From assembly GCF_025751495.1 (NCBI RefSeq), contig NZ_JAOWKZ010000004.1, positions 372,001 to 436,000 of the forward strand: a DNA stretch of 64,000 bases, read 5' to 3'. The notes beneath the pieces were generated by a model. It worked only from the letters and a program-made list of their open reading frames with translations. It had not been told where the DNA came from and did not search any database. Below, piece by piece: positions 1 through 64,000 of this stretch. The DNA is from Albidovulum litorale (GTDB lineage Bacteria; Pseudomonadota; Alphaproteobacteria; Rhodobacterales; Rhodobacteraceae). How positions within the stretch are numbered: the stretch's first letter is position 1; the number at the start of each line of letters is the position of its first letter. A program made the translations under genes and the position numbers.

Positions 1-733
1 CGAAGCCCGCGCTCACAAGGATGAGGTCGGGCGCGAAATCCCGCACCTGTTCCAACGCCCCTTCCCATGCCAGGCGCATCTCATGCCCGCCGGAGCCGGA
101 GGTCAGCGGCAGATTGACGATCTGGCCATGGGCGCCGGTCTCATCCGCCCGGCCAGTGCCCGGGTAAAGCGGCATCTGGTGGGAGGAGACAAACATCGCA
201 CGGCGCTCGTCCCAGAGCAGGTCCTGTGTCCCATTGCCGTGGTGGACGTCGAAATCGAGCACCGCGACGCGTCCAAGGCCACGCGCATCGAGCGCGTATT
301 TCGCGGCGATGGCGACGGTGCCGAACAGGCAGAACCCCATCGCGCGTTCGCGTTCCGCATGATGCCCCGGTGGTCGCATTGCGATGAAGGCATTCGCAGC
401 CTCGCCCGCGATCACCGCCTCCACCGCTGCCTCCGCCGCCCCGATGGCGCGCAGGGCGGCCTCCCAGGATCCCGGCGCCATGAAGGTATCGCCGTCGAGC
501 TGGGACCAGCCCTTTTCTGGCCGGGCGCTGCGAACCAGATCGAGATAGGCAGCCGAATGGCAGCGCAGAACCTCCTCCGCATCGGCCGTCGGCGCAGTCC
601 TTCGATCAAGTGCCCCAAACTCCTCACCCCGCAGGGCGGCATAGATCGCCTCAAGCCGTGCCACCTGTTCGGGATGGCCGGGCGGCGTGACATGGGCAAG
701 CCCGGATTCATGCGTCAGGAAAATCGTGCTCAC
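1..733 (-). CDS. Histone deacetylase family protein (3' end cut off by window edge)
   Basis: Members of this zinc-dependent deacetylase family (HDAC / acetoin-utilisation AcuC / acetylpolyamine amidohydrolase) remove acetyl groups from lysines or polyamines in the cytoplasm. The translation has the family hallmarks: an early LTHESG...HPEQVARL stretch, the catalytic RPPGHHAE motif with its His-His pair, and the metal-binding DFDVHHGNGTQ segment. About 244 codons are visible and the C-terminus lies outside the window. The GTG start gives an N-terminus (VSTIFLTHESG) typical of the family; the ribosome site before it is weak. It lies 61 nt downstream of petR on the same strand. The substrate cannot be told from sequence. 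Confidence 0.9.
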   Translation of the reverse strand, partial: MSTIFLTHESGLAHVTPPGHPEQVARLEAIYAALRGEEFGALDRRTAPTADAEEVLRCHSAAYLDLVRSARPEKGWSQLDGDTFMAPGSWEAALRAIGAAEAAVEAVIAGEAANAFIAMRPPGHHAERERAMGFCLFGTVAIAAKYALDARGLGRVAVLDFDVHHGNGTQDLLWDERRAMFVSSHQMPLYPGTGRADETGAHGQIVNLPLTSGSGGHEMRLAWEGALEQVRDFAPDLILVSAGF

Positions 734-794
734 CGTGTCCGCCTTTTGTCTTGCAAAAAACACTTTCGCCGAAGGTATGACCGGCCCCGACGGG

Positions 795-1511
795 TCATTC
801 GGGGGCCAGCATGTAACCCGCGCCGCGCACGGTCTGAAGATAGCGGGGCTGCTTCGGGTCGATCTCGAACTTGCGGCGAAGCCGCGTGATCTGGACATCG
901 ACCGCACGTTCCTGTGCCTGCCCGTTTCCGCCCCGGCCCGTCGCGCGGCCCAGATCCTCCACCAGTTGCGTGCGGCTGACCGGCTCGCCCGGTTTCGCCG
1001 CAAAGATACGCATCAGCGCGGCTTCCGTGGCGGTCAGCCGGACGAGACTGTCGCCGCGCCACATCTCGCCCCGATCGACATCGTAGCGGACGGGGCCGAG
1101 GTTCAGGACTTTCGGTGTCTTGGGTTCGACGACGACCGGCGTGCGGCGAAGGATCGCGTTGATGCGGAGCAGCAACTCTTTCGGCTCGAAGGGTTTGGCC
1201 AGATAGTCGTCGGCCCCCGCCTCCAGCCCCGCGATGCGGTCGGCGGTTTCGCCCTTGGCGGTCAGAAGCAGGATCGGCGTTTTCATCGTCTCGCGCAGGG
1301 ATCGCGTCAGGCTGACCCCGTCCTCGCCCGGCATCATCACATCCATGACGATGAGGTCGAAATCGAGCCCGCCGAGCAGCCGCCGCGCATGGGCCGCGTC
1401 GCGGGCGGCGGTAACGAAAAATCCGCTGCGGATCAGGAATTTCTGCAATAGCCCCCGGATGCGTTCGTCATCGTCGACGATCAACAGATGGATATCGGCC
1501 TGCGCATTCAT
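795..1511 (-). CDS. petR: OmpR-family response regulator, PetR type
   Basis: Two-domain transcriptional response regulator of 238 aa. The N-terminal receiver shows the acidic LIVDDDERIR motif, the phospho-acceptor aspartate in VMDVMMPGEDG, the Thr in LLLTAKGE and the Lys in YLAKPFEP. The C-terminal half is a winged-helix OmpR/PhoB DNA-binding domain ending ITRLRRKFE...YLQTVRGAGYML. It overlaps the upstream MarR-type gene by 4 nt, so the two are translationally coupled. This pairing matches petP-petR of Rhodobacter capsulatus, where PetR is linked to cytochrome bc1 and growth; that role is known there and inferred here. No histidine kinase is adjacent, as in the R. capsulatus arrangement. Confidence 0.85.
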   Translation of the reverse strand: MNAQADIHLLIVDDDERIRGLLQKFLIRSGFFVTAARDAAHARRLLGGLDFDLIVMDVMMPGEDGVSLTRSLRETMKTPILLLTAKGETADRIAGLEAGADDYLAKPFEPKELLLRINAILRRTPVVVEPKTPKVLNLGPVRYDVDRGEMWRGDSLVRLTATEAALMRIFAAKPGEPVSRTQLVEDLGRATGRGGNGQAQERAVDVQITRLRRKFEIDPKQPRYLQTVRGAGYMLAPE

Positions 1512-2017
1512 GAACTTGTATCCCTGATTGACTGGTAATGCCGGCGGATCTCGGGGTCCATCATCGCCTCGAGCACCTGCCGGAACCCCGCCACCGCGGC
1601 AGGCCCCGCGGCGCGGTAGGCCGAGCGCATCCTTGCGCGCTGGGCGTCGCTGAGTTCGCGTTCCAGTTCCGCGCCCTTCTGGGTCAGGAAGAGGTTCCTT
1701 TCCCGCTTGTCCTTGCGACCGACGCGGGCCTCGACCAGACCGTCCTCTACCAGCGTCCGCAGGACCCGGTTCAGCGACTGCTTGGTCACGCCGAGCATGG
1801 TCAGAAGCGTGTTGACCGTCAGCCCCGGCTGGCGGTTGATGAAATGGATCGCCCGGTGATGGGCGCGGCCATATTCGTAGTTTTCGAGAATGCGGTCAGG
1901 ATCGGCGGTGAAGGCACGATAGGCAAAGAACATCGCCTCAATGCCCTTCCTGAGCTGTTCATCTGTCAGGAACAGCAGGCTCTCGCCGCCCTGCGTCCCC
2001 GGACTGCCCGTTGTCAC
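1508..2017 (-). CDS. petP: MarR-family transcriptional regulator, PetP type
   Basis: A 169-aa winged-helix regulator that is likely dimeric and cytoplasmic. The central region carries the MarR helix-turn-helix (RQPGLTVNTLLTMLGVTKQS) followed by the wing segment LVEARVGRKDKRERNLFLT. The start is GTG (VTTGSPG...), the codon just after the divergent promoter region. The product resembles PetP of Rhodobacter capsulatus, including the GIEAMFFAYR...GRAHHRAIHFINR region, and is co-transcribed with petR through a 4-nt overlap. A perfect 7-bp inverted repeat 53 nt upstream is a good candidate autoregulatory operator. The effector is unknown. Confidence 0.82.
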   Translation of the reverse strand: MTTGSPGTQGGESLLFLTDEQLRKGIEAMFFAYRAFTADPDRILENYEYGRAHHRAIHFINRQPGLTVNTLLTMLGVTKQSLNRVLRTLVEDGLVEARVGRKDKRERNLFLTQKGAELERELSDAQRARMRSAYRAAGPAAVAGFRQVLEAMMDPEIRRHYQSIRDTSS

Positions 2018-2069
2018 GGTTCTGATCCCCGCTTGTCCAGCCTGTATGCGCCGATTTTATGTCAGCTAT

Positions 2070-2090
2070 GTTGACTTTCCAAGAGTCAAC
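2070..2090. promoter_or_regulatory. Inverted repeat, candidate PetP/MarR operator
   Basis: A perfect 7-bp inverted repeat, GTTGACT-ttccaag-AGTCAAC, in the divergent region between petP and ilvE. Size, A/T character and position just upstream of a MarR-family gene fit a MarR-type operator. A TTGACT hexamer inside the arm could also act as a -35 element, so bound protein would compete with polymerase. Assignment to PetP is inference. Confidence 0.55.
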
Positions 2091-2109
2091 TGATAGCGAA
2101 TCCCGGATT

Positions 2110-2153
2110 TGGCGCAATATTATGTCCGATACGGACCTAAATGGCGCAATATT
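2110..2153. repeat. 12-bp direct repeat upstream of ilvE
   Basis: TGGCGCAATATT occurs twice, 32 bp apart start to start, about three helical turns. The 20-bp spacer contains a small dyad, TCCG-ata-CGGA. The pair lies just before the ilvE ribosome-binding site, which suggests a regulator binding two same-face half sites, or a leader structure. Confidence 0.45.
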
Positions 2154-2183
2154 TGCAAAACGGGCGCGCCCGAGGAGGATGAG

Positions 2184-3053
2184 ATGGCAGCGGCTTACGA
2201 CGATCGCGACGGCAAGATCTGGATGGACGGCAAGCTCGTGGAATGGCGCGACGCCAAGGTCCATATCCTGACCCATGCGCTGCATTACGCCTCTTCGGTC
2301 TTCGAGGGCGAACGCTGCTATAACGGCAAGATCTTCAAGGGGCATGAGCATTCCAAGCGCCTCCTGCGCTCGGGTGAACTGCTGGACATGCCGATCCCCT
2401 ACTCGGCGGAGGAAATCGACGCGGCCAAGGAAGCGGTCCTGAAGGCCAATGGCTGGGACAATGCCTATATCCGGGCGCTCGCCTGGCGCGGTGCGGGCGA
2501 GGATATGGGGGTCGCGTCGAAGCGGAACCCGGTTCGGCTGGCCGTCGCTGCCTGGGAATGGGGCAATTACTACGGCGACGCCAAGATGAAGGGCGCCAAG
2601 CTCGACATCGCCAAGTGGCGCCGCCCCGATCCGGCGACGATCCCGTCCGAGGCGAAGGCGGCGGGCCTTTACATGATCTGCACCATGTCCAAGCACGCGG
2701 CTGAGGCCAAGGGCTGTTCGGATGCGATGATGCTCGACTATCGCGGCTATGTGGCCGAGGCGACCGGGGCCAATATATTCTTCGTCAAGGATGGCGAGGT
2801 CCATACGCCCCTGGCCGACTGCTTCCTCAACGGCCTGACCCGCCAGACCGTCATCCAGATGCTGAAGGACATGCAGATCAAGGTGCATGAGCGGCATATC
2901 ATGCCGGACGAACTGGAAAGCTTCGAACAGTGCTGGCTGACCGGCACCGCCGCCGAGGTCACGCCGGTCGGCTCCATCGGCGACTACACCTTCGAGGTGG
3001 GCGATCTGGCAAAGCGGGTCGTGGCGGAATACGAGCGGTTGGTGCGAGCGTAA
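2184..3053 (+). CDS. ilvE: Branched-chain amino acid aminotransferase
   Basis: PLP-dependent class IV (fold type IV) aminotransferase of 289 aa, catalysing the last step of Val/Leu/Ile synthesis and the first of their breakdown in the cytoplasm. Family signatures are visible: the HYASSVFEGERCY entry motif near residues 32-44, the MLDYRGYVAEATGANIFF cofactor-binding segment, and LTGTAAEVTPVGSIG near the C-terminus. The open frame extends 25 codons further upstream from a TTG. I chose the ATG because a GAGGAGG ribosome site sits a few bases before it and the product then starts MAAAYDDRDGKIW, normal for the family. It is a single gene divergent from petP and followed by a strong terminator. Confidence 0.95.
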   Translation: MAAAYDDRDGKIWMDGKLVEWRDAKVHILTHALHYASSVFEGERCYNGKIFKGHEHSKRLLRSGELLDMPIPYSAEEIDAAKEAVLKANGWDNAYIRALAWRGAGEDMGVASKRNPVRLAVAAWEWGNYYGDAKMKGAKLDIAKWRRPDPATIPSEAKAAGLYMICTMSKHAAEAKGCSDAMMLDYRGYVAEATGANIFFVKDGEVHTPLADCFLNGLTRQTVIQMLKDMQIKVHERHIMPDELESFEQCWLTGTAAEVTPVGSIGDYTFEVGDLAKRVVAEYERLVRA

Positions 3054-3074
3054 GCCGAGCAACGCGGACATGGC

Positions 3075-3113
3075 GGGCCGGAAACTTTCGAAGTTTCCGG
3101 CCCGATTTCTTTT
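3075..3113 (+). terminator. Rho-independent terminator after ilvE
   Basis: A perfect 13-bp stem (GGGCCGGAAACTT / AAGTTTCCGGCCC) with a TCG loop, followed by gatttctttt. It sits 21 nt after the ilvE stop codon. Confidence 0.9.
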
Positions 3114-3123
3114 CAAGAAATCG
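3103..3123 (-). terminator. Second hairpin, likely terminator for the convergent epimerase gene
   Basis: CGATTTCTT-ttc-AAGAAATCG forms a 9-bp stem immediately next to the ilvE terminator and 12 nt beyond the stop of the convergent gene. Its left arm overlaps the T-rich tail of the ilvE terminator, so the two hairpins act as a back-to-back pair. The stem is AT-rich and weaker than the ilvE one. Confidence 0.55.
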
Positions 3124-3135
3124 GAACCGGGCCAA

Positions 3136-3993
3136 TTAGCCGAGGTCGTTCAGCAACGCCCTTAGGCCCGCCCGATAGTCCGGATAGGCCAGCGTCACCC
3201 CGAGGTCCCGCTTGATCCGGTCATTCGCCACACGCTTCGACTCTGCGTAGAAACTGCGGGCCATCGGGCTCATTTCGGCCTCGTCAAAGGGAACTTCGGG
3301 TGGCAGCGGCAGGCCCAGAAGGCGGGCAGCTTCAGCCAGCACATCCTCGGGCGGCGAGGGGTCGTCATCGGCGACGTTGTAAATGGCGCCGGGGTCGGGC
3401 CGGGCGATGGAAGCGGCGAGAACGCTCGCGATATCCTCGACATGGATGCGGCTGAAATACTGGTTTTCCCGGATGATGCGGCGCGCGGTGCCGTTTTTCA
3501 CCTTCTCGAATGGGCCCCGTCCCGGCCCATAGATGCCGGCAAGCCGGAAGATGTGCAGGGGCAGGCCCGCGCTCTCGGCCAAGGTCTGCCACTGGCTCTC
3601 CGCGAGAACCCGTATCCGGCCACGCTTCGTCCCCGGCGCCAGGGGTGTCGTCTCATCGACCCATCCACCCTGATGATCGCCGTAGACGCCGGTGGTCGAA
3701 AGATAGCCCACCCATTGCAGATGTGGCGCGGCCGTCGCAATCGCATCCCCGTATTCAGCCAGAACCGGGTCGCCGTCATCCCCCGGCGCGATGGAGCAGA
3801 GGATATGGGTGGCGCGCGCGATCGCGGGGCTCAGATCCTCGCCCGGCCAGAGCACGGCCTCAATGCCCTGCCCCCGCAGGCGGTCGGCCTTTTCCGCCCG
3901 GCGGGTCGTGCCGATGATGGTCCAGCCCGTCAGGCGGCGGGCGAGGGCGGCGGCGGAATAGCCGTGGCCGAGAGAGAGAAGCGTTCTGGTCAT
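3136..3993 (-). CDS. NAD(P)-dependent epimerase/SDR-family protein (YeeZ-like)
   Basis: A 285-aa protein with a Rossmann fold at its N-terminus (MTRTLLSLGHGYSAAALA, a variant glycine-rich loop) and an extended-SDR core: STTGVYGD near residue 105, an RLAGIYGPGRG substrate-side motif, and SRIHVEDIA typical of nucleotide-sugar-epimerase-like proteins. The usual YxxxK pair is not obvious, so catalysis is uncertain. The frame stays open far upstream, antisense to paaA, but the ATG at this position is the only sensible start because the Rossmann motif follows at once. It is divergent from the paa operon; no functional link is evident. Confidence 0.8.
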   Translation of the reverse strand: MTRTLLSLGHGYSAAALARRLTGWTIIGTTRRAEKADRLRGQGIEAVLWPGEDLSPAIARATHILCSIAPGDDGDPVLAEYGDAIATAAPHLQWVGYLSTTGVYGDHQGGWVDETTPLAPGTKRGRIRVLAESQWQTLAESAGLPLHIFRLAGIYGPGRGPFEKVKNGTARRIIRENQYFSRIHVEDIASVLAASIARPDPGAIYNVADDDPSPPEDVLAEAARLLGLPLPPEVPFDEAEMSPMARSFYAESKRVANDRIKRDLGVTLAYPDYRAGLRALLNDLG

Positions 3994-4039
3994 GGCCGGA
4001 CTATTTCGGCTTGGGCGGGCGGGTGCAAGGTGACAAAGT

Positions 4040-4075
4040 GTTACAAAAACAATTATGAGAACTTCGGTTCGTAAC
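4040..4075. promoter_or_regulatory. AT-rich regulatory region upstream of paaA
   Basis: The gap between the divergent epimerase gene and paaA holds an A/T-rich stretch flanked by GTTAC and GTAAC, with an inner GAAC-ttcg-GTTC dyad. It probably contains the paa promoter and an operator. Which regulator binds (a PaaR/TetR type would be expected) cannot be read from the sequence, and no such gene is adjacent. Confidence 0.35.
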
Positions 4076-4107
4076 GTACTATCATGCCGCGAACGGAGGA
4101 GGCTTGC

Positions 4108-5103
4108 ATGTATTCCCAAGGGCTGATCGGCGCTGACGGGCGGACCGGTGAGACGGAGGCGTTTCTTGCCGCGTTTCAGGCGCGCATTGATGCCGAGGAA
4201 AAGATCGAGCCGAAGGATGCGATGCCCGAGGGCTATCGCCGGACGCTTGTCCGCCAGATCGGCCAGCATGCGCATTCCGAGATCGTCGGCATGCTGCCGG
4301 AAGGCAACTGGATCACCCGCGCGCCGTCGCTGAAGCGCAAGGCGGCGCTCTTGGCCAAGGTGCAGGATGAGGGTGGCCACGGGCTCTACCTCTATTCCGC
4401 TGCCGAGACGCTGGGCGTGACGCGGGATGAGATGACCGAGGAACTGCTGGCCGGGAAGGCGAAGTACTCGTCGATCTTCAACTATCCGACGCTGACATGG
4501 GCCGATATCGGCACGATCGGCTGGCTGGTCGATGGCGCGGCGATCATGAACCAGATCCCGCTCTGCCGCTGCTCCTTCGGTCCTTACGCCCGGGCGATGA
4601 TCCGCATCTGCAAGGAGGAGAGTTTCCACCAGCGGCAGGGTTACGAGATCATGCTGACCCTCTGCCGGGGGACGGAGGCACAGAAGGCGATGGCGCAGGA
4701 TGCGCTGGACCGCTGGTGGTGGCCGAGCCTGATGATGTTCGGGCCGCACGATGCGGAGAGTTCGCATACCGAGCAATCGATGGCGTGGAAGATCAAGCGC
4801 TTCTCGAATGACGAATTGCGCCAGAAGTTCATCGACGCGACCGTGCCGCAGGCGGACTATCTGGGGTTGAAGGTGCCGGACCCCGCGATGCGCTGGGACG
4901 AGGCGCTGAACGGCGGCAAGGGCGGTTATCGCCACGGCGCCATCGACTGGGACGAGTTCTGGCGCGTGGTGAAAGGTGAGGGCGTTATGAACCGCGACCG
5001 GATCGCGGCGCGGAAGAAGGCCTGGGAGGATGGCGCCTGGGTGCGCGAGGCGGCGCTGGCCCATGCGGCGAAGCGGGCGGCGCGGAAGGTCGCGGCGGAG
5101 TAA
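4108..5103 (+). CDS. paaA: 1,2-phenylacetyl-CoA epoxidase, catalytic subunit PaaA
   Basis: Diiron oxygenase subunit of the PaaABCE complex, which epoxidises the aromatic ring of phenylacetyl-CoA with O2 and electrons from PaaE. The 331-aa product shows the ferritin-like diiron pattern: [11 protein letters not shown] near residues 85-95 and [15 protein letters not shown] further on, giving the Glu/His ligands. The start is the ATG behind a strong GGAGGAGG site (MYSQGL...); an upstream in-frame ATG is rejected because it precedes this site. It is the first gene of paaABCDE. It is clearly catalytic PaaA rather than PaaC because of the EESFHQ motif. Confidence 0.96.
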
Positions 5104-5109
5104 GTGGAA

Positions 5110-5166
5110 AGCGCCGGGGGCGCTGCCCCCGGACCCCCGGAGAATTTCAAAACAGAAGAAGGGATC
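5110..5166 (+). repeat. Intergenic hairpin repeat (GC-hairpin / GGAG-ATTT / AGAAGAAG type)
   Basis: Between paaA and paaB lies CCGGGGGC-gct-GCCCCCGG, then acccCCGGAGAATTTC and AACAGAAGAAGG. The same architecture recurs before fmt and, in decayed form, near 14.96 kb. Here the final AGAAGAAGG also serves as the paaB ribosome site. The hairpin may tune the paaA:paaB ratio or mRNA stability. Confidence 0.7.
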
Positions 5167-5448
5167 ATGGCAGAGACACCGCTTTGGGAAGTGTTCATCC
5201 GGCCCCGGAACGGGCTGGCGCACAAGCATGTCGGTTCGCTACATGCGGCGGACGCAGTCATGGCGTTGCAGGCGGCGCGCGACGTCTATACGCGGCGCGG
5301 CGAGGGCAATTCGGTCTGGGTGGTGCCGTCTTCGGCGATCACGGCATCCGACCCTGATCATGCGGGTGAGATGTTCGAGCCGACCGGCGACAAGATCTAT
5401 CGCCACCCGACCTTCTACGACATCCCCGACGAGGTGGGGCACATGTGA
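5167..5448 (+). CDS. paaB: 1,2-phenylacetyl-CoA epoxidase subunit PaaB
   Basis: A small 93-aa non-catalytic subunit that helps hold the PaaA-PaaC hetero-oligomers together. Family features are visible from the first residues (TPLWEVFIRPRNGLAHKHVGSLHA), then MALQAARDVYTRRGEGNSVWVVPS and a C-terminus on the Tyr-Arg-His-Pro-Thr-Phe-Tyr-Asp-Ile-Pro pattern. Length is normal for PaaB. It is separated from paaA by a repeat hairpin of about 60 nt and overlaps paaC by one base (TGATG). Confidence 0.96.
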   Translation: MAETPLWEVFIRPRNGLAHKHVGSLHAADAVMALQAARDVYTRRGEGNSVWVVPSSAITASDPDHAGEMFEPTGDKIYRHPTFYDIPDEVGHM

Positions 5449-6188
5449 TGCATGAGGCGCTTCTGGAAATTGCCGACGATTGCCTCGTGCTGGGCCACCG
5501 TCTGTCGGAATGGTGCGGTCATGCGCCGATGCTGGAGGAGGATCTGGCGCTGCCGAACATGGCGCTCGACCTGATCGGCGTGGCGCGGGGGCTGTATGCG
5601 CGGGCCGGGGAGATCGAGGGCAAGGGGCGTGGCGAGGACGATCTGGCGTATTTCCGGGGCGAGCGGGAGTTCCGGAATTGCCTGCTGGTCGAGCGCCCGA
5701 ACGGGGATTTCGCGGCGACAATGTTGCGCCAATTGTATTTCGGGGCCTTCATGGAACCCTTCTGGCGGGCGGCTGCCGCTTCGACGGATGATGTGGTCAG
5801 GGGCATTGCCGGGAAGGCGGCGAAGGAGGTCGCCTATCACATCCGCCATGCAGGCGAATGGGTGATCCGGCTGGGCGACGGGACCGAGGAGAGCGCGGCG
5901 CGGATGGCGCATGCGGTGGAAGCGCATCACCGCTATAGCGGCGAGCTCTTTGAAAGCTCACGTGCCGCGCGAGCCGCTGAGGCGGCGGGAGTGCTGCCCC
6001 GGCGTAGTGAGATGCGGGCCGAGTGGGACCGGGTCATCGGCATGGTCTTTGTCGAGGCGGGTCTGACCGTCCCTGAAGGCGTGTTCATGCAGACAGGTGG
6101 CCGCGCGGGGCTGCATGGCGAGGATCTGGGCCATATGCTGGCCGAGATGCAGTCGGTCGCCCGCGCCCATCCGGGGGCGGTCTGGTGA
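5448..6188 (+). CDS. paaC: 1,2-phenylacetyl-CoA epoxidase subunit PaaC
   Basis: Structural ferritin-like partner of PaaA, 246 aa from the ATG in the TGATG junction with paaB. A GTG one codon earlier is possible. The N-terminus LLEIADDCLVLGHRLSEWCGHAPMLEEDLAL and the EVAYHIRHAGEWVIRLGDGTEES segment are characteristic of PaaC. The family keeps the fold but is not the iron-catalytic subunit. It overlaps paaD by 4 nt, so translation is coupled. Confidence 0.95.
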   Translation: MHEALLEIADDCLVLGHRLSEWCGHAPMLEEDLALPNMALDLIGVARGLYARAGEIEGKGRGEDDLAYFRGEREFRNCLLVERPNGDFAATMLRQLYFGAFMEPFWRAAAASTDDVVRGIAGKAAKEVAYHIRHAGEWVIRLGDGTEESAARMAHAVEAHHRYSGELFESSRAARAAEAAGVLPRRSEMRAEWDRVIGMVFVEAGLTVPEGVFMQTGGRAGLHGEDLGHMLAEMQSVARAHPGAVW

Positions 6189-6658
6189 TTGATCTGACCC
6201 GTGCGGCAGAGGTCGCGGGCCATGTGCCTGACCCCGAGATTCCGGCTGTGACCATCGCCGATCTCGGCATCCTGCGCGGGGTCGTGGCTGAGGGCGATGT
6301 CGCCGTGGTGAAACTGTCGCCCACCTATTCCGGCTGCCCCGCCGTATTGGCTATCGAACTGGCGGTGGAGGCGGCATTGCGCGATGCGGGCATACCGGCC
6401 CGGATCGAGCGGGTGATGGAACCCGCCTGGACGACCGACTGGATCACCGAGGAGGGGCGCGACAAGCTTTGGGCCTTTGGCATCGCACCGCCGGTGGCGG
6501 GCGGCAAGGCGACGCTTTTCGCGGCACCCGAGGTCAACTGTCCGCGCTGCGGGTCTGAGGCGACCGAACGGGTCAGCGAGTTCGGCTCCACCCCCTGCAA
6601 GGCGCATTACCGTTGCAAAGGCTGCGGCGAGCCGTTCGACTATTTCAAATGCATCTGA
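6185..6658 (+). CDS. paaD: Phenylacetate degradation protein PaaD (MIP18-type, Fe-S maturation)
   Basis: A 157-aa protein with an N-terminal DUF59/MIP18 domain (DPEIPAVTIADLGILRGV, then SPTYSGCPA with the conserved Cys) and a C-terminal zinc-ribbon-like domain with CPRCG, a lone Cys, CKGCG and a last Cys. PaaD is required for phenylacetyl-CoA epoxidase activity and is thought to help assemble the iron or Fe-S centres of the complex. The start is GTG within the GTGA overlap with paaC. Confidence 0.94.
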   Translation: MIDLTRAAEVAGHVPDPEIPAVTIADLGILRGVVAEGDVAVVKLSPTYSGCPAVLAIELAVEAALRDAGIPARIERVMEPAWTTDWITEEGRDKLWAFGIAPPVAGGKATLFAAPEVNCPRCGSEATERVSEFGSTPCKAHYRCKGCGEPFDYFKCI

Positions 6659-6667
6659 GGGGCGGGC

Positions 6668-7717
6668 ATGGCGTTTCATGAACTGGTTATCCGGGAGGTC
6701 TGCCCCGAGACGGAGAAGGCGGTGCGGCTGGTCTTCAATGTGCCGGACAACCTGCGCGAGACCTTTGCCTTCACCCCGGGCCAGCATCTGACGCTCAGGG
6801 CCGAGGTGAACGGCACGGACATCCGCCGCTCCTACTCCATCGCCACGGCACCGGGGGGCGAGCTTTGCGTCGGCGTCAAGCGGGTGGAGGGCGGCGCGTT
6901 TTCCGGTTTCGCCCAGGGTCTTCGGCCCGGCGACCCGGTGCAGGTGATGCCGCCCGAGGGGCGGTTCATGCTGCGGGGCGAACGGAATGTCCTCCTGATC
7001 GCGGCGGGGTCCGGGATCACGCCGATGATGGCCATCGCCGCCGCGGTACTGACGGATGGTGGTCAGGTGACGCTGGTCTACGGCAACCGCTCGGTCGAGA
7101 CGATCATGTTCCGCGGCGCGCTCGACGCGCTGAAGGACCGCTATCTGGGCCGCTTCACGCTGATCCATGTTCTCAGCCGCGAGGTGCAGGATGTGGACCT
7201 GCTGAACGGGCGGATCGACGCGGCGAAGATCGCGGCACTTGCATCGGCGGGGGTGATTGACCCCTTCGGGGCCGAGGGTGTGTTCCTGTGCGGGCCGGGC
7301 GGTATGATCGAGGAAGTGACAGCGGCGCTGGCGGCGATGGGCGTCGCGCCGGAGCGTATCCATCAGGAGCATTTCTCCCAATCGGGCGAGGCGCCGCGCG
7401 CCCCGTCCCGCGCGGCCGAGAAGGCGGCGGCCGACGGCGTTTCGGTCGAGGTTCTGCTCGACGGGCGGCGGCGGCAGTTCCGCTATGAGAAAAGCGATAC
7501 CGGCATCATCGATGCCGCCGCCCGTCAGGGCGTGGACCTGCCATGGTCCTGCCATGGCGGCATGTGCTGCACCTGCCGTTGCAAGGTGGTCGAGGGCAGG
7601 GCCGAGATGGCCGTGAACTATTCGCTGGAGCCGTGGGAGCTGGAGGCGGGCTTCACGCTCGCCTGCCAGTCGCGTCCGCTGACCGAAAAGCTTGTGCTGG
7701 ATTTCGATGCCGCTTGA
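6668..7717 (+). CDS. paaE: 1,2-phenylacetyl-CoA epoxidase reductase PaaE
   Basis: Electron-transfer subunit passing electrons from NADPH through FAD and a [2Fe-2S] cluster to PaaA. The 349-aa product has the FAD-binding RSYSIA motif near residues 54-59, an NAD(P)-binding GSGITPMMAI segment near 115, and a C-terminal plant-type ferredoxin domain with the WSCHGGMCCTCRCKV cluster motif near 295-307. It is the last clearly paa gene of the operon, 9 nt after paaD. The downstream methyltransferase frame follows closely. Confidence 0.95.
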   Translation: MAFHELVIREVCPETEKAVRLVFNVPDNLRETFAFTPGQHLTLRAEVNGTDIRRSYSIATAPGGELCVGVKRVEGGAFSGFAQGLRPGDPVQVMPPEGRFMLRGERNVLLIAAGSGITPMMAIAAAVLTDGGQVTLVYGNRSVETIMFRGALDALKDRYLGRFTLIHVLSREVQDVDLLNGRIDAAKIAALASAGVIDPFGAEGVFLCGPGGMIEEVTAALAAMGVAPERIHQEHFSQSGEAPRAPSRAAEKAAADGVSVEVLLDGRRRQFRYEKSDTGIIDAAARQGVDLPWSCHGGMCCTCRCKVVEGRAEMAVNYSLEPWELEAGFTLACQSRPLTEKLVLDFDAA

Positions 7718-7748
7718 CGGGCGCGGCCTGTCATGGCCCGATGACGGC

Positions 7749-8378
7749 ATGACAGAGGACAAGCACGATCTGGACGGCGCCTATGCGCTGAAAACGCCCG
7801 GGGATTCGGAGCGTTACTACCGCGACTGGGCGACGAAATACGACGCGGATTTTGCCGAGGCCATGGAATATCGCAGCCCTTCCGTGATCGCTGCGGCCTA
7901 TGCCGCGATGGGTGGCACGGGGCCGGTTCTCGATGTCGGTGCAGGCACCGGGCTGGTGGGCGAAGCGCTTGCACGGGTCGGTATCGGACCGATTGACGGG
8001 ATCGACATCTCGGCCGAGATGCTGGCGGTCGCCGCGCAAAAAGGCGCCTATCGGGATACGGTCAAGGCGGACCTGACGCAGCCGCTGCCGCTGCCGGACG
8101 ACGCCTATGCGGGGTGCATCAGCGCGGGGACCTTCACCACCGGCCATGTCGGACCTGACGCCTTTGCGGAACTCATGCGCATCACCCGGCCTGGCGGATG
8201 TTTTGCGGTGACGGTGCACAGCGCCTTTTACGAGGCGGCGGGATTTGCCGCGCTCTTTCAAAGGCTCGGCGGGAAGATCGCGGATTTTCGGACCGAACCG
8301 TTCCGGATCTATGGCGACGGGGCGGCAGGCGATCACGGTGATGATACCGGCTGGATCGTGAGCTTTCGGAAAGCGTGA
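7749..8378 (+). CDS. Class I SAM-dependent methyltransferase
   Basis: A 209-aa Rossmann-fold methyltransferase. Motif I is clear (GPVLDVGAGTGLVGEAL), followed by the acidic DGIDIS loop for the SAM ribose and a ...RPGGCFAVTVHS strand typical of methyltransferase-11/25 proteins. The N-terminal LKTPGDSERYYRDWATKYDADF resembles Williams-Beuren-type (WBSCR27-like) methyltransferases. Several in-frame starts exist, two of them overlapping the paaE end; I chose the ATG giving MTEDKHDL. It lies in the paa transcription unit, but a role in phenylacetate metabolism is not known. Substrate unknown. Confidence 0.78.
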   Translation: MTEDKHDLDGAYALKTPGDSERYYRDWATKYDADFAEAMEYRSPSVIAAAYAAMGGTGPVLDVGAGTGLVGEALARVGIGPIDGIDISAEMLAVAAQKGAYRDTVKADLTQPLPLPDDAYAGCISAGTFTTGHVGPDAFAELMRITRPGGCFAVTVHSAFYEAAGFAALFQRLGGKIADFRTEPFRIYGDGAAGDHGDDTGWIVSFRKA

Positions 8379-8693
8379 GGGCGGGGGCAGACCCCCGGTA
8401 AAGCGTGTTTAAACCCACCTTACGTTTCGGGGAACGAGGAGGTCGTGGCCGGGCCGTTAGCCCGTTCGGCTGCGAACCTGTATCCAAATCGGAACAACCT
8501 TGATGTTTCTTCCGGAACGGGATTGAATTTGACTACGTTCCCGCGTTTTTGCGGGCATAAGAGGTGCGATCAGCCGAAAAGAACCCTTCAGGCCACAAAT
8601 TCGTCCGAATTGACGGTGTAGTAGGGCAACAACTGGCGGTCTCGTGGCGCGGGGCGGGATGCTCCGCTGGTTATTTTGTGGAGGCGAACAGGC
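8379..8693. other. Intergenic region before the Hint-domain gene
   Basis: About 315 bp without a gene. It holds a decayed copy of the GTAAGGTGG palindromic repeat at its left end, a TTGACT hexamer at 8529-8534 that could be a -35 element, and a short CCCGC-gttttt-GCGGG dyad at 8540-8555 just downstream of it. The last 50 bases include a GTGGAGG ribosome site. I see no reading frame or RNA gene that I can support. Confidence 0.6.
8397..8424. repeat. Decayed copy of the GTAAGGTGG...CCACCTTAC repeat
   Basis: The right arm CCACCTTAC is intact and the centre reads TGTTTAAAC, but the left arm (GTAAAGCGT) has diverged from GTAAGGTGG. The intact copy lies beyond the Hint gene at 9.85 kb, so the gene is bracketed by the pair. 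Confidence 0.65.
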
Positions 8694-9767
8694 ATGGCAG
8701 TTTCACCGACTTTTTGGGCGCGGGCCGACAGTCTCACGGCCAACAACTCGACCCTGAACCCGATCAAGGCGTCAGGCGGTTCCGGCGCATTTCCGGCGAC
8801 GCAGATTTATTTCGAAAGCGGCACGCTCGGTTCCAACACGACCGGCGATCTGACGCTTGAGACTGGAGCTGGCGGTTTCGATCCCGACACCACGATCTGG
8901 ATCGGTGGCACGGAGTACAATTTCCAGTACCAGCTGACCGGTACGCTGCCCGGCAACTCTCAGGTTCCGGCCGCGCTTGCGGGCAAGGAGGTCAGCGTGG
9001 TCACCGTGCTGAACTATCCCTCGAGCGGCCTTTCAACTGAACTGTTCTTCGTGACCGATGGTTCGGGGACGCAGACGCTGATGAACCAGATCGGCAACGG
9101 CGCCATTCCGCTGGAGCTCGTCACCACAAACCCCAACCCGGTCTGCTTCCTGCGGGGCACGCTGATCGCGACGCCCAAGGGCGAGGTTCCGGTCGAGGTG
9201 CTGAAGGCCGGTGACGAGGTGCTGACCGCCTCGGGTGCCACCGCCACCGTGCGCTTCGCCGCCGCGCGTGAATTGACCCTGATGGAGCTGCTGCTCAACC
9301 CCGACATGCGTCCGGTCTGCATCCCGCAAGGTGCGATGGGCGAGGGCCTGCCGCGCGCCGATCTCTGGGTTTCGCCGCAGCACCGGGTGCTGCTGCGCGG
9401 CTGGGCGACGGAAATGCTGTTCGGCGAGGACGAGGTACTGGTCGCTGCAAAGCATCTGAAATTCGCGCCGACGCTGCGCCGTCCGGCGCGCCCCGAGGCG
9501 GTGGAGTATTTCCATCTGATGCTCGACCGCCATGACATCGTGCTGTCGAACGGGATTGAGACTGAGAGTCTCTTCCCCGGCGATACCGCCATCGCTAGTC
9601 TGACCGAGGATGCGCGGGCCGAGATGGCGCTTGTGTTCCCCGAATACGCCGCCGACTGGACGCTCTACGGGCCCACCGCGCGACGCACGCTGTCGGCGCG
9701 CGAGGCCGAGGCGCTTATGAAAAAGGTGCCGCCGCTGGGCGCGGGTGAGGTCAAGGCCGTCGCCTGA
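8694..9767 (+). CDS. Hint-domain (Hedgehog/intein-type) protein
   Basis: A 357-aa protein. Residues 1-145 form a Gly/Thr/Ser-rich beta-type region with no family I recognise. Residues about 150-300 are a Hint_2-type domain: nucleophile-position Cys151 in CFLRGTLIATPKGEVPVE, then WVSPQHRVLL (226-234) and YFHLMLDRHDIVLSNGIETES (272-292). These domains are very common in Rhodobacteraceae and are thought to allow self-cleavage or linkage of an exported N-terminal part. No signal peptide is seen, so export, if any, would need another route. The start is the ATG behind GTGGAGG. It is monocistronic, with a terminator after it. Confidence 0.85.
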   Translation: MAVSPTFWARADSLTANNSTLNPIKASGGSGAFPATQIYFESGTLGSNTTGDLTLETGAGGFDPDTTIWIGGTEYNFQYQLTGTLPGNSQVPAALAGKEVSVVTVLNYPSSGLSTELFFVTDGSGTQTLMNQIGNGAIPLELVTTNPNPVCFLRGTLIATPKGEVPVEVLKAGDEVLTASGATATVRFAAARELTLMELLLNPDMRPVCIPQGAMGEGLPRADLWVSPQHRVLLRGWATEMLFGEDEVLVAAKHLKFAPTLRRPARPEAVEYFHLMLDRHDIVLSNGIETESLFPGDTAIASLTEDARAEMALVFPEYAADWTLYGPTARRTLSAREAEALMKKVPPLGAGEVKAVA

Positions 9768-9790
9768 GGAACCTTCCGCAAGGAATGAAC

Positions 9791-9816
9791 AAGGGCCGGC
9801 ATTGCCGGCCCTTTGT
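9791..9816 (+). terminator. Terminator after the Hint-domain gene
   Basis: A 10-bp stem AAGGGCCGGC / GCCGGCCCTT with an ATT loop, followed by tgtcgtt, 23 nt after the stop codon. Confidence 0.8.
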
Positions 9817-9845
9817 CGTTTCCGCAGGCGTCGCGGCAGCCACCG

Positions 9846-9873
9846 GGTAAGGTGGGTTTAAATCCACCTTACG
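9846..9873. repeat. Palindromic repeat GTAAGGTGG-N8-CCACCTTAC
   Basis: Perfect 9-bp arms around GTTTAAAT. From memory this palindrome recurs between genes in many Rhodobacteraceae chromosomes. Here its right arm supplies the pxpC stop codon (TAA on the minus strand), so it overlaps the 3' end of that gene by 5 nt. A decayed copy lies upstream of the Hint gene. Confidence 0.75.
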
Positions 9874-10894
9874 TCTGCGGAACGTCGAGGTCGTCTCCCG
9901 CGGTTACCCCCCCGACAAGTTGATAGGCGAGCAGATCGCTCATGTCGCGCGGGTCGCGGATCAGTGGGCACAGGCTGCGCCTGAGGCCGTTGCGTCTGGT
10001 GTTCTCCTGCCGCTCGATGGCCACTGCCTCCTCCAGCGTGACGAAGCGGAACCTCAGCCGCGTGCCCGCCGGGGCCTGCGCTACGCGTGGCAGATCGGCG
10101 GGTAGGACCGAGCCGATGCGGGGATAGCCGCCGGTCGTCTGGCATTCGGACAAAAGGACGAAGGGTGTGCCGTCGCCTGTGACCTGGATGTCGCCGGGCA
10201 CGATAATTTCGGAGAGGATATTGAGCCCGGCCTCGGTTTTGAACCCCTCGCCCCCGGGCACGGCGCGCACGCCCATCCGGTTGCCGCGTGTATCGCGGTG
10301 GAACTCTGTCGCCTCGAACCGGGCGAGTGTCGCGGCGTCGAAGAAACTGGTCTGCAGGCTCGGCACCAGCCGGATCGTCCCGCCGTCGAAGCGGCTTTCG
10401 GCATCGATGAGGAGGCCGGTCTCTGTCCCGGTATCGGGCCCGACCGGCAGCCGGTCATTGGCGGCGAGGGGTGCGCCGACCCCGGCTGCAAGATGCGCCG
10501 AACGGGCGCCGAGGTGTTCGGGCGTGGCCACGCCACCGCCAAGATGAAGGTAACCGTAGACGCCCCGTTCCGCCGCGCCGATGGTCAGTCGCGCGCCGGC
10601 GGGCAAAAGGTGGCTTGCATTCCAGACAAGCGCCGCGCCGTCGATATCGGCCCGCATAGGCGCGCCGGTCAGCGCGATGCGCAGGTCGGCGCTCGCCTCG
10701 AACACGCCGCCCATCCCGGCCATTTCGAGTGTGGCATGGGTGACAGGCTGGCCAAGCAGCGCCGCGCCTTCATGCAGCGCCAGCCGGTCGGCCGCGCCGC
10801 CGCGCGAAAGCCCCATGGCCAGATAGCCGGTCCGTCCCAGATCCTGCACCGTGACCCCGGGACCCGCGCGGTGGATGATCAGCGCGCGCGTCAC
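9869..10894 (-). CDS. pxpC: 5-oxoprolinase subunit C (biotin-dependent carboxyltransferase-like)
   Basis: PxpC (KipA/YbgK family) works with PxpB and PxpA in ATP-dependent opening of 5-oxoproline to glutamate. The product has the family N-terminus RALIIHRAGPGVTVQDLGRTGYLAMGL-type start, then MAGMGGVFEA, HLGGGVATPEHLG and a SECQTTGGYPRIGSV signature near the C-terminus. I chose the GTG that forms a GTGA overlap with pxpB; an ATG five codons upstream is possible. The frame also stays open far into pxpB, which is coincidental. pxpA is not adjacent. Confidence 0.88.
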   Translation of the reverse strand: MTRALIIHRAGPGVTVQDLGRTGYLAMGLSRGGAADRLALHEGAALLGQPVTHATLEMAGMGGVFEASADLRIALTGAPMRADIDGAALVWNASHLLPAGARLTIGAAERGVYGYLHLGGGVATPEHLGARSAHLAAGVGAPLAANDRLPVGPDTGTETGLLIDAESRFDGGTIRLVPSLQTSFFDAATLARFEATEFHRDTRGNRMGVRAVPGGEGFKTEAGLNILSEIIVPGDIQVTGDGTPFVLLSECQTTGGYPRIGSVLPADLPRVAQAPAGTRLRFRFVTLEEAVAIERQENTRRNGLRRSLCPLIRDPRDMSDLLAYQLVGGVTAGDDLDVPQT

Positions 10895-11658
10895 CGGATC
10901 GCCTCGCATGTCGCGCCGCCATCTGGTCCGGACGTACGGATCTGTGCGAATGCCTCCGGCGTGACGGCGGGAAACATCGCCTCGTCGCCCGGGCGCAGGA
11001 CGAAGGGGGTTTCCGCCTCGGGCCGGAAGAGCCGGATCGCGGTCTGGCCGACATGGCGCCATCCGGTCGGGGTGGTGACGGAAAAGAGCACGAGTTGGCG
11101 GATCGCCACCACGAGCGCACCGACAGGCACGCTTTCCGTTAGGGCGGTCTGGCGGGGAATGTTCCATTCCGGCGGCAATACCCCGAGATAGGGCTGGCCA
11201 GGTGCGAAGCCGATGGTCTGGACCCGGACCCGGGTATTGGACAACGTGTCAATGGCCCGATCCGCCGTGACGCCTGCGGCGGCTGCAGCTTCGTCGAGCT
11301 GGGGGGCGAGATCGGTGCCGTAGACCGTGGGTATGCGCCAGAGCCGCCGTCCGCCGGGCATCGGCGCGCCGTACCAGTCGCGGTCGGCGAGCAGGTGTTC
11401 GAGCCGCGCGCGCATGGTCGCGTGATCGAAGTGCAGAGGATCGAACCGCAGATAGGTGGAGGTGAGCGAGGTCGCAGTTTCCTCCACCCCGTCCCAACCC
11501 GCCCGGTCGATTGCATCGCGAAAGGCGAGTGCCGCGCGGTTCGCGGGTTCGTCCAGCCGGTCCGCGAAGCTGACAAGGAAGCCGTCGACCCCTACCGTCA
11601 GGATGCGGGGCCATCCGGTTGTCCGGTTCATCGCTTCTGCGTTCGCCATGCCCGTCAC
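10891..11658 (-). CDS. pxpB: 5-oxoprolinase subunit B (KipI-like)
   Basis: A 255-aa partner of PxpC. Typical features are the strand pattern ILTVGVDGFLVSFADRLD near the N-terminus, VPTVYGTDLAPQLDE-like core (here RRLWRIPTVYGTDL), and the cyclophilin-like C-terminal domain with FAPGQPYLGVLP and TPTGWRHVGQT. It is translationally coupled to pxpC. A Met four codons in is an alternative start. In Bacillus the homologue KipI inhibits a sensor kinase, but the two-gene arrangement here favours the oxoprolinase role. Confidence 0.87.
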   Translation of the reverse strand: MTGMANAEAMNRTTGWPRILTVGVDGFLVSFADRLDEPANRAALAFRDAIDRAGWDGVEETATSLTSTYLRFDPLHFDHATMRARLEHLLADRDWYGAPMPGGRRLWRIPTVYGTDLAPQLDEAAAAAGVTADRAIDTLSNTRVRVQTIGFAPGQPYLGVLPPEWNIPRQTALTESVPVGALVVAIRQLVLFSVTTPTGWRHVGQTAIRLFRPEAETPFVLRPGDEAMFPAVTPEAFAQIRTSGPDGGATCEAIR

Positions 11659-11676
11659 CCCGGCGCTCTCACCCGG

Positions 11677-12840
11677 TCACAGCTTGCCGAGAAGGGCGGG
11701 TGTCGGCCAGGCGTCGGCTGGCAGACCGAGGCGCATCTGCTCTTTCTGCACCGCCTCGCGGGTCTTTTCACCGAGGATGCCGTCGATCCCGCCGACATCA
11801 TGGCCGCGCGCCTCAAGCTTCTGCTGCAGCGCTTTCATCTGGCCAGCGGAAAGCCCCGGTTCGGGCTGGCCCGGATCGTAGACCGGCGCGCCTTCAAGCC
11901 GCGTGGCGAAATAGGCCGCCGTGGTGACGTAGACGAAGCTCTTGTTCCATTCGAAATAGACGTGGAAATTCGGGTAGGCCATGAAGGCAGGCCCCTTGCG
12001 ACCCATCGGCAGGAGGACCGAGCCTTTCAGCCCCTTCGCCAGCCCTCCCGAGCGGCCGCGCACCCCCATCCGTTCCCATTCGGCGGTGCTGAGCGTGTGG
12101 TTCAGGCCGGTTTTCGACCAGTCGAGCCCCTCGGGCACGGTGATTTCCTGCAGCCATGGTTCATTGCGTCGCCAGCCGAGCCCGCTGAGCATCTTGGCCC
12201 CCGACATCAGCGCATCGGGTGGCGAGGTCTTGAGCGAGACATGGCCGTCACCGTCGCCATCGACGCCGTTCCTGAGAATATCCTCGGGCAGCATCTGCAC
12301 CATGCCGACCTCGCCGGCCCAGGCGCCCTTGGTGCGGGCCGGGTCGAAATCGCCGCGGGCATAGAGTTCCAGCGCGGCGAAGATCTGCGGCCGGAAGAGA
12401 TGCGGCCTGCGGCAGTCATGGGAAAGGGTCACGAGTGCGTTCAGCGTGGTGAAATCGCCCTGAACCGCGCCGTAATCGGTTTCGAGCGCCCAGAACGCCA
12501 ACAGCACGCCGGTTGCGATCCCGTAGTCGCGCTGGATGCGCTGGAAGGTGCTGGCGTATTTCTGGCCGTTCCGTTGCCCGTTCACCATGCGGTTCTTGCT
12601 GATCACGGCGCGGGAAAACTCGATGAAGTCCTTGCGGAAGACGCCCTGCGAACGGTCGGCCTTCAGAACCGCGCCGTCCTGCCGGACACCGGCAAAGAAC
12701 GCGTCCACCCGGTCGGCAGGGTGGCCCGCCGCGCGGGCTTCGGCCTTCAGACCGGCGACGAAATCACCGAATCCACCGCCGCAGGCGAGCGTCGTTTGGG
12801 GCAGGGCGGCAAGGGCAAGGGCGGCAAGGATGATGCGCAT
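11677..12840 (-). CDS. Lytic murein transglycosylase (MltB family) with peptidoglycan-binding domain
   Basis: A 387-aa periplasmic enzyme that cleaves peptidoglycan glycan strands. Residues 1-19 are a signal peptide (IILAALALAALPQTTLA) with Cys20 just after it; whether this is a lipobox is unclear. The SLT_2 domain carries the catalytic Glu120 in AFWALETDYGAVQGDF and the GEVGMVQMLPEDI segment. A C-terminal PG_binding_1 domain (residues about 325-385: LSAGQMKALQQKLEARGH...GIDGILGEKT) anchors it to the wall. It is transcribed away from the CtrA-box region at 12.92 kb, so cell-cycle control is possible. Confidence 0.92.
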   Translation of the reverse strand: MRIILAALALAALPQTTLACGGGFGDFVAGLKAEARAAGHPADRVDAFFAGVRQDGAVLKADRSQGVFRKDFIEFSRAVISKNRMVNGQRNGQKYASTFQRIQRDYGIATGVLLAFWALETDYGAVQGDFTTLNALVTLSHDCRRPHLFRPQIFAALELYARGDFDPARTKGAWAGEVGMVQMLPEDILRNGVDGDGDGHVSLKTSPPDALMSGAKMLSGLGWRRNEPWLQEITVPEGLDWSKTGLNHTLSTAEWERMGVRGRSGGLAKGLKGSVLLPMGRKGPAFMAYPNFHVYFEWNKSFVYVTTAAYFATRLEGAPVYDPGQPEPGLSAGQMKALQQKLEARGHDVGGIDGILGEKTREAVQKEQMRLGLPADAWPTPALLGKL

Positions 12841-12923
12841 GGCTACCTCTCGTCTGTCCGGGCCGAGACTACCAAGCCCGGCGCCACTTACAACCGGCGG
12901 AAACCCGCCATCGGCGGAGGTCG

Positions 12924-12938
12924 TTAAGACTTGGTTAA
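12924..12938. promoter_or_regulatory. Perfect CtrA box TTAA-N7-TTAA
   Basis: TTAAGACTTGGTTAA matches the alphaproteobacterial CtrA consensus TTAA-N7-TTAA exactly and is followed by C, the preferred next base. It lies between the divergent transglycosylase and receiver genes, 76 nt before the receiver start, inside an A/T-rich stretch (12924-12965) that also contains a further TTAAC. Confidence 0.65.
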
Positions 12939-13013
12939 CGATTGTTTATGATTCTTAACAAATCGCAAACGACCGGGTGGAATTACACGATCCGGTGGTC
13001 CTCAGGAGGCTTC

Positions 13014-13376
13014 ATGCGCGTGCTCATTGTTGAGAGCGACCCGAACCTCGGATGGCTTTGGAAGCGGCATCTGGAACGCTTCGCCATGACGGTAACGCTT
13101 GCGGCGGATCAGGACGCCGCGGTGAACCATCTGGAACATGAGGATGTGGAGATCATCGTGATGGACCTCGTCCTCAACCGGGGCAGCGCCATCGCGGTGG
13201 CGGATTATGCCGCCTATCGCCGCCCAAAGGCCAAGGTGGTGTTCGTGACCAATACCAGCTTCTTCTCGGATGGATCGATCTTTCAGCACATCTCCAATGC
13301 CTGCGCCTTCCTGCCCTCGGCGACCCCGCCAGAGGATATCGCCGCCGTGGTGGAGCATTACGGCACCAGCGCCTGA
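13014..13376 (+). CDS. Single-domain receiver (CheY-like) protein
   Basis: A 120-aa stand-alone receiver with no output domain. The acidic pocket (Glu7, Asp9) and phospho-acceptor Asp51 in VEIIVMDLVLNRG are present, and VFVTNTS gives the Thr. The conserved Lys of the usual KP motif is missing; the position reads FLPSATPP. It may signal by phosphorylation with altered kinetics or by binding alone. The ATG follows a CAGGAGG site; an upstream in-frame extension is rejected. No kinase is adjacent. A perfect CtrA box upstream suggests cell-cycle or motility-linked expression. Confidence 0.82.
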   Translation: MRVLIVESDPNLGWLWKRHLERFAMTVTLAADQDAAVNHLEHEDVEIIVMDLVLNRGSAIAVADYAAYRRPKAKVVFVTNTSFFSDGSIFQHISNACAFLPSATPPEDIAAVVEHYGTSA

Positions 13377-13379
13377 CGC

Positions 13380-14354
13380 TCACCCGCGCCCATGCGGGGC
13401 AGCGAAGTCGAGAACCGGGTTGATCGGGATGATCCGGTTCGGATTGATCGTGTCGTGGCTGTAATGGTAGTGCCGCACGATATGGTCGAACCGGACGGTC
13501 GCGGCGACGCCGGGCTGTTGGTAAAGATCGCGGGTATAGGCCCAGAGATTGGGATAATCGATCAGCCGTCGCCGGTTGCACTTGAAATGCAGGTGATAGA
13601 CCGGATCAAAGCGCACGAGCGTGGTGAAGAGACGCCAGTCAGCCTCGGTCAGCCTGTTACCCATCAGCCAGCGCTGACGTGACAGGCGGTCCTCCAGCCA
13701 GTCGAGCGTGTCAAAGAGCGCGGTGACGGCGGCGTCATAGGGTTCCTGCCGCGTGGCGAAACCGGCCTTGTAGACGCCGTTGTTGACCGTGCTGTAAATG
13801 CGCGCATTCATCGTCTCGATGTCGCCCCGTAGATCGCGGGGCCAGAAGTCGCGGTCATTTCCCGTCAGACCGTCGAAGGCCGAATTGAACATCCGGATGA
13901 TTTCGGAGCTTTCGTTGGAAACGATTGTCGCGCGCTTCCGGTCCCACAGAACCGGAACGGTGACGCGGCCGGTATAATGGGGGTCGGCCTTGGTATAGAT
14001 GTCGCGCAGGAAGGGCAGACCGTGGAGATGATCGCCGGTCGCGCCGGGGAAATCCGTGGCGAAGGTCCAGCCGTCCTGCAACATGTCGGGATGCACGACC
14101 GAGACGCCGATCAGGCCGCCGAGGCCCTTCAGCGCGCGAAAAATCAGGGTCCGGTGCGCCCAGGGACAGGCATAGGAGACATAAAGGTGATAGCGTCCGG
14201 CCTCGGCCGGAAACCCGCCATCACCCGAGGGGCCGGGCGCGCCGTCAGTGGTGATCCAGTTCCGGAACCCGGCATCGGCCCGCTTGAACGCGCCGCCGGT
14301 GTTTGAAGTGTCGTACCATTCGGTCGACCATTTCCCGTCGATCAGTCTGCCCAT
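13380..14354 (-). CDS. Glutathionyl-hydroquinone reductase (Xi-class GST, EcgA/YqjG/ECM4 type)
   Basis: A 324-aa cytoplasmic enzyme reducing glutathionyl-(hydro)quinones with glutathione. The nucleophile is Cys63 in LYVSYACPWAHRTL, the Xi-class signature, followed by VSVVHPDML and the VPVLWDRKRATIVSNESSEIIRMFN thioredoxin-fold segment. The helical C-terminal domain carries LTEADWRLFTTLVRFDPVYHLHFK. Length is normal for the family. It ends 3 nt from the convergent receiver gene. It could serve quinones from aromatic degradation, but no operon supports that. Confidence 0.92.
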   Translation of the reverse strand: MGRLIDGKWSTEWYDTSNTGGAFKRADAGFRNWITTDGAPGPSGDGGFPAEAGRYHLYVSYACPWAHRTLIFRALKGLGGLIGVSVVHPDMLQDGWTFATDFPGATGDHLHGLPFLRDIYTKADPHYTGRVTVPVLWDRKRATIVSNESSEIIRMFNSAFDGLTGNDRDFWPRDLRGDIETMNARIYSTVNNGVYKAGFATRQEPYDAAVTALFDTLDWLEDRLSRQRWLMGNRLTEADWRLFTTLVRFDPVYHLHFKCNRRRLIDYPNLWAYTRDLYQQPGVAATVRFDHIVRHYHYSHDTINPNRIIPINPVLDFAAPHGRG

Positions 14355-14577
14355 CGTATATTCCTTTGTCGTTCCCTCCTTCAGGTAGAGCTAGCGATGG
14401 GCGCAGGCTACGGGCATGGGCGCGGAGATGCTCTGCACATGCGCACAGGTTTGTTCGCGGGGGTGAAACAAAATCACAAAACTGTCACCTATTGGGCACA
14501 AATCCTTCTTGACCAAAAGGTTAACTTGATTTTGAGGACCGCTGGATCATGCTGGAGGGGTGGGGGGAGTGCGTGTA

Positions 14578-14928
14578 ATGACGGATATGTTGCCAAAGGA
14601 AGTGCGTGCCGGGCTGGAAGAGGCGCGCAAGCGTGATCTGAAACGCCGGTCGCGTCTGAGGGTGATGGTCGGGGACGAAATCTATCCAATCCTGAAATTC
14701 TGGGAGACGGGTTTCGCGCTCGACGCCGATCAGGTGCAGCATCTGCGCGGGCTGGTCGATATCTATGACGGCACGCGCCATCTCTATACGTCGCTGATCA
14801 TCGCGTCGGATGTGGAAGAGGGCGACCTGATCTGCACGATGAAGCGCTCGACCATCGCCCATGATTCCGTGCCGCTCGATTACGTGCGCGAGTCGGATGC
14901 ACCGGTGGGGTACCTGCCGCGCAACTGA
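14578..14928 (+). CDS. Conserved hypothetical protein, 116 aa
   Basis: Not a family I can name. The protein is soluble: no signal peptide or membrane segment, a basic N-terminal helix (EEARKRDLKRRSRLRV), then a mixed region containing ILKFWETGFALDADQVQHLRG and a strand-rich end (HLYTSLIIASDVEEGDLICTMKRST). It looks like a short globular protein that could bind nucleic acid or a partner. A TTAA-N7-TTGA sequence at 14521-14535, one base off a CtrA box, lies upstream. The ATG giving MTDMLPKEV is preferred over a start six codons earlier. Confidence 0.65.
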   Translation: MTDMLPKEVRAGLEEARKRDLKRRSRLRVMVGDEIYPILKFWETGFALDADQVQHLRGLVDIYDGTRHLYTSLIIASDVEEGDLICTMKRSTIAHDSVPLDYVRESDAPVGYLPRN

Positions 14929-14939
14929 GCCGTATCGGC

Positions 14940-14985
14940 GCCGTGGGTTTCGGCGGGAGTATTTCCGGCAAGAAGAACCCGGATG
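14940..14985. repeat. Decayed copy of the GGAGTATTT...AAGAAGAA repeat
   Basis: The 3' part of the repeat is recognisable (GGGAGTATTTCC then AAGAAGAACCC), but the GC hairpin that precedes it elsewhere is eroded. It sits between the converging hypothetical and L,D-transpeptidase genes. Confidence 0.5.
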
Positions 14986-15531
14986 TCAGGGTCGGATTTC
15001 GACCTCGGTTCCGATGCGCGTGATGCGCCAAAGCTCCTCGATTTCCGTGTCTGAGACGGCGATGCAGCCTTCGGTCCAGTCGTGGCGGAGCGTCGCCTTG
15101 CCGTAAAAGGCGTTCGGCTGGCCATGGATGAAGATGTCACCGCCGGGGGAATAGCCGCCTGCCGAGGCGCGGATCAGGTCGTCTGCCTGCGGATAGTTGA
15201 TGCCGAGCGACAGGTGGAACTTGCTTTCGGCATTGCGGCGGTCGATGCGGAATGTGCCCTCAGGCGTGCGCCCGTCGCCCTGCCGCACCTTGTCGCCTTC
15301 AGGCGCGAACCCCAGCGCGACTGGATAGGTCCGCAGGGCAACGCCGTCGCGAAAGACGGTCAGTTGCCGTGCCGCCTTTTCGATCAGGATGCGGTCGATC
15401 TGCACCGTCAGCGGCGGCAGAGGCGCGGGCGGAAGCGGTGCAGGGAAACGGTATTGGTAAAGCGCCAGCATCCCCAGCCCGAGCGCGATGGTCAGGATGG
15501 TCAGCTGGAAAAGCCGGCGCAGAAACCTCAT
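14986..15531 (-). CDS. L,D-transpeptidase (YkuD family), membrane-anchored
   Basis: A 181-aa envelope enzyme likely forming L,D-crosslinks in peptidoglycan or attaching proteins to it. An N-terminal membrane anchor spans about residues 8-27 (FQLTILTIALGLGMLALY). The YkuD domain carries His136 (FIHGQPN) and the catalytic Cys156 in WTEGCIAVSDTEIEELW. The frame continues upstream through the next gene; the ATG chosen gives a 4-nt ATGA overlap with that gene's stop and begins with a proper membrane anchor. Confidence 0.9.
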   Translation of the reverse strand: MRFLRRLFQLTILTIALGLGMLALYQYRFPAPLPPAPLPPLTVQIDRILIEKAARQLTVFRDGVALRTYPVALGFAPEGDKVRQGDGRTPEGTFRIDRRNAESKFHLSLGINYPQADDLIRASAGGYSPGGDIFIHGQPNAFYGKATLRHDWTEGCIAVSDTEIEELWRITRIGTEVEIRP

Positions 15532-16700
15532 TGCAGGTCGCCGAAGGCCCTCTGCATCCGTTCGACGGCATCCTCGATCCGGGCCTGCGGCCGGGCAATG
15601 TTGAAGCGCAGGAAGCTTTCGCCGCCAGCGCCGAAGCCGGGGCCGGGGCTCGCCGCGATGCGGGCAACGTCGCGGGTCCGCGCGTTGAATTCGTCGAATG
15701 TCATGCCGGTACCAGAAAAATCGACCCAGGCCAGGAAGGTCGATTGCAGGGGCAGGGACCGCACCCCTGGGATCGCGTTGATGCCCGCATCGAAGATTTT
15801 TCGCATCCGGTCCAGATGTGCGACCTGCGCGTCGACCCATTCGGCGCCTTCCGGCGAATAGGCGGCGGTCACCATCTTTACCCCGAGTCCGTTCGGCTGT
15901 GAGTCGAGCTCGCGGAGGCGTTTCACCATCTGTGCCCGGAGCGTCGGATCGGAGATGATCATATTGCCCGTTCGCTGACCGGCGATGTTGAAGGTCTTAG
16001 ATGCGGCGGTCATTGAGATCAAACGGTCGTGCGCCTCTGGCGCTGCGACATCCATCGGCACAAAGGTTTCGCCGGGATAGACGAGATCGTGGTGCACCTC
16101 ATCCGAAATGATCCTAAGCCCGTTCCGTACCGCGAATTCCGCCACCGCGCGTAATTCTTCGGCTGTCCAGATCCGGCCCGAGGGGTTTTGCGGCGAGCAC
16201 CAGATCAGGAGTGTTTCCCGCCCGGTCATCCGGCTTTGGGCGTCGTCCAGATCAAGCTCATACCGGTCGCCAACGCGAGCGAGCGGGCATTCCGTCAAGA
16301 CCCGGCCTGCGTTTCTGATCTTGTGCGCGAACTCGTGATAGACGGGCGAAAAAACCACCACGGCATCGCCCGGCTCGGTCCAGACGTCGATGGAGAGCGC
16401 GATCGCGTTGCCGAGACCCTGTGCGGTCAGAATCCAGTCGGGATCGATCTGCCATTTGTGACGGGTCGCCATCCACCAGCGGATCGCCTCATGATAGTCG
16501 GAATAATCGGCGAAATAGCCGAAGATGCCGAACTCTGCCTCCTTGCGGACGATATCACGGACACAAGGCGCGGTTGGATAGTCCGAATCGGCGGTCCACA
16601 TCGCCAGCCCGTCCTCCGGCGAGACGCCAAGAAGTTTTTCCATAAGGTCCCATTGTGAACAGTGGGAGCCGCGCCGGTCGATGATGTCGTTGAAGGTCAT
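15528..16700 (-). CDS. PLP-dependent C-S lyase, MalY/PatB family aminotransferase fold
   Basis: A 390-aa class I/II aminotransferase-fold enzyme. Lys235 in MTAASKTFNIAGQRTGN binds PLP. ISDEVHHDLVYPG gives the pyridine-nitrogen Asp200, and CSPQNPSGR holds the conserved Asn172. The DEVHxDLVY and SKTFNIAG motifs favour the PatB/MalY branch, which cleaves cystathionine or other cysteine conjugates, over a true aminotransferase. It is coupled by 4 nt to the downstream L,D-transpeptidase gene, an unusual pairing. The substrate is inferred only at the level of beta-C-S lyase. Confidence 0.88.
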   Translation of the reverse strand: MTFNDIIDRRGSHCSQWDLMEKLLGVSPEDGLAMWTADSDYPTAPCVRDIVRKEAEFGIFGYFADYSDYHEAIRWWMATRHKWQIDPDWILTAQGLGNAIALSIDVWTEPGDAVVVFSPVYHEFAHKIRNAGRVLTECPLARVGDRYELDLDDAQSRMTGRETLLIWCSPQNPSGRIWTAEELRAVAEFAVRNGLRIISDEVHHDLVYPGETFVPMDVAAPEAHDRLISMTAASKTFNIAGQRTGNMIISDPTLRAQMVKRLRELDSQPNGLGVKMVTAAYSPEGAEWVDAQVAHLDRMRKIFDAGINAIPGVRSLPLQSTFLAWVDFSGTGMTFDEFNARTRDVARIAASPGPGFGAGGESFLRFNIARPQARIEDAVERMQRAFGDLQ

Positions 16701-16798
16701 GGCCGCCTCTTGCAGATCGGCATGACCCTAGCCATCCTTGCGTCGGGTGCAAGGGGCCGGGCATTGCACGTGCGCATAGCTTGCCCTAAATCACCCGC

Positions 16799-17320
16799 AT
16801 GACGATACGCCCGATCCTGATCCATCCCGACCCGCGCCTGAAAAAGCGCTGCGATCCCGTGACTGAAATCACGGACGACCTGCGCGCGGCTGCCGAGGAC
16901 ATGCTGGAAACCATGTATGACGCGCCCGGCGTCGGCCTTGCCGGGCCGCAGGTCGGGCTGATGTCCCGCATTCTGGTCATGGATTGCGTGAAGGACCCCG
17001 AGGCCAAGCCGCGCCCGATGGTGCTGATGAACCCGGAAGTCACCTGGGCCTCGGAGGAAACCAACACCTATGAGGAGGGCTGCCTGTCGATCCCCGAACA
17101 ATATGCCGATGTCACCCGCCCGAAAGAGGTCAAGGTGCGCTGGCTGGGGTTGGATGGCGAGGCGCATGAAGAGCAGTTCGGCGGGCTTTGGGCCACTTGC
17201 GTCCAGCACGAGATCGACCATTTGGACGGCAAGCTGTTCATCGACTACCTGACGCCGTTGAAGCGCCAGCTGATCACCCGCAAGATGCAGAAGCTGAAGC
17301 GCGAAAAGGCGCGTCTGTGA
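16799..17320 (+). CDS. def: Peptide deformylase (active copy)
   Basis: Removes the formyl group from the initiator Met of nascent proteins. The 173-aa product keeps all three catalytic motifs: GVGLAGPQVG (44-53), EGCLS (93-97, metal ligand Cys95) and QHEIDHLDG (136-144, His ligands with catalytic Glu138). It is the first of a three-gene unit with a degenerate paralogue and fmt, coupling deformylation to formylation of the initiator tRNA. The GTGA overlap with the next gene means translation is coupled. Confidence 0.96.
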   Translation: MTIRPILIHPDPRLKKRCDPVTEITDDLRAAAEDMLETMYDAPGVGLAGPQVGLMSRILVMDCVKDPEAKPRPMVLMNPEVTWASEETNTYEEGCLSIPEQYADVTRPKEVKVRWLGLDGEAHEEQFGGLWATCVQHEIDHLDGKLFIDYLTPLKRQLITRKMQKLKREKARL

Positions 17321-17820
17321 CGGTCCGGCCCTTCGTTCCCTATCCCGACAAGAGGCTGCGCACGGCTGCCGAACCTGTCGCCGAGATCAATGAGACCGTG
17401 CGGATGATCTGGGACGACATGGTCGAGACGATGGATGCGATGCCGGGTTATGGCCTTGCCGCGCCGCAAATCGGCATCATGCTGCGGCTGGCGGTCGTCG
17501 ATTGTTCCGACAAGCGCGGGCAGGCGGTGAAATTGGCTAACCCCGAGGTGCTGCACGCCTCGGTCCAGATGCGCAGGCACGATGAGGCAAGTCCAAACCT
17601 GCCGGGCGTTTTCGCAGGCATTGAACGGCCCCGCGCGGTAACCGTCAGGTTCCTGAACGAGGTGGGTGAGGTCGAAGAGCGCGATTTCGTCGGGCTCTGG
17701 GCGACGAGCGTTCAGCATCAGATCGACCATCTGAACGGCAAGATGTTCATCGACCATCTGTCGCCCGTGCGGAAGAAGATGCTGGTCGCGAAGGCCGAAA
17801 AGCTGAGGAAGCGCGGATAG
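17317..17820 (+). CDS. Peptide deformylase paralogue lacking catalytic residues
   Basis: A 167-aa deformylase-fold protein with GYGLAAPQIG (44-53) intact. The second motif reads EASPNLPG (90-97) instead of EGCLS, so the metal-ligand Cys is replaced (Ser92). The third reads QHQIDHLNG, so the catalytic Glu is Gln135. With both changes, normal metal-dependent deformylase chemistry is unlikely. The frame is intact, the usual length, and starts with a GTG overlapping def, so it is maintained rather than decaying. A ribosome-binding or regulatory role, or help to the active copy, is possible. Confidence 0.88.
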   Translation: MTVRPFVPYPDKRLRTAAEPVAEINETVRMIWDDMVETMDAMPGYGLAAPQIGIMLRLAVVDCSDKRGQAVKLANPEVLHASVQMRRHDEASPNLPGVFAGIERPRAVTVRFLNEVGEVEERDFVGLWATSVQHQIDHLNGKMFIDHLSPVRKKMLVAKAEKLRKRG

Positions 17821-17821
17821 C

Positions 17822-17878
17822 GGCGGGGGGCTTCGCGCCCCCCGCACCCCCCGCGGAGTATTTGGACCAAGAAGAAGG
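17822..17878 (+). repeat. Intergenic hairpin repeat before fmt
   Basis: GCGGGGGGC-ttcgc-GCCCCCCGC forms a strong hairpin, followed by acccccCGCGGAGTATTTGG and ACCAAGAAGAAGGGG. This is the best-preserved copy in the window of the element also seen before paaB. The purine-rich end may supply part of the fmt ribosome site. Confidence 0.75.
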
Positions 17879-17886
17879 GGTGAGGC

Positions 17887-18783
17887 ATGCGCGTCGTGTT
17901 CATGGGAACACCGGATTTCTCGGTCCCGGTTCTGGACGCGCTGCATGCCGCGCACGAGGTTGTGTGCGTCTATTGCCAGCCGCCGCGCCCGGCGGGCCGG
18001 GGCAAGAAGGACCGGCCAAGCCCGGTTCAGGCGCGGGCCGAGGTTCTGGGCCTGCCGGTGCGGCATCCGGTCAGCCTGAAAGGGGATGAGGCGCAGGCGG
18101 AGTTCGCGGCGCTTCAGGCTGATGTCGCGGTGGTCGTGGCGTATGGGCTGATCCTGCCGCAGGCGGTGCTGGATGCGCCGAAACATGGTTGTCTGAATAT
18201 CCACGCCTCGCTTCTGCCGCGCTGGCGCGGGGCGGCGCCGATCCATCGGGCGATCATGGCGGGCGATGCGGAAACCGGCATCTGCATCATGCAGATGGAG
18301 GCGGGGCTCGATACCGGGCCGGTCCTGTTATGCGAGCGGACGGCGATCGGTGCCGACGAGACAACGGCCGAGTTGCATGACCGGCTTTCGGAGATGGGCG
18401 CGCGTGCCATCGTTGAGGCGCTGGGGCGGCTCGATGCGCTGGTTCCGGTGCCGCAGCCGGATCAGGGCGTGACCTATGCGCAGAAAATCGACAAGGCCGA
18501 AGCGCGGGTGGACTGGACCCGGCCCGCGGCGGAGGTCGACCGGTTGATCCGGGGATTGTCGTCCTTTCCTGGCGCGTGGTGCGAGATTGGCGGCGAGCGG
18601 GTGAAGCTGTTGCGGTCCCGGTTGGCGGGCGGCGCGGGTCAGCCGGGGCAGGTTCTTTCCGGCTTCATCGTCGCCTGCGGGTCCGGTGCCGTCGAGATCG
18701 TGGAGGCGCAGCGCGAAGGAAAGCGACCGATGCCTGCCCGGGATCTGCTTCTTGGATGGGACCTGCCGGACCACCTGTCCTGA
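17887..18783 (+). CDS. fmt: Methionyl-tRNA formyltransferase
   Basis: Formylates Met-tRNAfMet using 10-formyl-THF to make the initiator for translation. The 298-aa product begins [19 protein letters not shown] and carries the catalytic region [26 protein letters not shown] with the Asn-His pair and SLLPRWRG loop, then a conserved C-terminal tRNA-binding domain ([15 protein letters not shown]). It is separated from the two deformylase genes by the hairpin repeat but probably belongs to the same functional unit. Confidence 0.97.
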
Positions 18784-18879
18784 GCCGGATTCGGCCAGAC
18801 ACCCCCGCTGTGATATGCTGACCTTGTACCCGTGATCCGGTTTTGAGTCTCGAATGTGGTAGCAACCTGGGGGACACCA

Positions 18880-19326
18880 ATGAAAACGCTTTTCGGACTT
18901 CTCTCGTGTGGCGGATTCTGCCTGGTTCCGGCACTCGGTCTGGCCGACGAAGCGGCCATCGCCGAACGCGTGGCGAGCTTTGAGGCGGCCTTCAATGCGG
19001 GCGATGCGGCCGGAGTGGCAGCGCACTATTCCGCCGATGCGGTCATCATGCCGCCTGATATTGCGACAATTCACGGACGTGAAGGCGCCGAAGCGCTTTG
19101 GACCGGGTTTATCGATGCCGGTGCCACCGACCTCGACCTGACCACGGTCATGCTCGAGGTGAGCGGCGACCATGCGCACGAGATGGGAACATTTGCGATC
19201 AACGTGCCGGACGGCAATGGCGGGACGATGACCGCCATGGGCAAATACGTGATCATCTGGACGCAGGACGATGCGGGCGTCTGGAACCTGAACTGGGACA
19301 TCTGGAACAACGATCCCGCAGGGTAG
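18880..19326 (+). CDS. Exported NTF2-like protein (SgcJ/EcaC, DUF4440 type)
   Basis: A 148-aa protein with a signal peptide (residues 1-22, LLSCGGFCLVPALGLA) and a cone-shaped NTF2/SnoaL-like domain: AERVASFEAAFNAGDAAGVAAHYSADAVIMPP at the start and YVIIWTQDDAGVWNLNWDIWN at the end, both typical of DUF4440. Such proteins bind small hydrophobic ligands, and some are enzymes, but none of the usual catalytic residues can be assigned. It stands alone behind fmt with its own short upstream region. Confidence 0.78.
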   Translation: MKTLFGLLSCGGFCLVPALGLADEAAIAERVASFEAAFNAGDAAGVAAHYSADAVIMPPDIATIHGREGAEALWTGFIDAGATDLDLTTVMLEVSGDHAHEMGTFAINVPDGNGGTMTAMGKYVIIWTQDDAGVWNLNWDIWNNDPAG

Positions 19327-19395
19327 GCCGCGCGCGACCGCATTCACATCCCGGCGTCGTTCCGGCATAGTTCGCCCTGCAGTTTGGAGGGCGTC

Positions 19396-19638
19396 ATGAT
19401 CGTCGTGTGGCTTATCATCATCGGTGCGGCGGCCGGGTTCATCGCAACCCGGCTGATGGGGATGGAAACGGATCTGGTCAGCACCATTGCGATCGGCGTT
19501 CTGGGTGCCGTGATCGGCGGGCTTACCCTGCGGTTCCTCGCCGTGGTCTCGGGCTGGCTCGGCGGGTTCGTCGGTGCCGTGCTGGGCGCGATGGCGTTGA
19601 TCTGGTTGTGGAAGACCTATGGGCCGAGGGGCCGCTAA
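19396..19638 (+). CDS. GlsB/YeaQ/YmgE-family small membrane protein
   Basis: An 80-aa inner-membrane protein with three hydrophobic segments and many glycines (IIIGAAAGFIATRLMG, IAIGVLGAVIGGLTLRFL, LGGFVGAVLGAMALIWLW). This is the transglycosylase-associated/GlsB stress-response family, whose molecular role is poorly known. The ATG giving MIVVW is chosen because TTTGGAGGGCG lies just before it. It overlaps the end of the convergent TRIC-type gene by 4 nt. Confidence 0.85.
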   Translation: MIVVWLIIIGAAAGFIATRLMGMETDLVSTIAIGVLGAVIGGLTLRFLAVVSGWLGGFVGAVLGAMALIWLWKTYGPRGR

Positions 19639-20255
19639 CGGCGCGGCGGGCGGGACCGGTAGACCGGAAGGCTCCAGCCGAAGATCAGGCTTCCGGCCCT
19701 CAGCGTGAACGTCACAGCCGCGCAGATAAGTAGCGCCATGCCCGCCGGAAGGAACTGAAACGCCACAAGCGCCGCGCCTGACCCGGCGAAGGCGGCGGTG
19801 ACGTAAAGTTCGCCCTGTTTCAGGACGAGCGGCACCTCGTTGCAGACGACGTCGCGCATCAGGCCGCCGAGGCAGCCAGTGGCCACGCCCATCAACAACG
19901 CGACAGCCGGATGGTGATTGAAAAGGAGCGCCACGCCCGTGCCTGCGGGCACCGCGACCGACAGCGCGCAGGCGTCGAGCCAGGTCAAAACCTTAAGCCG
20001 GCTTTCGAAGATATGGGCGGTGAAGAAAACCAGCACCGCCGCCACGACGGCGACGCCGATATAGGTCGGCTCGGCGATCCAGAAGACCGGGTTGCGGTCC
20101 AGCACCACATCCCGGACGGTGCCGCCGCCGACCGCTGTTAGGCTCGCCAGAAAGGCGAAGCCGACGATATCGAGCTGCGCCCGGCTGGCGACCAGCGCGC
20201 CGGTCAGCGCGAAGATGAAGACCGAGGCATAGTCGAGAAAATCAAGAAGCGTCAT
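19635..20255 (-). CDS. Trimeric intracellular cation channel (TRIC/UPF0126) family protein
   Basis: A 206-aa inner-membrane protein made of two repeats of three helices, each with the glycine motif of the family: [19 protein letters not shown] near residues 41-59 and [18 protein letters not shown] near 128-145. Bacterial members form K+-permeable homotrimers. It overlaps the end of rnhA by 14 nt and is probably in the ispH-methyltransferase-rnhA transcription unit. Confidence 0.9.
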
Positions 20256-20721
20256 CGGCCTTGGCCTTTTTCGGCTTGAAGGGTTTCATACCCGCCCGCG
20301 CCAGTTCGTCGGCGCGCTCGTTCTCCGGGTGCCCGGCATGGCCCTTGATCCATTCCCACGTCACCTTATGCCGCGCCTGCGCCTCATCGAGCCTTTGCCA
20401 GAGGTCGACATTCTTAACCGGCTTCTTGTCCGAGGTGCGCCAGCCATTGCGCTTCCAGCCATGGATCCATTGGCTGACGCCGTTCTTCACATAGGCGCTG
20501 TCGGTGACCACGGTGATCGCCGAGGCCCGTTTCAACACCTCCAGCGCCGAAATCGCCGCCAGAAGCTCCATTCGGTTGTTCGTGGTCTCCGCCTCGCCGC
20601 CATTGAGTTCGCGGGACCGCAGGACCGTCTCACCATCCTTGGCGAGCATGAGAACGCCCCAGCCGCCAGGGCCGGGATTGCCGGAGCAAGCCCCGTCGGT
20701 ATAGGCGAAAAGATCAGGCAT
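20242..20721 (-). CDS. rnhA: Ribonuclease HI
   Basis: Degrades the RNA strand of RNA-DNA hybrids, including R-loops and replication primers. The 159-aa product has all active-site residues: Asp9 ([17 protein letters not shown]), Glu52 (NNRMELLAA), Asp74 (VVTDSAYV), His128 (WIKGHAGH) and Asp138 (NERADELA). An upstream extension of 13 codons exists but the ATG at MPDLF is normal for the family. It overlaps the upstream methyltransferase gene by 8 nt; this ispH-rnhA linkage is common in the group. Confidence 0.96.
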
Positions 20722-21307
20722 GGGCCTCGATGATGACAAAGGGGTCGTCGGTTCCCGCAAGGCCTCGTTCGTGGCCTTCGGAGGTGGAGGTCACGGTGAA
20801 ACCGGCATCCGCCAGCATCCCGTGCAGTTCTGCGACCGAATAGTAGCTGTAAAGCCGGTCGAGCCCGTCGCGCGCCTCGCCCGTGCCGGTCTTCATGCCC
20901 AGATGGAACAGTCCGCCGGATTTCAGCGCACAATGTAGGGCCGCGAGGTGGCGGGGGAATTCGGCGCGGGGCGCGTGGAGAAGCGAGAAATTGGCCCAGA
21001 CCCCGTCATATGCGGCCACGACGTCGATATCGTCGAATGTGGCCAGTCGCGCATTGATGTGATGACGCTCGTTGGCCATTTTGACCATCGTGGGCGACGC
21101 ATCGACCGGGTCAGGGTCATGCCCGGCTGCGCGGAGAAAAGCCGAGGCCGTGCCGGGGCCGCATCCAAGGTCGAGTACGCGGGCGCCCGCGGGCAACGCG
21201 GCGATGAAGGCGCTCAGATGCCGGTCGGGCTTGGCGCTGGTAAAGCGGTCGGCATAATCGCCCGCCTTCGCGTCATAAACGGCGATGGTGCGGGGATCGG
21301 CGCTCAT
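20714..21307 (-). CDS. Class I SAM-dependent methyltransferase
   Basis: A 197-aa methyltransferase with motif [18 protein letters not shown] near residues 43-59, the acidic PVDASPTMV loop, and [15 protein letters not shown] as motif IV/V. It belongs to the broad methyltransferase-11/25 group; the substrate is not predictable. It is coupled by a 4-nt overlap to ispH upstream and overlaps rnhA downstream, so it sits in the middle of a tight operon. Confidence 0.85.
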
Positions 21308-22254
21308 GCCGGTTCCCGCAGGACGCGCGGCACCTTGAATTCGACGTTCTCCTTTGCCGTCTCGACCAACTCGACCGTCACGTCGAAACGGGCGCGGAAG
21401 GCGTCGATCACCTCATTCACCAGCACTTCCGGCGCAGATGCCCCGGCAGTGACGCCCACGGCCCGGATGCCGTCCAAGGCGCGCCAGTCGATATCGGCTG
21501 CGCGCTGAACGAGTTGCGCATAGGTGCAGCCGGCCGCGCGGCCGACCTCCACGAGGCGTTTGGAATTGGAGGAGTTCGGCGCGCCAATGACCAAGAGCGC
21601 GTCGATCTTTGGTGCGACGGCTTTGACCGCTTCCTGCCGGTTGGTGGTGGCGTAGCAGATATCTTCCTTGTGGGGCCCGACGATGGAAGGGAAGCGGGCC
21701 TTGAGCGCGGCCACGATGTCGGCTGTATCATCGACCGACAAGGTCGTCTGTGTGATGAAGGCCAGCTTTTCGGGGTCGCGCGGAGTGATCGTGGCGACGT
21801 CCGCCACGGTCTCGACCAGCAACACCTCGCCTTCGGGCAGTTGCCCCATTGTGCCGAGTGTCTCGGGATGCCCCGCATGGCCGATCATCACCATCTGAAG
21901 CCCGTTCTGGTGGTGACGCTCGGCCTCGATATGGACCTTGCTGACAAGGGGGCAGGTCGCATCGACAAACGTCATCGCGCGTCGCGCGGCCTCGGCCGGG
22001 ACGGCCTTGGGAACGCCATGGGCCGAGAAGATCACGGGTCGGTCGCCGGGGCACTCGTTCAGCTCCTCGACAAAGACTGCGCCCTTGGCGCGCAAACCGT
22101 CGACCACGAACTTGTTGTGCACGATCTCATGCCGGACAAAGACCGGGGCCCCCCATTTCTCCAGCGCCATTTCGACGATCTTGATCGCGCGGTCGACGCC
22201 GGCGCAGAAGCCGCGCGGGGCGGCGAGGTAGAGGGTCAGGCCGGGCCGGTTCAT
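21304..22254 (-). CDS. ispH: 4-hydroxy-3-methylbut-2-enyl diphosphate reductase (IspH/LytB)
   Basis: Last enzyme of the MEP isoprenoid pathway, making IPP and DMAPP with a [4Fe-4S] cluster. The 316-aa product has the cluster cysteines in [12 protein letters not shown] and [11 protein letters not shown] and a third Cys in GCTYAQ; catalytic-site motifs include [13 protein letters not shown] and [14 protein letters not shown] chose the ATG giving [10 protein letters not shown], the normal family start, over one eight codons upstream. It is the first gene of the ispH-methyltransferase-rnhA unit. Confidence 0.97.
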
Positions 22255-22385
22255 CGCATACTCCTGCCGGTCCAGCATGCGGGCTGGCCCGGGTCATTTT
22301 CGAAACCACTGGTGCCGGAAATCCAGTGAATGGGCTCCGGACCTGTATCGGCCCGAAATTCTGTAAGCCCTTGGGCCCGGGGCGT

Positions 22386-22826
22386 CTAGCCCCCGAGGAT
22401 CCCCGCCGTGATCAAGGCCAGCGCCACATAACGGCCGGTCTTGGCCAGCGCAACGAGCCCGACAAACAGCCAGAGTGGCGTGCGCATCATCCCTGCGACA
22501 ACAGTGAATCCGTCACCAAGTGGCGCCCAGCTGAAGAGCAGAGTCCAGACGCCGTAGCGCGCATACCATGCCTGCGCGCGGGCCAGTTTTGCCGGGCTCA
22601 CCGGAAACCAGCGCCGGTCGCGGAAGTGTTCGACCCAGCGGCCCATGATGTAATTCACCATCGCGCCAAGCGTATTGCCGACCGATGCCACGACAACGAT
22701 CAGTGGCAGGGCGACCCTTGCATCGGCCTGCATCGCGACAAAGACGACCTCGGACTGCAACGGCAGCAAAGTGGCGGCGCCGAACGCCACCACGAAAAGT
22801 CCCAGGAGGGACAGAAGCTCGGTCAT
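22386..22826 (-). CDS. YqaA/DedA-type small membrane protein
   Basis: A 146-aa inner-membrane protein with an N-terminal helix pair and the VVVASVGNTLGAMVNYIMGRW segment characteristic of the YqaA branch of the SNARE-associated/DedA superfamily, followed by ARYGVWTLLFSWAPLGDGFTVVAG. The superfamily is linked to lipid scrambling and envelope homeostasis; the role of YqaA members is not established. It lies alone between ispH and the NYN-domain gene on the same strand. Confidence 0.85.
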   Translation of the reverse strand: MTELLSLLGLFVVAFGAATLLPLQSEVVFVAMQADARVALPLIVVVASVGNTLGAMVNYIMGRWVEHFRDRRWFPVSPAKLARAQAWYARYGVWTLLFSWAPLGDGFTVVAGMMRTPLWLFVGLVALAKTGRYVALALITAGILGG

Positions 22827-22862
22827 GACAGGCCTGCCGGGGCGCTCATGCCCCGGCTCCGA

Positions 22863-23438
22863 TCACTCGTCAGCCGTAACCGCCGAATCTTCGCGGTCAA
22901 AGCGCGGCTCGCGCGGCGGGCGGCCGATCACGTCGCGCAGGGCGTCAAGCTCGATGAAGTTGTCGGCCTGACGGCGCAGTTCGTCGGCGATCATCGGCGG
23001 CTGCGAGCGGATCGTCGAGACGACCGAGACCCGCACACCCTGACGCTGAAGACTTTCGACCAGAGGCCGGAAATCCCCGTCGCCGGAGAAGAGCACGATG
23101 TGGTCGACCCGCGGCGCAAGCTCCATGGCATCGACCGTCAATTCGATATCCATGTTGCCCTTTACCTTCCGCCGCCCCTGGCTGTCGGTGTATTCCTTCG
23201 CGGGCTTCGTCACCATCGAGAAGCCGTTGTAGTGGAGCCAGTCCACCAGCGGCCGGATCGGCGAGTAGTCGTCGTTTTCCAGAAGCGCAGTGTAGTAGAA
23301 CGCGCGGAGGAGCTTGCCGCGACGTTCAAACTCCTGACGCAGGAGTTTGTAGTCTATGTCGAACCCGAGCGCCTTTGCGGCTGCGTACAGATTCGACCCG
23401 TCAATGAACAGCGCAAGCCGTTCGTCCTTGTAGAACAT
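22863..23438 (-). CDS. NYN-domain (LabA/DUF88-like) predicted RNase
   Basis: A 191-aa PIN-like protein. The conserved acidic residues of the NYN fold are visible: FIDGSNLYAAAKALG near the N-terminus, KGNMDIELTVDAM centrally, and VLFSGDGDFRPLVESLQRQG, which together would bind divalent metal. NYN proteins are thought to cleave RNA; cellular targets here are unknown. The gene is divergent from folK with a shared A/T-rich promoter region. The ATG is preferred to a TTG one codon earlier. Confidence 0.88.
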   Translation of the reverse strand: MFYKDERLALFIDGSNLYAAAKALGFDIDYKLLRQEFERRGKLLRAFYYTALLENDDYSPIRPLVDWLHYNGFSMVTKPAKEYTDSQGRRKVKGNMDIELTVDAMELAPRVDHIVLFSGDGDFRPLVESLQRQGVRVSVVSTIRSQPPMIADELRRQADNFIELDALRDVIGRPPREPRFDREDSAVTADE

Positions 23439-23573
23439 CAATTGTTCCTTCCAAAAAAATTAGCCGCCGAGATTCCGACAATCGTTTGGGTGGGCAAACT
23501 GGAATTCGGTAGCTTTAGTCCCCGTGAGTGAACACGTATAGTCAGATTGGCATATAAATTGATATCTGTACAA

Positions 23574-24134
23574 ATGGATAAGTTGGCCGCGATCGCTATC
23601 GGCAGTAACTCCCCTTCCGGCAAAGGGGATTCGCTTGCGACCGTGATTTCCGCACTTGTGGAAATTCAGCGCGATATCGGCCAAATTGTCGCCGTATCGC
23701 GATTTTTCCGCACTCCGGCCTATCCACCTGGCTCTGGTCCCGAATTCGTCAATGCCGCCGCGCTCGTCGCTTCGTCAATGTCGGCCGAGGAGGTTCTGGC
23801 GGCTTTACACCGTATCGAAGCGGCAGCAGGCCGGACACGGGAAATCCGCTGGGGCGCGCGGACGCTTGACCTCGACCTTCTCATCCTCGGCGATACGGTT
23901 CTGCCTGACCGCGAGACCCAGAAAGCGTGGATGGCGCTGCCGCTTGAGAAGCAGAAGCAGGACGCGCCGGACCGGCTGATCCTGCCGCATCCGCGGATTC
24001 AGGACCGGGGATTTGTATTGATTCCCTTGGCCGAAATCGCGCCAGCGATGGTCCATCCAGTGACCGGACTGACCGTCGCAGAGATGGTCAACGCACTGTC
24101 AAAGGCGGAAAAGGCGACGATTTGCCCGCTTTGA
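23574..24134 (+). CDS. folK: 2-amino-4-hydroxy-6-hydroxymethyldihydropteridine diphosphokinase
   Basis: Pyrophosphorylates 6-hydroxymethyl-dihydropterin in folate synthesis. The 186-aa product has AIAIGSNSPSG at the N-terminus, PEFVNAAALV, and the signature IRWGARTLDLDLLILGD near residues 102-118, followed by LILPHPRIQDRGFVLIPLAEI. An upstream extension of nine codons is rejected since the family starts close to the GSN motif. It is the first gene of the folK-rpoZ-rsh run; rpoZ has its own promoter. Confidence 0.95.
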   Translation: MDKLAAIAIGSNSPSGKGDSLATVISALVEIQRDIGQIVAVSRFFRTPAYPPGSGPEFVNAAALVASSMSAEEVLAALHRIEAAAGRTREIRWGARTLDLDLLILGDTVLPDRETQKAWMALPLEKQKQDAPDRLILPHPRIQDRGFVLIPLAEIAPAMVHPVTGLTVAEMVNALSKAEKATICPL

Positions 24135-24148
24135 AAGGGAATCATCGC

Positions 24149-24177
24149 TTGTCAAGGGGGAGAGGAGCGCCTAAATA
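24149..24177 (+). promoter_or_regulatory. Housekeeping-type promoter of rpoZ
   Basis: TTGTCA and TAAATA hexamers are separated by exactly 17 bp, in good agreement with a sigma-70 class promoter, and lie 39 nt before the rpoZ start codon. Expected transcription start is near 24184. Confidence 0.7.
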
Positions 24178-24215
24178 GCGGGCTCCATATCTCCCAAGTC
24201 CGATTGGAGTGTCTC

Positions 24216-24569
24216 ATGGCCCGCGTGACGGTCGAAGATTGCGTTGACAAGGTTCCGAACCGGTTCGAGCTGGTAATGCTCGCCGCACATCGTGCGCGCG
24301 AAATCGCATCCGGCGCACCGCTGACCATCGACCGCGACAACGACAAGAACCCCGTCGTCAGTCTGCGCGAGATCGCCGACGAGACCCAGACCGCCGGCGA
24401 CTTGCGCGAGCGGATGATCGAAAGCCACCAGACCCAGATCGAGGTGGACGAGGCCGAAGAGGATGCGATGGCGCTTCTCATGGGTGCCGAAGTTGACCGT
24501 CCGGCTGACGACGACATGTCGGAAGAGAAACTGCTCCGGGCGCTCATGGAAGCTCAGGGCCAGGGCTAA
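24216..24569 (+). CDS. rpoZ: RNA polymerase omega subunit
   Basis: A 117-aa subunit that helps assemble RNA polymerase and forms part of one ppGpp site in proteobacteria. The conserved N-terminal block [20 protein letters not shown] is followed by [11 protein letters not shown] and [11 protein letters not shown]. The C-terminus is long and acidic, usual in alphaproteobacteria. It sits directly upstream of rsh, so polymerase and alarmone synthetase are made together. Confidence 0.97.
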
Positions 24570-24599
24570 GCCCAAGAACACCGAGGCGCGCGGACCGGA

Positions 24600-26723
<2,124 letters not shown>

Positions 26724-26743
26724 TGGGCGAAGGGGAAGATTAA

Positions 26744-27400
26744 GTGGTTTTCAAAAGGCGGACACCGCGGTCCTACATGCAGCTGATCGCCGAGGCCTTC
26801 TGGCCCCGCGGCGGCTGGACGCGCGCCTTTCACTACGTAAAGCATCGGGTCCGTCGTCTGCCCGACCGCCCCGACCGGATCGCGCGCGGTGTTGGCGCAG
26901 GGGTCTTTGTCAGCTTCACGCCGCTCTTCGGCCTGCATTTTGTCGCCGCCGCGCTTGTCGCGAAGGCCGCAAGGGGCAACATCCTCGCCTCGCTTCTCGG
27001 CACGTTCTTCGGCAATCCGATCACTTTCCCATTCATCGCCTTTTCGTCGATGAAACTCGGCCATCTGATCCTTGGAACCCAGTTCGATGAAAGCCAGCAT
27101 GCGACGCTCTTCGGCAAGTTCGTGGGCGCGGGTCAGGATCTGAAACACAACTTCTTCGCCATCTTCACCGAGGCGACGGCACGCTGGGACAACCTCTATA
27201 ATTTCTGGAACGAGGTCTTCCTGCCCTATCTCGCGGGCGGTCTGCTGCCCGGCATTGTGGCCGGTGTCCTGTCCTACTACCTGTCGGAACCGGTGATCGC
27301 TGCCTATCAGAAGCACCGCCGCAAACGGCTGAAGGCGCGGTTCGAGAAGTTGAAGGCGAAACTGCATGCGCGGGCCGGGGAACAGCAGGGCAACAGCTAG
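26744..27400 (+). CDS. DUF2062 membrane protein
   Basis: A 218-aa membrane protein of DUF2062. The basic N-terminus is followed by GVFVSFTPLFGLHFVAAALVAKAARGN and GTFFGNPITFPFIAFSSMKLG, the family core, and a second hydrophobic pair near residues 155-190; the C-terminus is basic (KHRRKRLKARFEKLKAKL). Function is unknown, but position between rsh and pdxJ is conserved in the group. The start is GTG, 20 nt after rsh. Confidence 0.88.
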   Translation: MVFKRRTPRSYMQLIAEAFWPRGGWTRAFHYVKHRVRRLPDRPDRIARGVGAGVFVSFTPLFGLHFVAAALVAKAARGNILASLLGTFFGNPITFPFIAFSSMKLGHLILGTQFDESQHATLFGKFVGAGQDLKHNFFAIFTEATARWDNLYNFWNEVFLPYLAGGLLPGIVAGVLSYYLSEPVIAAYQKHRRKRLKARFEKLKAKLHARAGEQQGNS

Positions 27401-27492
27401 TCCCGAATTGTATCCATGACGATTCAGACATTCACAGTGGCGGCAACGCCGGTCTAACCTGCCACCGGGCCTGACAAATCGGAGTACATGAC

Positions 27493-28239
27493 GTGAATGA
27501 ACTGCGGCTTGGCGTGAACATCGACCATGTGGCGACCGTGCGCAATGCGCGCGGCTCGGCCTATCCCGATCCTGTTCGTGCCGCCAAACTTGCCGAAGAC
27601 GCGGGCGCCGACGGCATCACCGCCCATCTGCGCGAAGACCGGCGCCACATCACCGACGGCGATATCGACCGGCTGATGGAGGCACTGTCGGTGCCGCTGA
27701 ATTTCGAGATGGCCGCGACGGACGAGATGCAGAAGATCGCGCTTCGCCATAAGCCGCATGCCGTCTGCATCGTGCCGGAAAAGCGCGAGGAGCGGACGAC
27801 CGAAGGTGGGCTGGAGGTCGCGCGCGAGGAAAACCGGCTGGCGCATTTCATCGCGCCGCTGGCCGAGGCAGGGTGCCGCGTGTCGATCTTCATCGCCGCG
27901 GATGCCGCCCAGATCGAGGCGGCGCACCGGATCGGCGCGGCGGTGGTGGAACTGCACACCGGCGCCTATTGCGACTTTCATGCCGAGGGGCGCTTTGCCG
28001 AACGCGATGCCGAACTTGAGCGGCTGCGTGAGATGTCAGCCTTCGCGCATTCGCTCGGTCTTGAAGTGCATGCGGGCCATGGCCTGACCTTCGACACCGT
28101 CGCGCCCATTGCCGCCTTCCCCGAAGTGCGCGAGCTGAATATCGGCCATTTCCTGATCGGCGAGGCGATCTTTGTCGGCCTCAAACCGGCCATTGCCGAG
28201 ATGCGCCGGATCATGGACGAAGCACGGGCCGGGCGATGA
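27493..28239 (+). CDS. pdxJ: Pyridoxine 5'-phosphate synthase
   Basis: Condenses 1-deoxyxylulose 5-phosphate with 3-amino-2-oxopropyl phosphate to make PNP, the final ring-forming step of DXP-dependent vitamin B6 synthesis. The 248-aa TIM-barrel protein begins [18 protein letters not shown] and has [27 protein letters not shown], and the ending [16 protein letters not shown], all family signatures. It starts at GTG and overlaps the downstream oxidoreductase gene by 4 nt. Confidence 0.97.
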
Positions 28240-29216
28240 AGGCTGTCTGGTTCGAACGGTTCGGTCCGGCGGATGAGGTCCTGACGGTCGGTGACCTGCC
28301 CGACCCCGTCCCCGCGGCGGGAGAGGTTCTGGTGCGGCTTCACGCCTCGGGCGTGAACCCGTCGGATGTCAAGCTTAGGGCCGGTGCGAGGGCTGGGGCG
28401 GTCATGGGCTGGCCCCGGATCGTGCCGCATTCCGATGGCGCGGGCGTGATCGAGGCCGTGGGCGCGGGTGTTGATGCGGCGCGGGTCGGCGAGCGGGTCT
28501 GGATCTGGAACGGCGGCTGGCAGCGGCAATTCGGCACGGCGGCGGAACGGATCGCGCTGCCCGCCGAACAGGCGGTACGCCTGCCGGATGGCACCGGATA
28601 TGCCGAAGGCGCCTGTCTTGGTATTCCGGCGATGACCGCATGGCGCGCGGTCTTTGCTGACGGACCGGTCGCGGGCAAGACGGTTCTGATCACCGGCGGT
28701 GCGGGCACTGTCGGGCGCTATGCCTGCCAGATGGCCAGGCTTGGTGGCGCGCGGGTGATCACCACCGTGTCCTCGGCGGAGAAGGCCGCCCACTCGACCG
28801 CCGCGGAATGGATCAACTATCGTGACACGGATGTCGTTCAGGCTGTGAAGGACATGACCCGTGGCGAAGGCGTCGACCGCATCGTCGAGGTGGATTTCGC
28901 TGCCGGTCAGGCCGCTGCCATTGCACTTCTGAAGCCCGGCGGTGTGATCGCCACCTATGCCTCGGCCTCAGAGATGCAGCCCCGGCTGGACTTCTACCCG
29001 CTGATGTTCCGCAACATCACGCTTCGGATGATCCTCGTTTATCTGCTCGACCCCGAAACGCGGCGGCAGGGCGAGGCACAACTGACGGAGTGGCTTGAGG
29101 CCGGTGCGCTTAGCCATGCCGTCGTGCCGGGTGGGGGGCTTGCCGACTGCGCGGCGGCGCATCTTATGGTCGAGGCGGGCAACAAGCTCGGCACGGTCGT
29201 GCTGGAGGTCGCATGA
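28236..29216 (+). CDS. NADPH:quinone reductase, zinc-free MDR family
   Basis: A 326-aa medium-chain dehydrogenase/reductase. The N-terminal GroES-like domain includes [19 protein letters not shown], and the Rossmann domain carries [26 protein letters not shown] near residues 148-173. No structural or catalytic zinc-ligand pattern is seen, placing it with the zeta-crystallin/QorA type. The substrate is unknown. It is inserted between pdxJ and acpS with 4-nt overlaps on both sides, so all three are translationally coupled. Confidence 0.9.
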
Positions 29217-29623
29217 TCCTCGGCATCGGCACCGATCTGGCCAATATCGAGCGCATTCAGGCGACGCTTGACCGGTTCGGCGACCGCTTCCGCAACCGCG
29301 TCTTCACCGAGGTGGAGCAGCGCAAGGCCGAACGGCGGCGGGACACAGCGGGCACCTATGCCAAACGCTGGGCCGCGAAAGAGGCCTGTTCCAAGGCGCT
29401 GGGCACCGGGCTGCGCATGGGTATTTCCTGGAAGGACATGGCGGTTTCGAACCTCAGGAGCGGTCAGCCGGTCATGCACCTGACCGGCTGGGCGGCCGAG
29501 CGGCTGGCCAAGATGACGCCCGAGGGGTATGAGGCCATCGTCCATGTCACCCTGACAGACGACCACCCATGGGCACAGGCATTCGTGGTGATCGAGGCGC
29601 GTCCGCTGACCGTGTCCGGGTAG
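29213..29623 (+). CDS. acpS: Holo-[acyl-carrier-protein] synthase
   Basis: Transfers the 4'-phosphopantetheine arm from CoA to apo-ACP. The 136-aa protein opens with [15 protein letters not shown] (Mg-binding Asp8) and has [18 protein letters not shown] (residues about 46-63), the AcpS signature with the catalytic Glu. It is coupled to the MDR gene upstream. In related genomes lepB follows directly; here a minus-strand GFA gene intervenes. Confidence 0.96.
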
Positions 29624-29671
29624 CGGTGCTGCTCGAATTGCACGTTTGCGGGACGAAGCAGTCCTTTTGGA

Positions 29672-30160
29672 CTAGTCGCCACCAATTTGGCGACAAGTGT
29701 CGAAAACGGTAGCTTGCTGCGGCGTACCGTCGTTCGTTGTGGCGTGCTCCACATACGTCGGCAGGCCAGCTGGAATTACGGTGTCCGAGCGAGCAACTCC
29801 AAGAAAAATGTGCTTGGAGTTTGCTGGGTCGATCGGAAACCAGCACGGATTATCAAAAGTCCCAGCATAGACGCCAACCGCGTCGGGAAACCGCTCGAAG
29901 CTTAGCCAGAGCTTGGTTCCGCAATACGCGCAAAAATGAACGTGAACGACTTTGCCAGAACCTGCAGAGGTTTGATCGAAGACCTTGGGAGTACCCGAAA
30001 GGATAGTGAAGTGGTCCGCTTTGAAAATCGGCTCGACCATATAGGCTGATCCCGTGGCCTTTTGGCAGAAGCGACAGTGGCAGACGGTAATCCGGCTAGG
30101 TTGTGCCAGTGTTGCGTAGCGAATGCCTCCGCAAAGACAGCCTCCCTCTTGCCTTGTCAT
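29672..30160 (-). CDS. GFA-family zinc protein (Gfa/CENP-V type)
   Basis: A 162-aa protein of the glutathione-dependent formaldehyde-activating (GFA/CENP-V) fold. The zinc-binding cysteines are present: CLCG near residue 8, CHCRFC near 27-32, and CAYCGT near 77. Most family members have no proven substrate. Base composition is lower in GC than the flanking genes, and the gene lies on the opposite strand inside an otherwise conserved acpS-lepB junction, both of which suggest insertion by transfer. The terminal region also has less biased codon use. Confidence 0.85.
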   Translation of the reverse strand: MTRQEGGCLCGGIRYATLAQPSRITVCHCRFCQKATGSAYMVEPIFKADHFTILSGTPKVFDQTSAGSGKVVHVHFCAYCGTKLWLSFERFPDAVGVYAGTFDNPCWFPIDPANSKHIFLGVARSDTVIPAGLPTYVEHATTNDGTPQQATVFDTCRQIGGD

Positions 30161-30379
30161 TTTATGCTTCCCCTTGTGCTTTTTATGAAGTCGTGAGCGA
30201 TTGCACTAATCGGCAGCGTCGCACACATCCAGCACGGGCCAAAGACAAAGCTGTCAAAGCTTGCACTATGGACTCACACCTGAAATTCAGGCCGAGAATA
30301 GTCTCGGACCCTGCAAAAACTTGACTCCCCGCCGCCGCGCGATCATGAAGCGCCGGAGCAGGAACGGGCAGGACCGGAT

Positions 30380-31159
30380 ATGAGTGGTACGGCAAAGGAC
30401 GGGATCGTCGAGACGATCAAGACGGTGGTCTATGCACTTTTGATTGCGGGCGTCTTCCGCACGCTGTTTTATCAGCCGTTCTGGATCCCGTCGGGCTCGA
30501 TGAAAGACACGCTGCTGATCGGCGATTTTCTTTTCGTCAACAAGATGGCCTACGGTTATTCGCGCTATTCCTGCCCGTTCTCGGCCTGTCCGATCTCGGG
30601 CCGCCTCTGGTCGGCCGAGCCCGATCGCGGCGATGTTGTCGTCTTCCGCCACCCGACCAACGGATCGGATTTCATCAAGCGCCTGATCGGTCTGCCGGGC
30701 GATACCGTGCAGGTGAAGGGCGGTGTTCTGTGGCTGAACGGCCAGCCGGTGCCGCAGGAAGATGGCGGTACGTTCGAAGAGGTCAAGGCGCCACAGGGAT
30801 CGCAGCGCAACATGCCGCAATGCGCCAATGATCCGGTCGGGCAGGGCGCGGTCTGCGTCAAGGAACGCAAGATCGAGACGCTGCCGAACGGTGTAAGCCA
30901 CAGCATCCTGAACATCCGCGACAGCGGGGTCGATAACACGCCCATCTATACCGTGCCGGAAGGCCAGTATTTCTTCATGGGCGACAACCGTGACAACAGC
31001 CAGGACAGCCGGGTTCCCGTCGCTGTGGGCGGTGTGGGCATGCTGCCTGCCGAATACCTGATCGGCCGCGCCGACCGGATCATGTTCTCGTCGGCAGGCA
31101 AGTCGCTCTTCTTCTTCTGGACCTGGCGGTCCGACCGGTTCTTCAAGGCGGTGGAGTGA
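30380..31159 (+). CDS. lepB: Signal peptidase I
   Basis: Cleaves signal peptides at the periplasmic face. The 259-aa protein has one N-terminal membrane anchor ([15 protein letters not shown], residues about 16-30), the catalytic Ser40 in [15 protein letters not shown], the general-base Lys100 in [15 protein letters not shown], and box [13 protein letters not shown] Cys-pair loop ([10 protein letters not shown]) is present. It overlaps rnc by 4 nt. Confidence 0.96.
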
Positions 31160-31839
31160 AACTCTCGGCCGATCTCGCCGCGTTTGCGGCCCGGATCGGG
31201 CATGAGTTCCGGCGGCCCGAACTTCTGGTCCGGGCGCTGACCCATGCGTCCATCTCGACCGCGACGCGGCCGGACAATCAGCGGCTGGAATTTCTCGGTG
31301 ACCGGGTGCTTGGCCTTGTGATGGCCGAGGCTTTGCTGGCGGCGGACCGGGCTGCCAGCGAAGGCCAGCTTGCCCCTCGCTTCAACACGCTCGTCCGCAA
31401 GGAAGCCTGCGCCAATGTCGCGCGCGAGGTGGGTTTGGGCGATGTCCTGAAACTTGGCCGGTCCGAGATGATGTCGGGTGGGCGGCGCAAGGAAGCGCTT
31501 CTTGGCGATGCGATGGAGGCGGTCATCGCCGCCGTCTATCTCGACGGCGGGTTTGAGGCGGCGAAGGCGGTGATCCTGCGTCTTTGGGGCGACCGGATCG
31601 GCGCGGTCGAGGCCGATGCCCGCGATGCCAAGACCGCGCTTCAGGAATGGGCGCAGGCCCGGGGCCTGCCACCGCCTGCCTACACGGAACTGAAGCGCGA
31701 GGGGCCGGACCATCAGCCGATCTTCACCGTCGAGGTGCGGCTGGAGACGGGCGAGACCGAGGCCGCGAAGGCGGGCGCGAAGCGTCAGGCCGAACAGGCT
31801 GCCGCCAAAGCCTTGCTGGCGCGGATGGACGGGACCTGA
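31156..31839 (+). CDS. rnc: Ribonuclease III
   Basis: Double-strand RNA endonuclease for rRNA and mRNA processing. The 227-aa product has the signature [14 protein letters not shown] (residues about 39-52) with catalytic Glu/Asp, the second acidic cluster [18 protein letters not shown], and a C-terminal dsRNA-binding domain ([20 protein letters not shown]...[13 protein letters not shown]). It starts at GTG overlapping lepB. era, its usual partner, does not follow. Confidence 0.96.
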
Positions 31840-31857
31840 CCGCCCGATTTCAATCCT

Positions 31858-32988
31858 TCAGACGTGATCGACCCGGCGCATTTCCTGCGCGGCGCTTCGC
31901 GTTTCCTCCAGCCAGCGTTGCACCAGTCGCGGATCGTGCGGCGCGCCGTGGACTCCGACCGGCATTTCCCGCGCCATGACCGCCTCGACCGCCAGCGCGA
32001 CGGTTCCCGAGACGAGCCGCGCCATGGCCGAGCCGCGGATATCGCCTGTCGCATCCAGAACCCAGGTCTTGTGCCAGACCGGCGTTCCCGCCTTTTCGAC
32101 CTTCAGCGAAACGCAGAGGACAACCCGGTCGACCTCGCCCTCTTCCAGCGGATATTTTTCCCAAAGCTCATCCGACAATTCCTTGAGCCGGTCGTTCGAC
32201 GGCGCGGCGTCCAGTTCATCGAAGATATCCGCCCAGGCTTCGGTCCAGCCATTCAGGCGAAGCGTGCCGCGGACAAACTCCTTCACCCTGCTTCCCCGCT
32301 CGAAGCGGTAGGCCTCGAGATAGGGCAGCGAATCCCGGTTGGGATAGACTTCGAAGGTCTCGGGATGGCGAAGTGGCGCCGAGTATGTGCGCACCGCATC
32401 CCATGGATGGACGACGCTGAGTTCGGTGAAGTCACGGATCGAGCGGGCCGGGGTCATCAGTGCGCGCAGAACGCCGATGGGCGACCACGAGAACTTGTAG
32501 CGGAAGGCGTTCGGCACGGCTGGCACGCCGCCGCAATAGGAGGTGAAGGAGAGGACGTTGTCGCGGTCATAGTGCGCAGACGCGCGGTAGGCGGTGACCA
32601 GATCATGCGCCATCAGGTGGTCGATGCCGGGATCGAGGCCGACTTCGTTGACGATTGCCACGCCTGCCTCGCGGGCCGGTTCGTCCAGCGCCTGCATCTC
32701 GGACGTTATGTAGCTGGAGGATACGAAATGCGCGCCCTTGTCGACGCAGGTCCGGGCAAGGTCCAGATGCAGCGTCGCGGGCAGCATGGAAACGACGATG
32801 TCGCCGGGCTGAAGCGCGGCTTCAAGCGCGCCGGGTTCCATCGCGCGGATGTCTTTGGTGATATCGCCCACGGCTTCCACCGCCGCTTCCACCGGCAGGT
32901 TCCAGACTGTGACCGGGTGGCCTGCGAGGATCAGACGACGCAAGCCGGGGCGAGAGGAAAGGCCGGTGCCGCACCAGTGAATGCGCAT
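31858..32988 (-). CDS. Saccharopine dehydrogenase family protein
   Basis: A 376-aa NAD(P)-dependent protein. The N-terminus has a modified Rossmann loop (IHWCGTGLSSRPGLRRL), and the body has NEVGLDPGIDHLMAHDL (residues about 115-131) and FTSYCGGVPAVPNAFRYKFSWSP-type segment, signatures of the saccharopine dehydrogenase/homospermidine-like reductase family; the C-terminal domain is also typical. It could be a lysine-degradation saccharopine dehydrogenase or a related reductase; sequence alone does not decide. It lies tail to tail with rnc. Confidence 0.85.
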   Translation of the reverse strand: MRIHWCGTGLSSRPGLRRLILAGHPVTVWNLPVEAAVEAVGDITKDIRAMEPGALEAALQPGDIVVSMLPATLHLDLARTCVDKGAHFVSSSYITSEMQALDEPAREAGVAIVNEVGLDPGIDHLMAHDLVTAYRASAHYDRDNVLSFTSYCGGVPAVPNAFRYKFSWSPIGVLRALMTPARSIRDFTELSVVHPWDAVRTYSAPLRHPETFEVYPNRDSLPYLEAYRFERGSRVKEFVRGTLRLNGWTEAWADIFDELDAAPSNDRLKELSDELWEKYPLEEGEVDRVVLCVSLKVEKAGTPVWHKTWVLDATGDIRGSAMARLVSGTVALAVEAVMAREMPVGVHGAPHDPRLVQRWLEETRSAAQEMRRVDHV

Positions 32989-32999
32989 GGTTCTTCTCC

Positions 33000-33653
33000 C
33001 TAATAATGCGTTCGCGCCGCGTGGCGATCCGGATAGTCGAGATGCGGTGTTGCGCCGAACTGGTTGAGGTGCAGCACACCGTCACGGACGGCGAAGCGGT
33101 GGACGGAGGTGTTCATCACCTTCAGGAACATCCGCGCCTTCATCACAGCTTCCAGCCCCAAGGCCAGCGCCACCAGTGTCGCGATGACGCCGGTCGAAGT
33201 CACCAGAACGGCACCTGGCCCGCCCTGCGCGGCATCCTCAACCGCGCCGGAAACGCGGGCGATGAACCCCTCGTAGCTTTCATGATCCGGCCCGGCATCG
33301 CCCGAACGCCAGAGGTGCAGCACCTGCGGCACATGGGCGGCGAAGTCCTCGGGGCCCGTCGGGAAGGGAATGCCGTGGCTGTCCTGAAGCGCGTGCGACA
33401 GCGCGAAGTAATCCAGTTCGTTCAGCCGGTCGTCTAGCGCATGGGGCCGTGCGTCGAGGTTCAGCGCCTCTGCCGTCTCGCGCTGACGGCGGAGCGTGCC
33501 CGAGATCACGCGGTCAAAGCCTCCGGTCAGGCGCAGATGTTCGCCAAGCCACGCCGCCTGCTGCTGGCCAAGGGGCGACAGCCGGTCATAGTCGGCTTCG
33601 GTCCGGGCGCCGGAATTGGCTTGCCCGTGGCGGATGAGGGTCAGTTCGGTCAT
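33000..33653 (-). CDS. Histidine phosphatase family protein (variant active site)
   Basis: A 217-aa member of the phosphoglycerate-mutase-like superfamily. The first catalytic motif is normal: LIRHGQAN with Arg8 and His9. The second catalytic His, normally in SHGG, is absent; the site reads VTSTGVIA with Thr154 at the His position. Full phosphohydrolase or mutase activity is therefore uncertain. It shares the strand with the saccharopine-dehydrogenase-like gene, 11 nt upstream of it, suggesting co-transcription. Confidence 0.85.
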   Translation of the reverse strand: MTELTLIRHGQANSGARTEADYDRLSPLGQQQAAWLGEHLRLTGGFDRVISGTLRRQRETAEALNLDARPHALDDRLNELDYFALSHALQDSHGIPFPTGPEDFAAHVPQVLHLWRSGDAGPDHESYEGFIARVSGAVEDAAQGGPGAVLVTSTGVIATLVALALGLEAVMKARMFLKVMNTSVHRFAVRDGVLHLNQFGATPHLDYPDRHAARTHY

Positions 33654-33665
33654 GGCGTCTGTTTG

Positions 33666-34376
33666 TCAGCCCCAGCGAACGTCGCCAAGGAAAATATACC
33701 CGGCCCCGTAGATCGTCTTGATCAGGCGCGGGTTCTTCGGGTCCTCGCCGAGCTTGGTCCTGAGGCGCGAGATGCGGACATCCATCGCCCGGTCGAAACT
33801 TTCACCCGCCGCCCCGCCGAGGCTTTCCTGCATCTGCGCACGCGAGATCAGCCGTTTCGGGCTGTCGAGGAAGAGCCGCAGAACCTCGCCCTCGGCATGG
33901 GAAAAGGGTACCTCTTCACCGCCTTTGTTGACCAGAAGATAGCGGTCGAAATCGGCGGTCCAGTCGGCGAAACGGGCGATGGTGGCGGCGCGCTCCGGAT
34001 CGGCGCGGCCCTTGCGCAGCCGGGCGCGGATGCGGGCAACGACCTCGGCGGGGTCGAAGGGCTTAATGATGTAGTCGTCGGCCCCAAGCTCCAGCCCCGT
34101 CACCCGGTCCTGCACCTGCGCCCTCCCCGAGATAATGATGATCGCCGCGCCGGATTCGAGCGCCAGCCGATGGACCAGCGCAAGCCCGTCGCGGTCGGGA
34201 AGGCCGAGATCGACGAGGCAGACATCGGGGGTGAGCCGCTTCAGCGCCGCCTCGAACTCGGTTGCCCTTGCGTAGCAGGACGTTCGGAACCCGGCCTCTT
34301 CCAACGCGGCCGCCAGCATCCGGCGAATCTCCGGTTCATCATCAAGGATGGCGACATGGGGGCGGGGATCGGTCAT
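33666..34376 (-). CDS. OmpR-family response regulator
   Basis: A 236-aa transcriptional regulator. The receiver has AILDDEPEIRRML, the phospho-acceptor Asp in VCLVDLGLPDRDG, and Lys in YIIKPFDP; the C-terminal winged helix contains FSHAEGEVLRLFLDSPKRLISRAQM and ends IKTIYGAGYIFL. It overlaps the hybrid kinase gene by 4 nt and is its obvious partner. The pair is divergent from the acyl-CoA ligase/ABC importer operon, which I infer is its target. Confidence 0.92.
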   Translation of the reverse strand: MTDPRPHVAILDDEPEIRRMLAAALEEAGFRTSCYARATEFEAALKRLTPDVCLVDLGLPDRDGLALVHRLALESGAAIIIISGRAQVQDRVTGLELGADDYIIKPFDPAEVVARIRARLRKGRADPERAATIARFADWTADFDRYLLVNKGGEEVPFSHAEGEVLRLFLDSPKRLISRAQMQESLGGAAGESFDRAMDVRISRLRTKLGEDPKNPRLIKTIYGAGYIFLGDVRWG

Positions 34377-36301
34377 GCGGCTTCTTTCGCGGAAAGGAAG
34401 GCCGCAAGCTCGGCCCCGGTGAAGGGTTTGGTCAGGACCGGGATCGCGCCCGCCCTTGCCCGCTCCGGATCGCCCGGTGGCAGCGACGTCATGAGCATCA
34501 GTTGTGCCTTGTGCCCGGCCTCTGAGAGTTCGTGCAGAAAGTCGACGCCGCTGCGCTCGCCGGGCAGGCCGATATCCGACAGGATCAGCCCAAGCCCCGG
34601 CAGATCGGCCAGTTCCGCCGCCTCTTCGGCGCTCGCCGCTTCGATCACATTATGGCCGAGGCCGCGCAGCATCTCGCGTACATCGGTGCGGATCTCTTCG
34701 GTGTCCTCCACCAGCAGCACCAGCGTCGGCTGGGCAGGCACGGCATCGGCGGCGCGGAGCGGCAGTCGCAAAGTCACCTTCGCCCCGCCTTCGGGGCGAT
34801 TGGCGAGTTTCACCGTGCCGCCCATCAGTTTGATATGGTCATAGACCATGGAGAGGCCGAGGCCCGAGCCTTCGCCGCCCTTGGTGGTGAAGAACGGGTC
34901 GAGCCCGTGCTCCAGCGCCTTTTCGGAAAAACCGGGGCCGGTGTCGGCAACGCTGATTTCCAGCCAGGTGTCGCGCACCGGCCGGGCGGTTAGGGTGATC
35001 CGTCCCGATCCCGGCGCCAGCGCGTCGCGGGCGTTGAGGATGAGATTCAGAAGTGCGTCCAGCAGCGATCCGGCATCGAGCAGGATCGGTCGTTTCAGAT
35101 CGCCTGTCAGCAGGTCGAGCCCGACGCCTTCGTGCAGGGACGGGCCCGCCATCACCCGCAACTCCTCCAGCAGCGTGGGAATATCCGTGGGCGCGGGTCG
35201 GATTTCTCGGGGGCCGGAGATTGCGGCGATGCGGTCGAGAAGCGTTCCGCCCCGCCGTGCAGCGGCCAGAGTTGCACGGGCCAGATCGGCTGCCTCGTCC
35301 GGCAGGTCCTCCACCCGCCCCATCCGGCCCTGAAGGCCGAGGATGATGGTCAGGAGATTGGCAAAATCATGCGCTAGACCCGAGGTCAGCTGCGCCGCCA
35401 GTTCCCGCTTGGCGCTCTGGCTGAGCGCGGCCCGCGCCTGCGCCTCTTCGGTCACATCCATCGACAGGACATAGACGCCCTGCGCCACACCTTCCCCGCC
35501 CCGATCCGGGGTCAGGGCCAGCCGGATGCGGCGGCCCGAGGTGTCGTGGGTGAACTCGAAAACACTTCCCTCACCCGCCAACGCCTTCAGCAAGCCCGGT
35601 TCGATCCGGGCAAAGGTCTCGGGCCCCAAGGCCTCCGCCACCGGGCGGCCGACGATGTCCGACAGGCTGCCAGGCATGACCGACGATAGGCGCCGGTTGG
35701 AATAGGTATAGATCAGGTCCGGCCCCACATGGGCGATATGGGCGGGCATCATCTCGGTCACGAGCCTTGTGCGCGCCTCCATCTCGGTCAGTTCGCGCTT
35801 GGCCTCTTCCAGCGCGGCATTGGTCGCGGCAAGCTGGCGGTTGGTCTGGGCCAGACGTTCGGCATGGGCCAGAACCTCCTCCGACAACTCTTCGGACCGG
35901 CCCCGCAGCAGGGCCTCCTGCGCCTTGATGTCGGTAATGTCGGTATAGACCGTGACCCAACCGCCCTGCTGCAAGGGCGAGCCCTCAACGGAAATGGTCC
36001 GCCCGTTCGCCCGCGTCCGCTCCATGTAATGGGGCTGAAAGGCGCGGGCCTGTTCGACGCGGACCTGCACCGCCTCTTCCGGGTCGTCCACCTCGCCATA
36101 TTCGCCGCGCTCCACCAGAAAGCGAATCGTCGCCTCGAAGGGCGCGCCGGGCGTCACCAGCGCCTCGGGCAGGTCGAACATCTCCTGAAAGCGGCGGTTG
36201 CAGACGGCGAGCCGCAGGTCCCGGTCATAGATCGACAGCGCTTGCTGAATGAGGTTCAGCCCGGCCTGCGTCATCTTGGCGCGGCTGTCGGTTCTTTCCA
36301 T
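34373..36301 (-). CDS. PAS-domain hybrid histidine kinase
   Basis: A 642-aa sensor with no clear membrane segment, so probably cytoplasmic. Domains in order: PAS_7-type (AGLNLIQQALSIYDRDLRLAVCNRRFQ..., about 10-130), a coiled coil (about 130-180), a second PAS (VTEMMPAHIAHVGPDLIYTYSNRR, about 180-300), dimerisation/phospho-His region (ELAAQLTSGLAHDFANLLT, His near 323), HATPase (NLILNARDAL and DTGPGF...GSGLGLSMVYDH, about 420-525) and a C-terminal receiver (LVLLVEDTEEIRTDV, SDIGLPG, LTKPF, about 535-640). A strong AAGGAG site supports the chosen ATG over a start 20 codons earlier. No HPt domain is visible. It probably senses a cytoplasmic metabolite. Confidence 0.92.
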   Translation of the reverse strand: MERTDSRAKMTQAGLNLIQQALSIYDRDLRLAVCNRRFQEMFDLPEALVTPGAPFEATIRFLVERGEYGEVDDPEEAVQVRVEQARAFQPHYMERTRANGRTISVEGSPLQQGGWVTVYTDITDIKAQEALLRGRSEELSEEVLAHAERLAQTNRQLAATNAALEEAKRELTEMEARTRLVTEMMPAHIAHVGPDLIYTYSNRRLSSVMPGSLSDIVGRPVAEALGPETFARIEPGLLKALAGEGSVFEFTHDTSGRRIRLALTPDRGGEGVAQGVYVLSMDVTEEAQARAALSQSAKRELAAQLTSGLAHDFANLLTIILGLQGRMGRVEDLPDEAADLARATLAAARRGGTLLDRIAAISGPREIRPAPTDIPTLLEELRVMAGPSLHEGVGLDLLTGDLKRPILLDAGSLLDALLNLILNARDALAPGSGRITLTARPVRDTWLEISVADTGPGFSEKALEHGLDPFFTTKGGEGSGLGLSMVYDHIKLMGGTVKLANRPEGGAKVTLRLPLRAADAVPAQPTLVLLVEDTEEIRTDVREMLRGLGHNVIEAASAEEAAELADLPGLGLILSDIGLPGERSGVDFLHELSEAGHKAQLMLMTSLPPGDPERARAGAIPVLTKPFTGAELAAFLSAKEAA

Positions 36302-36452
36302 CGACCAAGGCTCCTTTCCGCCTATCGCTAGCACCCTTGGGGCGGGGCCGGAAAGGGGCAAACGGGCGCTGTTACAATTCGTAAGGATTAAGAAAAAGTC
36401 CCGAAACCTTTGCCGACGAGCCTCTTGCCGGAACCGCCATGGTGAGGAACAC

Positions 36453-36467
36453 TCGCCTTAAAGGCGA
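36453..36467. promoter_or_regulatory. Perfect inverted repeat in the kinase/ligase divergent region
   Basis: TCGCCTT-a-AAGGCGA, 7-bp arms, about 36 nt before the ligase start codon. It may be an operator for the adjacent response regulator or another factor; a one-base centre suits protein binding rather than an RNA hairpin. Confidence 0.4.
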
Positions 36468-36502
36468 TGACATGCCGCAACGCCGGCGCAGGGGAGGACA
36501 AG

Positions 36503-38475
<1,973 letters not shown>

Positions 38476-38479
<4 letters not shown>

Positions 38480-39297
38480 ACCAAATGAATCCAGAAGGTT
38501 ACACCACCGCCGACGGCCGCAAGATCGGCGGCGTGCTGATGGAGATGAAGAACATCACGCTCCGCTTCGGCGGGGTGGCGGCGATCACCGATATCTCGTT
38601 TGATATCCGCGAGGGCGAGATCCGGGCGATCATCGGGCCGAACGGGGCGGGCAAGTCGTCGATGCTCAACGTCATCTCGGGTTTCTATGTCCCGCAGGAG
38701 GGCGAGGTCTGGTTCAAGGGCTACAAGCGCGGGCCGATGAAGCCCTATCAGGTCGCCCGTCTTGGCATCGCCCGCACCTTCCAGAACATCGCGCTGTTCG
38801 ACGGGATGTCGGTGCTCGACAACATCATGACCGGGCGGCTGACAATGATGAAATCGGGCCTGCTGTCTCAGGCGATATGGTGGGGCAAGGCCCAGCGTGA
38901 GGAGACCGAACACCGCGAAAAAGTCGAGAAAATCATCGACTTCCTCGAAATTCAGGACATCCGCAAGACGCCGGTCGGCCGCCTTCCCTATGGCCTCAAA
39001 AAGCGGGTCGAACTGGCCCGCGCGCTTGCTGCCGAGCCGCGGCTGCTGCTCTTGGACGAACCCATGGCCGGGATGAACGTCGAGGAGAAGGAGGACATGT
39101 CCCGCTTCATCCTCGACGTGAACGACGAATTCGGCACCACAATCGCGCTGATCGAGCACGATATGGGTGTCGTCATGGACCTCTCTGACCGGGTCGTGGT
39201 GATGGATTACGGCAAGAAGATCGGCGACGGCACGCCTGATGAGGTGCGCTCCAATCAGGCCGTCATCGACGCTTATCTGGGGGTCAGCCATGACTGA
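38476..39297 (+). CDS. ABC transporter ATPase, LivG type
   Basis: A 273-aa cytoplasmic ATPase. Walker A is GPNGAGKSS (about 54-62), the Q-loop is near RTFQNIALF, the signature is LPYGLKKRVELARAL (family-variant LSxG), and Walker B is RLLLLDEPMAGMN. The LivG-specific insertion and C-terminus (GDGTPDEVRSNQAVIDAYLG) are present. It is coupled to the ligase gene and pairs with LivF at the far end of the operon. Confidence 0.93.
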
Positions 39298-39373
39298 GGC
39301 AAAGCGTCTGCAAAGCGTCTGCAAAACGTATGGCACCCGTGCCGACACCAATCCGGAGGCCCGCCATGTCTGA
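39290..39373 (+). other. Possible 27-codon minigene bridging the livG- and livH-type genes
   Basis: An ATG inside the last codons of the ATPase gene opens a 27-codon frame (MTEAKRLQSV...EARHV) that ends inside the first codons of the permease gene, overlapping each by 8 nt. Such double overlap fits translational coupling across the gap, but the frame is short, contains the tandem repeat and could be chance. I do not claim a product. Confidence 0.25.
39300..39329 (+). repeat. 11-bp tandem repeat
   Basis: CAAAGCGTCTG occurs twice in tandem, followed by a partial third copy CAAAACGT. It lies just after the ATPase stop codon; slipped-strand changes here would alter the spacing to the permease gene. 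Confidence 0.7.
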
Positions 39374-40352
39374 CCAGCTTCTCTACGCGACCGAGGCGGC
39401 GCTGAACGGCCTCATGGCGGGGGTGATGTATTCGCTCGTCGCGCTGGGCTTCGTCCTCATCTTCAAGGCCTCGGGCATCTTCAACTATGCGCAGGGTGTG
39501 CTCGCACTTTTCGCGGCCCTGACGCTGGTGGGGTTCCAGACCGGTCAGGTGCCGTTCTCGCATCTCATCAACGCGATCTTCGGCACCAACATTCACCATT
39601 TCGGCTGGCATCTGCCCGCCATCGTGGCGATCCTGCTCACCGGCCTCGTGATGATCGGGCTGGCCGTGATCATCGAGCGCTATGTGCTGAAACACCTCGT
39701 CAATCAGGAACCGATCATCCTGTTCATGGCCACGATCGGCCTGGCCTATTTCCTTGAAGGCATGGGCGACCTGATGTGGGGGTCCGACATCAAGAAACTC
39801 GATGTCGGCCTGCCGCAGGGAATTAACGAGACCATCGACAACGTGACCTTCAACGCCTTCGGCTACGGGTTCTTCATCGACAATCTTGATATCGTGGCGA
39901 CGGTGGTGGCGGCTTTGCTGGTCCTCTCGCTGACGCTCTTTTCCCAATACACCAAATATGGCCGCGCGCTGCGGGCGGTGGCGGATGACCATCAGGCGGC
40001 TTTGTCGGTCGGGATCTCGCTCCGCTTCATCTGGGTCATGGTCTGGTCCATCGCCGGGATCGTGGCGCTGGTCGCGGGCATTATGTGGGGGGCCAAGTCT
40101 GGCGTGCAGTTCTCGCTGTCGCTGATCGCGCTGAAAGCGCTGCCGGTTCTCATGCTCGGCGGCTTCACCTCGATCCCCGGTGCCATCGTCGGCGGGCTGA
40201 TTATCGGCATGGGCGAGAAGCTGTTCGAATTCTGGATCGGTCCGCTGATCGGCGGGGCCACGGAAAACTGGTTCGCCTATGTGCTGGCGCTGCTCTTCCT
40301 CGTCTTCAGGCCGCAAGGTCTCTTCGGTGAAAAGATCATCGAGAGGGTTTGA
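39366..40352 (+). CDS. ABC transporter permease, LivH type
   Basis: A 328-aa inner-membrane protein with about eight hydrophobic helices (ALNGLMAGVMYSLVALGFVLIF at the N-terminus) and the LivH-type EAA-like cytoplasmic loop region (YGRALRAVADDHQAALSVGIS). Length is slightly more than in amino-acid LivH because of an extra loop (IFGTNIHHFGWHLP). The start is the ATG behind GGAGG. It forms the translocation path with the LivM-type permease. Confidence 0.92.
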   Translation: MSDQLLYATEAALNGLMAGVMYSLVALGFVLIFKASGIFNYAQGVLALFAALTLVGFQTGQVPFSHLINAIFGTNIHHFGWHLPAIVAILLTGLVMIGLAVIIERYVLKHLVNQEPIILFMATIGLAYFLEGMGDLMWGSDIKKLDVGLPQGINETIDNVTFNAFGYGFFIDNLDIVATVVAALLVLSLTLFSQYTKYGRALRAVADDHQAALSVGISLRFIWVMVWSIAGIVALVAGIMWGAKSGVQFSLSLIALKALPVLMLGGFTSIPGAIVGGLIIGMGEKLFEFWIGPLIGGATENWFAYVLALLFLVFRPQGLFGEKIIERV

Positions 40353-40355
40353 GAC

Positions 40356-40601
40356 ATGGCCAAACTGATCGCCATCCTGAACGTCATTGCCTGGGCTGGT
40401 TTCTGGGCCTTCGGCTACCTTGCGCTATCGAGCGGAGAGGGCGGGAGTACCGTCGTGGCAATGATCCTTGCCGCCATCGGCGCGGCCGTGGGTATCGTCG
40501 CCTGGCTTTGGCTGGTGCGTCATTCCGAGGCCACGGGCTATGCCAAGCGCGCCAATCAGGTCCCGCGCGAGCATCACCGCGAGAACGGGGGGGCGGCATG
40601 A
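40356..40601 (+). CDS. Small membrane protein, two helices
   Basis: An 81-aa protein with two hydrophobic segments (IAILNVIAWAGFWAFGYLAL and VVAMILAAIGAAVGIVAWLWLV) and a hydrophilic, charged tail (HSEATGYAKRANQVPREHHRENG). No family recognised. It is tightly packed between the permease (3-nt gap) and the VOC gene (4-nt overlap), so it is probably made with the transporter and may be an accessory subunit. Confidence is good that it is real, none for function. Confidence 0.7.
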   Translation: MAKLIAILNVIAWAGFWAFGYLALSSGEGGSTVVAMILAAIGAAVGIVAWLWLVRHSEATGYAKRANQVPREHHRENGGAA

Positions 40602-40972
40602 GCCACAAATCCCGCATCGGCGTTCTTTGCATCGACTGCAAGACTGATGACCTGACCGAGGCAGTCGGATTCTGGTCCGGCATGCTCGGCATGAAGGGCG
40701 AGATCGACGAGCGCGGCAAGTACGCGGCGTTCGACGGGCACAAGGGCTATCCACGCGTGCTGTTGCAGGCGGTTGATCACGAGCCGCGCGTGCATCTGGA
40801 TTTCGAGACCGATGACGTGGATGCGGAATGCGAACGGCTGAAGGCGCTGGGCGCGAAAGAGGTTGCGCGGATCAGGACATGGATCGTGATGGAGGCGCCG
40901 ACCGGGCACCGCTTCTGTCTGGTGCGCCCGCAGGGCGACGACTTCCCGGGCGATGCCAAGGAGTTCGGATGA
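40598..40972 (+). CDS. VOC-family (glyoxalase/bleomycin-resistance-like) protein
   Basis: A 124-aa single VOC module with the two beta-alpha-beta-beta-beta halves: KSRIGVLCIDCKTDDLTEAVGFWSGMLGM, then VHLDFETDDVDAECERLKALGA and a final MEAPTGHRFCLVRPQ. Metal-ligand positions are only partly matched. VOC proteins isomerise or cleave small organic molecules, or bind them. Its place in the importer operon suggests action on the imported compound or its CoA ester; that is inference. Confidence 0.85.
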   Translation: MSHKSRIGVLCIDCKTDDLTEAVGFWSGMLGMKGEIDERGKYAAFDGHKGYPRVLLQAVDHEPRVHLDFETDDVDAECERLKALGAKEVARIRTWIVMEAPTGHRFCLVRPQGDDFPGDAKEFG

Positions 40973-40994
40973 TGGTTGTGAACGCCTGCGGCTA

Positions 40995-41375
40995 TCAGCC
41001 GTTGAAGAAGGACATCACCCACATAATGGGCAGGGCGATCAGGATGATCGGCAGTGCGAAGACGATCGAGACCGAGAGAAACAGCACCATGCCGGCGATG
41101 GCCAAGGCCGCCACGGTAAGGAAGATGCCAAGCCCCGGCCCGATGAAGCCGCAATCCTCGGACAGCCCTCCGGCGACCCCGAAGACAAGCAGAAGCAGGC
41201 AGGCGGAGAGCCCCAGCGCATCGCGATATGAGATGCCGAATTGCTGGGCCACGAAAAACACGACGATGGCACCGGCGATCAGGAACGGAAGCAGGATGAC
41301 GAGAAGCTCACCCAGCAAACTGGTGAGGAATTCACGGAACCACCAGCGGCGGCGTTCGGGATCTTGGTTGGTCAT
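40995..41375 (-). CDS. Membrane protein of unknown function, antisense within the importer operon
   Basis: A 126-aa protein with four hydrophobic segments (LLVILLPFLIAGAIVVFFVA, ALGLSACLLLLVFGVAGGL, GLGIFLTVAALAIAGMVLFL, IVFALPIILIALPIMWVMSF) after a charged start (TNQDPERRRWW). No family recognised. The reading frame is uninterrupted and its hydrophobic pattern is too regular for chance. Being on the opposite strand, it splits the VOC and LivM-type genes and would oppose their transcription. Confidence 0.7.
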   Translation of the reverse strand: MTNQDPERRRWWFREFLTSLLGELLVILLPFLIAGAIVVFFVAQQFGISYRDALGLSACLLLLVFGVAGGLSEDCGFIGPGLGIFLTVAALAIAGMVLFLSVSIVFALPIILIALPIMWVMSFFNG

Positions 41376-41474
41376 GGCGTCCTCCGAAGTCCGCGAACTG
41401 CCTAAGCCAAGAATTCGGCGAGAGTTTGACGCGGGCTGCGCGACGGTCCCGGTAGCCCTGAAAGGAAGAAGCTG

Positions 41475-42551
41475 ATGTTCTACCGCGAGGCAGGCGACTT
41501 CAAGACGTCCTATGTGGACGACAGCCAGACCTTTCCGATCAAGTTCGACCGCTGGCGCTATTACGCTGTCCTTGCGGTGGCTTTCGGGGTCATTCCGTTC
41601 CTTATCAATGATTACTGGGCCAATGCGGTCTTTGTGCCGTTCCTGATCTATGCCATTGCGGCGATCGGGCTGAATATCCTGACGGGCTATTGCGGGCAGG
41701 TCTCGCTCGGGACCGGGGGGTTCATGGCCGTGGGCGCCTATGCCTGCTACAAGCTGATGACGGCCTTCCCCGAGGTCTCGATCCTGATCCATGTGCTGCT
41801 CGCCGGCGGCATCACGGCGGGGGTGGGCGTTCTCTTCGGTCTGCCGTCCTTGCGGATCAAGGGTTTTTACCTTGCCGTCGCCACGCTTGCCGCGCAGTTC
41901 TTCCTTGTCTGGCTCTTCAACAAGGTGCCGTGGTTCTACAACTACTCGGCTTCGGGCCAGATCTCGGCGCCCGAACGCACCGTGCTTGGACATGCGGTGA
42001 CCGGCGCGGCGACAACCGCCTCGGCCAAGTACCTCTTCTGCCTTGTCATCCTCTTCGCGCTCGCCTGGCTGGCGCGGAACCTGACGCGGGGGACCGTGGG
42101 CCGCAAGTGGATGGCGATCCGCGACATGGATATCGCGGCGGAGATCATCGGGGTGAACCCGCTGACGACGAAGCTTTCGGCCTTTGCCATCTCGTCCTTC
42201 TATATCGGCGTCGCGGGGGCCTTGTTCTTCTCGGTCTATCTCGGCGCGGCGGAAGTGGGAGAGGCGTTCGGCATCCAGAAGTCGTTCCTGATCCTCTTCA
42301 TGATCATCATCGGCGGCCTCGGCTCGATCTTCGGGTCCTTTGCGGGCGCCGCCTTCATGGTGCTCATGCCCGTCCTTCTGAAGAACATACTCGTCGGCCA
42401 GCTGGGCTGGGCCACCGACCTTGCCGCGCATGTCGAGCTGATCATCGTCGGCGGCCTGATCATGGGCTTCCTGATCGTGGAGCCGCATGGCCTGAACCAG
42501 CTCTGGCGGCTGGCAAAAGAGAAACTCCGGCTTTGGCCCTTCCCGCACTAG
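41475..42551 (+). CDS. ABC transporter permease, LivM type
   Basis: A 358-aa inner-membrane protein with about nine hydrophobic helices. Family features: NILTGYCGQVSLGTGGFMAVGAYA (residues about 65-88), LPSLRIKGFYLAVATLAAQFF, and the cytoplasmic coupling loop KWMAIRDMDIAAEIIGVNPLTTKL. A hydrophilic N-terminus of about 30 residues precedes the first helix. It is separated from the rest of the operon by the antisense membrane gene but clearly belongs to the same importer. Confidence 0.93.
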   Translation: MFYREAGDFKTSYVDDSQTFPIKFDRWRYYAVLAVAFGVIPFLINDYWANAVFVPFLIYAIAAIGLNILTGYCGQVSLGTGGFMAVGAYACYKLMTAFPEVSILIHVLLAGGITAGVGVLFGLPSLRIKGFYLAVATLAAQFFLVWLFNKVPWFYNYSASGQISAPERTVLGHAVTGAATTASAKYLFCLVILFALAWLARNLTRGTVGRKWMAIRDMDIAAEIIGVNPLTTKLSAFAISSFYIGVAGALFFSVYLGAAEVGEAFGIQKSFLILFMIIIGGLGSIFGSFAGAAFMVLMPVLLKNILVGQLGWATDLAAHVELIIVGGLIMGFLIVEPHGLNQLWRLAKEKLRLWPFPH

Positions 42552-42623
42552 GGGGGCCGCCCAACGATAAGACCGGCGCGAACCGGCACTATTGCAACGC
42601 TTAAACCTTGGGAGGAGACCCAG

Positions 42624-43910
42624 ATGAAAAAGACCTTCGCAACCCTCGTGGCGCTGGCGATCGCGGCCACGGCGGCCCCGGCCTCGGCAGAGCTGCAGAT
42701 TCCGAACCTGAGCTACCGGACGGGGCCGTTCGCTGCCGGCGGCATCCCCTATGCCGACGGGTTCAATGACTATTTCACACTCCTGAATGAGCGTGACGGC
42801 GGAATCGGCGGCGAGAAGGTCGTCGTGACGGAATGCGAAACCGCCTATAACACCGAAAAAGGCGTCGAGTGCTACGAAGCGACCAAGGGCAACGGCTCGC
42901 TCGTCTACAACCCCTTGTCGACCGGCATTACCTATCAGCTGATCCCGAAGGTCACGGCTGACGGCATCCCGCTTTACACGCCGGGCTATGGCCGCACCTC
43001 TGCTGCGAACGGCAAGATCTTCTCCAACGTCTTCAACTTCCCGGCCAACTACTGGGACGGCGCGTCTGTGGTTATCAAGTACCTTCTGGACGAGAACGGC
43101 GGCGATCTTTCGGGCAAGAAGATCGCGCTGGTCTACCACAACTCCGCCTATGGAAAAGAGCCGATTCCGACGCTGACGGCACTGGCGGCCAAGCACGGCT
43201 ATGAGTTCATCGAGGTCCCGGTCGACAGCCCCGGCCAAGAGCAGAAGTCGCAATGGTTGCAGATCCGCCGCGACAAGCCGGATTACGTGCTGATGTGGGG
43301 CTGGGGCGTGATGAACGCCGTGGCGATCCAGGAGGCCGCCAATATCCGCTTCCCGATGGAGAACTTCATCGGCGTCTGGTGGTCGGGGTCGGAAAACGAC
43401 GTGTTGCCCGCCGGTGACGGCGCCAATGGCTATAAGTCGCTCGCCATGCACGGCACGGGAATGGACTATCCGGTCTATGCCGACCTGAAGCAGTATGTCT
43501 ACGACGCCGGCAAGTCGTCAGGCGCGGGCGATCAGGTGGGCTCGGTGCTCTATTCGCGCGGCATGTATGCTGCCGCGATGATTGCCGAGGCCGCGCGCAA
43601 GGCGCAGGAACTGGCGGGCACCTCGGCGATCAATGCCGCCCAGATGCGTGACGGCTTCGAGGCGCTGGAGGTTACCGAGGCACGGATGGCCGAGCTTGGC
43701 CTGCCGAATTTCGGCCAGCCCTTCGCGGTTTCTTGCGAGGACCATGGCGGCCCGGGTGCCGCGATGATCCAGCAATGGGATGCCACGGCCAAGAAATGGA
43801 ACCTGATCACCGGTTTCATCGCGCCGGATGATGAGGTGCTGACGCCTCTGGTGATGGAAGACTCCGCCGCCTTCGCTGCGGAAAACAACATCGCCGAGCG
43901 CTGCAACTAA
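42624..43910 (+). CDS. Periplasmic substrate-binding protein, LivK-like
   Basis: A 428-aa type I periplasmic binding protein with a signal peptide (residues 1-22, KKTFATLVALAIAATAAPASA). The body shows the paired lobes: FAAGGIPYADGFNDYFTLLNERDGGI, then KKIALVYHNSAYGKEPIPTL and a C-terminal lobe. The ligand region is not like amino-acid LivK; members of this group often bind aromatic or fatty acids. GGAGGAG precedes the ATG. A strong hairpin follows the stop, which would favour high expression. Confidence 0.92.
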   Translation: MKKTFATLVALAIAATAAPASAELQIPNLSYRTGPFAAGGIPYADGFNDYFTLLNERDGGIGGEKVVVTECETAYNTEKGVECYEATKGNGSLVYNPLSTGITYQLIPKVTADGIPLYTPGYGRTSAANGKIFSNVFNFPANYWDGASVVIKYLLDENGGDLSGKKIALVYHNSAYGKEPIPTLTALAAKHGYEFIEVPVDSPGQEQKSQWLQIRRDKPDYVLMWGWGVMNAVAIQEAANIRFPMENFIGVWWSGSENDVLPAGDGANGYKSLAMHGTGMDYPVYADLKQYVYDAGKSSGAGDQVGSVLYSRGMYAAAMIAEAARKAQELAGTSAINAAQMRDGFEALEVTEARMAELGLPNFGQPFAVSCEDHGGPGAAMIQQWDATAKKWNLITGFIAPDDEVLTPLVMEDSAAFAAENNIAERCN

Positions 43911-43927
43911 GCGCCAATGCATGTCTT

Positions 43928-43950
43928 CCCCGGCCCGTTCAGGGCCGGGG
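43928..43950 (+). terminator. Intra-operon hairpin after the binding-protein gene
   Basis: A perfect 9-bp stem CCCCGGCCC / GGGCCGGGG with loop gttca, 17 nt after the stop codon and followed by tcgtttgg rather than a long T run. It more likely stabilises the binding-protein mRNA or causes partial termination than ends the operon. Confidence 0.6.
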
Positions 43951-43984
43951 TCGTTTGGATCAATTCTAGCCCGGGGGATACCCG

Positions 43985-44803
43985 ATGCTCGACGCCGGTA
44001 AGACCGAGACGCTGCTTGAGGTCAACAATATCGAGGTGATCTACAATCACGTGATCCTCGTCCTGAAGGGCGTGAGCCTCAATGTCCCGAAGGGCGGCAT
44101 CACCGCGCTTCTGGGTGGCAATGGCGCGGGCAAGACCACGACTTTGAAGGCCATTTCCAACCTTCTCCATTCCGAACGCGGCGAAGTGACCAAGGGCTCC
44201 ATCCTCTATCGCGGCGAGAAGGTTCAAAGCCTCGACCCCTCGGCGCTGGTGAAGAAGGGCGTCATCCAGGTGATGGAGGGGCGGCACTGTTTCGAACACC
44301 TCACGGTGGAGGAGAACCTTCTGACCGGTGCCTATACGCGCACCGACAAGGGGCAGGTCGCGGTCGATCTCGACATGGTCTACACCTATTTTCCGCGCCT
44401 CAAGGAACGCCGCCGGTCACAGGCAGGCTATACCTCGGGCGGCGAGCAGCAGATGTGCGCCATCGGTCGCGCGTTGATGTCGAAGCCCGAGACGATCCTT
44501 CTCGATGAGCCCTCGATGGGTCTTGCGCCACAGCTTGTCGAGCAGATCTTCGAGATCGTGAAGGCGGTGAACGAGAAGGAGGGCGTGACCTTCCTTCTGG
44601 CCGAGCAGAACACCAACGTGGCGCTTCGCTACGCCCATTACGGCTACATCCTTGAAAGCGGCCGCGTGGTGATGGATGGCCCCGCGAAGGAACTGCGGGA
44701 AAACCCGGACGTGAAGGAATTCTACCTCGGCATGTCCGACGAAGGCCGCAAGTCGTTCCGCGATGTCCGCTCCTATCGCCGCCGCAAGCGGTGGCTGGCG
44801 TGA
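43985..44803 (+). CDS. ABC transporter ATPase, LivF type
   Basis: A 272-aa ATPase with Walker A GGNGAGKTT (about 40-48), ABC signature YTSGGEQQMCAIGRAL, Walker B TILLDEPSMGLAP, and the LivF ending ALRYAHYGYILESGRVVMDGPA. A C-terminal tail of about 25 residues, basic (RSYRRRKRW), is longer than in the amino-acid LivF. Its TGATG junction couples it to the PaaK-like gene. Confidence 0.93.
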   Translation: MLDAGKTETLLEVNNIEVIYNHVILVLKGVSLNVPKGGITALLGGNGAGKTTTLKAISNLLHSERGEVTKGSILYRGEKVQSLDPSALVKKGVIQVMEGRHCFEHLTVEENLLTGAYTRTDKGQVAVDLDMVYTYFPRLKERRRSQAGYTSGGEQQMCAIGRALMSKPETILLDEPSMGLAPQLVEQIFEIVKAVNEKEGVTFLLAEQNTNVALRYAHYGYILESGRVVMDGPAKELRENPDVKEFYLGMSDEGRKSFRDVRSYRRRKRWLA

Positions 44804-46014
44804 TGAGGGATCAGACGATGAATTTTTTCGACGCCCTTGAAACCCGCTCTGCCGATGAGCGCACCGGTGCGCAGCTTCAGGCGCTGAACGGGCAGCTTGC
44901 GCGCGTGGCGGCGGCGGCGGGCGCCTGCCGGATCGACGGTAAGGCGTTGGCCGATCTCACCGATCTCGCCGGGCTGCCGGTGCTTCGCAAGTCCGACCTC
45001 GTCGCATGGCAGAAGGACAACCCGCCCTTCGGCGGCATCCTGACGTCGAACATCGCCCATATCTTCCAGTCGCCCGGGCCGATCTATGAGCCGGGCGGCG
45101 TCAGCCATGACTGGTGGCGGATGGGGCGCTTCCTGCATGCCTGCGGGATCGGGTCGCAGGATATTGTCCAGAACTGCTTCGGCTATCATCTGACGCCTGC
45201 CGGCATGATCTTTGAAAATGGCGCCCGTGCCGTTGGCGCGAAAGTCCTGCCGGCCGGGACCGGCCAGACCGACCTTCAGGTCCGTGCCGCTGCGGATATC
45301 GGCACAACGGCCTATGCCGGAACGCCGGACTACCTGAAGGTCATCCTCGACCGGGCCGAAGAGATGGGTGAGGCGCTGAAGATCACCAAGGCCGCCGTCG
45401 GGGGCGGGGCGCTCTTCCCGTCGCTTCGTGCAGAATATGCCGACCGGGGAATTGCCTGCCTGCAATGTTACGCCACCGCCGATCTTGGCAATATCGCCTA
45501 TGAAAGCCCTGCGATGGAGGGGATGATCGTCGATGAAGGCGTCATCGTCGAAATCGTCCGCCCCGGCACCGGCGACCCGGTTCCCGAAGGCGAGGTGGGT
45601 GAGGTCGTGGTGACGACACTGAACCCCGACTACCCGCTGATCCGCTTCGCGACCGGGGACCTTTCGGCGGTCATGTCGGGTCCGTCCCCCTGCGGGCGCA
45701 CGAACATGCGCATCAAGGGCTGGATGGGCCGCGCCGACCAGACGACCAAGATCAAGGGCATGTTCGTACGCCCCGAACAGGTCGCCGACCTTGTCGCCCG
45801 CCATGCCGAGGTTGCCCGCGCAAGGGTGATCGCCACCCGAGAAGGCGAGATGGACGTGATGACCGTGCGCATCGAAGCGCCGGGCGGGGAGCCTGCGCGC
45901 TATGAAGGCTCTGTCGCTTCGGTCCTGAAGATGAAGGGGCGGGTGGAGGTCGTGCCGCCGGGCAGCCTGCCCAATGACGGCAAGGTCATCGACGACCAGC
46001 GGGTCTATGAGTGA
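44803..46014 (+). CDS. PaaK-like (phenylacetate-CoA ligase family) protein with degenerate ATP loop
   Basis: A 403-aa member of the phenylacetate-CoA ligase branch of adenylate-forming enzymes. The C-terminal lobe looks normal (YPLIRFATGDLSAV, the WMGRADQTTKIKGMFVRPEQV hinge/core). The phosphate-binding loop, SSGTTGxP in PaaK, reads QSPGPIYEP (residues about 86-94), and the usual acidic Y-x-x-T-E region is CYATADLG. It may be inactive, use another donor, or bind acyl-CoA. It is the last gene of the importer operon, 1 nt overlapping the ATPase. Confidence 0.82.
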   Translation: MRDQTMNFFDALETRSADERTGAQLQALNGQLARVAAAAGACRIDGKALADLTDLAGLPVLRKSDLVAWQKDNPPFGGILTSNIAHIFQSPGPIYEPGGVSHDWWRMGRFLHACGIGSQDIVQNCFGYHLTPAGMIFENGARAVGAKVLPAGTGQTDLQVRAAADIGTTAYAGTPDYLKVILDRAEEMGEALKITKAAVGGGALFPSLRAEYADRGIACLQCYATADLGNIAYESPAMEGMIVDEGVIVEIVRPGTGDPVPEGEVGEVVVTTLNPDYPLIRFATGDLSAVMSGPSPCGRTNMRIKGWMGRADQTTKIKGMFVRPEQVADLVARHAEVARARVIATREGEMDVMTVRIEAPGGEPARYEGSVASVLKMKGRVEVVPPGSLPNDGKVIDDQRVYE

Positions 46015-46411
46015 CCGCCCGGTAAGGCGCTCACCCGTCTTCGCCAAAGCTTTAGTGATCGGCCTTGAGCCCGATGTCGGCATCTTTGGTTCAGCAATCG
46101 CGCGGGCGCGGCATGCCGTTCGTCTCAGTCGATCGAGTGAGACGTCGTTTGAGAGCCTTTAAGCGAGGCATTGGTCGTGTCAGCCCTGTGTTCCAACTTC
46201 TTCGGAGCTGGGGCCGGACAGAGCACACAACCATCAGCTGATCGCCACTGGCCGGTTAATCTTTGATCTTGGCGAACCACCGACGTCTGCTACTGTCTGT
46301 TGGAGTGGTGACTTTATGCTCTGACCCTCCGTTTCCTTCGCGTTCTTGTTTTCCGCGACAGGGGGCAGTGCACGCATCCTGCCAGTCGTTCTACGGATGA
46401 AGGTGTCTTAA
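46015..46411. other. Intergenic region, low-complexity to the neighbours, no gene seen
   Basis: About 400 bp with lower GC than its surroundings, especially toward the right. Apart from the CGTCTCA/TGAGACG dyad I see no reading frame, tRNA or terminator. It probably contains the promoter of the Popeye-like gene and may be one edge of a transferred segment. Confidence 0.5.
46121..46144. promoter_or_regulatory. Inverted repeat CGTCTCA-N10-TGAGACG
   Basis: Perfect 7-bp arms around GTCGATCGAG (itself containing the palindrome TCGA), 107 nt after the PaaK-like stop. It may be an operator or a weak hairpin; no T-run follows. Confidence 0.35.
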
Positions 46412-47110
46412 TTGGAGCTTACGTTAGAGTCAGCCTTTTCCGCCGGTGGTCTGGTTGGCCATCTGTCGTACCTCTTGCTTGTGACATCCATGCTGATGCG
46501 GGTCATGTGGATCCTTCGCGTGCTGGTTATCGCGTCAGCATTTGTCGCCATTGCTTACGACCTCGTGTGGCTGAAAGACCCGGTTGGTGTGTTTTGGGAA
46601 AGTCTCTTGGTGTTGGTGAATATCGTCCAGTTGTCTGTGACTTATGCCCAGAACAGGCTCGAGAAGTTTAACAGCATTGAATCCGCCTTTGTTCACAAGG
46701 CGTTTCCGGGTTTGAGTAATTCTCTGAAGCGAAAGATACTTAATCAAGGTTCTTGGGTGGAAGCGGACGAAGGAGCCGAATTAACAAGGGCCGGCGAGCC
46801 GGCCAGGCGCCTTGTGTACATCGCCGATGGCGAGGTGGAGATTATTGTGAACAGCAACGTCGTCGGCCGATGTGGAAATGGTGATTTCATCGGCGAACTG
46901 ACCGTGCTGTCGGGGGAGCCGGCAACAGGAACGGCGATCACCAAGCGCCGGACCCATTATTGGGCAATTGCCGATGACGAATTGCGAAGACTGGTGGCTT
47001 CAAACGAAGAGATCAGTCAATCTGTGCAGGCGTGTTTTCACACCAACATGCTGTCAAAGCTGATTGCGGCAAATCATCAGCTGCAAAAAGCGGGTGGTCT
47101 GGTCAATTGA
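46412..47110 (+). CDS. Three-helix membrane protein with cNMP-binding-like domain (Popeye-like)
   Basis: A 232-aa protein. Three hydrophobic helices (about 17-30, 32-51, 60-78) are followed by a cytoplasmic region whose DGEVEIIVNSNVVGRCGNGDFIGELTVLSG (residues 139-168) is a cyclic-nucleotide-binding core. The phosphate cassette has GEL (161-163), but the usual P-R-x-A-T reads PATGTA, so the cAMP-contacting Arg is missing. This three-helix plus cNMP-fold layout, with LVNIVQLSVTYAQNRLEKF near the third helix, resembles eukaryotic Popeye proteins. The start is TTG after AAGGTG; no ATG fits. Codon use is AT-richer than the neighbours. No operon partner. Confidence 0.75.
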   Translation: MELTLESAFSAGGLVGHLSYLLLVTSMLMRVMWILRVLVIASAFVAIAYDLVWLKDPVGVFWESLLVLVNIVQLSVTYAQNRLEKFNSIESAFVHKAFPGLSNSLKRKILNQGSWVEADEGAELTRAGEPARRLVYIADGEVEIIVNSNVVGRCGNGDFIGELTVLSGEPATGTAITKRRTHYWAIADDELRRLVASNEEISQSVQACFHTNMLSKLIAANHQLQKAGGLVN

Positions 47111-47179
47111 GATTCTGATCGGTCGGTTAAGCTGCGGGCGGTTTGCAAAGCAGTGGCCGAGCCGGTCATCACCCGCCCG

Positions 47180-47506
47180 TCAACCCGCATTCATCCGTTC
47201 AATATAGGCGCGCAGTTCCTCGGCCTCGTGGCGGGCGTCGCGCAACCCGTCCATTGCCGCGCGCAGTTCGGCCTGGCTCTGGTGCAGCTGGTTCGACAGC
47301 TCCGCCTCGCGCGTCTCCAGAAAGTCGATGGCCTTGTCGCGGGTTTCTTCGGCGTCGTGAAGCTCACGCGCCATCTTTTCCAGATCGCCCATCTCGGCCT
47401 GCGTCACGCGGGTCAGACGGTGCAAAAGCCAGCAGGCGAACCAGCCGAGCGCGAAGGCGACAAAGAGGATGATCGCGGTGGCGAAGATGAATTCGGTTCT
47501 GTTCAT
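47180..47506 (-). CDS. Membrane-anchored coiled-coil protein of unknown function
   Basis: A 108-aa protein with one N-terminal membrane helix (FIFATAIILFVAFALGWFACWL, residues about 6-27) and a long charged heptad region (EMGDLEKMARELHDAEETRDKAIDFLE... to near 100) predicted to be a coiled coil. No family named with certainty. It lies 47 nt downstream of the OmpA-family gene on the same strand and may be co-transcribed, which would suggest an envelope role. Confidence 0.7.
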   Translation of the reverse strand: MNRTEFIFATAIILFVAFALGWFACWLLHRLTRVTQAEMGDLEKMARELHDAEETRDKAIDFLETREAELSNQLHQSQAELRAAMDGLRDARHEAEELRAYIERMNAG

Positions 47507-47553
47507 ACCTGCCCATTTCCCTCTGAGTTATGTCCGGTCATATCCAGCCACAC

Positions 47554-49521
47554 CTATTCCGACGGGCGCGGCTTTGGCCGCACGGTATCCGGCCCGGGGG
47601 TCTGTACGGCGATTTCGGATGGTTCTGCATCCGCGGTGCCGTCTTCGACGGTTGCGAGGTCGCCCGTCGCCTCCGACCCAAGCAGGCGTACCTCGATCCG
47701 TCGGTTCGCCTCGCGTCCCGCTTCGGTGTCGTTGTCGGCGATCGGCAGGGTTTCACCATAGCCGACTGCCGTCAGGTTGCCGGTCAGGACCCGGCGCGAC
47801 ATCAGCGCGGCGATCACCGCCTCGGCCCGTTTCTGGCTGAGGTCGAGGTTCATTTCTTCGCGGCCCTGGCTGTCGGTATGGCCGCCGATCTCCATCTCGA
47901 AATCGGCGCAGTCCTTCATCCGTTCGGCGATCTTGTCGAGCGTATCCGCCGCGTCGCGCGTGATCTGGGCGGAACCCGGTTCGAAATTGATCTTGTGCGC
48001 GGCCAGGAACCCGTTGATGTCGGCAACGCATTCCTCTGCCGTCGGAAGGCCCAACAGGGGGTCGAGTTTCTCGTCATAGCGGATGTCGAGGTCGTATTGC
48101 TGGGTCTCGCCGAGCTTGTCGGACAAAATCCTTGCGATGGCGTCGCTGGCCGTGGTCGATCCGGTAACCCCGCTCAGACGGATGATACCGGGCTGCACCG
48201 TGACCTCGCCGCTTTCCAGCTCGCCAAGGGCTTCGATCGCGGTAAGAACACGTAGCGGCCAGCCGACGGGCATTTCTGGATCGAGCCGGGTTGCGGCATG
48301 GACCGAGGCGGTGCCGAACCTTGCCCGCGCGAAGCTTTCCACCGCCTCGCGTGAAAGATCGTCGCCGAGCCGGCCGCGCATTTCCAGCCGACCCTCGGCA
48401 TCGAGTTTTGCGACGAATTCTTTCGGACCTTCGGTCCCTTCCGGTGTCTCCGCCTTTGGCGTCAGAACGGCGTGAAGCGAGAAAACCTCGGGCAGGTTCG
48501 ATTCCAGTTCGCCCACCACCTTGTCGAATACCGCCGGATCGACGGTTTCGGCGGCGATGAGCGAGATGTCGGCATCGGAATAGGTGATCGAACCGGCGCC
48601 GATCTCTTTCATCGCGGCAAGCCCCATCGTCACCGCCTCGGCCCAGGCCGGTGTCGGCACGCCAAGCCCGATCGTGCAGGCGATTTTGCCCGTGGCCCCG
48701 GCATCCGTTGCGGCGGCGAGGATACGTTCGCGGGCCCGGTCGCTGTCGGCGGAACAGGCGTCGAAGCGGGCGCCGTCCCCGTCGATCAGGAAGCGGAGCG
48801 TGAAGGGCGTGATCACCGGCCGGGGGGCCGAGATATCGAGGGCGAGCCGCAGCCCGCGCGGCGCCTTGCGCCTGAGGTCGCTTTCAAGCCGTGCCTTTTC
48901 GGCGGCGCTGTCGCTGATCGCTGTGACCGCGACCTCGGTCGCTGAAATCGAAATCTTCGACCGGGGCAGGTCCTCTAGCGCGTCGATCCCGAAGCTGACG
49001 GCGGCCTGCCATCCCGACGGGATCGGGTGGTCGGCCGATTCGAGCATGTCGGTGACAGCGCCTTCGCCGACCAGTTCGGTGAGGCTCTCGACAATCTCTT
49101 CATGTCCCGGCCCCTGCGGCACCAGACCGATGAGCGAGATGCCATCACCGTTCCGCAGGATCTCGATGGTGAAGTCGGGTGCCTTGAGGGCGTCGGCGGC
49201 GGCCACTTCCATCGCATCGACGAGACGGTCGGCATCGACGATCGTGCCCGCGACGGAAAGTGCGCGGAACCGCGCGGCTTCCGTTGGCGCGATGCCCGAG
49301 AGGGTGACCTGAAGCCCGTCGGTTGCGACTTCGGTCCAGTTGTGCCCGGCGGTCGCCAGTGCCTGTTCCACGCCTTCAGCCGAGCGGCGTTCGACAATGC
49401 CTGCCGTCCAGGATGCGGCGGCGATGCTGAGCAGCCCGGCCAGCGCAAAGGCTGCGGGGCCGATTGCGCGCACGGGCAGCTGCGAAGGCAGGGAGAAGGT
49501 CTTGGGCAGTTGCAAGCGCAT
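47554..49521 (-). CDS. OmpA-family protein with BON-like repeats
   Basis: A 655-aa envelope protein. An N-terminal hydrophobic segment (residues about 19-40) acts as anchor or signal. The central 450 residues hold several repeats resembling BON domains (GLQVTLSGIAPT, GISLIGLVPQGP, IIRLSGVTGSTTAS). The C-terminal OmpA domain (about 520-630) has NFEPGSAQIT, DFEMEIGGHTDSQG and NRRIEVRLLG for binding peptidoglycan. It probably links the membrane to the wall. The final 25 residues are acidic and low-complexity. The partner is unknown. Confidence 0.88.
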   Translation of the reverse strand: MRLQLPKTFSLPSQLPVRAIGPAAFALAGLLSIAAASWTAGIVERRSAEGVEQALATAGHNWTEVATDGLQVTLSGIAPTEAARFRALSVAGTIVDADRLVDAMEVAAADALKAPDFTIEILRNGDGISLIGLVPQGPGHEEIVESLTELVGEGAVTDMLESADHPIPSGWQAAVSFGIDALEDLPRSKISISATEVAVTAISDSAAEKARLESDLRRKAPRGLRLALDISAPRPVITPFTLRFLIDGDGARFDACSADSDRARERILAAATDAGATGKIACTIGLGVPTPAWAEAVTMGLAAMKEIGAGSITYSDADISLIAAETVDPAVFDKVVGELESNLPEVFSLHAVLTPKAETPEGTEGPKEFVAKLDAEGRLEMRGRLGDDLSREAVESFARARFGTASVHAATRLDPEMPVGWPLRVLTAIEALGELESGEVTVQPGIIRLSGVTGSTTASDAIARILSDKLGETQQYDLDIRYDEKLDPLLGLPTAEECVADINGFLAAHKINFEPGSAQITRDAADTLDKIAERMKDCADFEMEIGGHTDSQGREEMNLDLSQKRAEAVIAALMSRRVLTGNLTAVGYGETLPIADNDTEAGREANRRIEVRLLGSEATGDLATVEDGTADAEPSEIAVQTPGPDTVRPKPRPSE

Positions 49522-49584
49522 GGGCGGCGGAAGTTCCCGGTACGAGGACGCCCTTCCTTAAGCCCGCGCGGCGCGGGGATCAAT

Positions 49585-50550
49585 CTAGACGAGGCCGCCG
49601 ATGGCAAGAAACAGCGCAGCGATGAGGCCGGTATCGCGGTTTCGGCGGAAGAGCTTAAGGCAGCCCTCCGGATCGTCGATGTCGAGCTGCCGCATCTGCC
49701 ACAGAAGGTGCCAGCCCATGGCCCATGGGGCGATCAGGGCAAGGCCGAGTTTGACGGGGCCAGCCGTGGGAAGGAGCGCGGTGAGAATCGCCGCGCTCAT
49801 CAGCGTGACGGTCAGGATCAGGAAGAGGCCGAGCCATTTGCCCGTTGCCGCGCCGAAGAGGCGGGCGGTGGATTTGACGCCGATCAGCACGTCATCTTCC
49901 TTGTCCTGATGGGCGTAGATCGTGTCGTAGAAGAGGGTCCACGCGATGCCAGCGGCGTAGAGCAGCACGGCAGGAAGGGCGACGGTGCCGGAATGGGCGG
50001 CGAAGGCGAGGATGGCGCCCCAGTTGAAAGCGAGGCCAAGAAAGACCTGCGGCCACCAGGTAAAGCGCTTGGCATAGGGGTAGATCGCGACGAGGCCGAG
50101 CGAAGAGATGCCCAGAAGCACTGTCAGCCAGTTGTAGGAGAACAGGATCAGCGCGGCGGCGCCCATCTGGGCGACCATCCATATCAGCGCCTGTTTCACC
50201 GAGACCTGCCCGGAGGGGATTGGCCGCGACCGGGTGCGCGCCACGGCCGCGTCGAAATCGCGGTCGGTGATGTCGTTCCATGTGCAGCCCGCCCCGCGCA
50301 TCAGCCAGGCGCCCAAAGCGCAGCCGAGGATGATCCAGATATCCCATTGCCGCCAGCCGTCCATCGCGGCGGCCAGCGCCACGCCCCAGAGGCAGGGGAT
50401 CAACAGTAGCCATGTCCCGATCGGCCGGTCGGCACGCGAAAGCCGCAGATAGGGGCGCGTGGGCTCGGGCGCCCAGCGATCGACCCAGTTGCCGCGCACC
50501 GCATCGGCGACGGTTCCGGCGGGCTCTGGCGTTTCGTCGGGCGCACTCAT
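49585..50550 (-). CDS. ubiA: 4-hydroxybenzoate polyprenyltransferase
   Basis: Inner-membrane enzyme attaching the polyprenyl chain to 4-hydroxybenzoate in ubiquinone synthesis. The 321-aa protein has two Asp-rich Mg-binding motifs, WNDITDRDFDAAVARTRSRP (residues about 92-111) and IYAHQDKEDDVLIGVKSTA, with nine or so helices. A hydrophilic lead of about 40 residues precedes the first helix. The frame is open further upstream; the ATG chosen is the last before the divergent rsmE start and matches family length. Confidence 0.95.
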   Translation of the reverse strand: MSAPDETPEPAGTVADAVRGNWVDRWAPEPTRPYLRLSRADRPIGTWLLLIPCLWGVALAAAMDGWRQWDIWIILGCALGAWLMRGAGCTWNDITDRDFDAAVARTRSRPIPSGQVSVKQALIWMVAQMGAAALILFSYNWLTVLLGISSLGLVAIYPYAKRFTWWPQVFLGLAFNWGAILAFAAHSGTVALPAVLLYAAGIAWTLFYDTIYAHQDKEDDVLIGVKSTARLFGAATGKWLGLFLILTVTLMSAAILTALLPTAGPVKLGLALIAPWAMGWHLLWQMRQLDIDDPEGCLKLFRRNRDTGLIAALFLAIGGLV

Positions 50551-50562
50551 AAGGTCGGCCTC

Positions 50563-51288
50563 ATGGCAATGGCGAAGATCAGGCTCTGTGTAGACCAGCC
50601 CATCGGGGCGGGGCAATCGGTTCAACTGACCGAGGCGCAGGCGCATTACCTTTTCGGAGTGATGCGCGAGGGCGTGGGGACGCAGATTCTGGTCTTCAAC
50701 GGGCGGAACGGCGAATGGCTGGCCGAGGTGACGGAGGCGGGCAAGCGCAAGGGGGCTCTGGCCTGTCTTGAAGAAACCCGGCCCCAAGCCGCGCCGCCCG
50801 ATCTTTGGCTGCTGTTCGCACCGGTGAAGAAGGCGCGGACCGATTTCATCGTTGAGAAGGCGGTGGAACTGGGTGTGTCGCGCCTGATGCCGGTCCTGAC
50901 CGAGTACACCAATTCCGAACGCTTCCGCCGCGACAAGGCCGAGGCGCATGTGCGCGAGGCCGCCGAACAATGCGGTGCGCTGAGCCTGCCGAGGGTGGAG
51001 GAGGCCACGCCGCTTGCCCGCCTCCTCTCTGGCTGGAACCCGGCCCGCGCCATTCTCTGGGCCGACGAATCTGAGGCGGGCGCAGCCACGACACTCGCGA
51101 GCTTTCCCAGGGGTCCCGCCGCAATCCTCATCGGCCCCGAAGGCGGCTTCTCAGACGCCGAGCGCGACCGCCTTCGCACGCTCGACTTCGTCCACCCCGT
51201 CGCCCTCGGCCCTCGTATCCTGCGCGCCGAGACGGCGGCGCTGGCAGCCCTCACGCTCTGGCAGGCCCATCTGGGGGACTGGCGGTGA
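50563..51288 (+). CDS. rsmE: 16S rRNA (uracil1498-N3)-methyltransferase
   Basis: SPOUT-class methyltransferase modifying U1498 of 16S rRNA. The 241-aa protein has an N-terminal PUA-like part (AQAHYLFGVMREGVGTQILVFNG) and the SPOUT knot: VEKAVELGVSRLMPVLTEYTN, then ILIGPEGGFSDAERDRL and ALGPRILRAETAALAAL. It starts 12 nt after the divergent ubiA start; a second Met two codons in is possible. It overlaps the downstream gene by 4 nt. Confidence 0.95.
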   Translation: MAMAKIRLCVDQPIGAGQSVQLTEAQAHYLFGVMREGVGTQILVFNGRNGEWLAEVTEAGKRKGALACLEETRPQAAPPDLWLLFAPVKKARTDFIVEKAVELGVSRLMPVLTEYTNSERFRRDKAEAHVREAAEQCGALSLPRVEEATPLARLLSGWNPARAILWADESEAGAATTLASFPRGPAAILIGPEGGFSDAERDRLRTLDFVHPVALGPRILRAETAALAALTLWQAHLGDWR

Positions 51289-51992
51289 CACAGGAACCGG
51301 TCGTGCGCCTGCATCTCTATTTCGCGCGCGACAACGACCGCGCGGTGATCCTGCGGCAGGGGCCGTCGAAGCAGTTCCGGCTGATCCTCTGGCATCGCGA
51401 CACCGACAGGTTCGAGGACGGCCAGTGGCTGAAGCACAAGGTCTATCCTGAACGCTGCGACCTGTCGCCGGACGGGCGGCATTTCCTCTATTTCGCGCTG
51501 AACGGCGACTGGTCGGGTCAGAGCGAGGGCGCCTATTCGGCGCTGTCGCGTCCGCCTTACTTCACCGCGCTGGCGCTTTTTCCGGAGGGAAGCACCTGGG
51601 GCGGCGGCGGGCGGTTTCTTGACAATGTGCATTATGTCGCCGTCGGGGGTACCGACGTGATCGGGCGCGACGAGGGGCTCGTGCGGCTCTACCAGCGCAC
51701 AGCGGACAAGGACTGCCCGACCGGGCTTCGCACCGTAGACGGGTGTCCGGCGAAGATCGGCAAGGCCAAGGCCGAACGCGCCTTCCTGCGCGAACTGCCG
51801 CCCGATCCGGCCCTGTCGCTCTACGACACGCTCGGCGGCCGGCTTTACCGGCGGCGAGGCGCGGAGCTGGAGCTGATCCGCGATTTCACCGACATGGCGT
51901 TCGAACCGATCCGCGCGCCCTATGACTGGCGGGAGACGCTGGCGGAGGGGTCGGTAGAGACTTGGCATCCCCTTAAGGGAGAGCGGCGATGA
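51285..51992 (+). CDS. Conserved hypothetical protein, 235 aa
   Basis: Not a family I recognise. The sequence is soluble, beta-rich and aromatic, with repeated short turns (RDNDRAVILRQGPSKQF, YPERCDLSPDGRHFLYFALNG, FRDVxx-free DNVHYVAVGGTDVIG), resembling a beta-propeller-like or WD/TolB-like fold fragment. No signal peptide or membrane segment. The GTG start lies in the overlap with rsmE, and the end overlaps the next gene by 4 nt, so it is part of a coupled trio. Confidence 0.65.
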   Translation: MTQEPVVRLHLYFARDNDRAVILRQGPSKQFRLILWHRDTDRFEDGQWLKHKVYPERCDLSPDGRHFLYFALNGDWSGQSEGAYSALSRPPYFTALALFPEGSTWGGGGRFLDNVHYVAVGGTDVIGRDEGLVRLYQRTADKDCPTGLRTVDGCPAKIGKAKAERAFLRELPPDPALSLYDTLGGRLYRRRGAELELIRDFTDMAFEPIRAPYDWRETLAEGSVETWHPLKGERR

Positions 51993-52504
51993 GCCTCATC
52001 CGGCCCGAAATCGTCCGGGGTCTGCGGCGCTGGCGCGAGGTGATCGCGGCGATGACTCTGGGGCTTGCCGGGCTCTGGTTAGCCTCGCTCGGTGGCTGGC
52101 TGATGCAGGGGATCGGCCTGATCCTCTTGGCGCTCGCGCTCGGTTGGGGTGTGATCGCCTGGCGGCGGTTGCGATTCCTGCGCGGTGTCGCTGCGCCGGG
52201 TGTAGTCGAGGTCGATGAGGGGCAGGTTGGCTATTTCGGCCCGAATTTCGGCGGATTCATCGCGCTGGCCGATATCGCCGAGTTGCGGCTGGCCGAGGTC
52301 GGCGGAACCCGGCACTGGCGGATGCGCACCCATGGCGGGGAGGTTCTGATGGTCCCGGTCGATGCCGCCGGGGCCGAGCGGCTTTACGATGCTTTCGCGA
52401 CGCTTCCGGGCATCGACATGGCCGTGCTGACTGCCGCGCTCGACCGCAGTGTCGGCACGCTTCCGCTGTGGAAACGCGCCGACCCATCACTGCCGCGTCG
52501 CTAG
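51989..52504 (+). CDS. Membrane protein of unknown function, 171 aa
   Basis: Two adjacent hydrophobic helices (VIAAMTLGLAGLWLASLGGWL and GIGLILLALALGWGVIAWRRL, residues about 16-58) are followed by a soluble C-terminal domain with a PH-like strand pattern (VEVDEGQVGYFGPNFGGFIALADI...). Such bacterial PH-type domains occur in small inner-membrane proteins. It overlaps the unknown gene upstream by 4 nt. Not assigned to a named family. Confidence 0.65.
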   Translation: MSLIRPEIVRGLRRWREVIAAMTLGLAGLWLASLGGWLMQGIGLILLALALGWGVIAWRRLRFLRGVAAPGVVEVDEGQVGYFGPNFGGFIALADIAELRLAEVGGTRHWRMRTHGGEVLMVPVDAAGAERLYDAFATLPGIDMAVLTAALDRSVGTLPLWKRADPSLPRR

Positions 52505-52618
52505 ACGATCACAACATGTCATGTTTTCGCACAGACAATCCGCGCTGGGCGGGGTTGACTTGGGCAGTGCGGCGCTTCACGTAATTGCGTCCCTGTCAGC
52601 CACAAGATCGAGGCCCCC

Positions 52619-53989
52619 ATGTCCATTCCACAATCCGGCGGAGGCCCGGTCGAACGCTTCGAACAGCTTGCTGAATATCTTGAGGCCGGCTGCAAGCCGA
52701 TGGACGATTGGCGCATCGGCACCGAGCATGAGAAGTTCGGCTATTGCAAGGACACGCTGAAACCCTTGCCCTATGACGGGCCGCGTTCCATCAGGGCGAT
52801 GCTGGAAGGTATCCGCGACCGCTTCGGGTGGGACCCGATCGAGGAACAGGGCAAGATCATCGGGCTGGTGAAGGACGGCGCGAATATCAGCCTTGAACCG
52901 GGCGGGCAGTTCGAACTTTCGGGCGCGCCCTTGGAGACGATCCACCAGACCTGCGACGAGGTGAACGCGCATCTGCGCGATGTCCAGAGCGTTGCCGACG
53001 ACATTGGTGCGCGGTTTATCGGTCTTGGCGCCGCGCCGGAATGGACACATGACCAGATGCCGATGATGCCGAAAGGGCGCTACCGGCTGATGACGGACTA
53101 TATGGGTCGCGTCGGCACCCATGGCACGCAGATGATGTACCGGACCTGCACCGTGCAGGTGAACCTCGATTTCGGCTCCGAGGCCGACATGGTTCAGAAG
53201 TTGCGGGTGGCGCTGGCGCTGCAGCCCGTCGCGACCGCGCTTTTCGCCAATTCACCTTTCTTCGAGGGCAAGCCCAACGGCCACAAAAGCTGGCGCAGCC
53301 GCATCTGGCGCGACCTCGACCCGGCCCGCACCGGGATGCTGCCCTTCGTTTTCGAAGAAGGCATGGGATTCCAGCGCTATGTCGATTACGCGCTCGATGT
53401 GCCGATGTACTTCGTCTATCGCGACGGCAAGTATATCAACGCTTTGGGCCAGTCCTTCCGTGACTTCCTGAAAGGCGAACTGCCCGCACTTCCGGGTGCA
53501 AAGCCAACGCTGTCGGACTGGGCCGATCACCTGACGACGATCTTCCCCGAGGCGCGGCTGAAGAAATTCATCGAGATGCGCGGTGCCGATGGTGGCCCGT
53601 GGCGCAGGCTCTGCGCGCTACCTGCGCTGTGGGTCGGTTTGATGTACGATCAGTCCGCGCTCGACGCCGCCTGGGATCTGGCCAAGGGTTGGAACCATGA
53701 GACGCGCGAGGCCCTGCGGGTGGCCGCATCCGTTGATGGGCTTCAGGCCGAGGCGGGCGGGGTTAAAATGCATGACCTTGCCCGTGAGGTCGTGGCCATC
53801 GCGGAACAGGGCCTCAAGTCGCGGGCGCGGCCGGGGGCAAACGGCTTGATCCCCGATGAGACGCATTTCCTCAACGCGCTGCAGGAAAGCATCGAAAGCG
53901 GCAAGGTGCCGGCCGACGAGCTTCTGGAGAAGTATCACGGCGAATGGGGCGGCGATTTGTCCCGTATCTATGCCGAATACAGCTACTGA
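52619..53989 (+). CDS. gshA: Glutamate-cysteine ligase (plant/alphaproteobacterial type)
   Basis: Makes gamma-glutamylcysteine, the first step of glutathione synthesis. The 456-aa product belongs to the GCS2/plant-type group: DWRIGTEHEKFGYC near residue 28, GGQFELSGAPLETIHQTC near 97, FGSEADMVQKLRVAL, and ANSPFFEGKPNG. It has its own upstream region containing a TTGACT hexamer at 52555-52560, but no convincing -10. It ends with a 7-nt overlap with the convergent DUF805 gene. Confidence 0.96.
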   Translation: MSIPQSGGGPVERFEQLAEYLEAGCKPMDDWRIGTEHEKFGYCKDTLKPLPYDGPRSIRAMLEGIRDRFGWDPIEEQGKIIGLVKDGANISLEPGGQFELSGAPLETIHQTCDEVNAHLRDVQSVADDIGARFIGLGAAPEWTHDQMPMMPKGRYRLMTDYMGRVGTHGTQMMYRTCTVQVNLDFGSEADMVQKLRVALALQPVATALFANSPFFEGKPNGHKSWRSRIWRDLDPARTGMLPFVFEEGMGFQRYVDYALDVPMYFVYRDGKYINALGQSFRDFLKGELPALPGAKPTLSDWADHLTTIFPEARLKKFIEMRGADGGPWRRLCALPALWVGLMYDQSALDAAWDLAKGWNHETREALRVAASVDGLQAEAGGVKMHDLAREVVAIAEQGLKSRARPGANGLIPDETHFLNALQESIESGKVPADELLEKYHGEWGGDLSRIYAEYSY

Positions 53990-54411
53990 CGCGGCACACG
54001 GGGGATTGACGACGGGCCGTAGCCTTCCCCGGCAAGGGGGTCGGGGCCGTACTCGTTCGGTCCCTCGTCGCCTGGCGTGGCCAGCCACCAGATCAGGAGG
54101 ATCCAGCCGATGATCGGGATCAGCCAGATCAGCACCCACCATCCGGATTTTCCGGTATCGTGCAGCCGCCGGACGCCTGCGGCGAGCGACGGCAGGAAGA
54201 CCGCGAGCGAGTAGAGCGACGAGAGCGGGCTGCCGGGCGCGCCGCCCATCATCCCGTGCTGAAGGCCGAAGGCAATCCCGTCGATTATGCCGAGGCCAAT
54301 ATTGACCATGATGTTGAAGGCGACGAACCACCAGTATTCGGCACGCCGGGCACGGCCCGAGAAGGTCGCGTATTTCGAAAAGCAGGTGCGGACGGCGGTC
54401 ATGATCTGCAT
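53983..54411 (-). CDS. DUF805 membrane protein
   Basis: A 142-aa inner-membrane protein with the DUF805 opening KYATFSGRARRAEYWWFVAFNI (residues about 13-34), four hydrophobic segments and the RRLHDTGKSGWWVLIWLIPIIG motif (about 87-108). A Pro/Gly-rich tail follows. The function of DUF805 proteins is not known. It is tail to tail with gshA. Confidence 0.9.
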   Translation of the reverse strand: MQIMTAVRTCFSKYATFSGRARRAEYWWFVAFNIMVNIGLGIIDGIAFGLQHGMMGGAPGSPLSSLYSLAVFLPSLAAGVRRLHDTGKSGWWVLIWLIPIIGWILLIWWLATPGDEGPNEYGPDPLAGEGYGPSSIPRVPRQ

Positions 54412-54470
54412 GGCAAGTCTCCGGTTCGTCTTGCCACAGACTCCTCTCCGGAGCGGCGGTTGTAAAGATG

Positions 54471-54728
54471 TTAGTCCAGTGTAAGGCCGGTGACGAAGGT
54501 GCGAACCTTCGCCTCTTCCATCTCGCAGGGCTTCAACAGGTCGCCTGAGGCGAGCTGGTAAAGGTTAAGGCTGATATAGTCCGGCCCGCCAAGTTCCCAT
54601 GCGACCAGCTTCACGCTGCGCCCGCCCGCCAGCAGGGTCTTTTCGATGCGGTAGCGCCGCCCGGCATATCGGCCTTCGCTGTAGCCTTCCGGAATTCGTT
54701 CCAGCGCCCCGCGGAACGGGTCGCTCAC
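54471..54728 (-). CDS. Small hypothetical protein downstream of plsY
   Basis: An 85-aa soluble protein ([19 protein letters not shown]..., then [24 protein letters not shown] and a Cys-containing end). It looks like a single small beta domain; not a family I can name. The GTG start forms a GTGA overlap with the plsY stop, so it is translated with plsY. A longer frame upstream is antisense or out-of-frame noise. Confidence 0.7.
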
Positions 54729-55333
54729 TTTTTCGCGCCGATTTTCGGTTCTGTCCCGGCTTTCAGGCGTTCGATATTCGGCTTGTGACGCACGAAAACC
54801 AATGTGGCGAGAATGAAGATCAGGGTGACCAGATCGCCATGGCCAAACGCCCATGCCCAGGGCATCGACAGGAGGGCGGCGACGAGTGCGGAGAGCGAGG
54901 AGTACCGGAAGATGAGCGCGGTGACCAGCCATGTCGCGCAGGCGGCAAGGCCGACCGGGAAGGCAAGGGCCAGAAGCGTACCGAGAAAAGTCGCGACCCC
55001 TTTGCCGCCGTTGAATTTCAGCCAGACCGGAAAGATATGGCCGACAAACGCCGCGAGGCCCGCGAGTTGCGCGGCATCCTCGCCTGCCATGGATCGCGCG
55101 ATCAGCACCGCCACCGCCCCCTTGCCGCCGTCGAGGACGAGCGTCGCGAAGGCGGCCGCCTTGTTGCCGGTGCGCAAGACGTTGGTAGCACCGATATTGC
55201 CCGAACCGATCTTCCTCAGATCGCCGAGCCCCATCAGCCGTGTGACCAGAACACCGAAGGGCACCGAGCCCAGCAGATAGGCGAGAGCACCCGTCACGAT
55301 CAGGGCGATCGCCCCGCTTGTCAGTTCCGGCAT
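54725..55333 (-). CDS. plsY: Acyl-phosphate:glycerol-3-phosphate acyltransferase PlsY
   Basis: Inner-membrane enzyme making 1-acyl-glycerol-3-phosphate from acyl phosphate. The 202-aa product has the PlsY motifs [30 protein letters not shown]-type first loop ([11 protein letters not shown] near 43-53), the GGKGAVAV loop, and the [15 protein letters not shown] loop (about 106-120), with five helices. It lies 4 nt after the dihydroorotase-like gene, in the pyrB-pyrX-plsY unit seen in the group. Confidence 0.96.
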
Positions 55334-55337
55334 TTCG

Positions 55338-56627
55338 CTACTCCGCCCCGAAGACCTGAACGCCCGCGACCCAGGTCGCCAGCACCTTACCCTCCATCCG
55401 CTGTCCGTCAAATGGCGTGTTCTTGGACTTGGAGTTGAGGGTGAAACGGTCGAGCACGAAGGGCGCGTCGGGGTCGAAGAGCACGAGATCGGCAGGCGCG
55501 CCCTCGGCCAGCCGCCCCTGCGGCAGGCCGAGCCGCCTGGCGGGGTTGAGCGCCATGGCACGGAACAGCTGCGGCAGGGACAGCTGGTCCGCGTGGTAAA
55601 GCCGCATCGCGGCGGGCAGGAAGGTTTCCAGCGCGACCGCTCCGCTTGCCGCGTCCTCGAAGGGCAGGCGTTTGCTTTCCTCATCCTGCGGGGTGTGCAT
55701 GGAGGAGATGATGTCGATCAGGCCCGAGGCGACGGCCTCCACCACCGCCAGCCGGTCGTCTTCCGACCGCAAGGGGGGTTTCACCTTGAAGAAGGTGCGG
55801 TAGTCGCCGACGTCGAATTCGTTCAAGGTCAGGTGGTGGATCGAGGTGCCTGCGGTCACGTCGAAGCCGTTGTTTTTGGCGCGTTCCAGGGGGGGCAGGG
55901 CGCGGGCGGTGGTGATCTGGTCGAAGTGGTATTTCACCCCGGTCATCTCGACCATCCCCATGTCGCGGTCGAACCCGATGCGTTCGGCCATGGGCGACAC
56001 GCCGGGCAGACCGCGGAGCGAGGCGAACTTGCCGGATGTCGTCGCGGCCCCGGCGGAGAGGCCCGGTTCCTGCGGGTGGCCCATGACAAGCGCGTTCAGG
56101 GACTTCGCATAGGTCAGGGCGCGGCTGAGGACCTTGGTATTCGTAACCACATGATCGCAATCGGTAAACGCGATGGCACCCGCGTCGAGCAGGAAGCCGA
56201 TTTCGGTCATCTCCCGCCCCTCACGGCCCTTCGTGAGCGCAGCCATGTGGCGGATGCGGACGGGGCAGGCCTCGGCCGCGCGGCGGGTGACGAATTCGAG
56301 TGTTTCGGGGGTGTCGATGGCGGGATGGGTGTCGGGCCGGGCGATGATCGTGGTCACGCCACCTGCGGCGGCGGCGAGGCCAGCGGAGCGGAAGCTTTCC
56401 TTATGCCGCTCGCCCGGTTCACCGATCTTGACGCCCAGATCGACGATCCCGGGGGCGAGGCATTTGCCGTCGGCATCGCGTCGGCGAAGTGTCGGACTTT
56501 TGTCGGGCAAACCGTCGGGCCTGTCGAAGATGCGCGCGATGACGCCGTCTTCGATCAGCACCGCGCCGAGCGTCTCGGTTCCGGCCTCGGGGTCGATCAG
56601 GCGGGCATTGGTGAGGAGAGTGCTCAT
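55338..56627 (-). CDS. pyrX: Dihydroorotase-like protein lacking metal-binding residues (PyrX)
   Basis: A 429-aa amidohydrolase-fold homologue of class I dihydroorotase. The HxHxR motif is absent: residues 63-72 read [10 protein letters not shown] where active enzymes have DxHVHxREPG, so both His ligands and the substrate Arg are gone. The C-terminal metal Asp, normally before HAPH, is Met310 (SSMHTPQ). In Pseudomonas and others such inactive PyrC' proteins are needed to assemble aspartate carbamoyltransferase; the 4-nt overlap with pyrB supports the same role. An active pyrC must lie elsewhere. Confidence 0.9.
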
Positions 56628-57586
56628 ACCATCACCCCAACCGCCTGCCGCCCACGTTCGGCCCTCAGGTTCCGGGCCAGCAGGTCCATGCAGGCCATGC
56701 GGACGGCGACGCCCATTTCGACCTGATCCTGAATGACCGAGCGATTGATGTCGTCGGCAAGTTCGCCGTCGATCTCCACCCCCCGGTTCATCGGCCCGGG
56801 ATGCATGACAATGGCGTCCTCTTTGGCATGAGCCAGCTTTTCGGCATCAAGCCCGTAGCGGTGGTAATATTCCCGTTCGGACGGGATGAAGCCGCCGTCC
56901 ATGCGTTCCTTCTGAAGGCGCAGCATCATCACCACGTCGGCGTCCTTCAGCCCCTCGCGCATGTCCTGATAGACCTCGCAGCCGAGGTCGGCGACGCCCG
57001 AGGGCATCAGTGTCGGCGGGCCAATGAGGCGGATGCGGTTTTCCATCTTGCCGAGAAGGATCAGGTTCGACCGCGCCACGCGGCTATGGGCGATGTCGCC
57101 GCAGATTGCCACGGTCAGCCGCTGGATGCGGCCCTTGGCGCGGCGGATGGTCAGCGCGTCGAGAAGCGCCTGAGTCGGGTGTTCGTGTCGCCCGTCGCCC
57201 GCGTTGAGGACGGCGCAATTGACCTTCTGGGCCAAGAGGTCGACCGCGCCCGAGGCCGGGTGGCGGACGACCAGCAGATCGGGATGCATCGCGTTCAGCG
57301 TCAGCGCGGTGTCGATCAGCGTCTCGCCCTTCTTCACCGACGAATGCTGCATCGCCATGTTCATCACATCGGCGCCGAGGCGTTTTCCCGCCAGTTCGAA
57401 GCTGGCCTGCGTCCGTGTCGAGGCCTCAAAGAACATGTTGATCTGGGTCATGCCTTCCAGCGCGTCGGAATGTTTCACCGTGCGCTGGTTCAGTTCGACA
57501 TATTTCTCGGCAAGGTCGAGGACGGTGCGAATCTCCTCCGGGGCCAGGTGTTCGATCCCCAGAAGGTGACGCGCGCGGAATGTCAT
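56624..57586 (-). CDS. pyrB: Aspartate carbamoyltransferase catalytic subunit
   Basis: Condenses carbamoyl phosphate and aspartate, the committed step of pyrimidine synthesis. The 320-aa product has the carbamoyl-phosphate motif [13 protein letters not shown] (residues about 52-64), the RHPASGAV and [14 protein letters not shown] segments, and [12 protein letters not shown] near the C-terminus. The ATG giving [10 protein letters not shown] matches family length. It is coupled to pyrX, which probably forms a dodecamer with it. Confidence 0.96.
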
Positions 57587-57692
57587 GGTCTCTCCGGTCC
57601 CGTTTCGGCTGCTTATGGCAAAAGGACGCGGATGGGGCAACGGGGAATGCGGGCGCTTGCGACGGAACCCATGGGGGCCTAGCTTGGCCGCC

Positions 57693-58475
57693 ATGGAGTC
57701 GGTGGCCAGAGATATGGATTACCACGCCGCGCGGGCGGCGTTGGAATGGCAGATGGAGCTGGGGGCGGACGAGCCTATCGGCGATCTGCCCGTGAACCGC
57801 TATGAGGCGGTGGCCGAGGTGCCGAAACCCTCCGCTGCGCCCGCACCTGTGGCGGAAGTGGCAGAGGTCGACCCGGTCGAAGTCGCCCGGCAGGCGGCGG
57901 CCTCGGCAAGCGGTCTCGAAAGCCTCGCTGCGATCCAGTCGGCTTATGAGCATTGCGAGATCAGAAAGGGTGCACGGAATTTCGTCTTTGCCGATGGCAA
58001 CCCGGAAGCGCGCGTGATGATCCTTGGCGAAGCGCCGGGGCGGGATGAGGACCTTGAGGGGCGGCCTTTTGTCGGCCGGGCCGGGCAGCTTCTGGACCGG
58101 ATGTTCGCGGCGATCGGTCTGGCGCGGACGGCCCATCATGCCGGTGAGGCGCTTTACATCACCAATGTCATGCCCTGGCGTCCGCCGCAGAACCGCGACC
58201 CGGAGCCGGATGAAATCGCGATGATGCTGCCTTTCGTGACGCGGCATGTGGAATTCGTGAACCCCGATATCATCGTCCTGATGGGCAATACGCCCTGTGC
58301 CGCCGCGCTTGGAAAACGCGGCATCCTGCGGCTGAGAGGCCATTGGTCGGAGGCTTTCGGGCGGCCCGCCATGCCGATGACCCATCCGGCTTACCTCTTG
58401 CGCAATCCGGCGGCGAAGCGGGAGGCCTGGGCCGATCTTCTGGAGATCAAGGCGCGGCTGAAGGGTACGGCATGA
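57693..58475 (+). CDS. Uracil-DNA glycosylase, family 4-like, lacking cluster cysteines
   Basis: A 260-aa base-excision enzyme. The family motifs are present: [27 protein letters not shown] (catalytic GEAPG near 110), [15 protein letters not shown], and MTHPAYLLR. Only two Cys occur in the whole protein (in HCEIRK and NTPCAA), and KCRPP of cluster-bearing enzymes is PWRPP, so the usual four-Cys [4Fe-4S] site cannot form. It resembles the cluster-free alphaproteobacterial type. A Pro/Ala-rich linker of about 40 residues follows the first helix. It is divergent from pyrB. Confidence 0.85.
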
Positions 58476-59095
58476 TCGTCGATCCCCTGACGCTTGCCGC
58501 CTTCATCCCGGCCGCTCTGGCGCTGAACCTGACGCCGGGGGCGGACATGATGTTCTGCTTTGCTCAAGGCCTGCGCGGGGGGCCTCGTGCGGCGGTGGCG
58601 GCGAGTGCGGGGATCACGGCGGGCTCGATGCTCAATGTCACGCTGGCGGGGATCGGGCTGGGGGCGCTTGTGGCCTCCATGCCGGGGCTTTTTCATGCGA
58701 TCCGCTGGATTGGCGTGGCCTATCTGCTCTACCTTGCATGGCGGACCCTGAGGACACCCGTGATGCGGGCGGAAACCCCTTCGGTGCGCCCCTCGCGCGC
58801 CTTCCGGGACGGCTTTCTGGTCAATGTCTCAAACCCGAAGGTCATCCTCTTCATCCTCGCCTTCATTCCGCAATTCGTGGACCCTGCGCGGGGTGCGGTG
58901 CTTGCGCAGTTCCTGATCTTCGGCACGGTGATCGGGTTTGGCGGGCTGATCATCAACGGGGCGGTCGGATTGGGTGCGGGGGGCATGGGCCGGGTTCTGG
59001 CCCGCAATGCCGGGGTCGAGCGGGCTTTGCGCTGGGCCTCGGCCACGGTCTTTGGCCTTCTGGCCGCGAAACTTGCATGGGACAATCGCGCATGA
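58472..59095 (+). CDS. LysE-family exporter
   Basis: A 207-aa inner-membrane protein with five or six helices and the family start FIPAALALNLTPGADMMFCFAQGLRGGPRAA-type (NLTPGADMMF near residues 18-27), then GIAYLLYLAWRTL-like segment (GVAYLLYLAWRTLR) and FLVNVSNPKVILFILAFIPQFV. It exports amino acids or derivatives; substrate unknown (RhtB-type). It overlaps the glycosylase and moaB genes by 4 nt on each side. Confidence 0.9.
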   Translation: MIVDPLTLAAFIPAALALNLTPGADMMFCFAQGLRGGPRAAVAASAGITAGSMLNVTLAGIGLGALVASMPGLFHAIRWIGVAYLLYLAWRTLRTPVMRAETPSVRPSRAFRDGFLVNVSNPKVILFILAFIPQFVDPARGAVLAQFLIFGTVIGFGGLIINGAVGLGAGGMGRVLARNAGVERALRWASATVFGLLAAKLAWDNRA

Positions 59096-59634
59096 GCCGT
59101 ATCGACGAAACGAAGGACTTCATCCCGGTGCGCATCGCCGTCCTGACCGTGTCGGACACAAGGTCGATGGCGGAGGACCGGTCGGGCGACACGCTGGTCG
59201 CGCGGATCACGGATGTAGGCCATGTACTGGCCGCCCGCGATATCGTGCGGGACGAGCGGGCCGAGATCGCGGCGAAGCTGCGCGCGTGGTGCGCCGATCC
59301 CGGCATCGACGTGGTGATTTCGACGGGGGGAACGGGGCTGACGGGGCGCGATGTCACGGTCGAGGCGCATCGCGATGTTTATGAAAAGGAGATCGAGGCC
59401 TTCGCCACGGTTTTCACCATCGTCTCCATGCAGAAGATCGGCACCAGCGCGGTACAGTCCCGCGCGACGGGGGGCGTGGCGATGGGCACTTACCTGTTCG
59501 CGCTGCCCGGCAGTCCCGGCGCCTGCACGGATGCCTGGGACGAGATCCTGAAATGGCAGCTCGACTACCGCCACCGGCCCTGCAACTTCGTGGAGATCAT
59601 GCCGCGCCTCGACGAGCATCTGCGCCGGAAGTAA
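59092..59634 (+). CDS. moaB: Molybdenum cofactor biosynthesis protein MoaB/MogA type
   Basis: A 180-aa protein that adenylylates molybdopterin during Mo cofactor synthesis. The N-terminal VRIAVLTVSDTRSMAEDRSGD and the signature VVISTGGTGLTGRDVTVEA (residues about 74-92) with the GGTG loop are present, as is GTYLFALPGSPGACTDAWDEIL. MoaB and MogA are hard to separate by sequence; the SGDTLVAR start favours MoaB. It is the last of the glycosylase-LysE-moaB unit. Confidence 0.93.
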   Translation: MSRIDETKDFIPVRIAVLTVSDTRSMAEDRSGDTLVARITDVGHVLAARDIVRDERAEIAAKLRAWCADPGIDVVISTGGTGLTGRDVTVEAHRDVYEKEIEAFATVFTIVSMQKIGTSAVQSRATGGVAMGTYLFALPGSPGACTDAWDEILKWQLDYRHRPCNFVEIMPRLDEHLRRK

Positions 59635-59718
59635 CGCCTTGGTGCGTTTTATCCTTTGCGCTTGGAGGTTTTGCCTTGCAGGGCTAGGATTTGCGGCGGG
59701 TCAATGCAACGGTAACGC

Positions 59719-61185
59719 ATGCGATTTCTGACACGCAGCCTTCTGGGGCTGTTTCTATTGGCGGTGACGATCGCGCTTCTGGCGGTGGCCTGGGTCACGC
59801 TGAAATCTGCGATCGATATCCGCAATGCGGAGGGCGGGGCATCCCGTCCGGCTGAGGAACGTGTGTTCACTGCCCGCGTGATGACGCTGCAGCCGGTGCG
59901 GATCGCACCCGAGATGACGGCCTTTGGCGAGGTTCGCAGCCGCCGTCAGCTGGAACTGCGGGCGGCCGCCGCGGGGCGGATCGTCGAGCTTGCGCCTGAA
60001 TTCGCCGACGGAACTGCGGTTGAGGCGGGCCAGCTTCTGATCCGGATCGATCCGGCCGATGCGCAGTCCGCGCTCGATCTGGCGCGGACCGACATGCGCG
60101 AGGCCGAGGCCGAGGCGCGCGATGCCGCCCGTGCGCTTGAACTCGCGCGAGACGATCTGGCGGCGGCCGAGGCGCAGGAGGCGCTGCGCGCGCAGGCACT
60201 GGAACGGCAGCGTGGGATTGCCGGGCGCGGGCTGGGTGTCGCTGCCGATCTGGAAGCCGCAGAACTCGCGATGTCAAATGCGGTTCAGGCGACGCTCTCG
60301 CGCCGTCAAGCGCTGGCCGAGGCCGAGGCGCGTGTGAACCGGGCGGCGACGGCGCGCGAACGCGTGACGCTCAACCTTGCCGATGCCGAGCGCCGGCTGG
60401 CCGAGACCGAGCTGAGGGCCGGGTTTTCCGGCGTCCTGTCGGGCGTCGCGGCCGTGGCAGGCGGGCTTGTCGCCATGAACGAGAAGCTGGGCGATCTGAT
60501 CGACCCGGAAGCGCTGGAGGTGAGTTTCCGGCTGTCGAACGCGCAGTTTGCGCGGCTGATTGACGGCGATGGCGCGCTCTTGCCGCAGCCGGTCACGGCG
60601 GCGCTCGATGTGTTCGGCGACGAGCTCGTGGCCGAGGGCAATCTGGCGCGGGTCGATGCAGCCGTGGGCGAGGGGCTGAGCGGGCGGCTGATCTTTGCGA
60701 ACCTCGGTCAGGCGCGCGGGTTCCGGCCGGGGGATTTCGTGACGCTCACGATCATCGAGCCTGCGCTTGATGGCGTGGCGCTTCTGCCGGCGCAGGCGGT
60801 GGGGGCCGATGGTACGCTTCTGGCACTTGGCCCCGATGAGCGGCTGGAGGCTGTGCCAGTGGCGGTCCTGCGCCGTCAGGGCGATGATGTCATTGTCCGG
60901 GTGGGCGCGCTGGCGGGGCGAGAGATTGTGGTCGAACGCACGACGCTTCTTGGCGCTGGCATCCGCGTCCGACCAATACGTGGCGATCAGGCGGCGATCA
61001 GGGGCGGCTCGGGCGAGGAAGATCTTGTGGACCTGACGCCGGAACGCCGCGCGGCGCTGATCGCCTTTGTCGAGGAAAGCGGTGCGATGGGCGATGACGC
61101 CAAGGCCAGCGTCATCGCTCGGCTGAGGGACGATCGGGTCCCGGCCGAGATGGTCGCGCGGATCGAAGCGCGGATGGGGGGCTGA
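59719..61185 (+). CDS. RND efflux periplasmic adaptor subunit
   Basis: A 488-aa membrane-fusion protein. An N-terminal anchor (LLGLFLLAVTIALLAVAWVTL, residues about 8-28) is followed by a lipoyl half (VRSRRQLELRAAAAGRIVELAPEFADG), a long coiled-coil hairpin of Ala/Glu/Arg repeats (about 120-220), the second lipoyl half (AGFSGVLSGVAAVAGGLVAMNEKLGDL), a beta-barrel, and an unusually long C-terminal tail of about 90 residues. It is 3 nt before the permease gene. Confidence 0.92.
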   Translation: MRFLTRSLLGLFLLAVTIALLAVAWVTLKSAIDIRNAEGGASRPAEERVFTARVMTLQPVRIAPEMTAFGEVRSRRQLELRAAAAGRIVELAPEFADGTAVEAGQLLIRIDPADAQSALDLARTDMREAEAEARDAARALELARDDLAAAEAQEALRAQALERQRGIAGRGLGVAADLEAAELAMSNAVQATLSRRQALAEAEARVNRAATARERVTLNLADAERRLAETELRAGFSGVLSGVAAVAGGLVAMNEKLGDLIDPEALEVSFRLSNAQFARLIDGDGALLPQPVTAALDVFGDELVAEGNLARVDAAVGEGLSGRLIFANLGQARGFRPGDFVTLTIIEPALDGVALLPAQAVGADGTLLALGPDERLEAVPVAVLRRQGDDVIVRVGALAGREIVVERTTLLGAGIRVRPIRGDQAAIRGGSGEEDLVDLTPERRAALIAFVEESGAMGDDAKASVIARLRDDRVPAEMVARIEARMGG

Positions 61186-61188
61186 CCG

Positions 61189-64000
61189 ATGGCGGTCAGA
61201 CGCGACCGGATGTCGGCCGCCGGAGGGATACTCTCCTATTTCACGCGGCATGCGACGGCGGCCAATCTTGTCCTTGCGCTGTTCATCGTTGCGGGGCTTT
61301 CCGCCATTCCCCAGATGCGGGCGCAGTATTTTCCAGATGTCGTAACCCCGGAAATCTCGGTCGTCGTGCAATGGGAAGGCGCGGGGGCGGAGGATATCGA
61401 CCGCGCTATCGTCGAACTGATGGAGCCGAGCCTGATCGGGATCGACGGGGTGGAGGCCACTCGCACGAATTCCCGGGACGGCAGGGCGGCCTTTACGCTG
61501 GAATTCGAGCCGGACTGGGATATGGGCCAGGCGCTGGACGAGGTGCAGGCCACTGTCGATGCGGTCCAGAACCTGCCTGCGGATTCGGAACGCCCTGAAG
61601 TCCGCCGGGTGATCTGGGGTGACCGTGTCACCGATCTGGTTATCACCGGTCCCGTGGCGCCCGCGCAACTGGCGGGGCTTGCCGACGAACTGCTGGCCCG
61701 GCTTTTTCGCGCAGGTGTGACCCGGGCGCGGATCGACGGGATCGCCGAGCCGGAAATCACCGTTGAAGTGTCGATGATCGATCTCATGCGGCACCGCGTC
61801 ACGTTGGCGGAGATCGCCGCGCGGATCAGCGCAGAGGCGGCGACAGACCCGGCAGGCGAGGTGGGTGACGGATCGGCGCGGTTGCGGACGGGACGCGAAA
61901 AGCGTGATCCCGACGCGCTGGCCGGGATCGTTCTGAGGACCAATGCCGACGGGTCCTCGCTGACTTTGGGCGAGGTGGCCCGCCTCCGCGCGGTGGGCGG
62001 GCAGGAGGCACATGCCTATTACGTCGGACAGAACCCGGCGATGAGGCTGCGCGTCGACCGGTCGGCCGATGGCGATGCCATCGCGATTCAGCGACAGGTG
62101 GAGATTGTGGCCGACGAGATGCGCCCGACCCTGCCCGAAGGCGTGACCATCGACCTGATCCGCACGCGGTCCGAAGACATCCTGGCGCGGCTGAATATCC
62201 TTCTGGACAACGGGCTGATGGGGCTTGGTCTGGTCGTGACGCTTCTGTTTCTCTTTCTCAATGCACGCACGGCCTTTTGGGTGGCCACCGGTATTCCGGT
62301 GGCGATGCTGGGCGCCATCGCGTTGATGCATTTCGCCGGGCTGACGATCAACATGATCTCTCTTTTCGCGCTAATCCTGACCTTGGGGATCGTTGTCGAT
62401 GACGCCATCGTGGTGGGCGAACACGCCGATTTCCGGTACAGGCAACTGGGCGAGCCGCCGGTGATCGCCGCCGAGAACGCGGTCCGGCGCATGGCGGCGC
62501 CGGTCTTTTCCTCGACCGTGACCACGATCATCGCCTTTCTAGGTCTCATGACGATCACCGGGCGGTTTGGCGACCTCATTCAGGACATTCCCCTTACAGT
62601 CAGCGTCGTCCTGCTGGCCTCGCTTCTGGAATGCTTCCTGATTCTGCCGAACCATATGGGCCATGCGCTTTCCAAGGCCGGGCGTGGGCGCTGGTATGAT
62701 GCGCCGAGCCGGGTGATGAACCGGGGGCTCGGCTGGGTGCGCGACCGGCTGGTCCGGCCGCTGACGCATTGGGTGATCGTGGCCCGTTATCCGGTGTTGG
62801 CCGCCGCGCTGGCGCTTCTTGCCTATCAGAGTGGCTTGTTCCTGAAGGGCGAGGTCCAGTGGCGGTTCTTCAACTCGCCCGAACGCGCGACGGTCACCGG
62901 CAATTTCACGATGCTGGCGGGCGCACGGCGCGCCGACACCGTCGAGGTGATGCACCAGCTTCAGGCGGCGACCGAGGAAGTGGCCGCGAAATACCGCGCC
63001 GAATATGGTGTGGAACCGCTGTCATATGTCATCTCGGAGATCGGCGCGAATGGCTGGCCGGCGCTGGCCAGCGCCGAGGCGAAGGACCGCGATCTTTTGG
63101 GCTCCATCGCCATCGAACTGGTCGATCCCGACCTCCGGCCCTGGTCCGCTTTCGATTTCGTCGCCGATCTGCAGGAGGCAGCGCCGTCGCATCCCTTCCT
63201 TGAGGAGCTTTCGTTCCGGGGCTGGCGGCACGGCCCGGCGGGCGAGGCGCTGGATGTGCAGTTTTTCGGTGCTGAGGCCGCGACGCTGAAGGCCGCTGCC
63301 GAGGCGCTGAAGCGGGCGATGGCGCCCTTCCCCGAAGTGTCGGGACTGGACGACACGATGCCCTATGACAAGGACGAGCTGATCCTTGAACTGACGCCGC
63401 AGGGGCAGGCGCTGGGCTTCACCATCGAGGCCCTGGGGCAGGAATTGCGCGACCGGCTGACGGGGATCGAGGCCGCCACTTTCCCGACCGGGATGCGCAC
63501 CACGAAGATCATGGTGGAACTGCCGAAGGACGAGCTGACCGCCGATTTCCTGGAGCGGATGCTGCTGCCTACTGCGGCGGGAAGTTATGTCGCGCTGTCG
63601 GATATCGTCACCGTGCAGCGCCAGGGCGGTTTTTCGACGATCGGGCGCGAGAACGGGCAGCGGGTGATTTCTGTCACGGGCGATATCGCCGAGGACGACC
63701 CAGACCGGGCCGCCGCCATCGTCGCGGCGCTGGACGGCGACATCCTGCCGCGCATCGCCGAGGAATTCGGCGTCGGCTACCATCTGGCGGGGCTTGCCGA
63801 ACAGGAGGACACGTTCCTCAGCGATGCTCTGGTCGGGCTCGCGGCCGCGCTGGTCGGCATCTATGCGGTCCTTGCGTGGATATTCTCAAGCTGGACCCGG
63901 CCGATGGTGGTCATGTCGGTCATCCCCTTCGGGCTGATCGGCGCGATCCATGGCCATGCGGTCTGGGATATCCCGATGTCGATGTTCTCGGTCGTCGGGC
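61189..64000 (+). CDS. RND efflux permease (3' end cut off by window edge)
   Basis: Proton-driven inner-membrane pump with about 937 codons visible. The first helix (ATAANLVLALFIVAGLSAIP) is followed by a porter domain, then transmembrane 4 with the proton-relay LTLGIVVDDAIVVGEHA (Asp pair), and a second porter domain; the last visible segment is inside the second membrane half (VMSVIPFGLIGAIHGHAV). The protein resembles the Cme/AcrB-type HAE family, multidrug or lipid export. The start is the ATG 3 nt after the adaptor stop. The frame is uninterrupted to the edge. Confidence 0.94.
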   Translation, partial: MAVRRDRMSAAGGILSYFTRHATAANLVLALFIVAGLSAIPQMRAQYFPDVVTPEISVVVQWEGAGAEDIDRAIVELMEPSLIGIDGVEATRTNSRDGRAAFTLEFEPDWDMGQALDEVQATVDAVQNLPADSERPEVRRVIWGDRVTDLVITGPVAPAQLAGLADELLARLFRAGVTRARIDGIAEPEITVEVSMIDLMRHRVTLAEIAARISAEAATDPAGEVGDGSARLRTGREKRDPDALAGIVLRTNADGSSLTLGEVARLRAVGGQEAHAYYVGQNPAMRLRVDRSADGDAIAIQRQVEIVADEMRPTLPEGVTIDLIRTRSEDILARLNILLDNGLMGLGLVVTLLFLFLNARTAFWVATGIPVAMLGAIALMHFAGLTINMISLFALILTLGIVVDDAIVVGEHADFRYRQLGEPPVIAAENAVRRMAAPVFSSTVTTIIAFLGLMTITGRFGDLIQDIPLTVSVVLLASLLECFLILPNHMGHALSKAGRGRWYDAPSRVMNRGLGWVRDRLVRPLTHWVIVARYPVLAAALALLAYQSGLFLKGEVQWRFFNSPERATVTGNFTMLAGARRADTVEVMHQLQAATEEVAAKYRAEYGVEPLSYVISEIGANGWPALASAEAKDRDLLGSIAIELVDPDLRPWSAFDFVADLQEAAPSHPFLEELSFRGWRHGPAGEALDVQFFGAEAATLKAAAEALKRAMAPFPEVSGLDDTMPYDKDELILELTPQGQALGFTIEALGQELRDRLTGIEAATFPTGMRTTKIMVELPKDELTADFLERMLLPTAAGSYVALSDIVTVQRQGGFSTIGRENGQRVISVTGDIAEDDPDRAAAIVAALDGDILPRIAEEFGVGYHLAGLAEQEDTFLSDALVGLAAALVGIYAVLAWIFSSWTRPMVVMSVIPFGLIGAIHGHAVWDIPMSMFSVVG

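Follow-up and report, generated by a model that had tools for sequence, protein, structure and literature searches.

What does a protein built like the animal Popeye domain-containing (POPDC) proteins do in a bacterium, and how far does the likeness go? The question is raised by a gene for 232 amino acids (46412..47110, + strand) in the window, that is, in the whole 64,000-nucleotide stretch of Albidovulum litorale DNA considered here, which the initial annotation had described as encoding a bacterial Popeye-like protein. Mutations in POPDC genes are associated with disease of heart rhythm and muscle, and both the action of POPDC proteins on adenylyl cyclase and the origin of POPDC are questions that this bacterial family touches. 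Reviews place POPDC genes in animals and some protozoa and name CRP/CAP as the closest sequence outside POPDC (PMC5872366, PMC4918794, PMC6562197, PMC6952887, PMC8706714). No work on bacterial POPDC was recognized among open PMC papers; bacterial members of PF04831, the POPDC1-3 family, may already be listed in Pfam or InterPro. What is described here is a POPDC-like membrane module carried on a bacterial cyclic-nucleotide-binding domain (CNBD), in a protein that by the features tested is not a POPDC member.

The gene and its locus

The open reading frame is intact and starts with a TTG that directly follows an in-frame TAA. A Shine-Dalgarno-like AAGGTG, as read from the sequence (46400..46405, + strand), is separated from the TTG by 6 nt, and the close orthologue of Defluviimonas aestuarii (88% protein identity) has an ATG at the same codon. 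Gene order around this orthologue is the same as at the window locus, with two aligned blocks of 90% and 92% identity between which positions 46016-46260 of the window remain unaligned. The window gene is under purifying selection (dN 0.068, dS 0.73, dN/dS about 0.09 against the orthologue) and belongs to a specific family, and is therefore more than a product of chance. Its presence is patchy: a search of 21 other genomes of the genus found a copy of high identity in G001 alone, besides a weak CNBD match in G018. All NCBIfam matches of the protein were far below cut-off, and a PHROGs search returned a single weak match (E 0.015), to a family without an assigned function.

The gene stands alone: the upstream ORF on the same strand stops at 46014 and the downstream ORF is convergent (the choice of real genes being our own reading). 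A promoter and terminator scan of positions 45900-47300 gave 0 and 2 sites, respectively, against 0.5 and 1.7 in shuffled sequence. The GC content is 0.526, compared with 0.61-0.66 in three neighboring genes. The initial annotation was thus right about the TTG start, the solitary position, and the AT-richness of the gene.

Predicted architecture

The relatives, which share a layout of three membrane helices followed by a CNBD (3TM-CNBD), are referred to here as types A, B, C, and Y, the window protein being A-type. An AF2 model of the window protein was built from a 75-row alignment (A3) that comprises, by best profile, 72 A-type, 2 B-type, and 1 C-type sequences; its mean pLDDT is 82.9 and its pTM 0.67. 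The predicted order is three helices, two linker helices, a beta barrel, and C-terminal helices including a long one. The membrane helices span aa 11-28 (46442..46495), aa 32-54 with a conserved L35-R36 (46505..46573), and aa 57-82, where W62 and N70 are conserved (46580..46657), and are modeled with moderate pLDDT (63-81 per ten-residue stretch over aa 11-90). They are followed by the linker helices (aa 88-97 and 103-112; 46673..46747), the CNBD barrel (aa 114-187; 46751..46972), and the C-terminal helices (aa 188-226; 46973..47089), all on the + strand. The N-terminus is probably outside and the CNBD cytosolic by the positive-inside rule, because R30 and R36 lie around the first turn and R82 and K85 just past helix 3.

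The CNBD matches PF00027 (E 5.5e-13) and aligns by VIA-align to solved CNBDs, namely 3mdp (Z 18.1, rmsd 1.8, 129 aligned), MtbCRP 3i54 (Z 17.1, rmsd 2.9, 142 aligned), and the PycTIR CNBD 8jsk (Z 16.7, rmsd 3.2, 139 aligned). The structure prediction, which had been proposed as a check, thus agrees with the earlier description of three membrane helices followed by a CNBD fold. The Foldseek and VIA-align lists are dominated by the CNBD (residues 84-229) and are uninformative on the membrane module. The fold is that of CRP/MlotiK1-type CNBDs; unlike these, the window protein lacks a DNA-binding domain, a channel pore, and the phosphate-binding Arg.

A conserved Lys marks the C-terminal helix, as in POPDC. 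This residue (K216 in the window protein) is present in 70/75 rows of A3 and 27/28 B-type rows, and the 29 C/Y-type rows have 26 Lys and 3 Arg. Four positions before it, all 28 B-type rows have D/E and the A3 rows have Asp (35), Asn (31), or other residues. In POPDC1, K260 and D256 have been modeled as contacting S201 of the DSPE motif (PMC9830914), a spacing identical to that of the B-type. By this spacing, the bacterial Lys and D/E may correspond to K260 and D256; the window protein differs in having Asn212 rather than Asp.

The CNBD pocket

The pocket sequence of the window protein reads FIGELTVLSGEPATGTA. Its altered phosphate-binding cassette extends from G161 to A175 (46892..46936, + strand) and has the order G161-E162-L ... 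P170-A171-T-G-T-A. When it is aligned with the Arg209 motif of PKA (PMC2246266), Glu162 is kept and Ala171 occupies the position of Arg209. The same substitution runs through the family: this position is Ala in 83/84 A-type rows (Ser in the remaining one) and in 26/26 C-type rows, while the 28 B-type rows contain Ala (13), Ser (11), Thr (3), or Phe (1). In alignment A3 the column contains 72 Ala, 2 Thr, and 1 Ser, with Glu in 75/75 rows. The missing phosphate-contacting Arg, which had already been noticed from the sequence, is thus a fixed trait of the A-, B-, and C-types. The pocket seems to have been altered and not to be in decay, because Arg occurs in none of these rows while the cassette Glu is present in 84/85 A-type, 26/26 C-type, and 27/28 B-type rows. 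In addition, almost every A- and C-type row retains the pattern Ala-[ST]-Ala. Compared by profile, the A-type CNBD is closer to the C-type (score 282), which has the same Arg-to-Ala change, than to the B-type (206). Two Y-type sequences, L017 from another genome and L023 from the host, retain a CRP-like Arg. In one relative (L037, genome G169; PF04831 E 2.2e-8), GG replaces GE, so that both canonical pocket residues are gone.

POPDC proteins likewise bind cAMP without the canonical Arg, through the motifs DSPE and FQVT (PMC5872366, PMC6952887). Neither motif is found in the window protein, and the bacterial pocket reads G-E-x8-A-[ST]-A-T instead. A second PKA residue of interest is Gly169, in the beta2-beta3 loop. 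Its equivalent in the window protein we take to be Ala131, the column having been assigned by eye against the PKA sequence; so placed, it is Gly in 0/75, 1/28 (B-type), and 0/29 rows. Gly169 is said to co-vary with Arg209, and both are tied to the cAMP response (PMC2246266).

The absence of both equivalents is consistent with a pocket whose ligand is not a cyclic nucleotide and is instead a nucleoside or another small molecule, the link of the sister types to cyclases being indirect. The precedent for this is the trypanosome PKAR, which lacks the Arg and binds purine nucleosides (PMC10959531). In that protein, an extra Glu gives the preference for nucleosides (PMC10959531); at the matching position, two residues after the conserved Glu, no Glu is found in 87 A-type, 28 C-type, or 28 B-type rows, and the window protein has Thr164. 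The clustering of sister types with cyclases, described below, also favors a cyclic nucleotide, and a ligand of another kind is regarded as unlikely, although it is the alternative that survives best. Somewhat less probable still is a purely structural, ligand-free CNBD used for assembly only, like the CNBHD of KCNH channels. The missing phosphate Arg would fit such a role, and KCNH-type CNBHDs (4f8a, 6syg) are also among the Foldseek matches. Against it, the Glu and Ala-[ST]-Ala persist in almost every A- and C-type row, which suggests a pocket in use, and among the nearest structures are CNBDs with bound cAMP or cUMP (3i54, 8jsk), although a common fold in itself shows no function.

The membrane module and its likeness to POPDC

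The POPDC profile PF04831 matches aa 14-88 of the window protein (46451..46675, + strand) with E 0.014 and 16.0 bits against the whole protein, under the curated cut-off of 28.1, and with E 0.0014 and 19.2 bits against its first 113 residues. Six relatives (L036-L041) are above the cut-off. At E<=0.01 the profile matches 67/75 A3 rows, the window protein being among the 8 misses, and 20/28 B-type rows, compared with 0/29 C/Y-type rows (26 C, 3 Y), which have the same 3TM-CNBD layout and include two proteins of the host genome (L015, L023). When four proteins were cut in two, PF04831 was found in 4/4 membrane halves and, at E<=1, in 0/4 cytosolic halves, which match PF00027; in L036, the score is 39.6 bits for the whole protein and 35.2 for the membrane half, so that the remainder contributes a little.

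At the level of genomes, PF04831 gave matches in 19 of the 295 genomes searched within the same family (6 above the curated cut-off) and none in 14 control genomes, nor any at E<=0.001 in the window's own genome. A search of 398 genomes of the phylum yielded matches in 3, one of them new, and the feature is thus sparse across the phylum. All 22 genome matches at E<=0.001 (21, plus 1 from the phylum search) lie immediately upstream of a CNBD, as tested with a profile built from C-type CNBDs. Membrane profiles were also compared directly with hhalign after removal of the rows shared between them (L159, L165, L166). The A and B profiles matched at 96.6% (E 6e-10, 78 columns), A and C at 93.7% (E 2e-7) over only 36 columns, and B and C at 21%; reversed profiles and two unrelated membrane families, used as controls, reached at most 4.7%. 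Searching PDB sequences with a profile of the membrane region (A6, made from 21 segments picked by eye) gave one weak match (E 0.44) and no POPDC chain.

The POPDC likeness therefore resides in the membrane module. What had been claimed for the window protein stands for its family, in whose membrane half the profile is found; it does not stand for the protein alone, which falls under the cut-off of that same profile check, lacks DSPE and FQVT, and has by profile an ordinary bacterial CNBD as its cytosolic half. POPDC membership of the window protein was rejected on these features (PF00027-type cytosolic half, neither motif, 16.0 against 28.1 bits).

It could be argued that the likeness is convergence, an unrelated three-helix anchor having been fused to a CNBD in bacteria. 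The sub-threshold score of the window protein and the 0/4 cytosolic halves would agree with this, as would the match of another profile, PF10688 (Imp-YgjV), to 13/75 A3 rows in the membrane region (best E 1.3e-4), which also hints at a wider membrane family. On the other hand, PF04831 is limited to the A and B types among proteins of one layout, and all 22 of its genome matches sit just before a CNBD; convergence is thus considered improbable, much as the ligand-free domain is.

Class III cyclase neighborhoods

Two class III cyclases (PF00211) were detected in the host genome and no class I cyclase (PF01295). Both genes are on contig C3, the window being on C9, and both belong to one island (L167; positions 5933-17632), which also carries three 3TM-CNBD genes and a gene for a SulP-like CNBD protein. 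The island comprises an AAA-type cyclase (5933-9247, - strand), a C-type (9496-10257, -) and a B-type 3TM-CNBD gene (10482-11210, +), the SulP-CNBD gene (11372-13558, -), a FecR-like gene (13838-14695, +), a CHASE2-type cyclase (14752-16956, +), and a Y-type 3TM-CNBD gene (17003-17632, +), where the labels AAA, SulP, FecR-like, and CHASE2 are our own reading of the sequences. The GC content of four measured island genes (0.53-0.56) is like that of the window gene, and these four genes are AT-richer than the window average. The order FecR-like, cyclase, C-type, B-type recurs across genomes of the order (L168-L176, L194), and no literature on a FecR/CHASE2/cyclase cluster with CNBD neighbors was recognized among open PMC papers.

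A survey of 60 regions of 6-19 kb around relatives, in which the two host cyclases were used as tblastn queries (E<=1e-6), found a class III cyclase in 30/60 sister-type regions and in 0/20 control regions, the latter set by hand to round coordinates, most of them within the genomes that also supplied the 60 regions. By batch, cyclases were found in 14/20 regions of the first set (half of it picked for paired or dense B and C genes, none by a known cyclase), 9/20 around C-type matches, and 7/20 around B-type matches. Fisher p values are 2e-5 for the whole survey (30/60) and 5e-4 when only the last 40 regions are counted, both to be read with the knowledge that related genomes (e.g., G351 and G416) are not independent. 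In L192 and L193 the cyclase is 6-8 kb away.

The window subtype is, by contrast with its sisters, usually an orphan. No cyclase gene lies beside the window gene, and among 80 named loci with flanks of up to 6 kb only two contain a cyclase; these are L115 and a locus with a C-type family gene, L159. The link to cyclases is thus by family and not by the gene's own locus, and the pathway, called uncertain in the initial annotation, has been narrowed through the sister types only. In one locus (L177) an A-type frame lies between C-type and cyclase frames on one strand. Among the matches listed, A- and C-type genes co-occur in 8/20 versus 27/370 genomes, a hand-typed count that ignores kinship and carries little weight.

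That the window protein is a defense effector like PycTM of the Pycsar systems (described in PMC11224242), which would break the membrane once a phage triggers its cyclase, is very improbable: it has membrane helices and a CNBD that matches a PycTIR model (E 6.1e-10), and many sister loci include a cyclase, the two of the island matching PycC profiles (best 7.1e-26 and 7.3e-19), but the protein has no TIR domain, its gene has no accompanying cyclase, the PycC matches may reflect no more than similarity among class III cyclases in general, several A-type genes lie among ribosomal protein genes, and the matched models are those of PycC and of the CNBD of TIR effectors, none of these being named a membrane effector.

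Proposed function

The reading preferred here, tentatively and with almost an even chance of being right, is that the window protein is a membrane nucleotide receptor with a re-tooled CNBD pocket whose likeliest partner is a class III cyclase. It would be a small inner-membrane receptor in which a POPDC-like three-helix module carries a cytosolic CNBD. The re-tooled pocket, with its Glu kept and a near-invariant Ala in place of the phosphate Arg, is predicted most likely to bind a cyclic nucleotide or a close relative. The receptor may pair through its predicted C-terminal helix and report ligand occupancy to a membrane partner, most likely a class III cyclase, as feedback or as a scaffold; the orphan window gene would act in trans with the cyclases of contig C3.

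A nucleotide-sensing membrane CNBD that acts on or with class III cyclases is proposed by analogy with animal POPDC1 and AC9. POPDC1 binds and scaffolds AC9, an interaction reported as cAMP-independent (PMC9724675), and according to a further report BVES/POPDC1 is a feedback regulator that inhibits ADCY9 (PMC10063672).

Besides this analogy, the receptor reading draws on the distribution of PF04831 (67/75 and 20/28 against 0/29), the A-B membrane match (96.6%), the kept Glu, the cyclases of 30/60 sister-type regions, the grouping of the host cyclases with three 3TM-CNBD genes in a genome without detected PF01295, and the arrangement in L177. Against it count the lack of a cyclase near the window gene and the 2/80 named loci, the absent Arg209 and Gly169 equivalents, Asn212 where the B-type has D/E, the A-C membrane link of 93.7% over only 36 columns (the C-type being often found near cyclases), and the sub-threshold PF04831 score of the window protein alone.

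It is possible, although doubtful, that animal POPDC proteins and a bacterial family of cyclase-linked membrane CNBD receptors have a common ancestor, or that the former arose from the latter. If so, POPDC would have inherited its binding to AC9 from an old partnership, and the phosphate Arg would have been lost before animals arose. The small bacterial family, with its common layout, Arg-less pocket, and cyclase-linked sister types, offers a tractable model for ligand binding and cyclase control.

Other neighborhoods of A-type genes

In 18/80 named loci, including those of Ruegeria and Shimia, the A-type gene is inside a ribosomal protein gene cluster, before rplN and, where seen, after rplP (L124, L126, L129, L131, L132, L134, L135, L137, L141-L145, L149, L157, L158, L161, L162); these neighbors are presumed ribosomal from short sequence motifs. 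Near the Rhizobiales-type A genes (L128, L138-L140, L148, L151-L153), some neighboring ORFs look, as far as the sequences can be read, like guaB and guaA.
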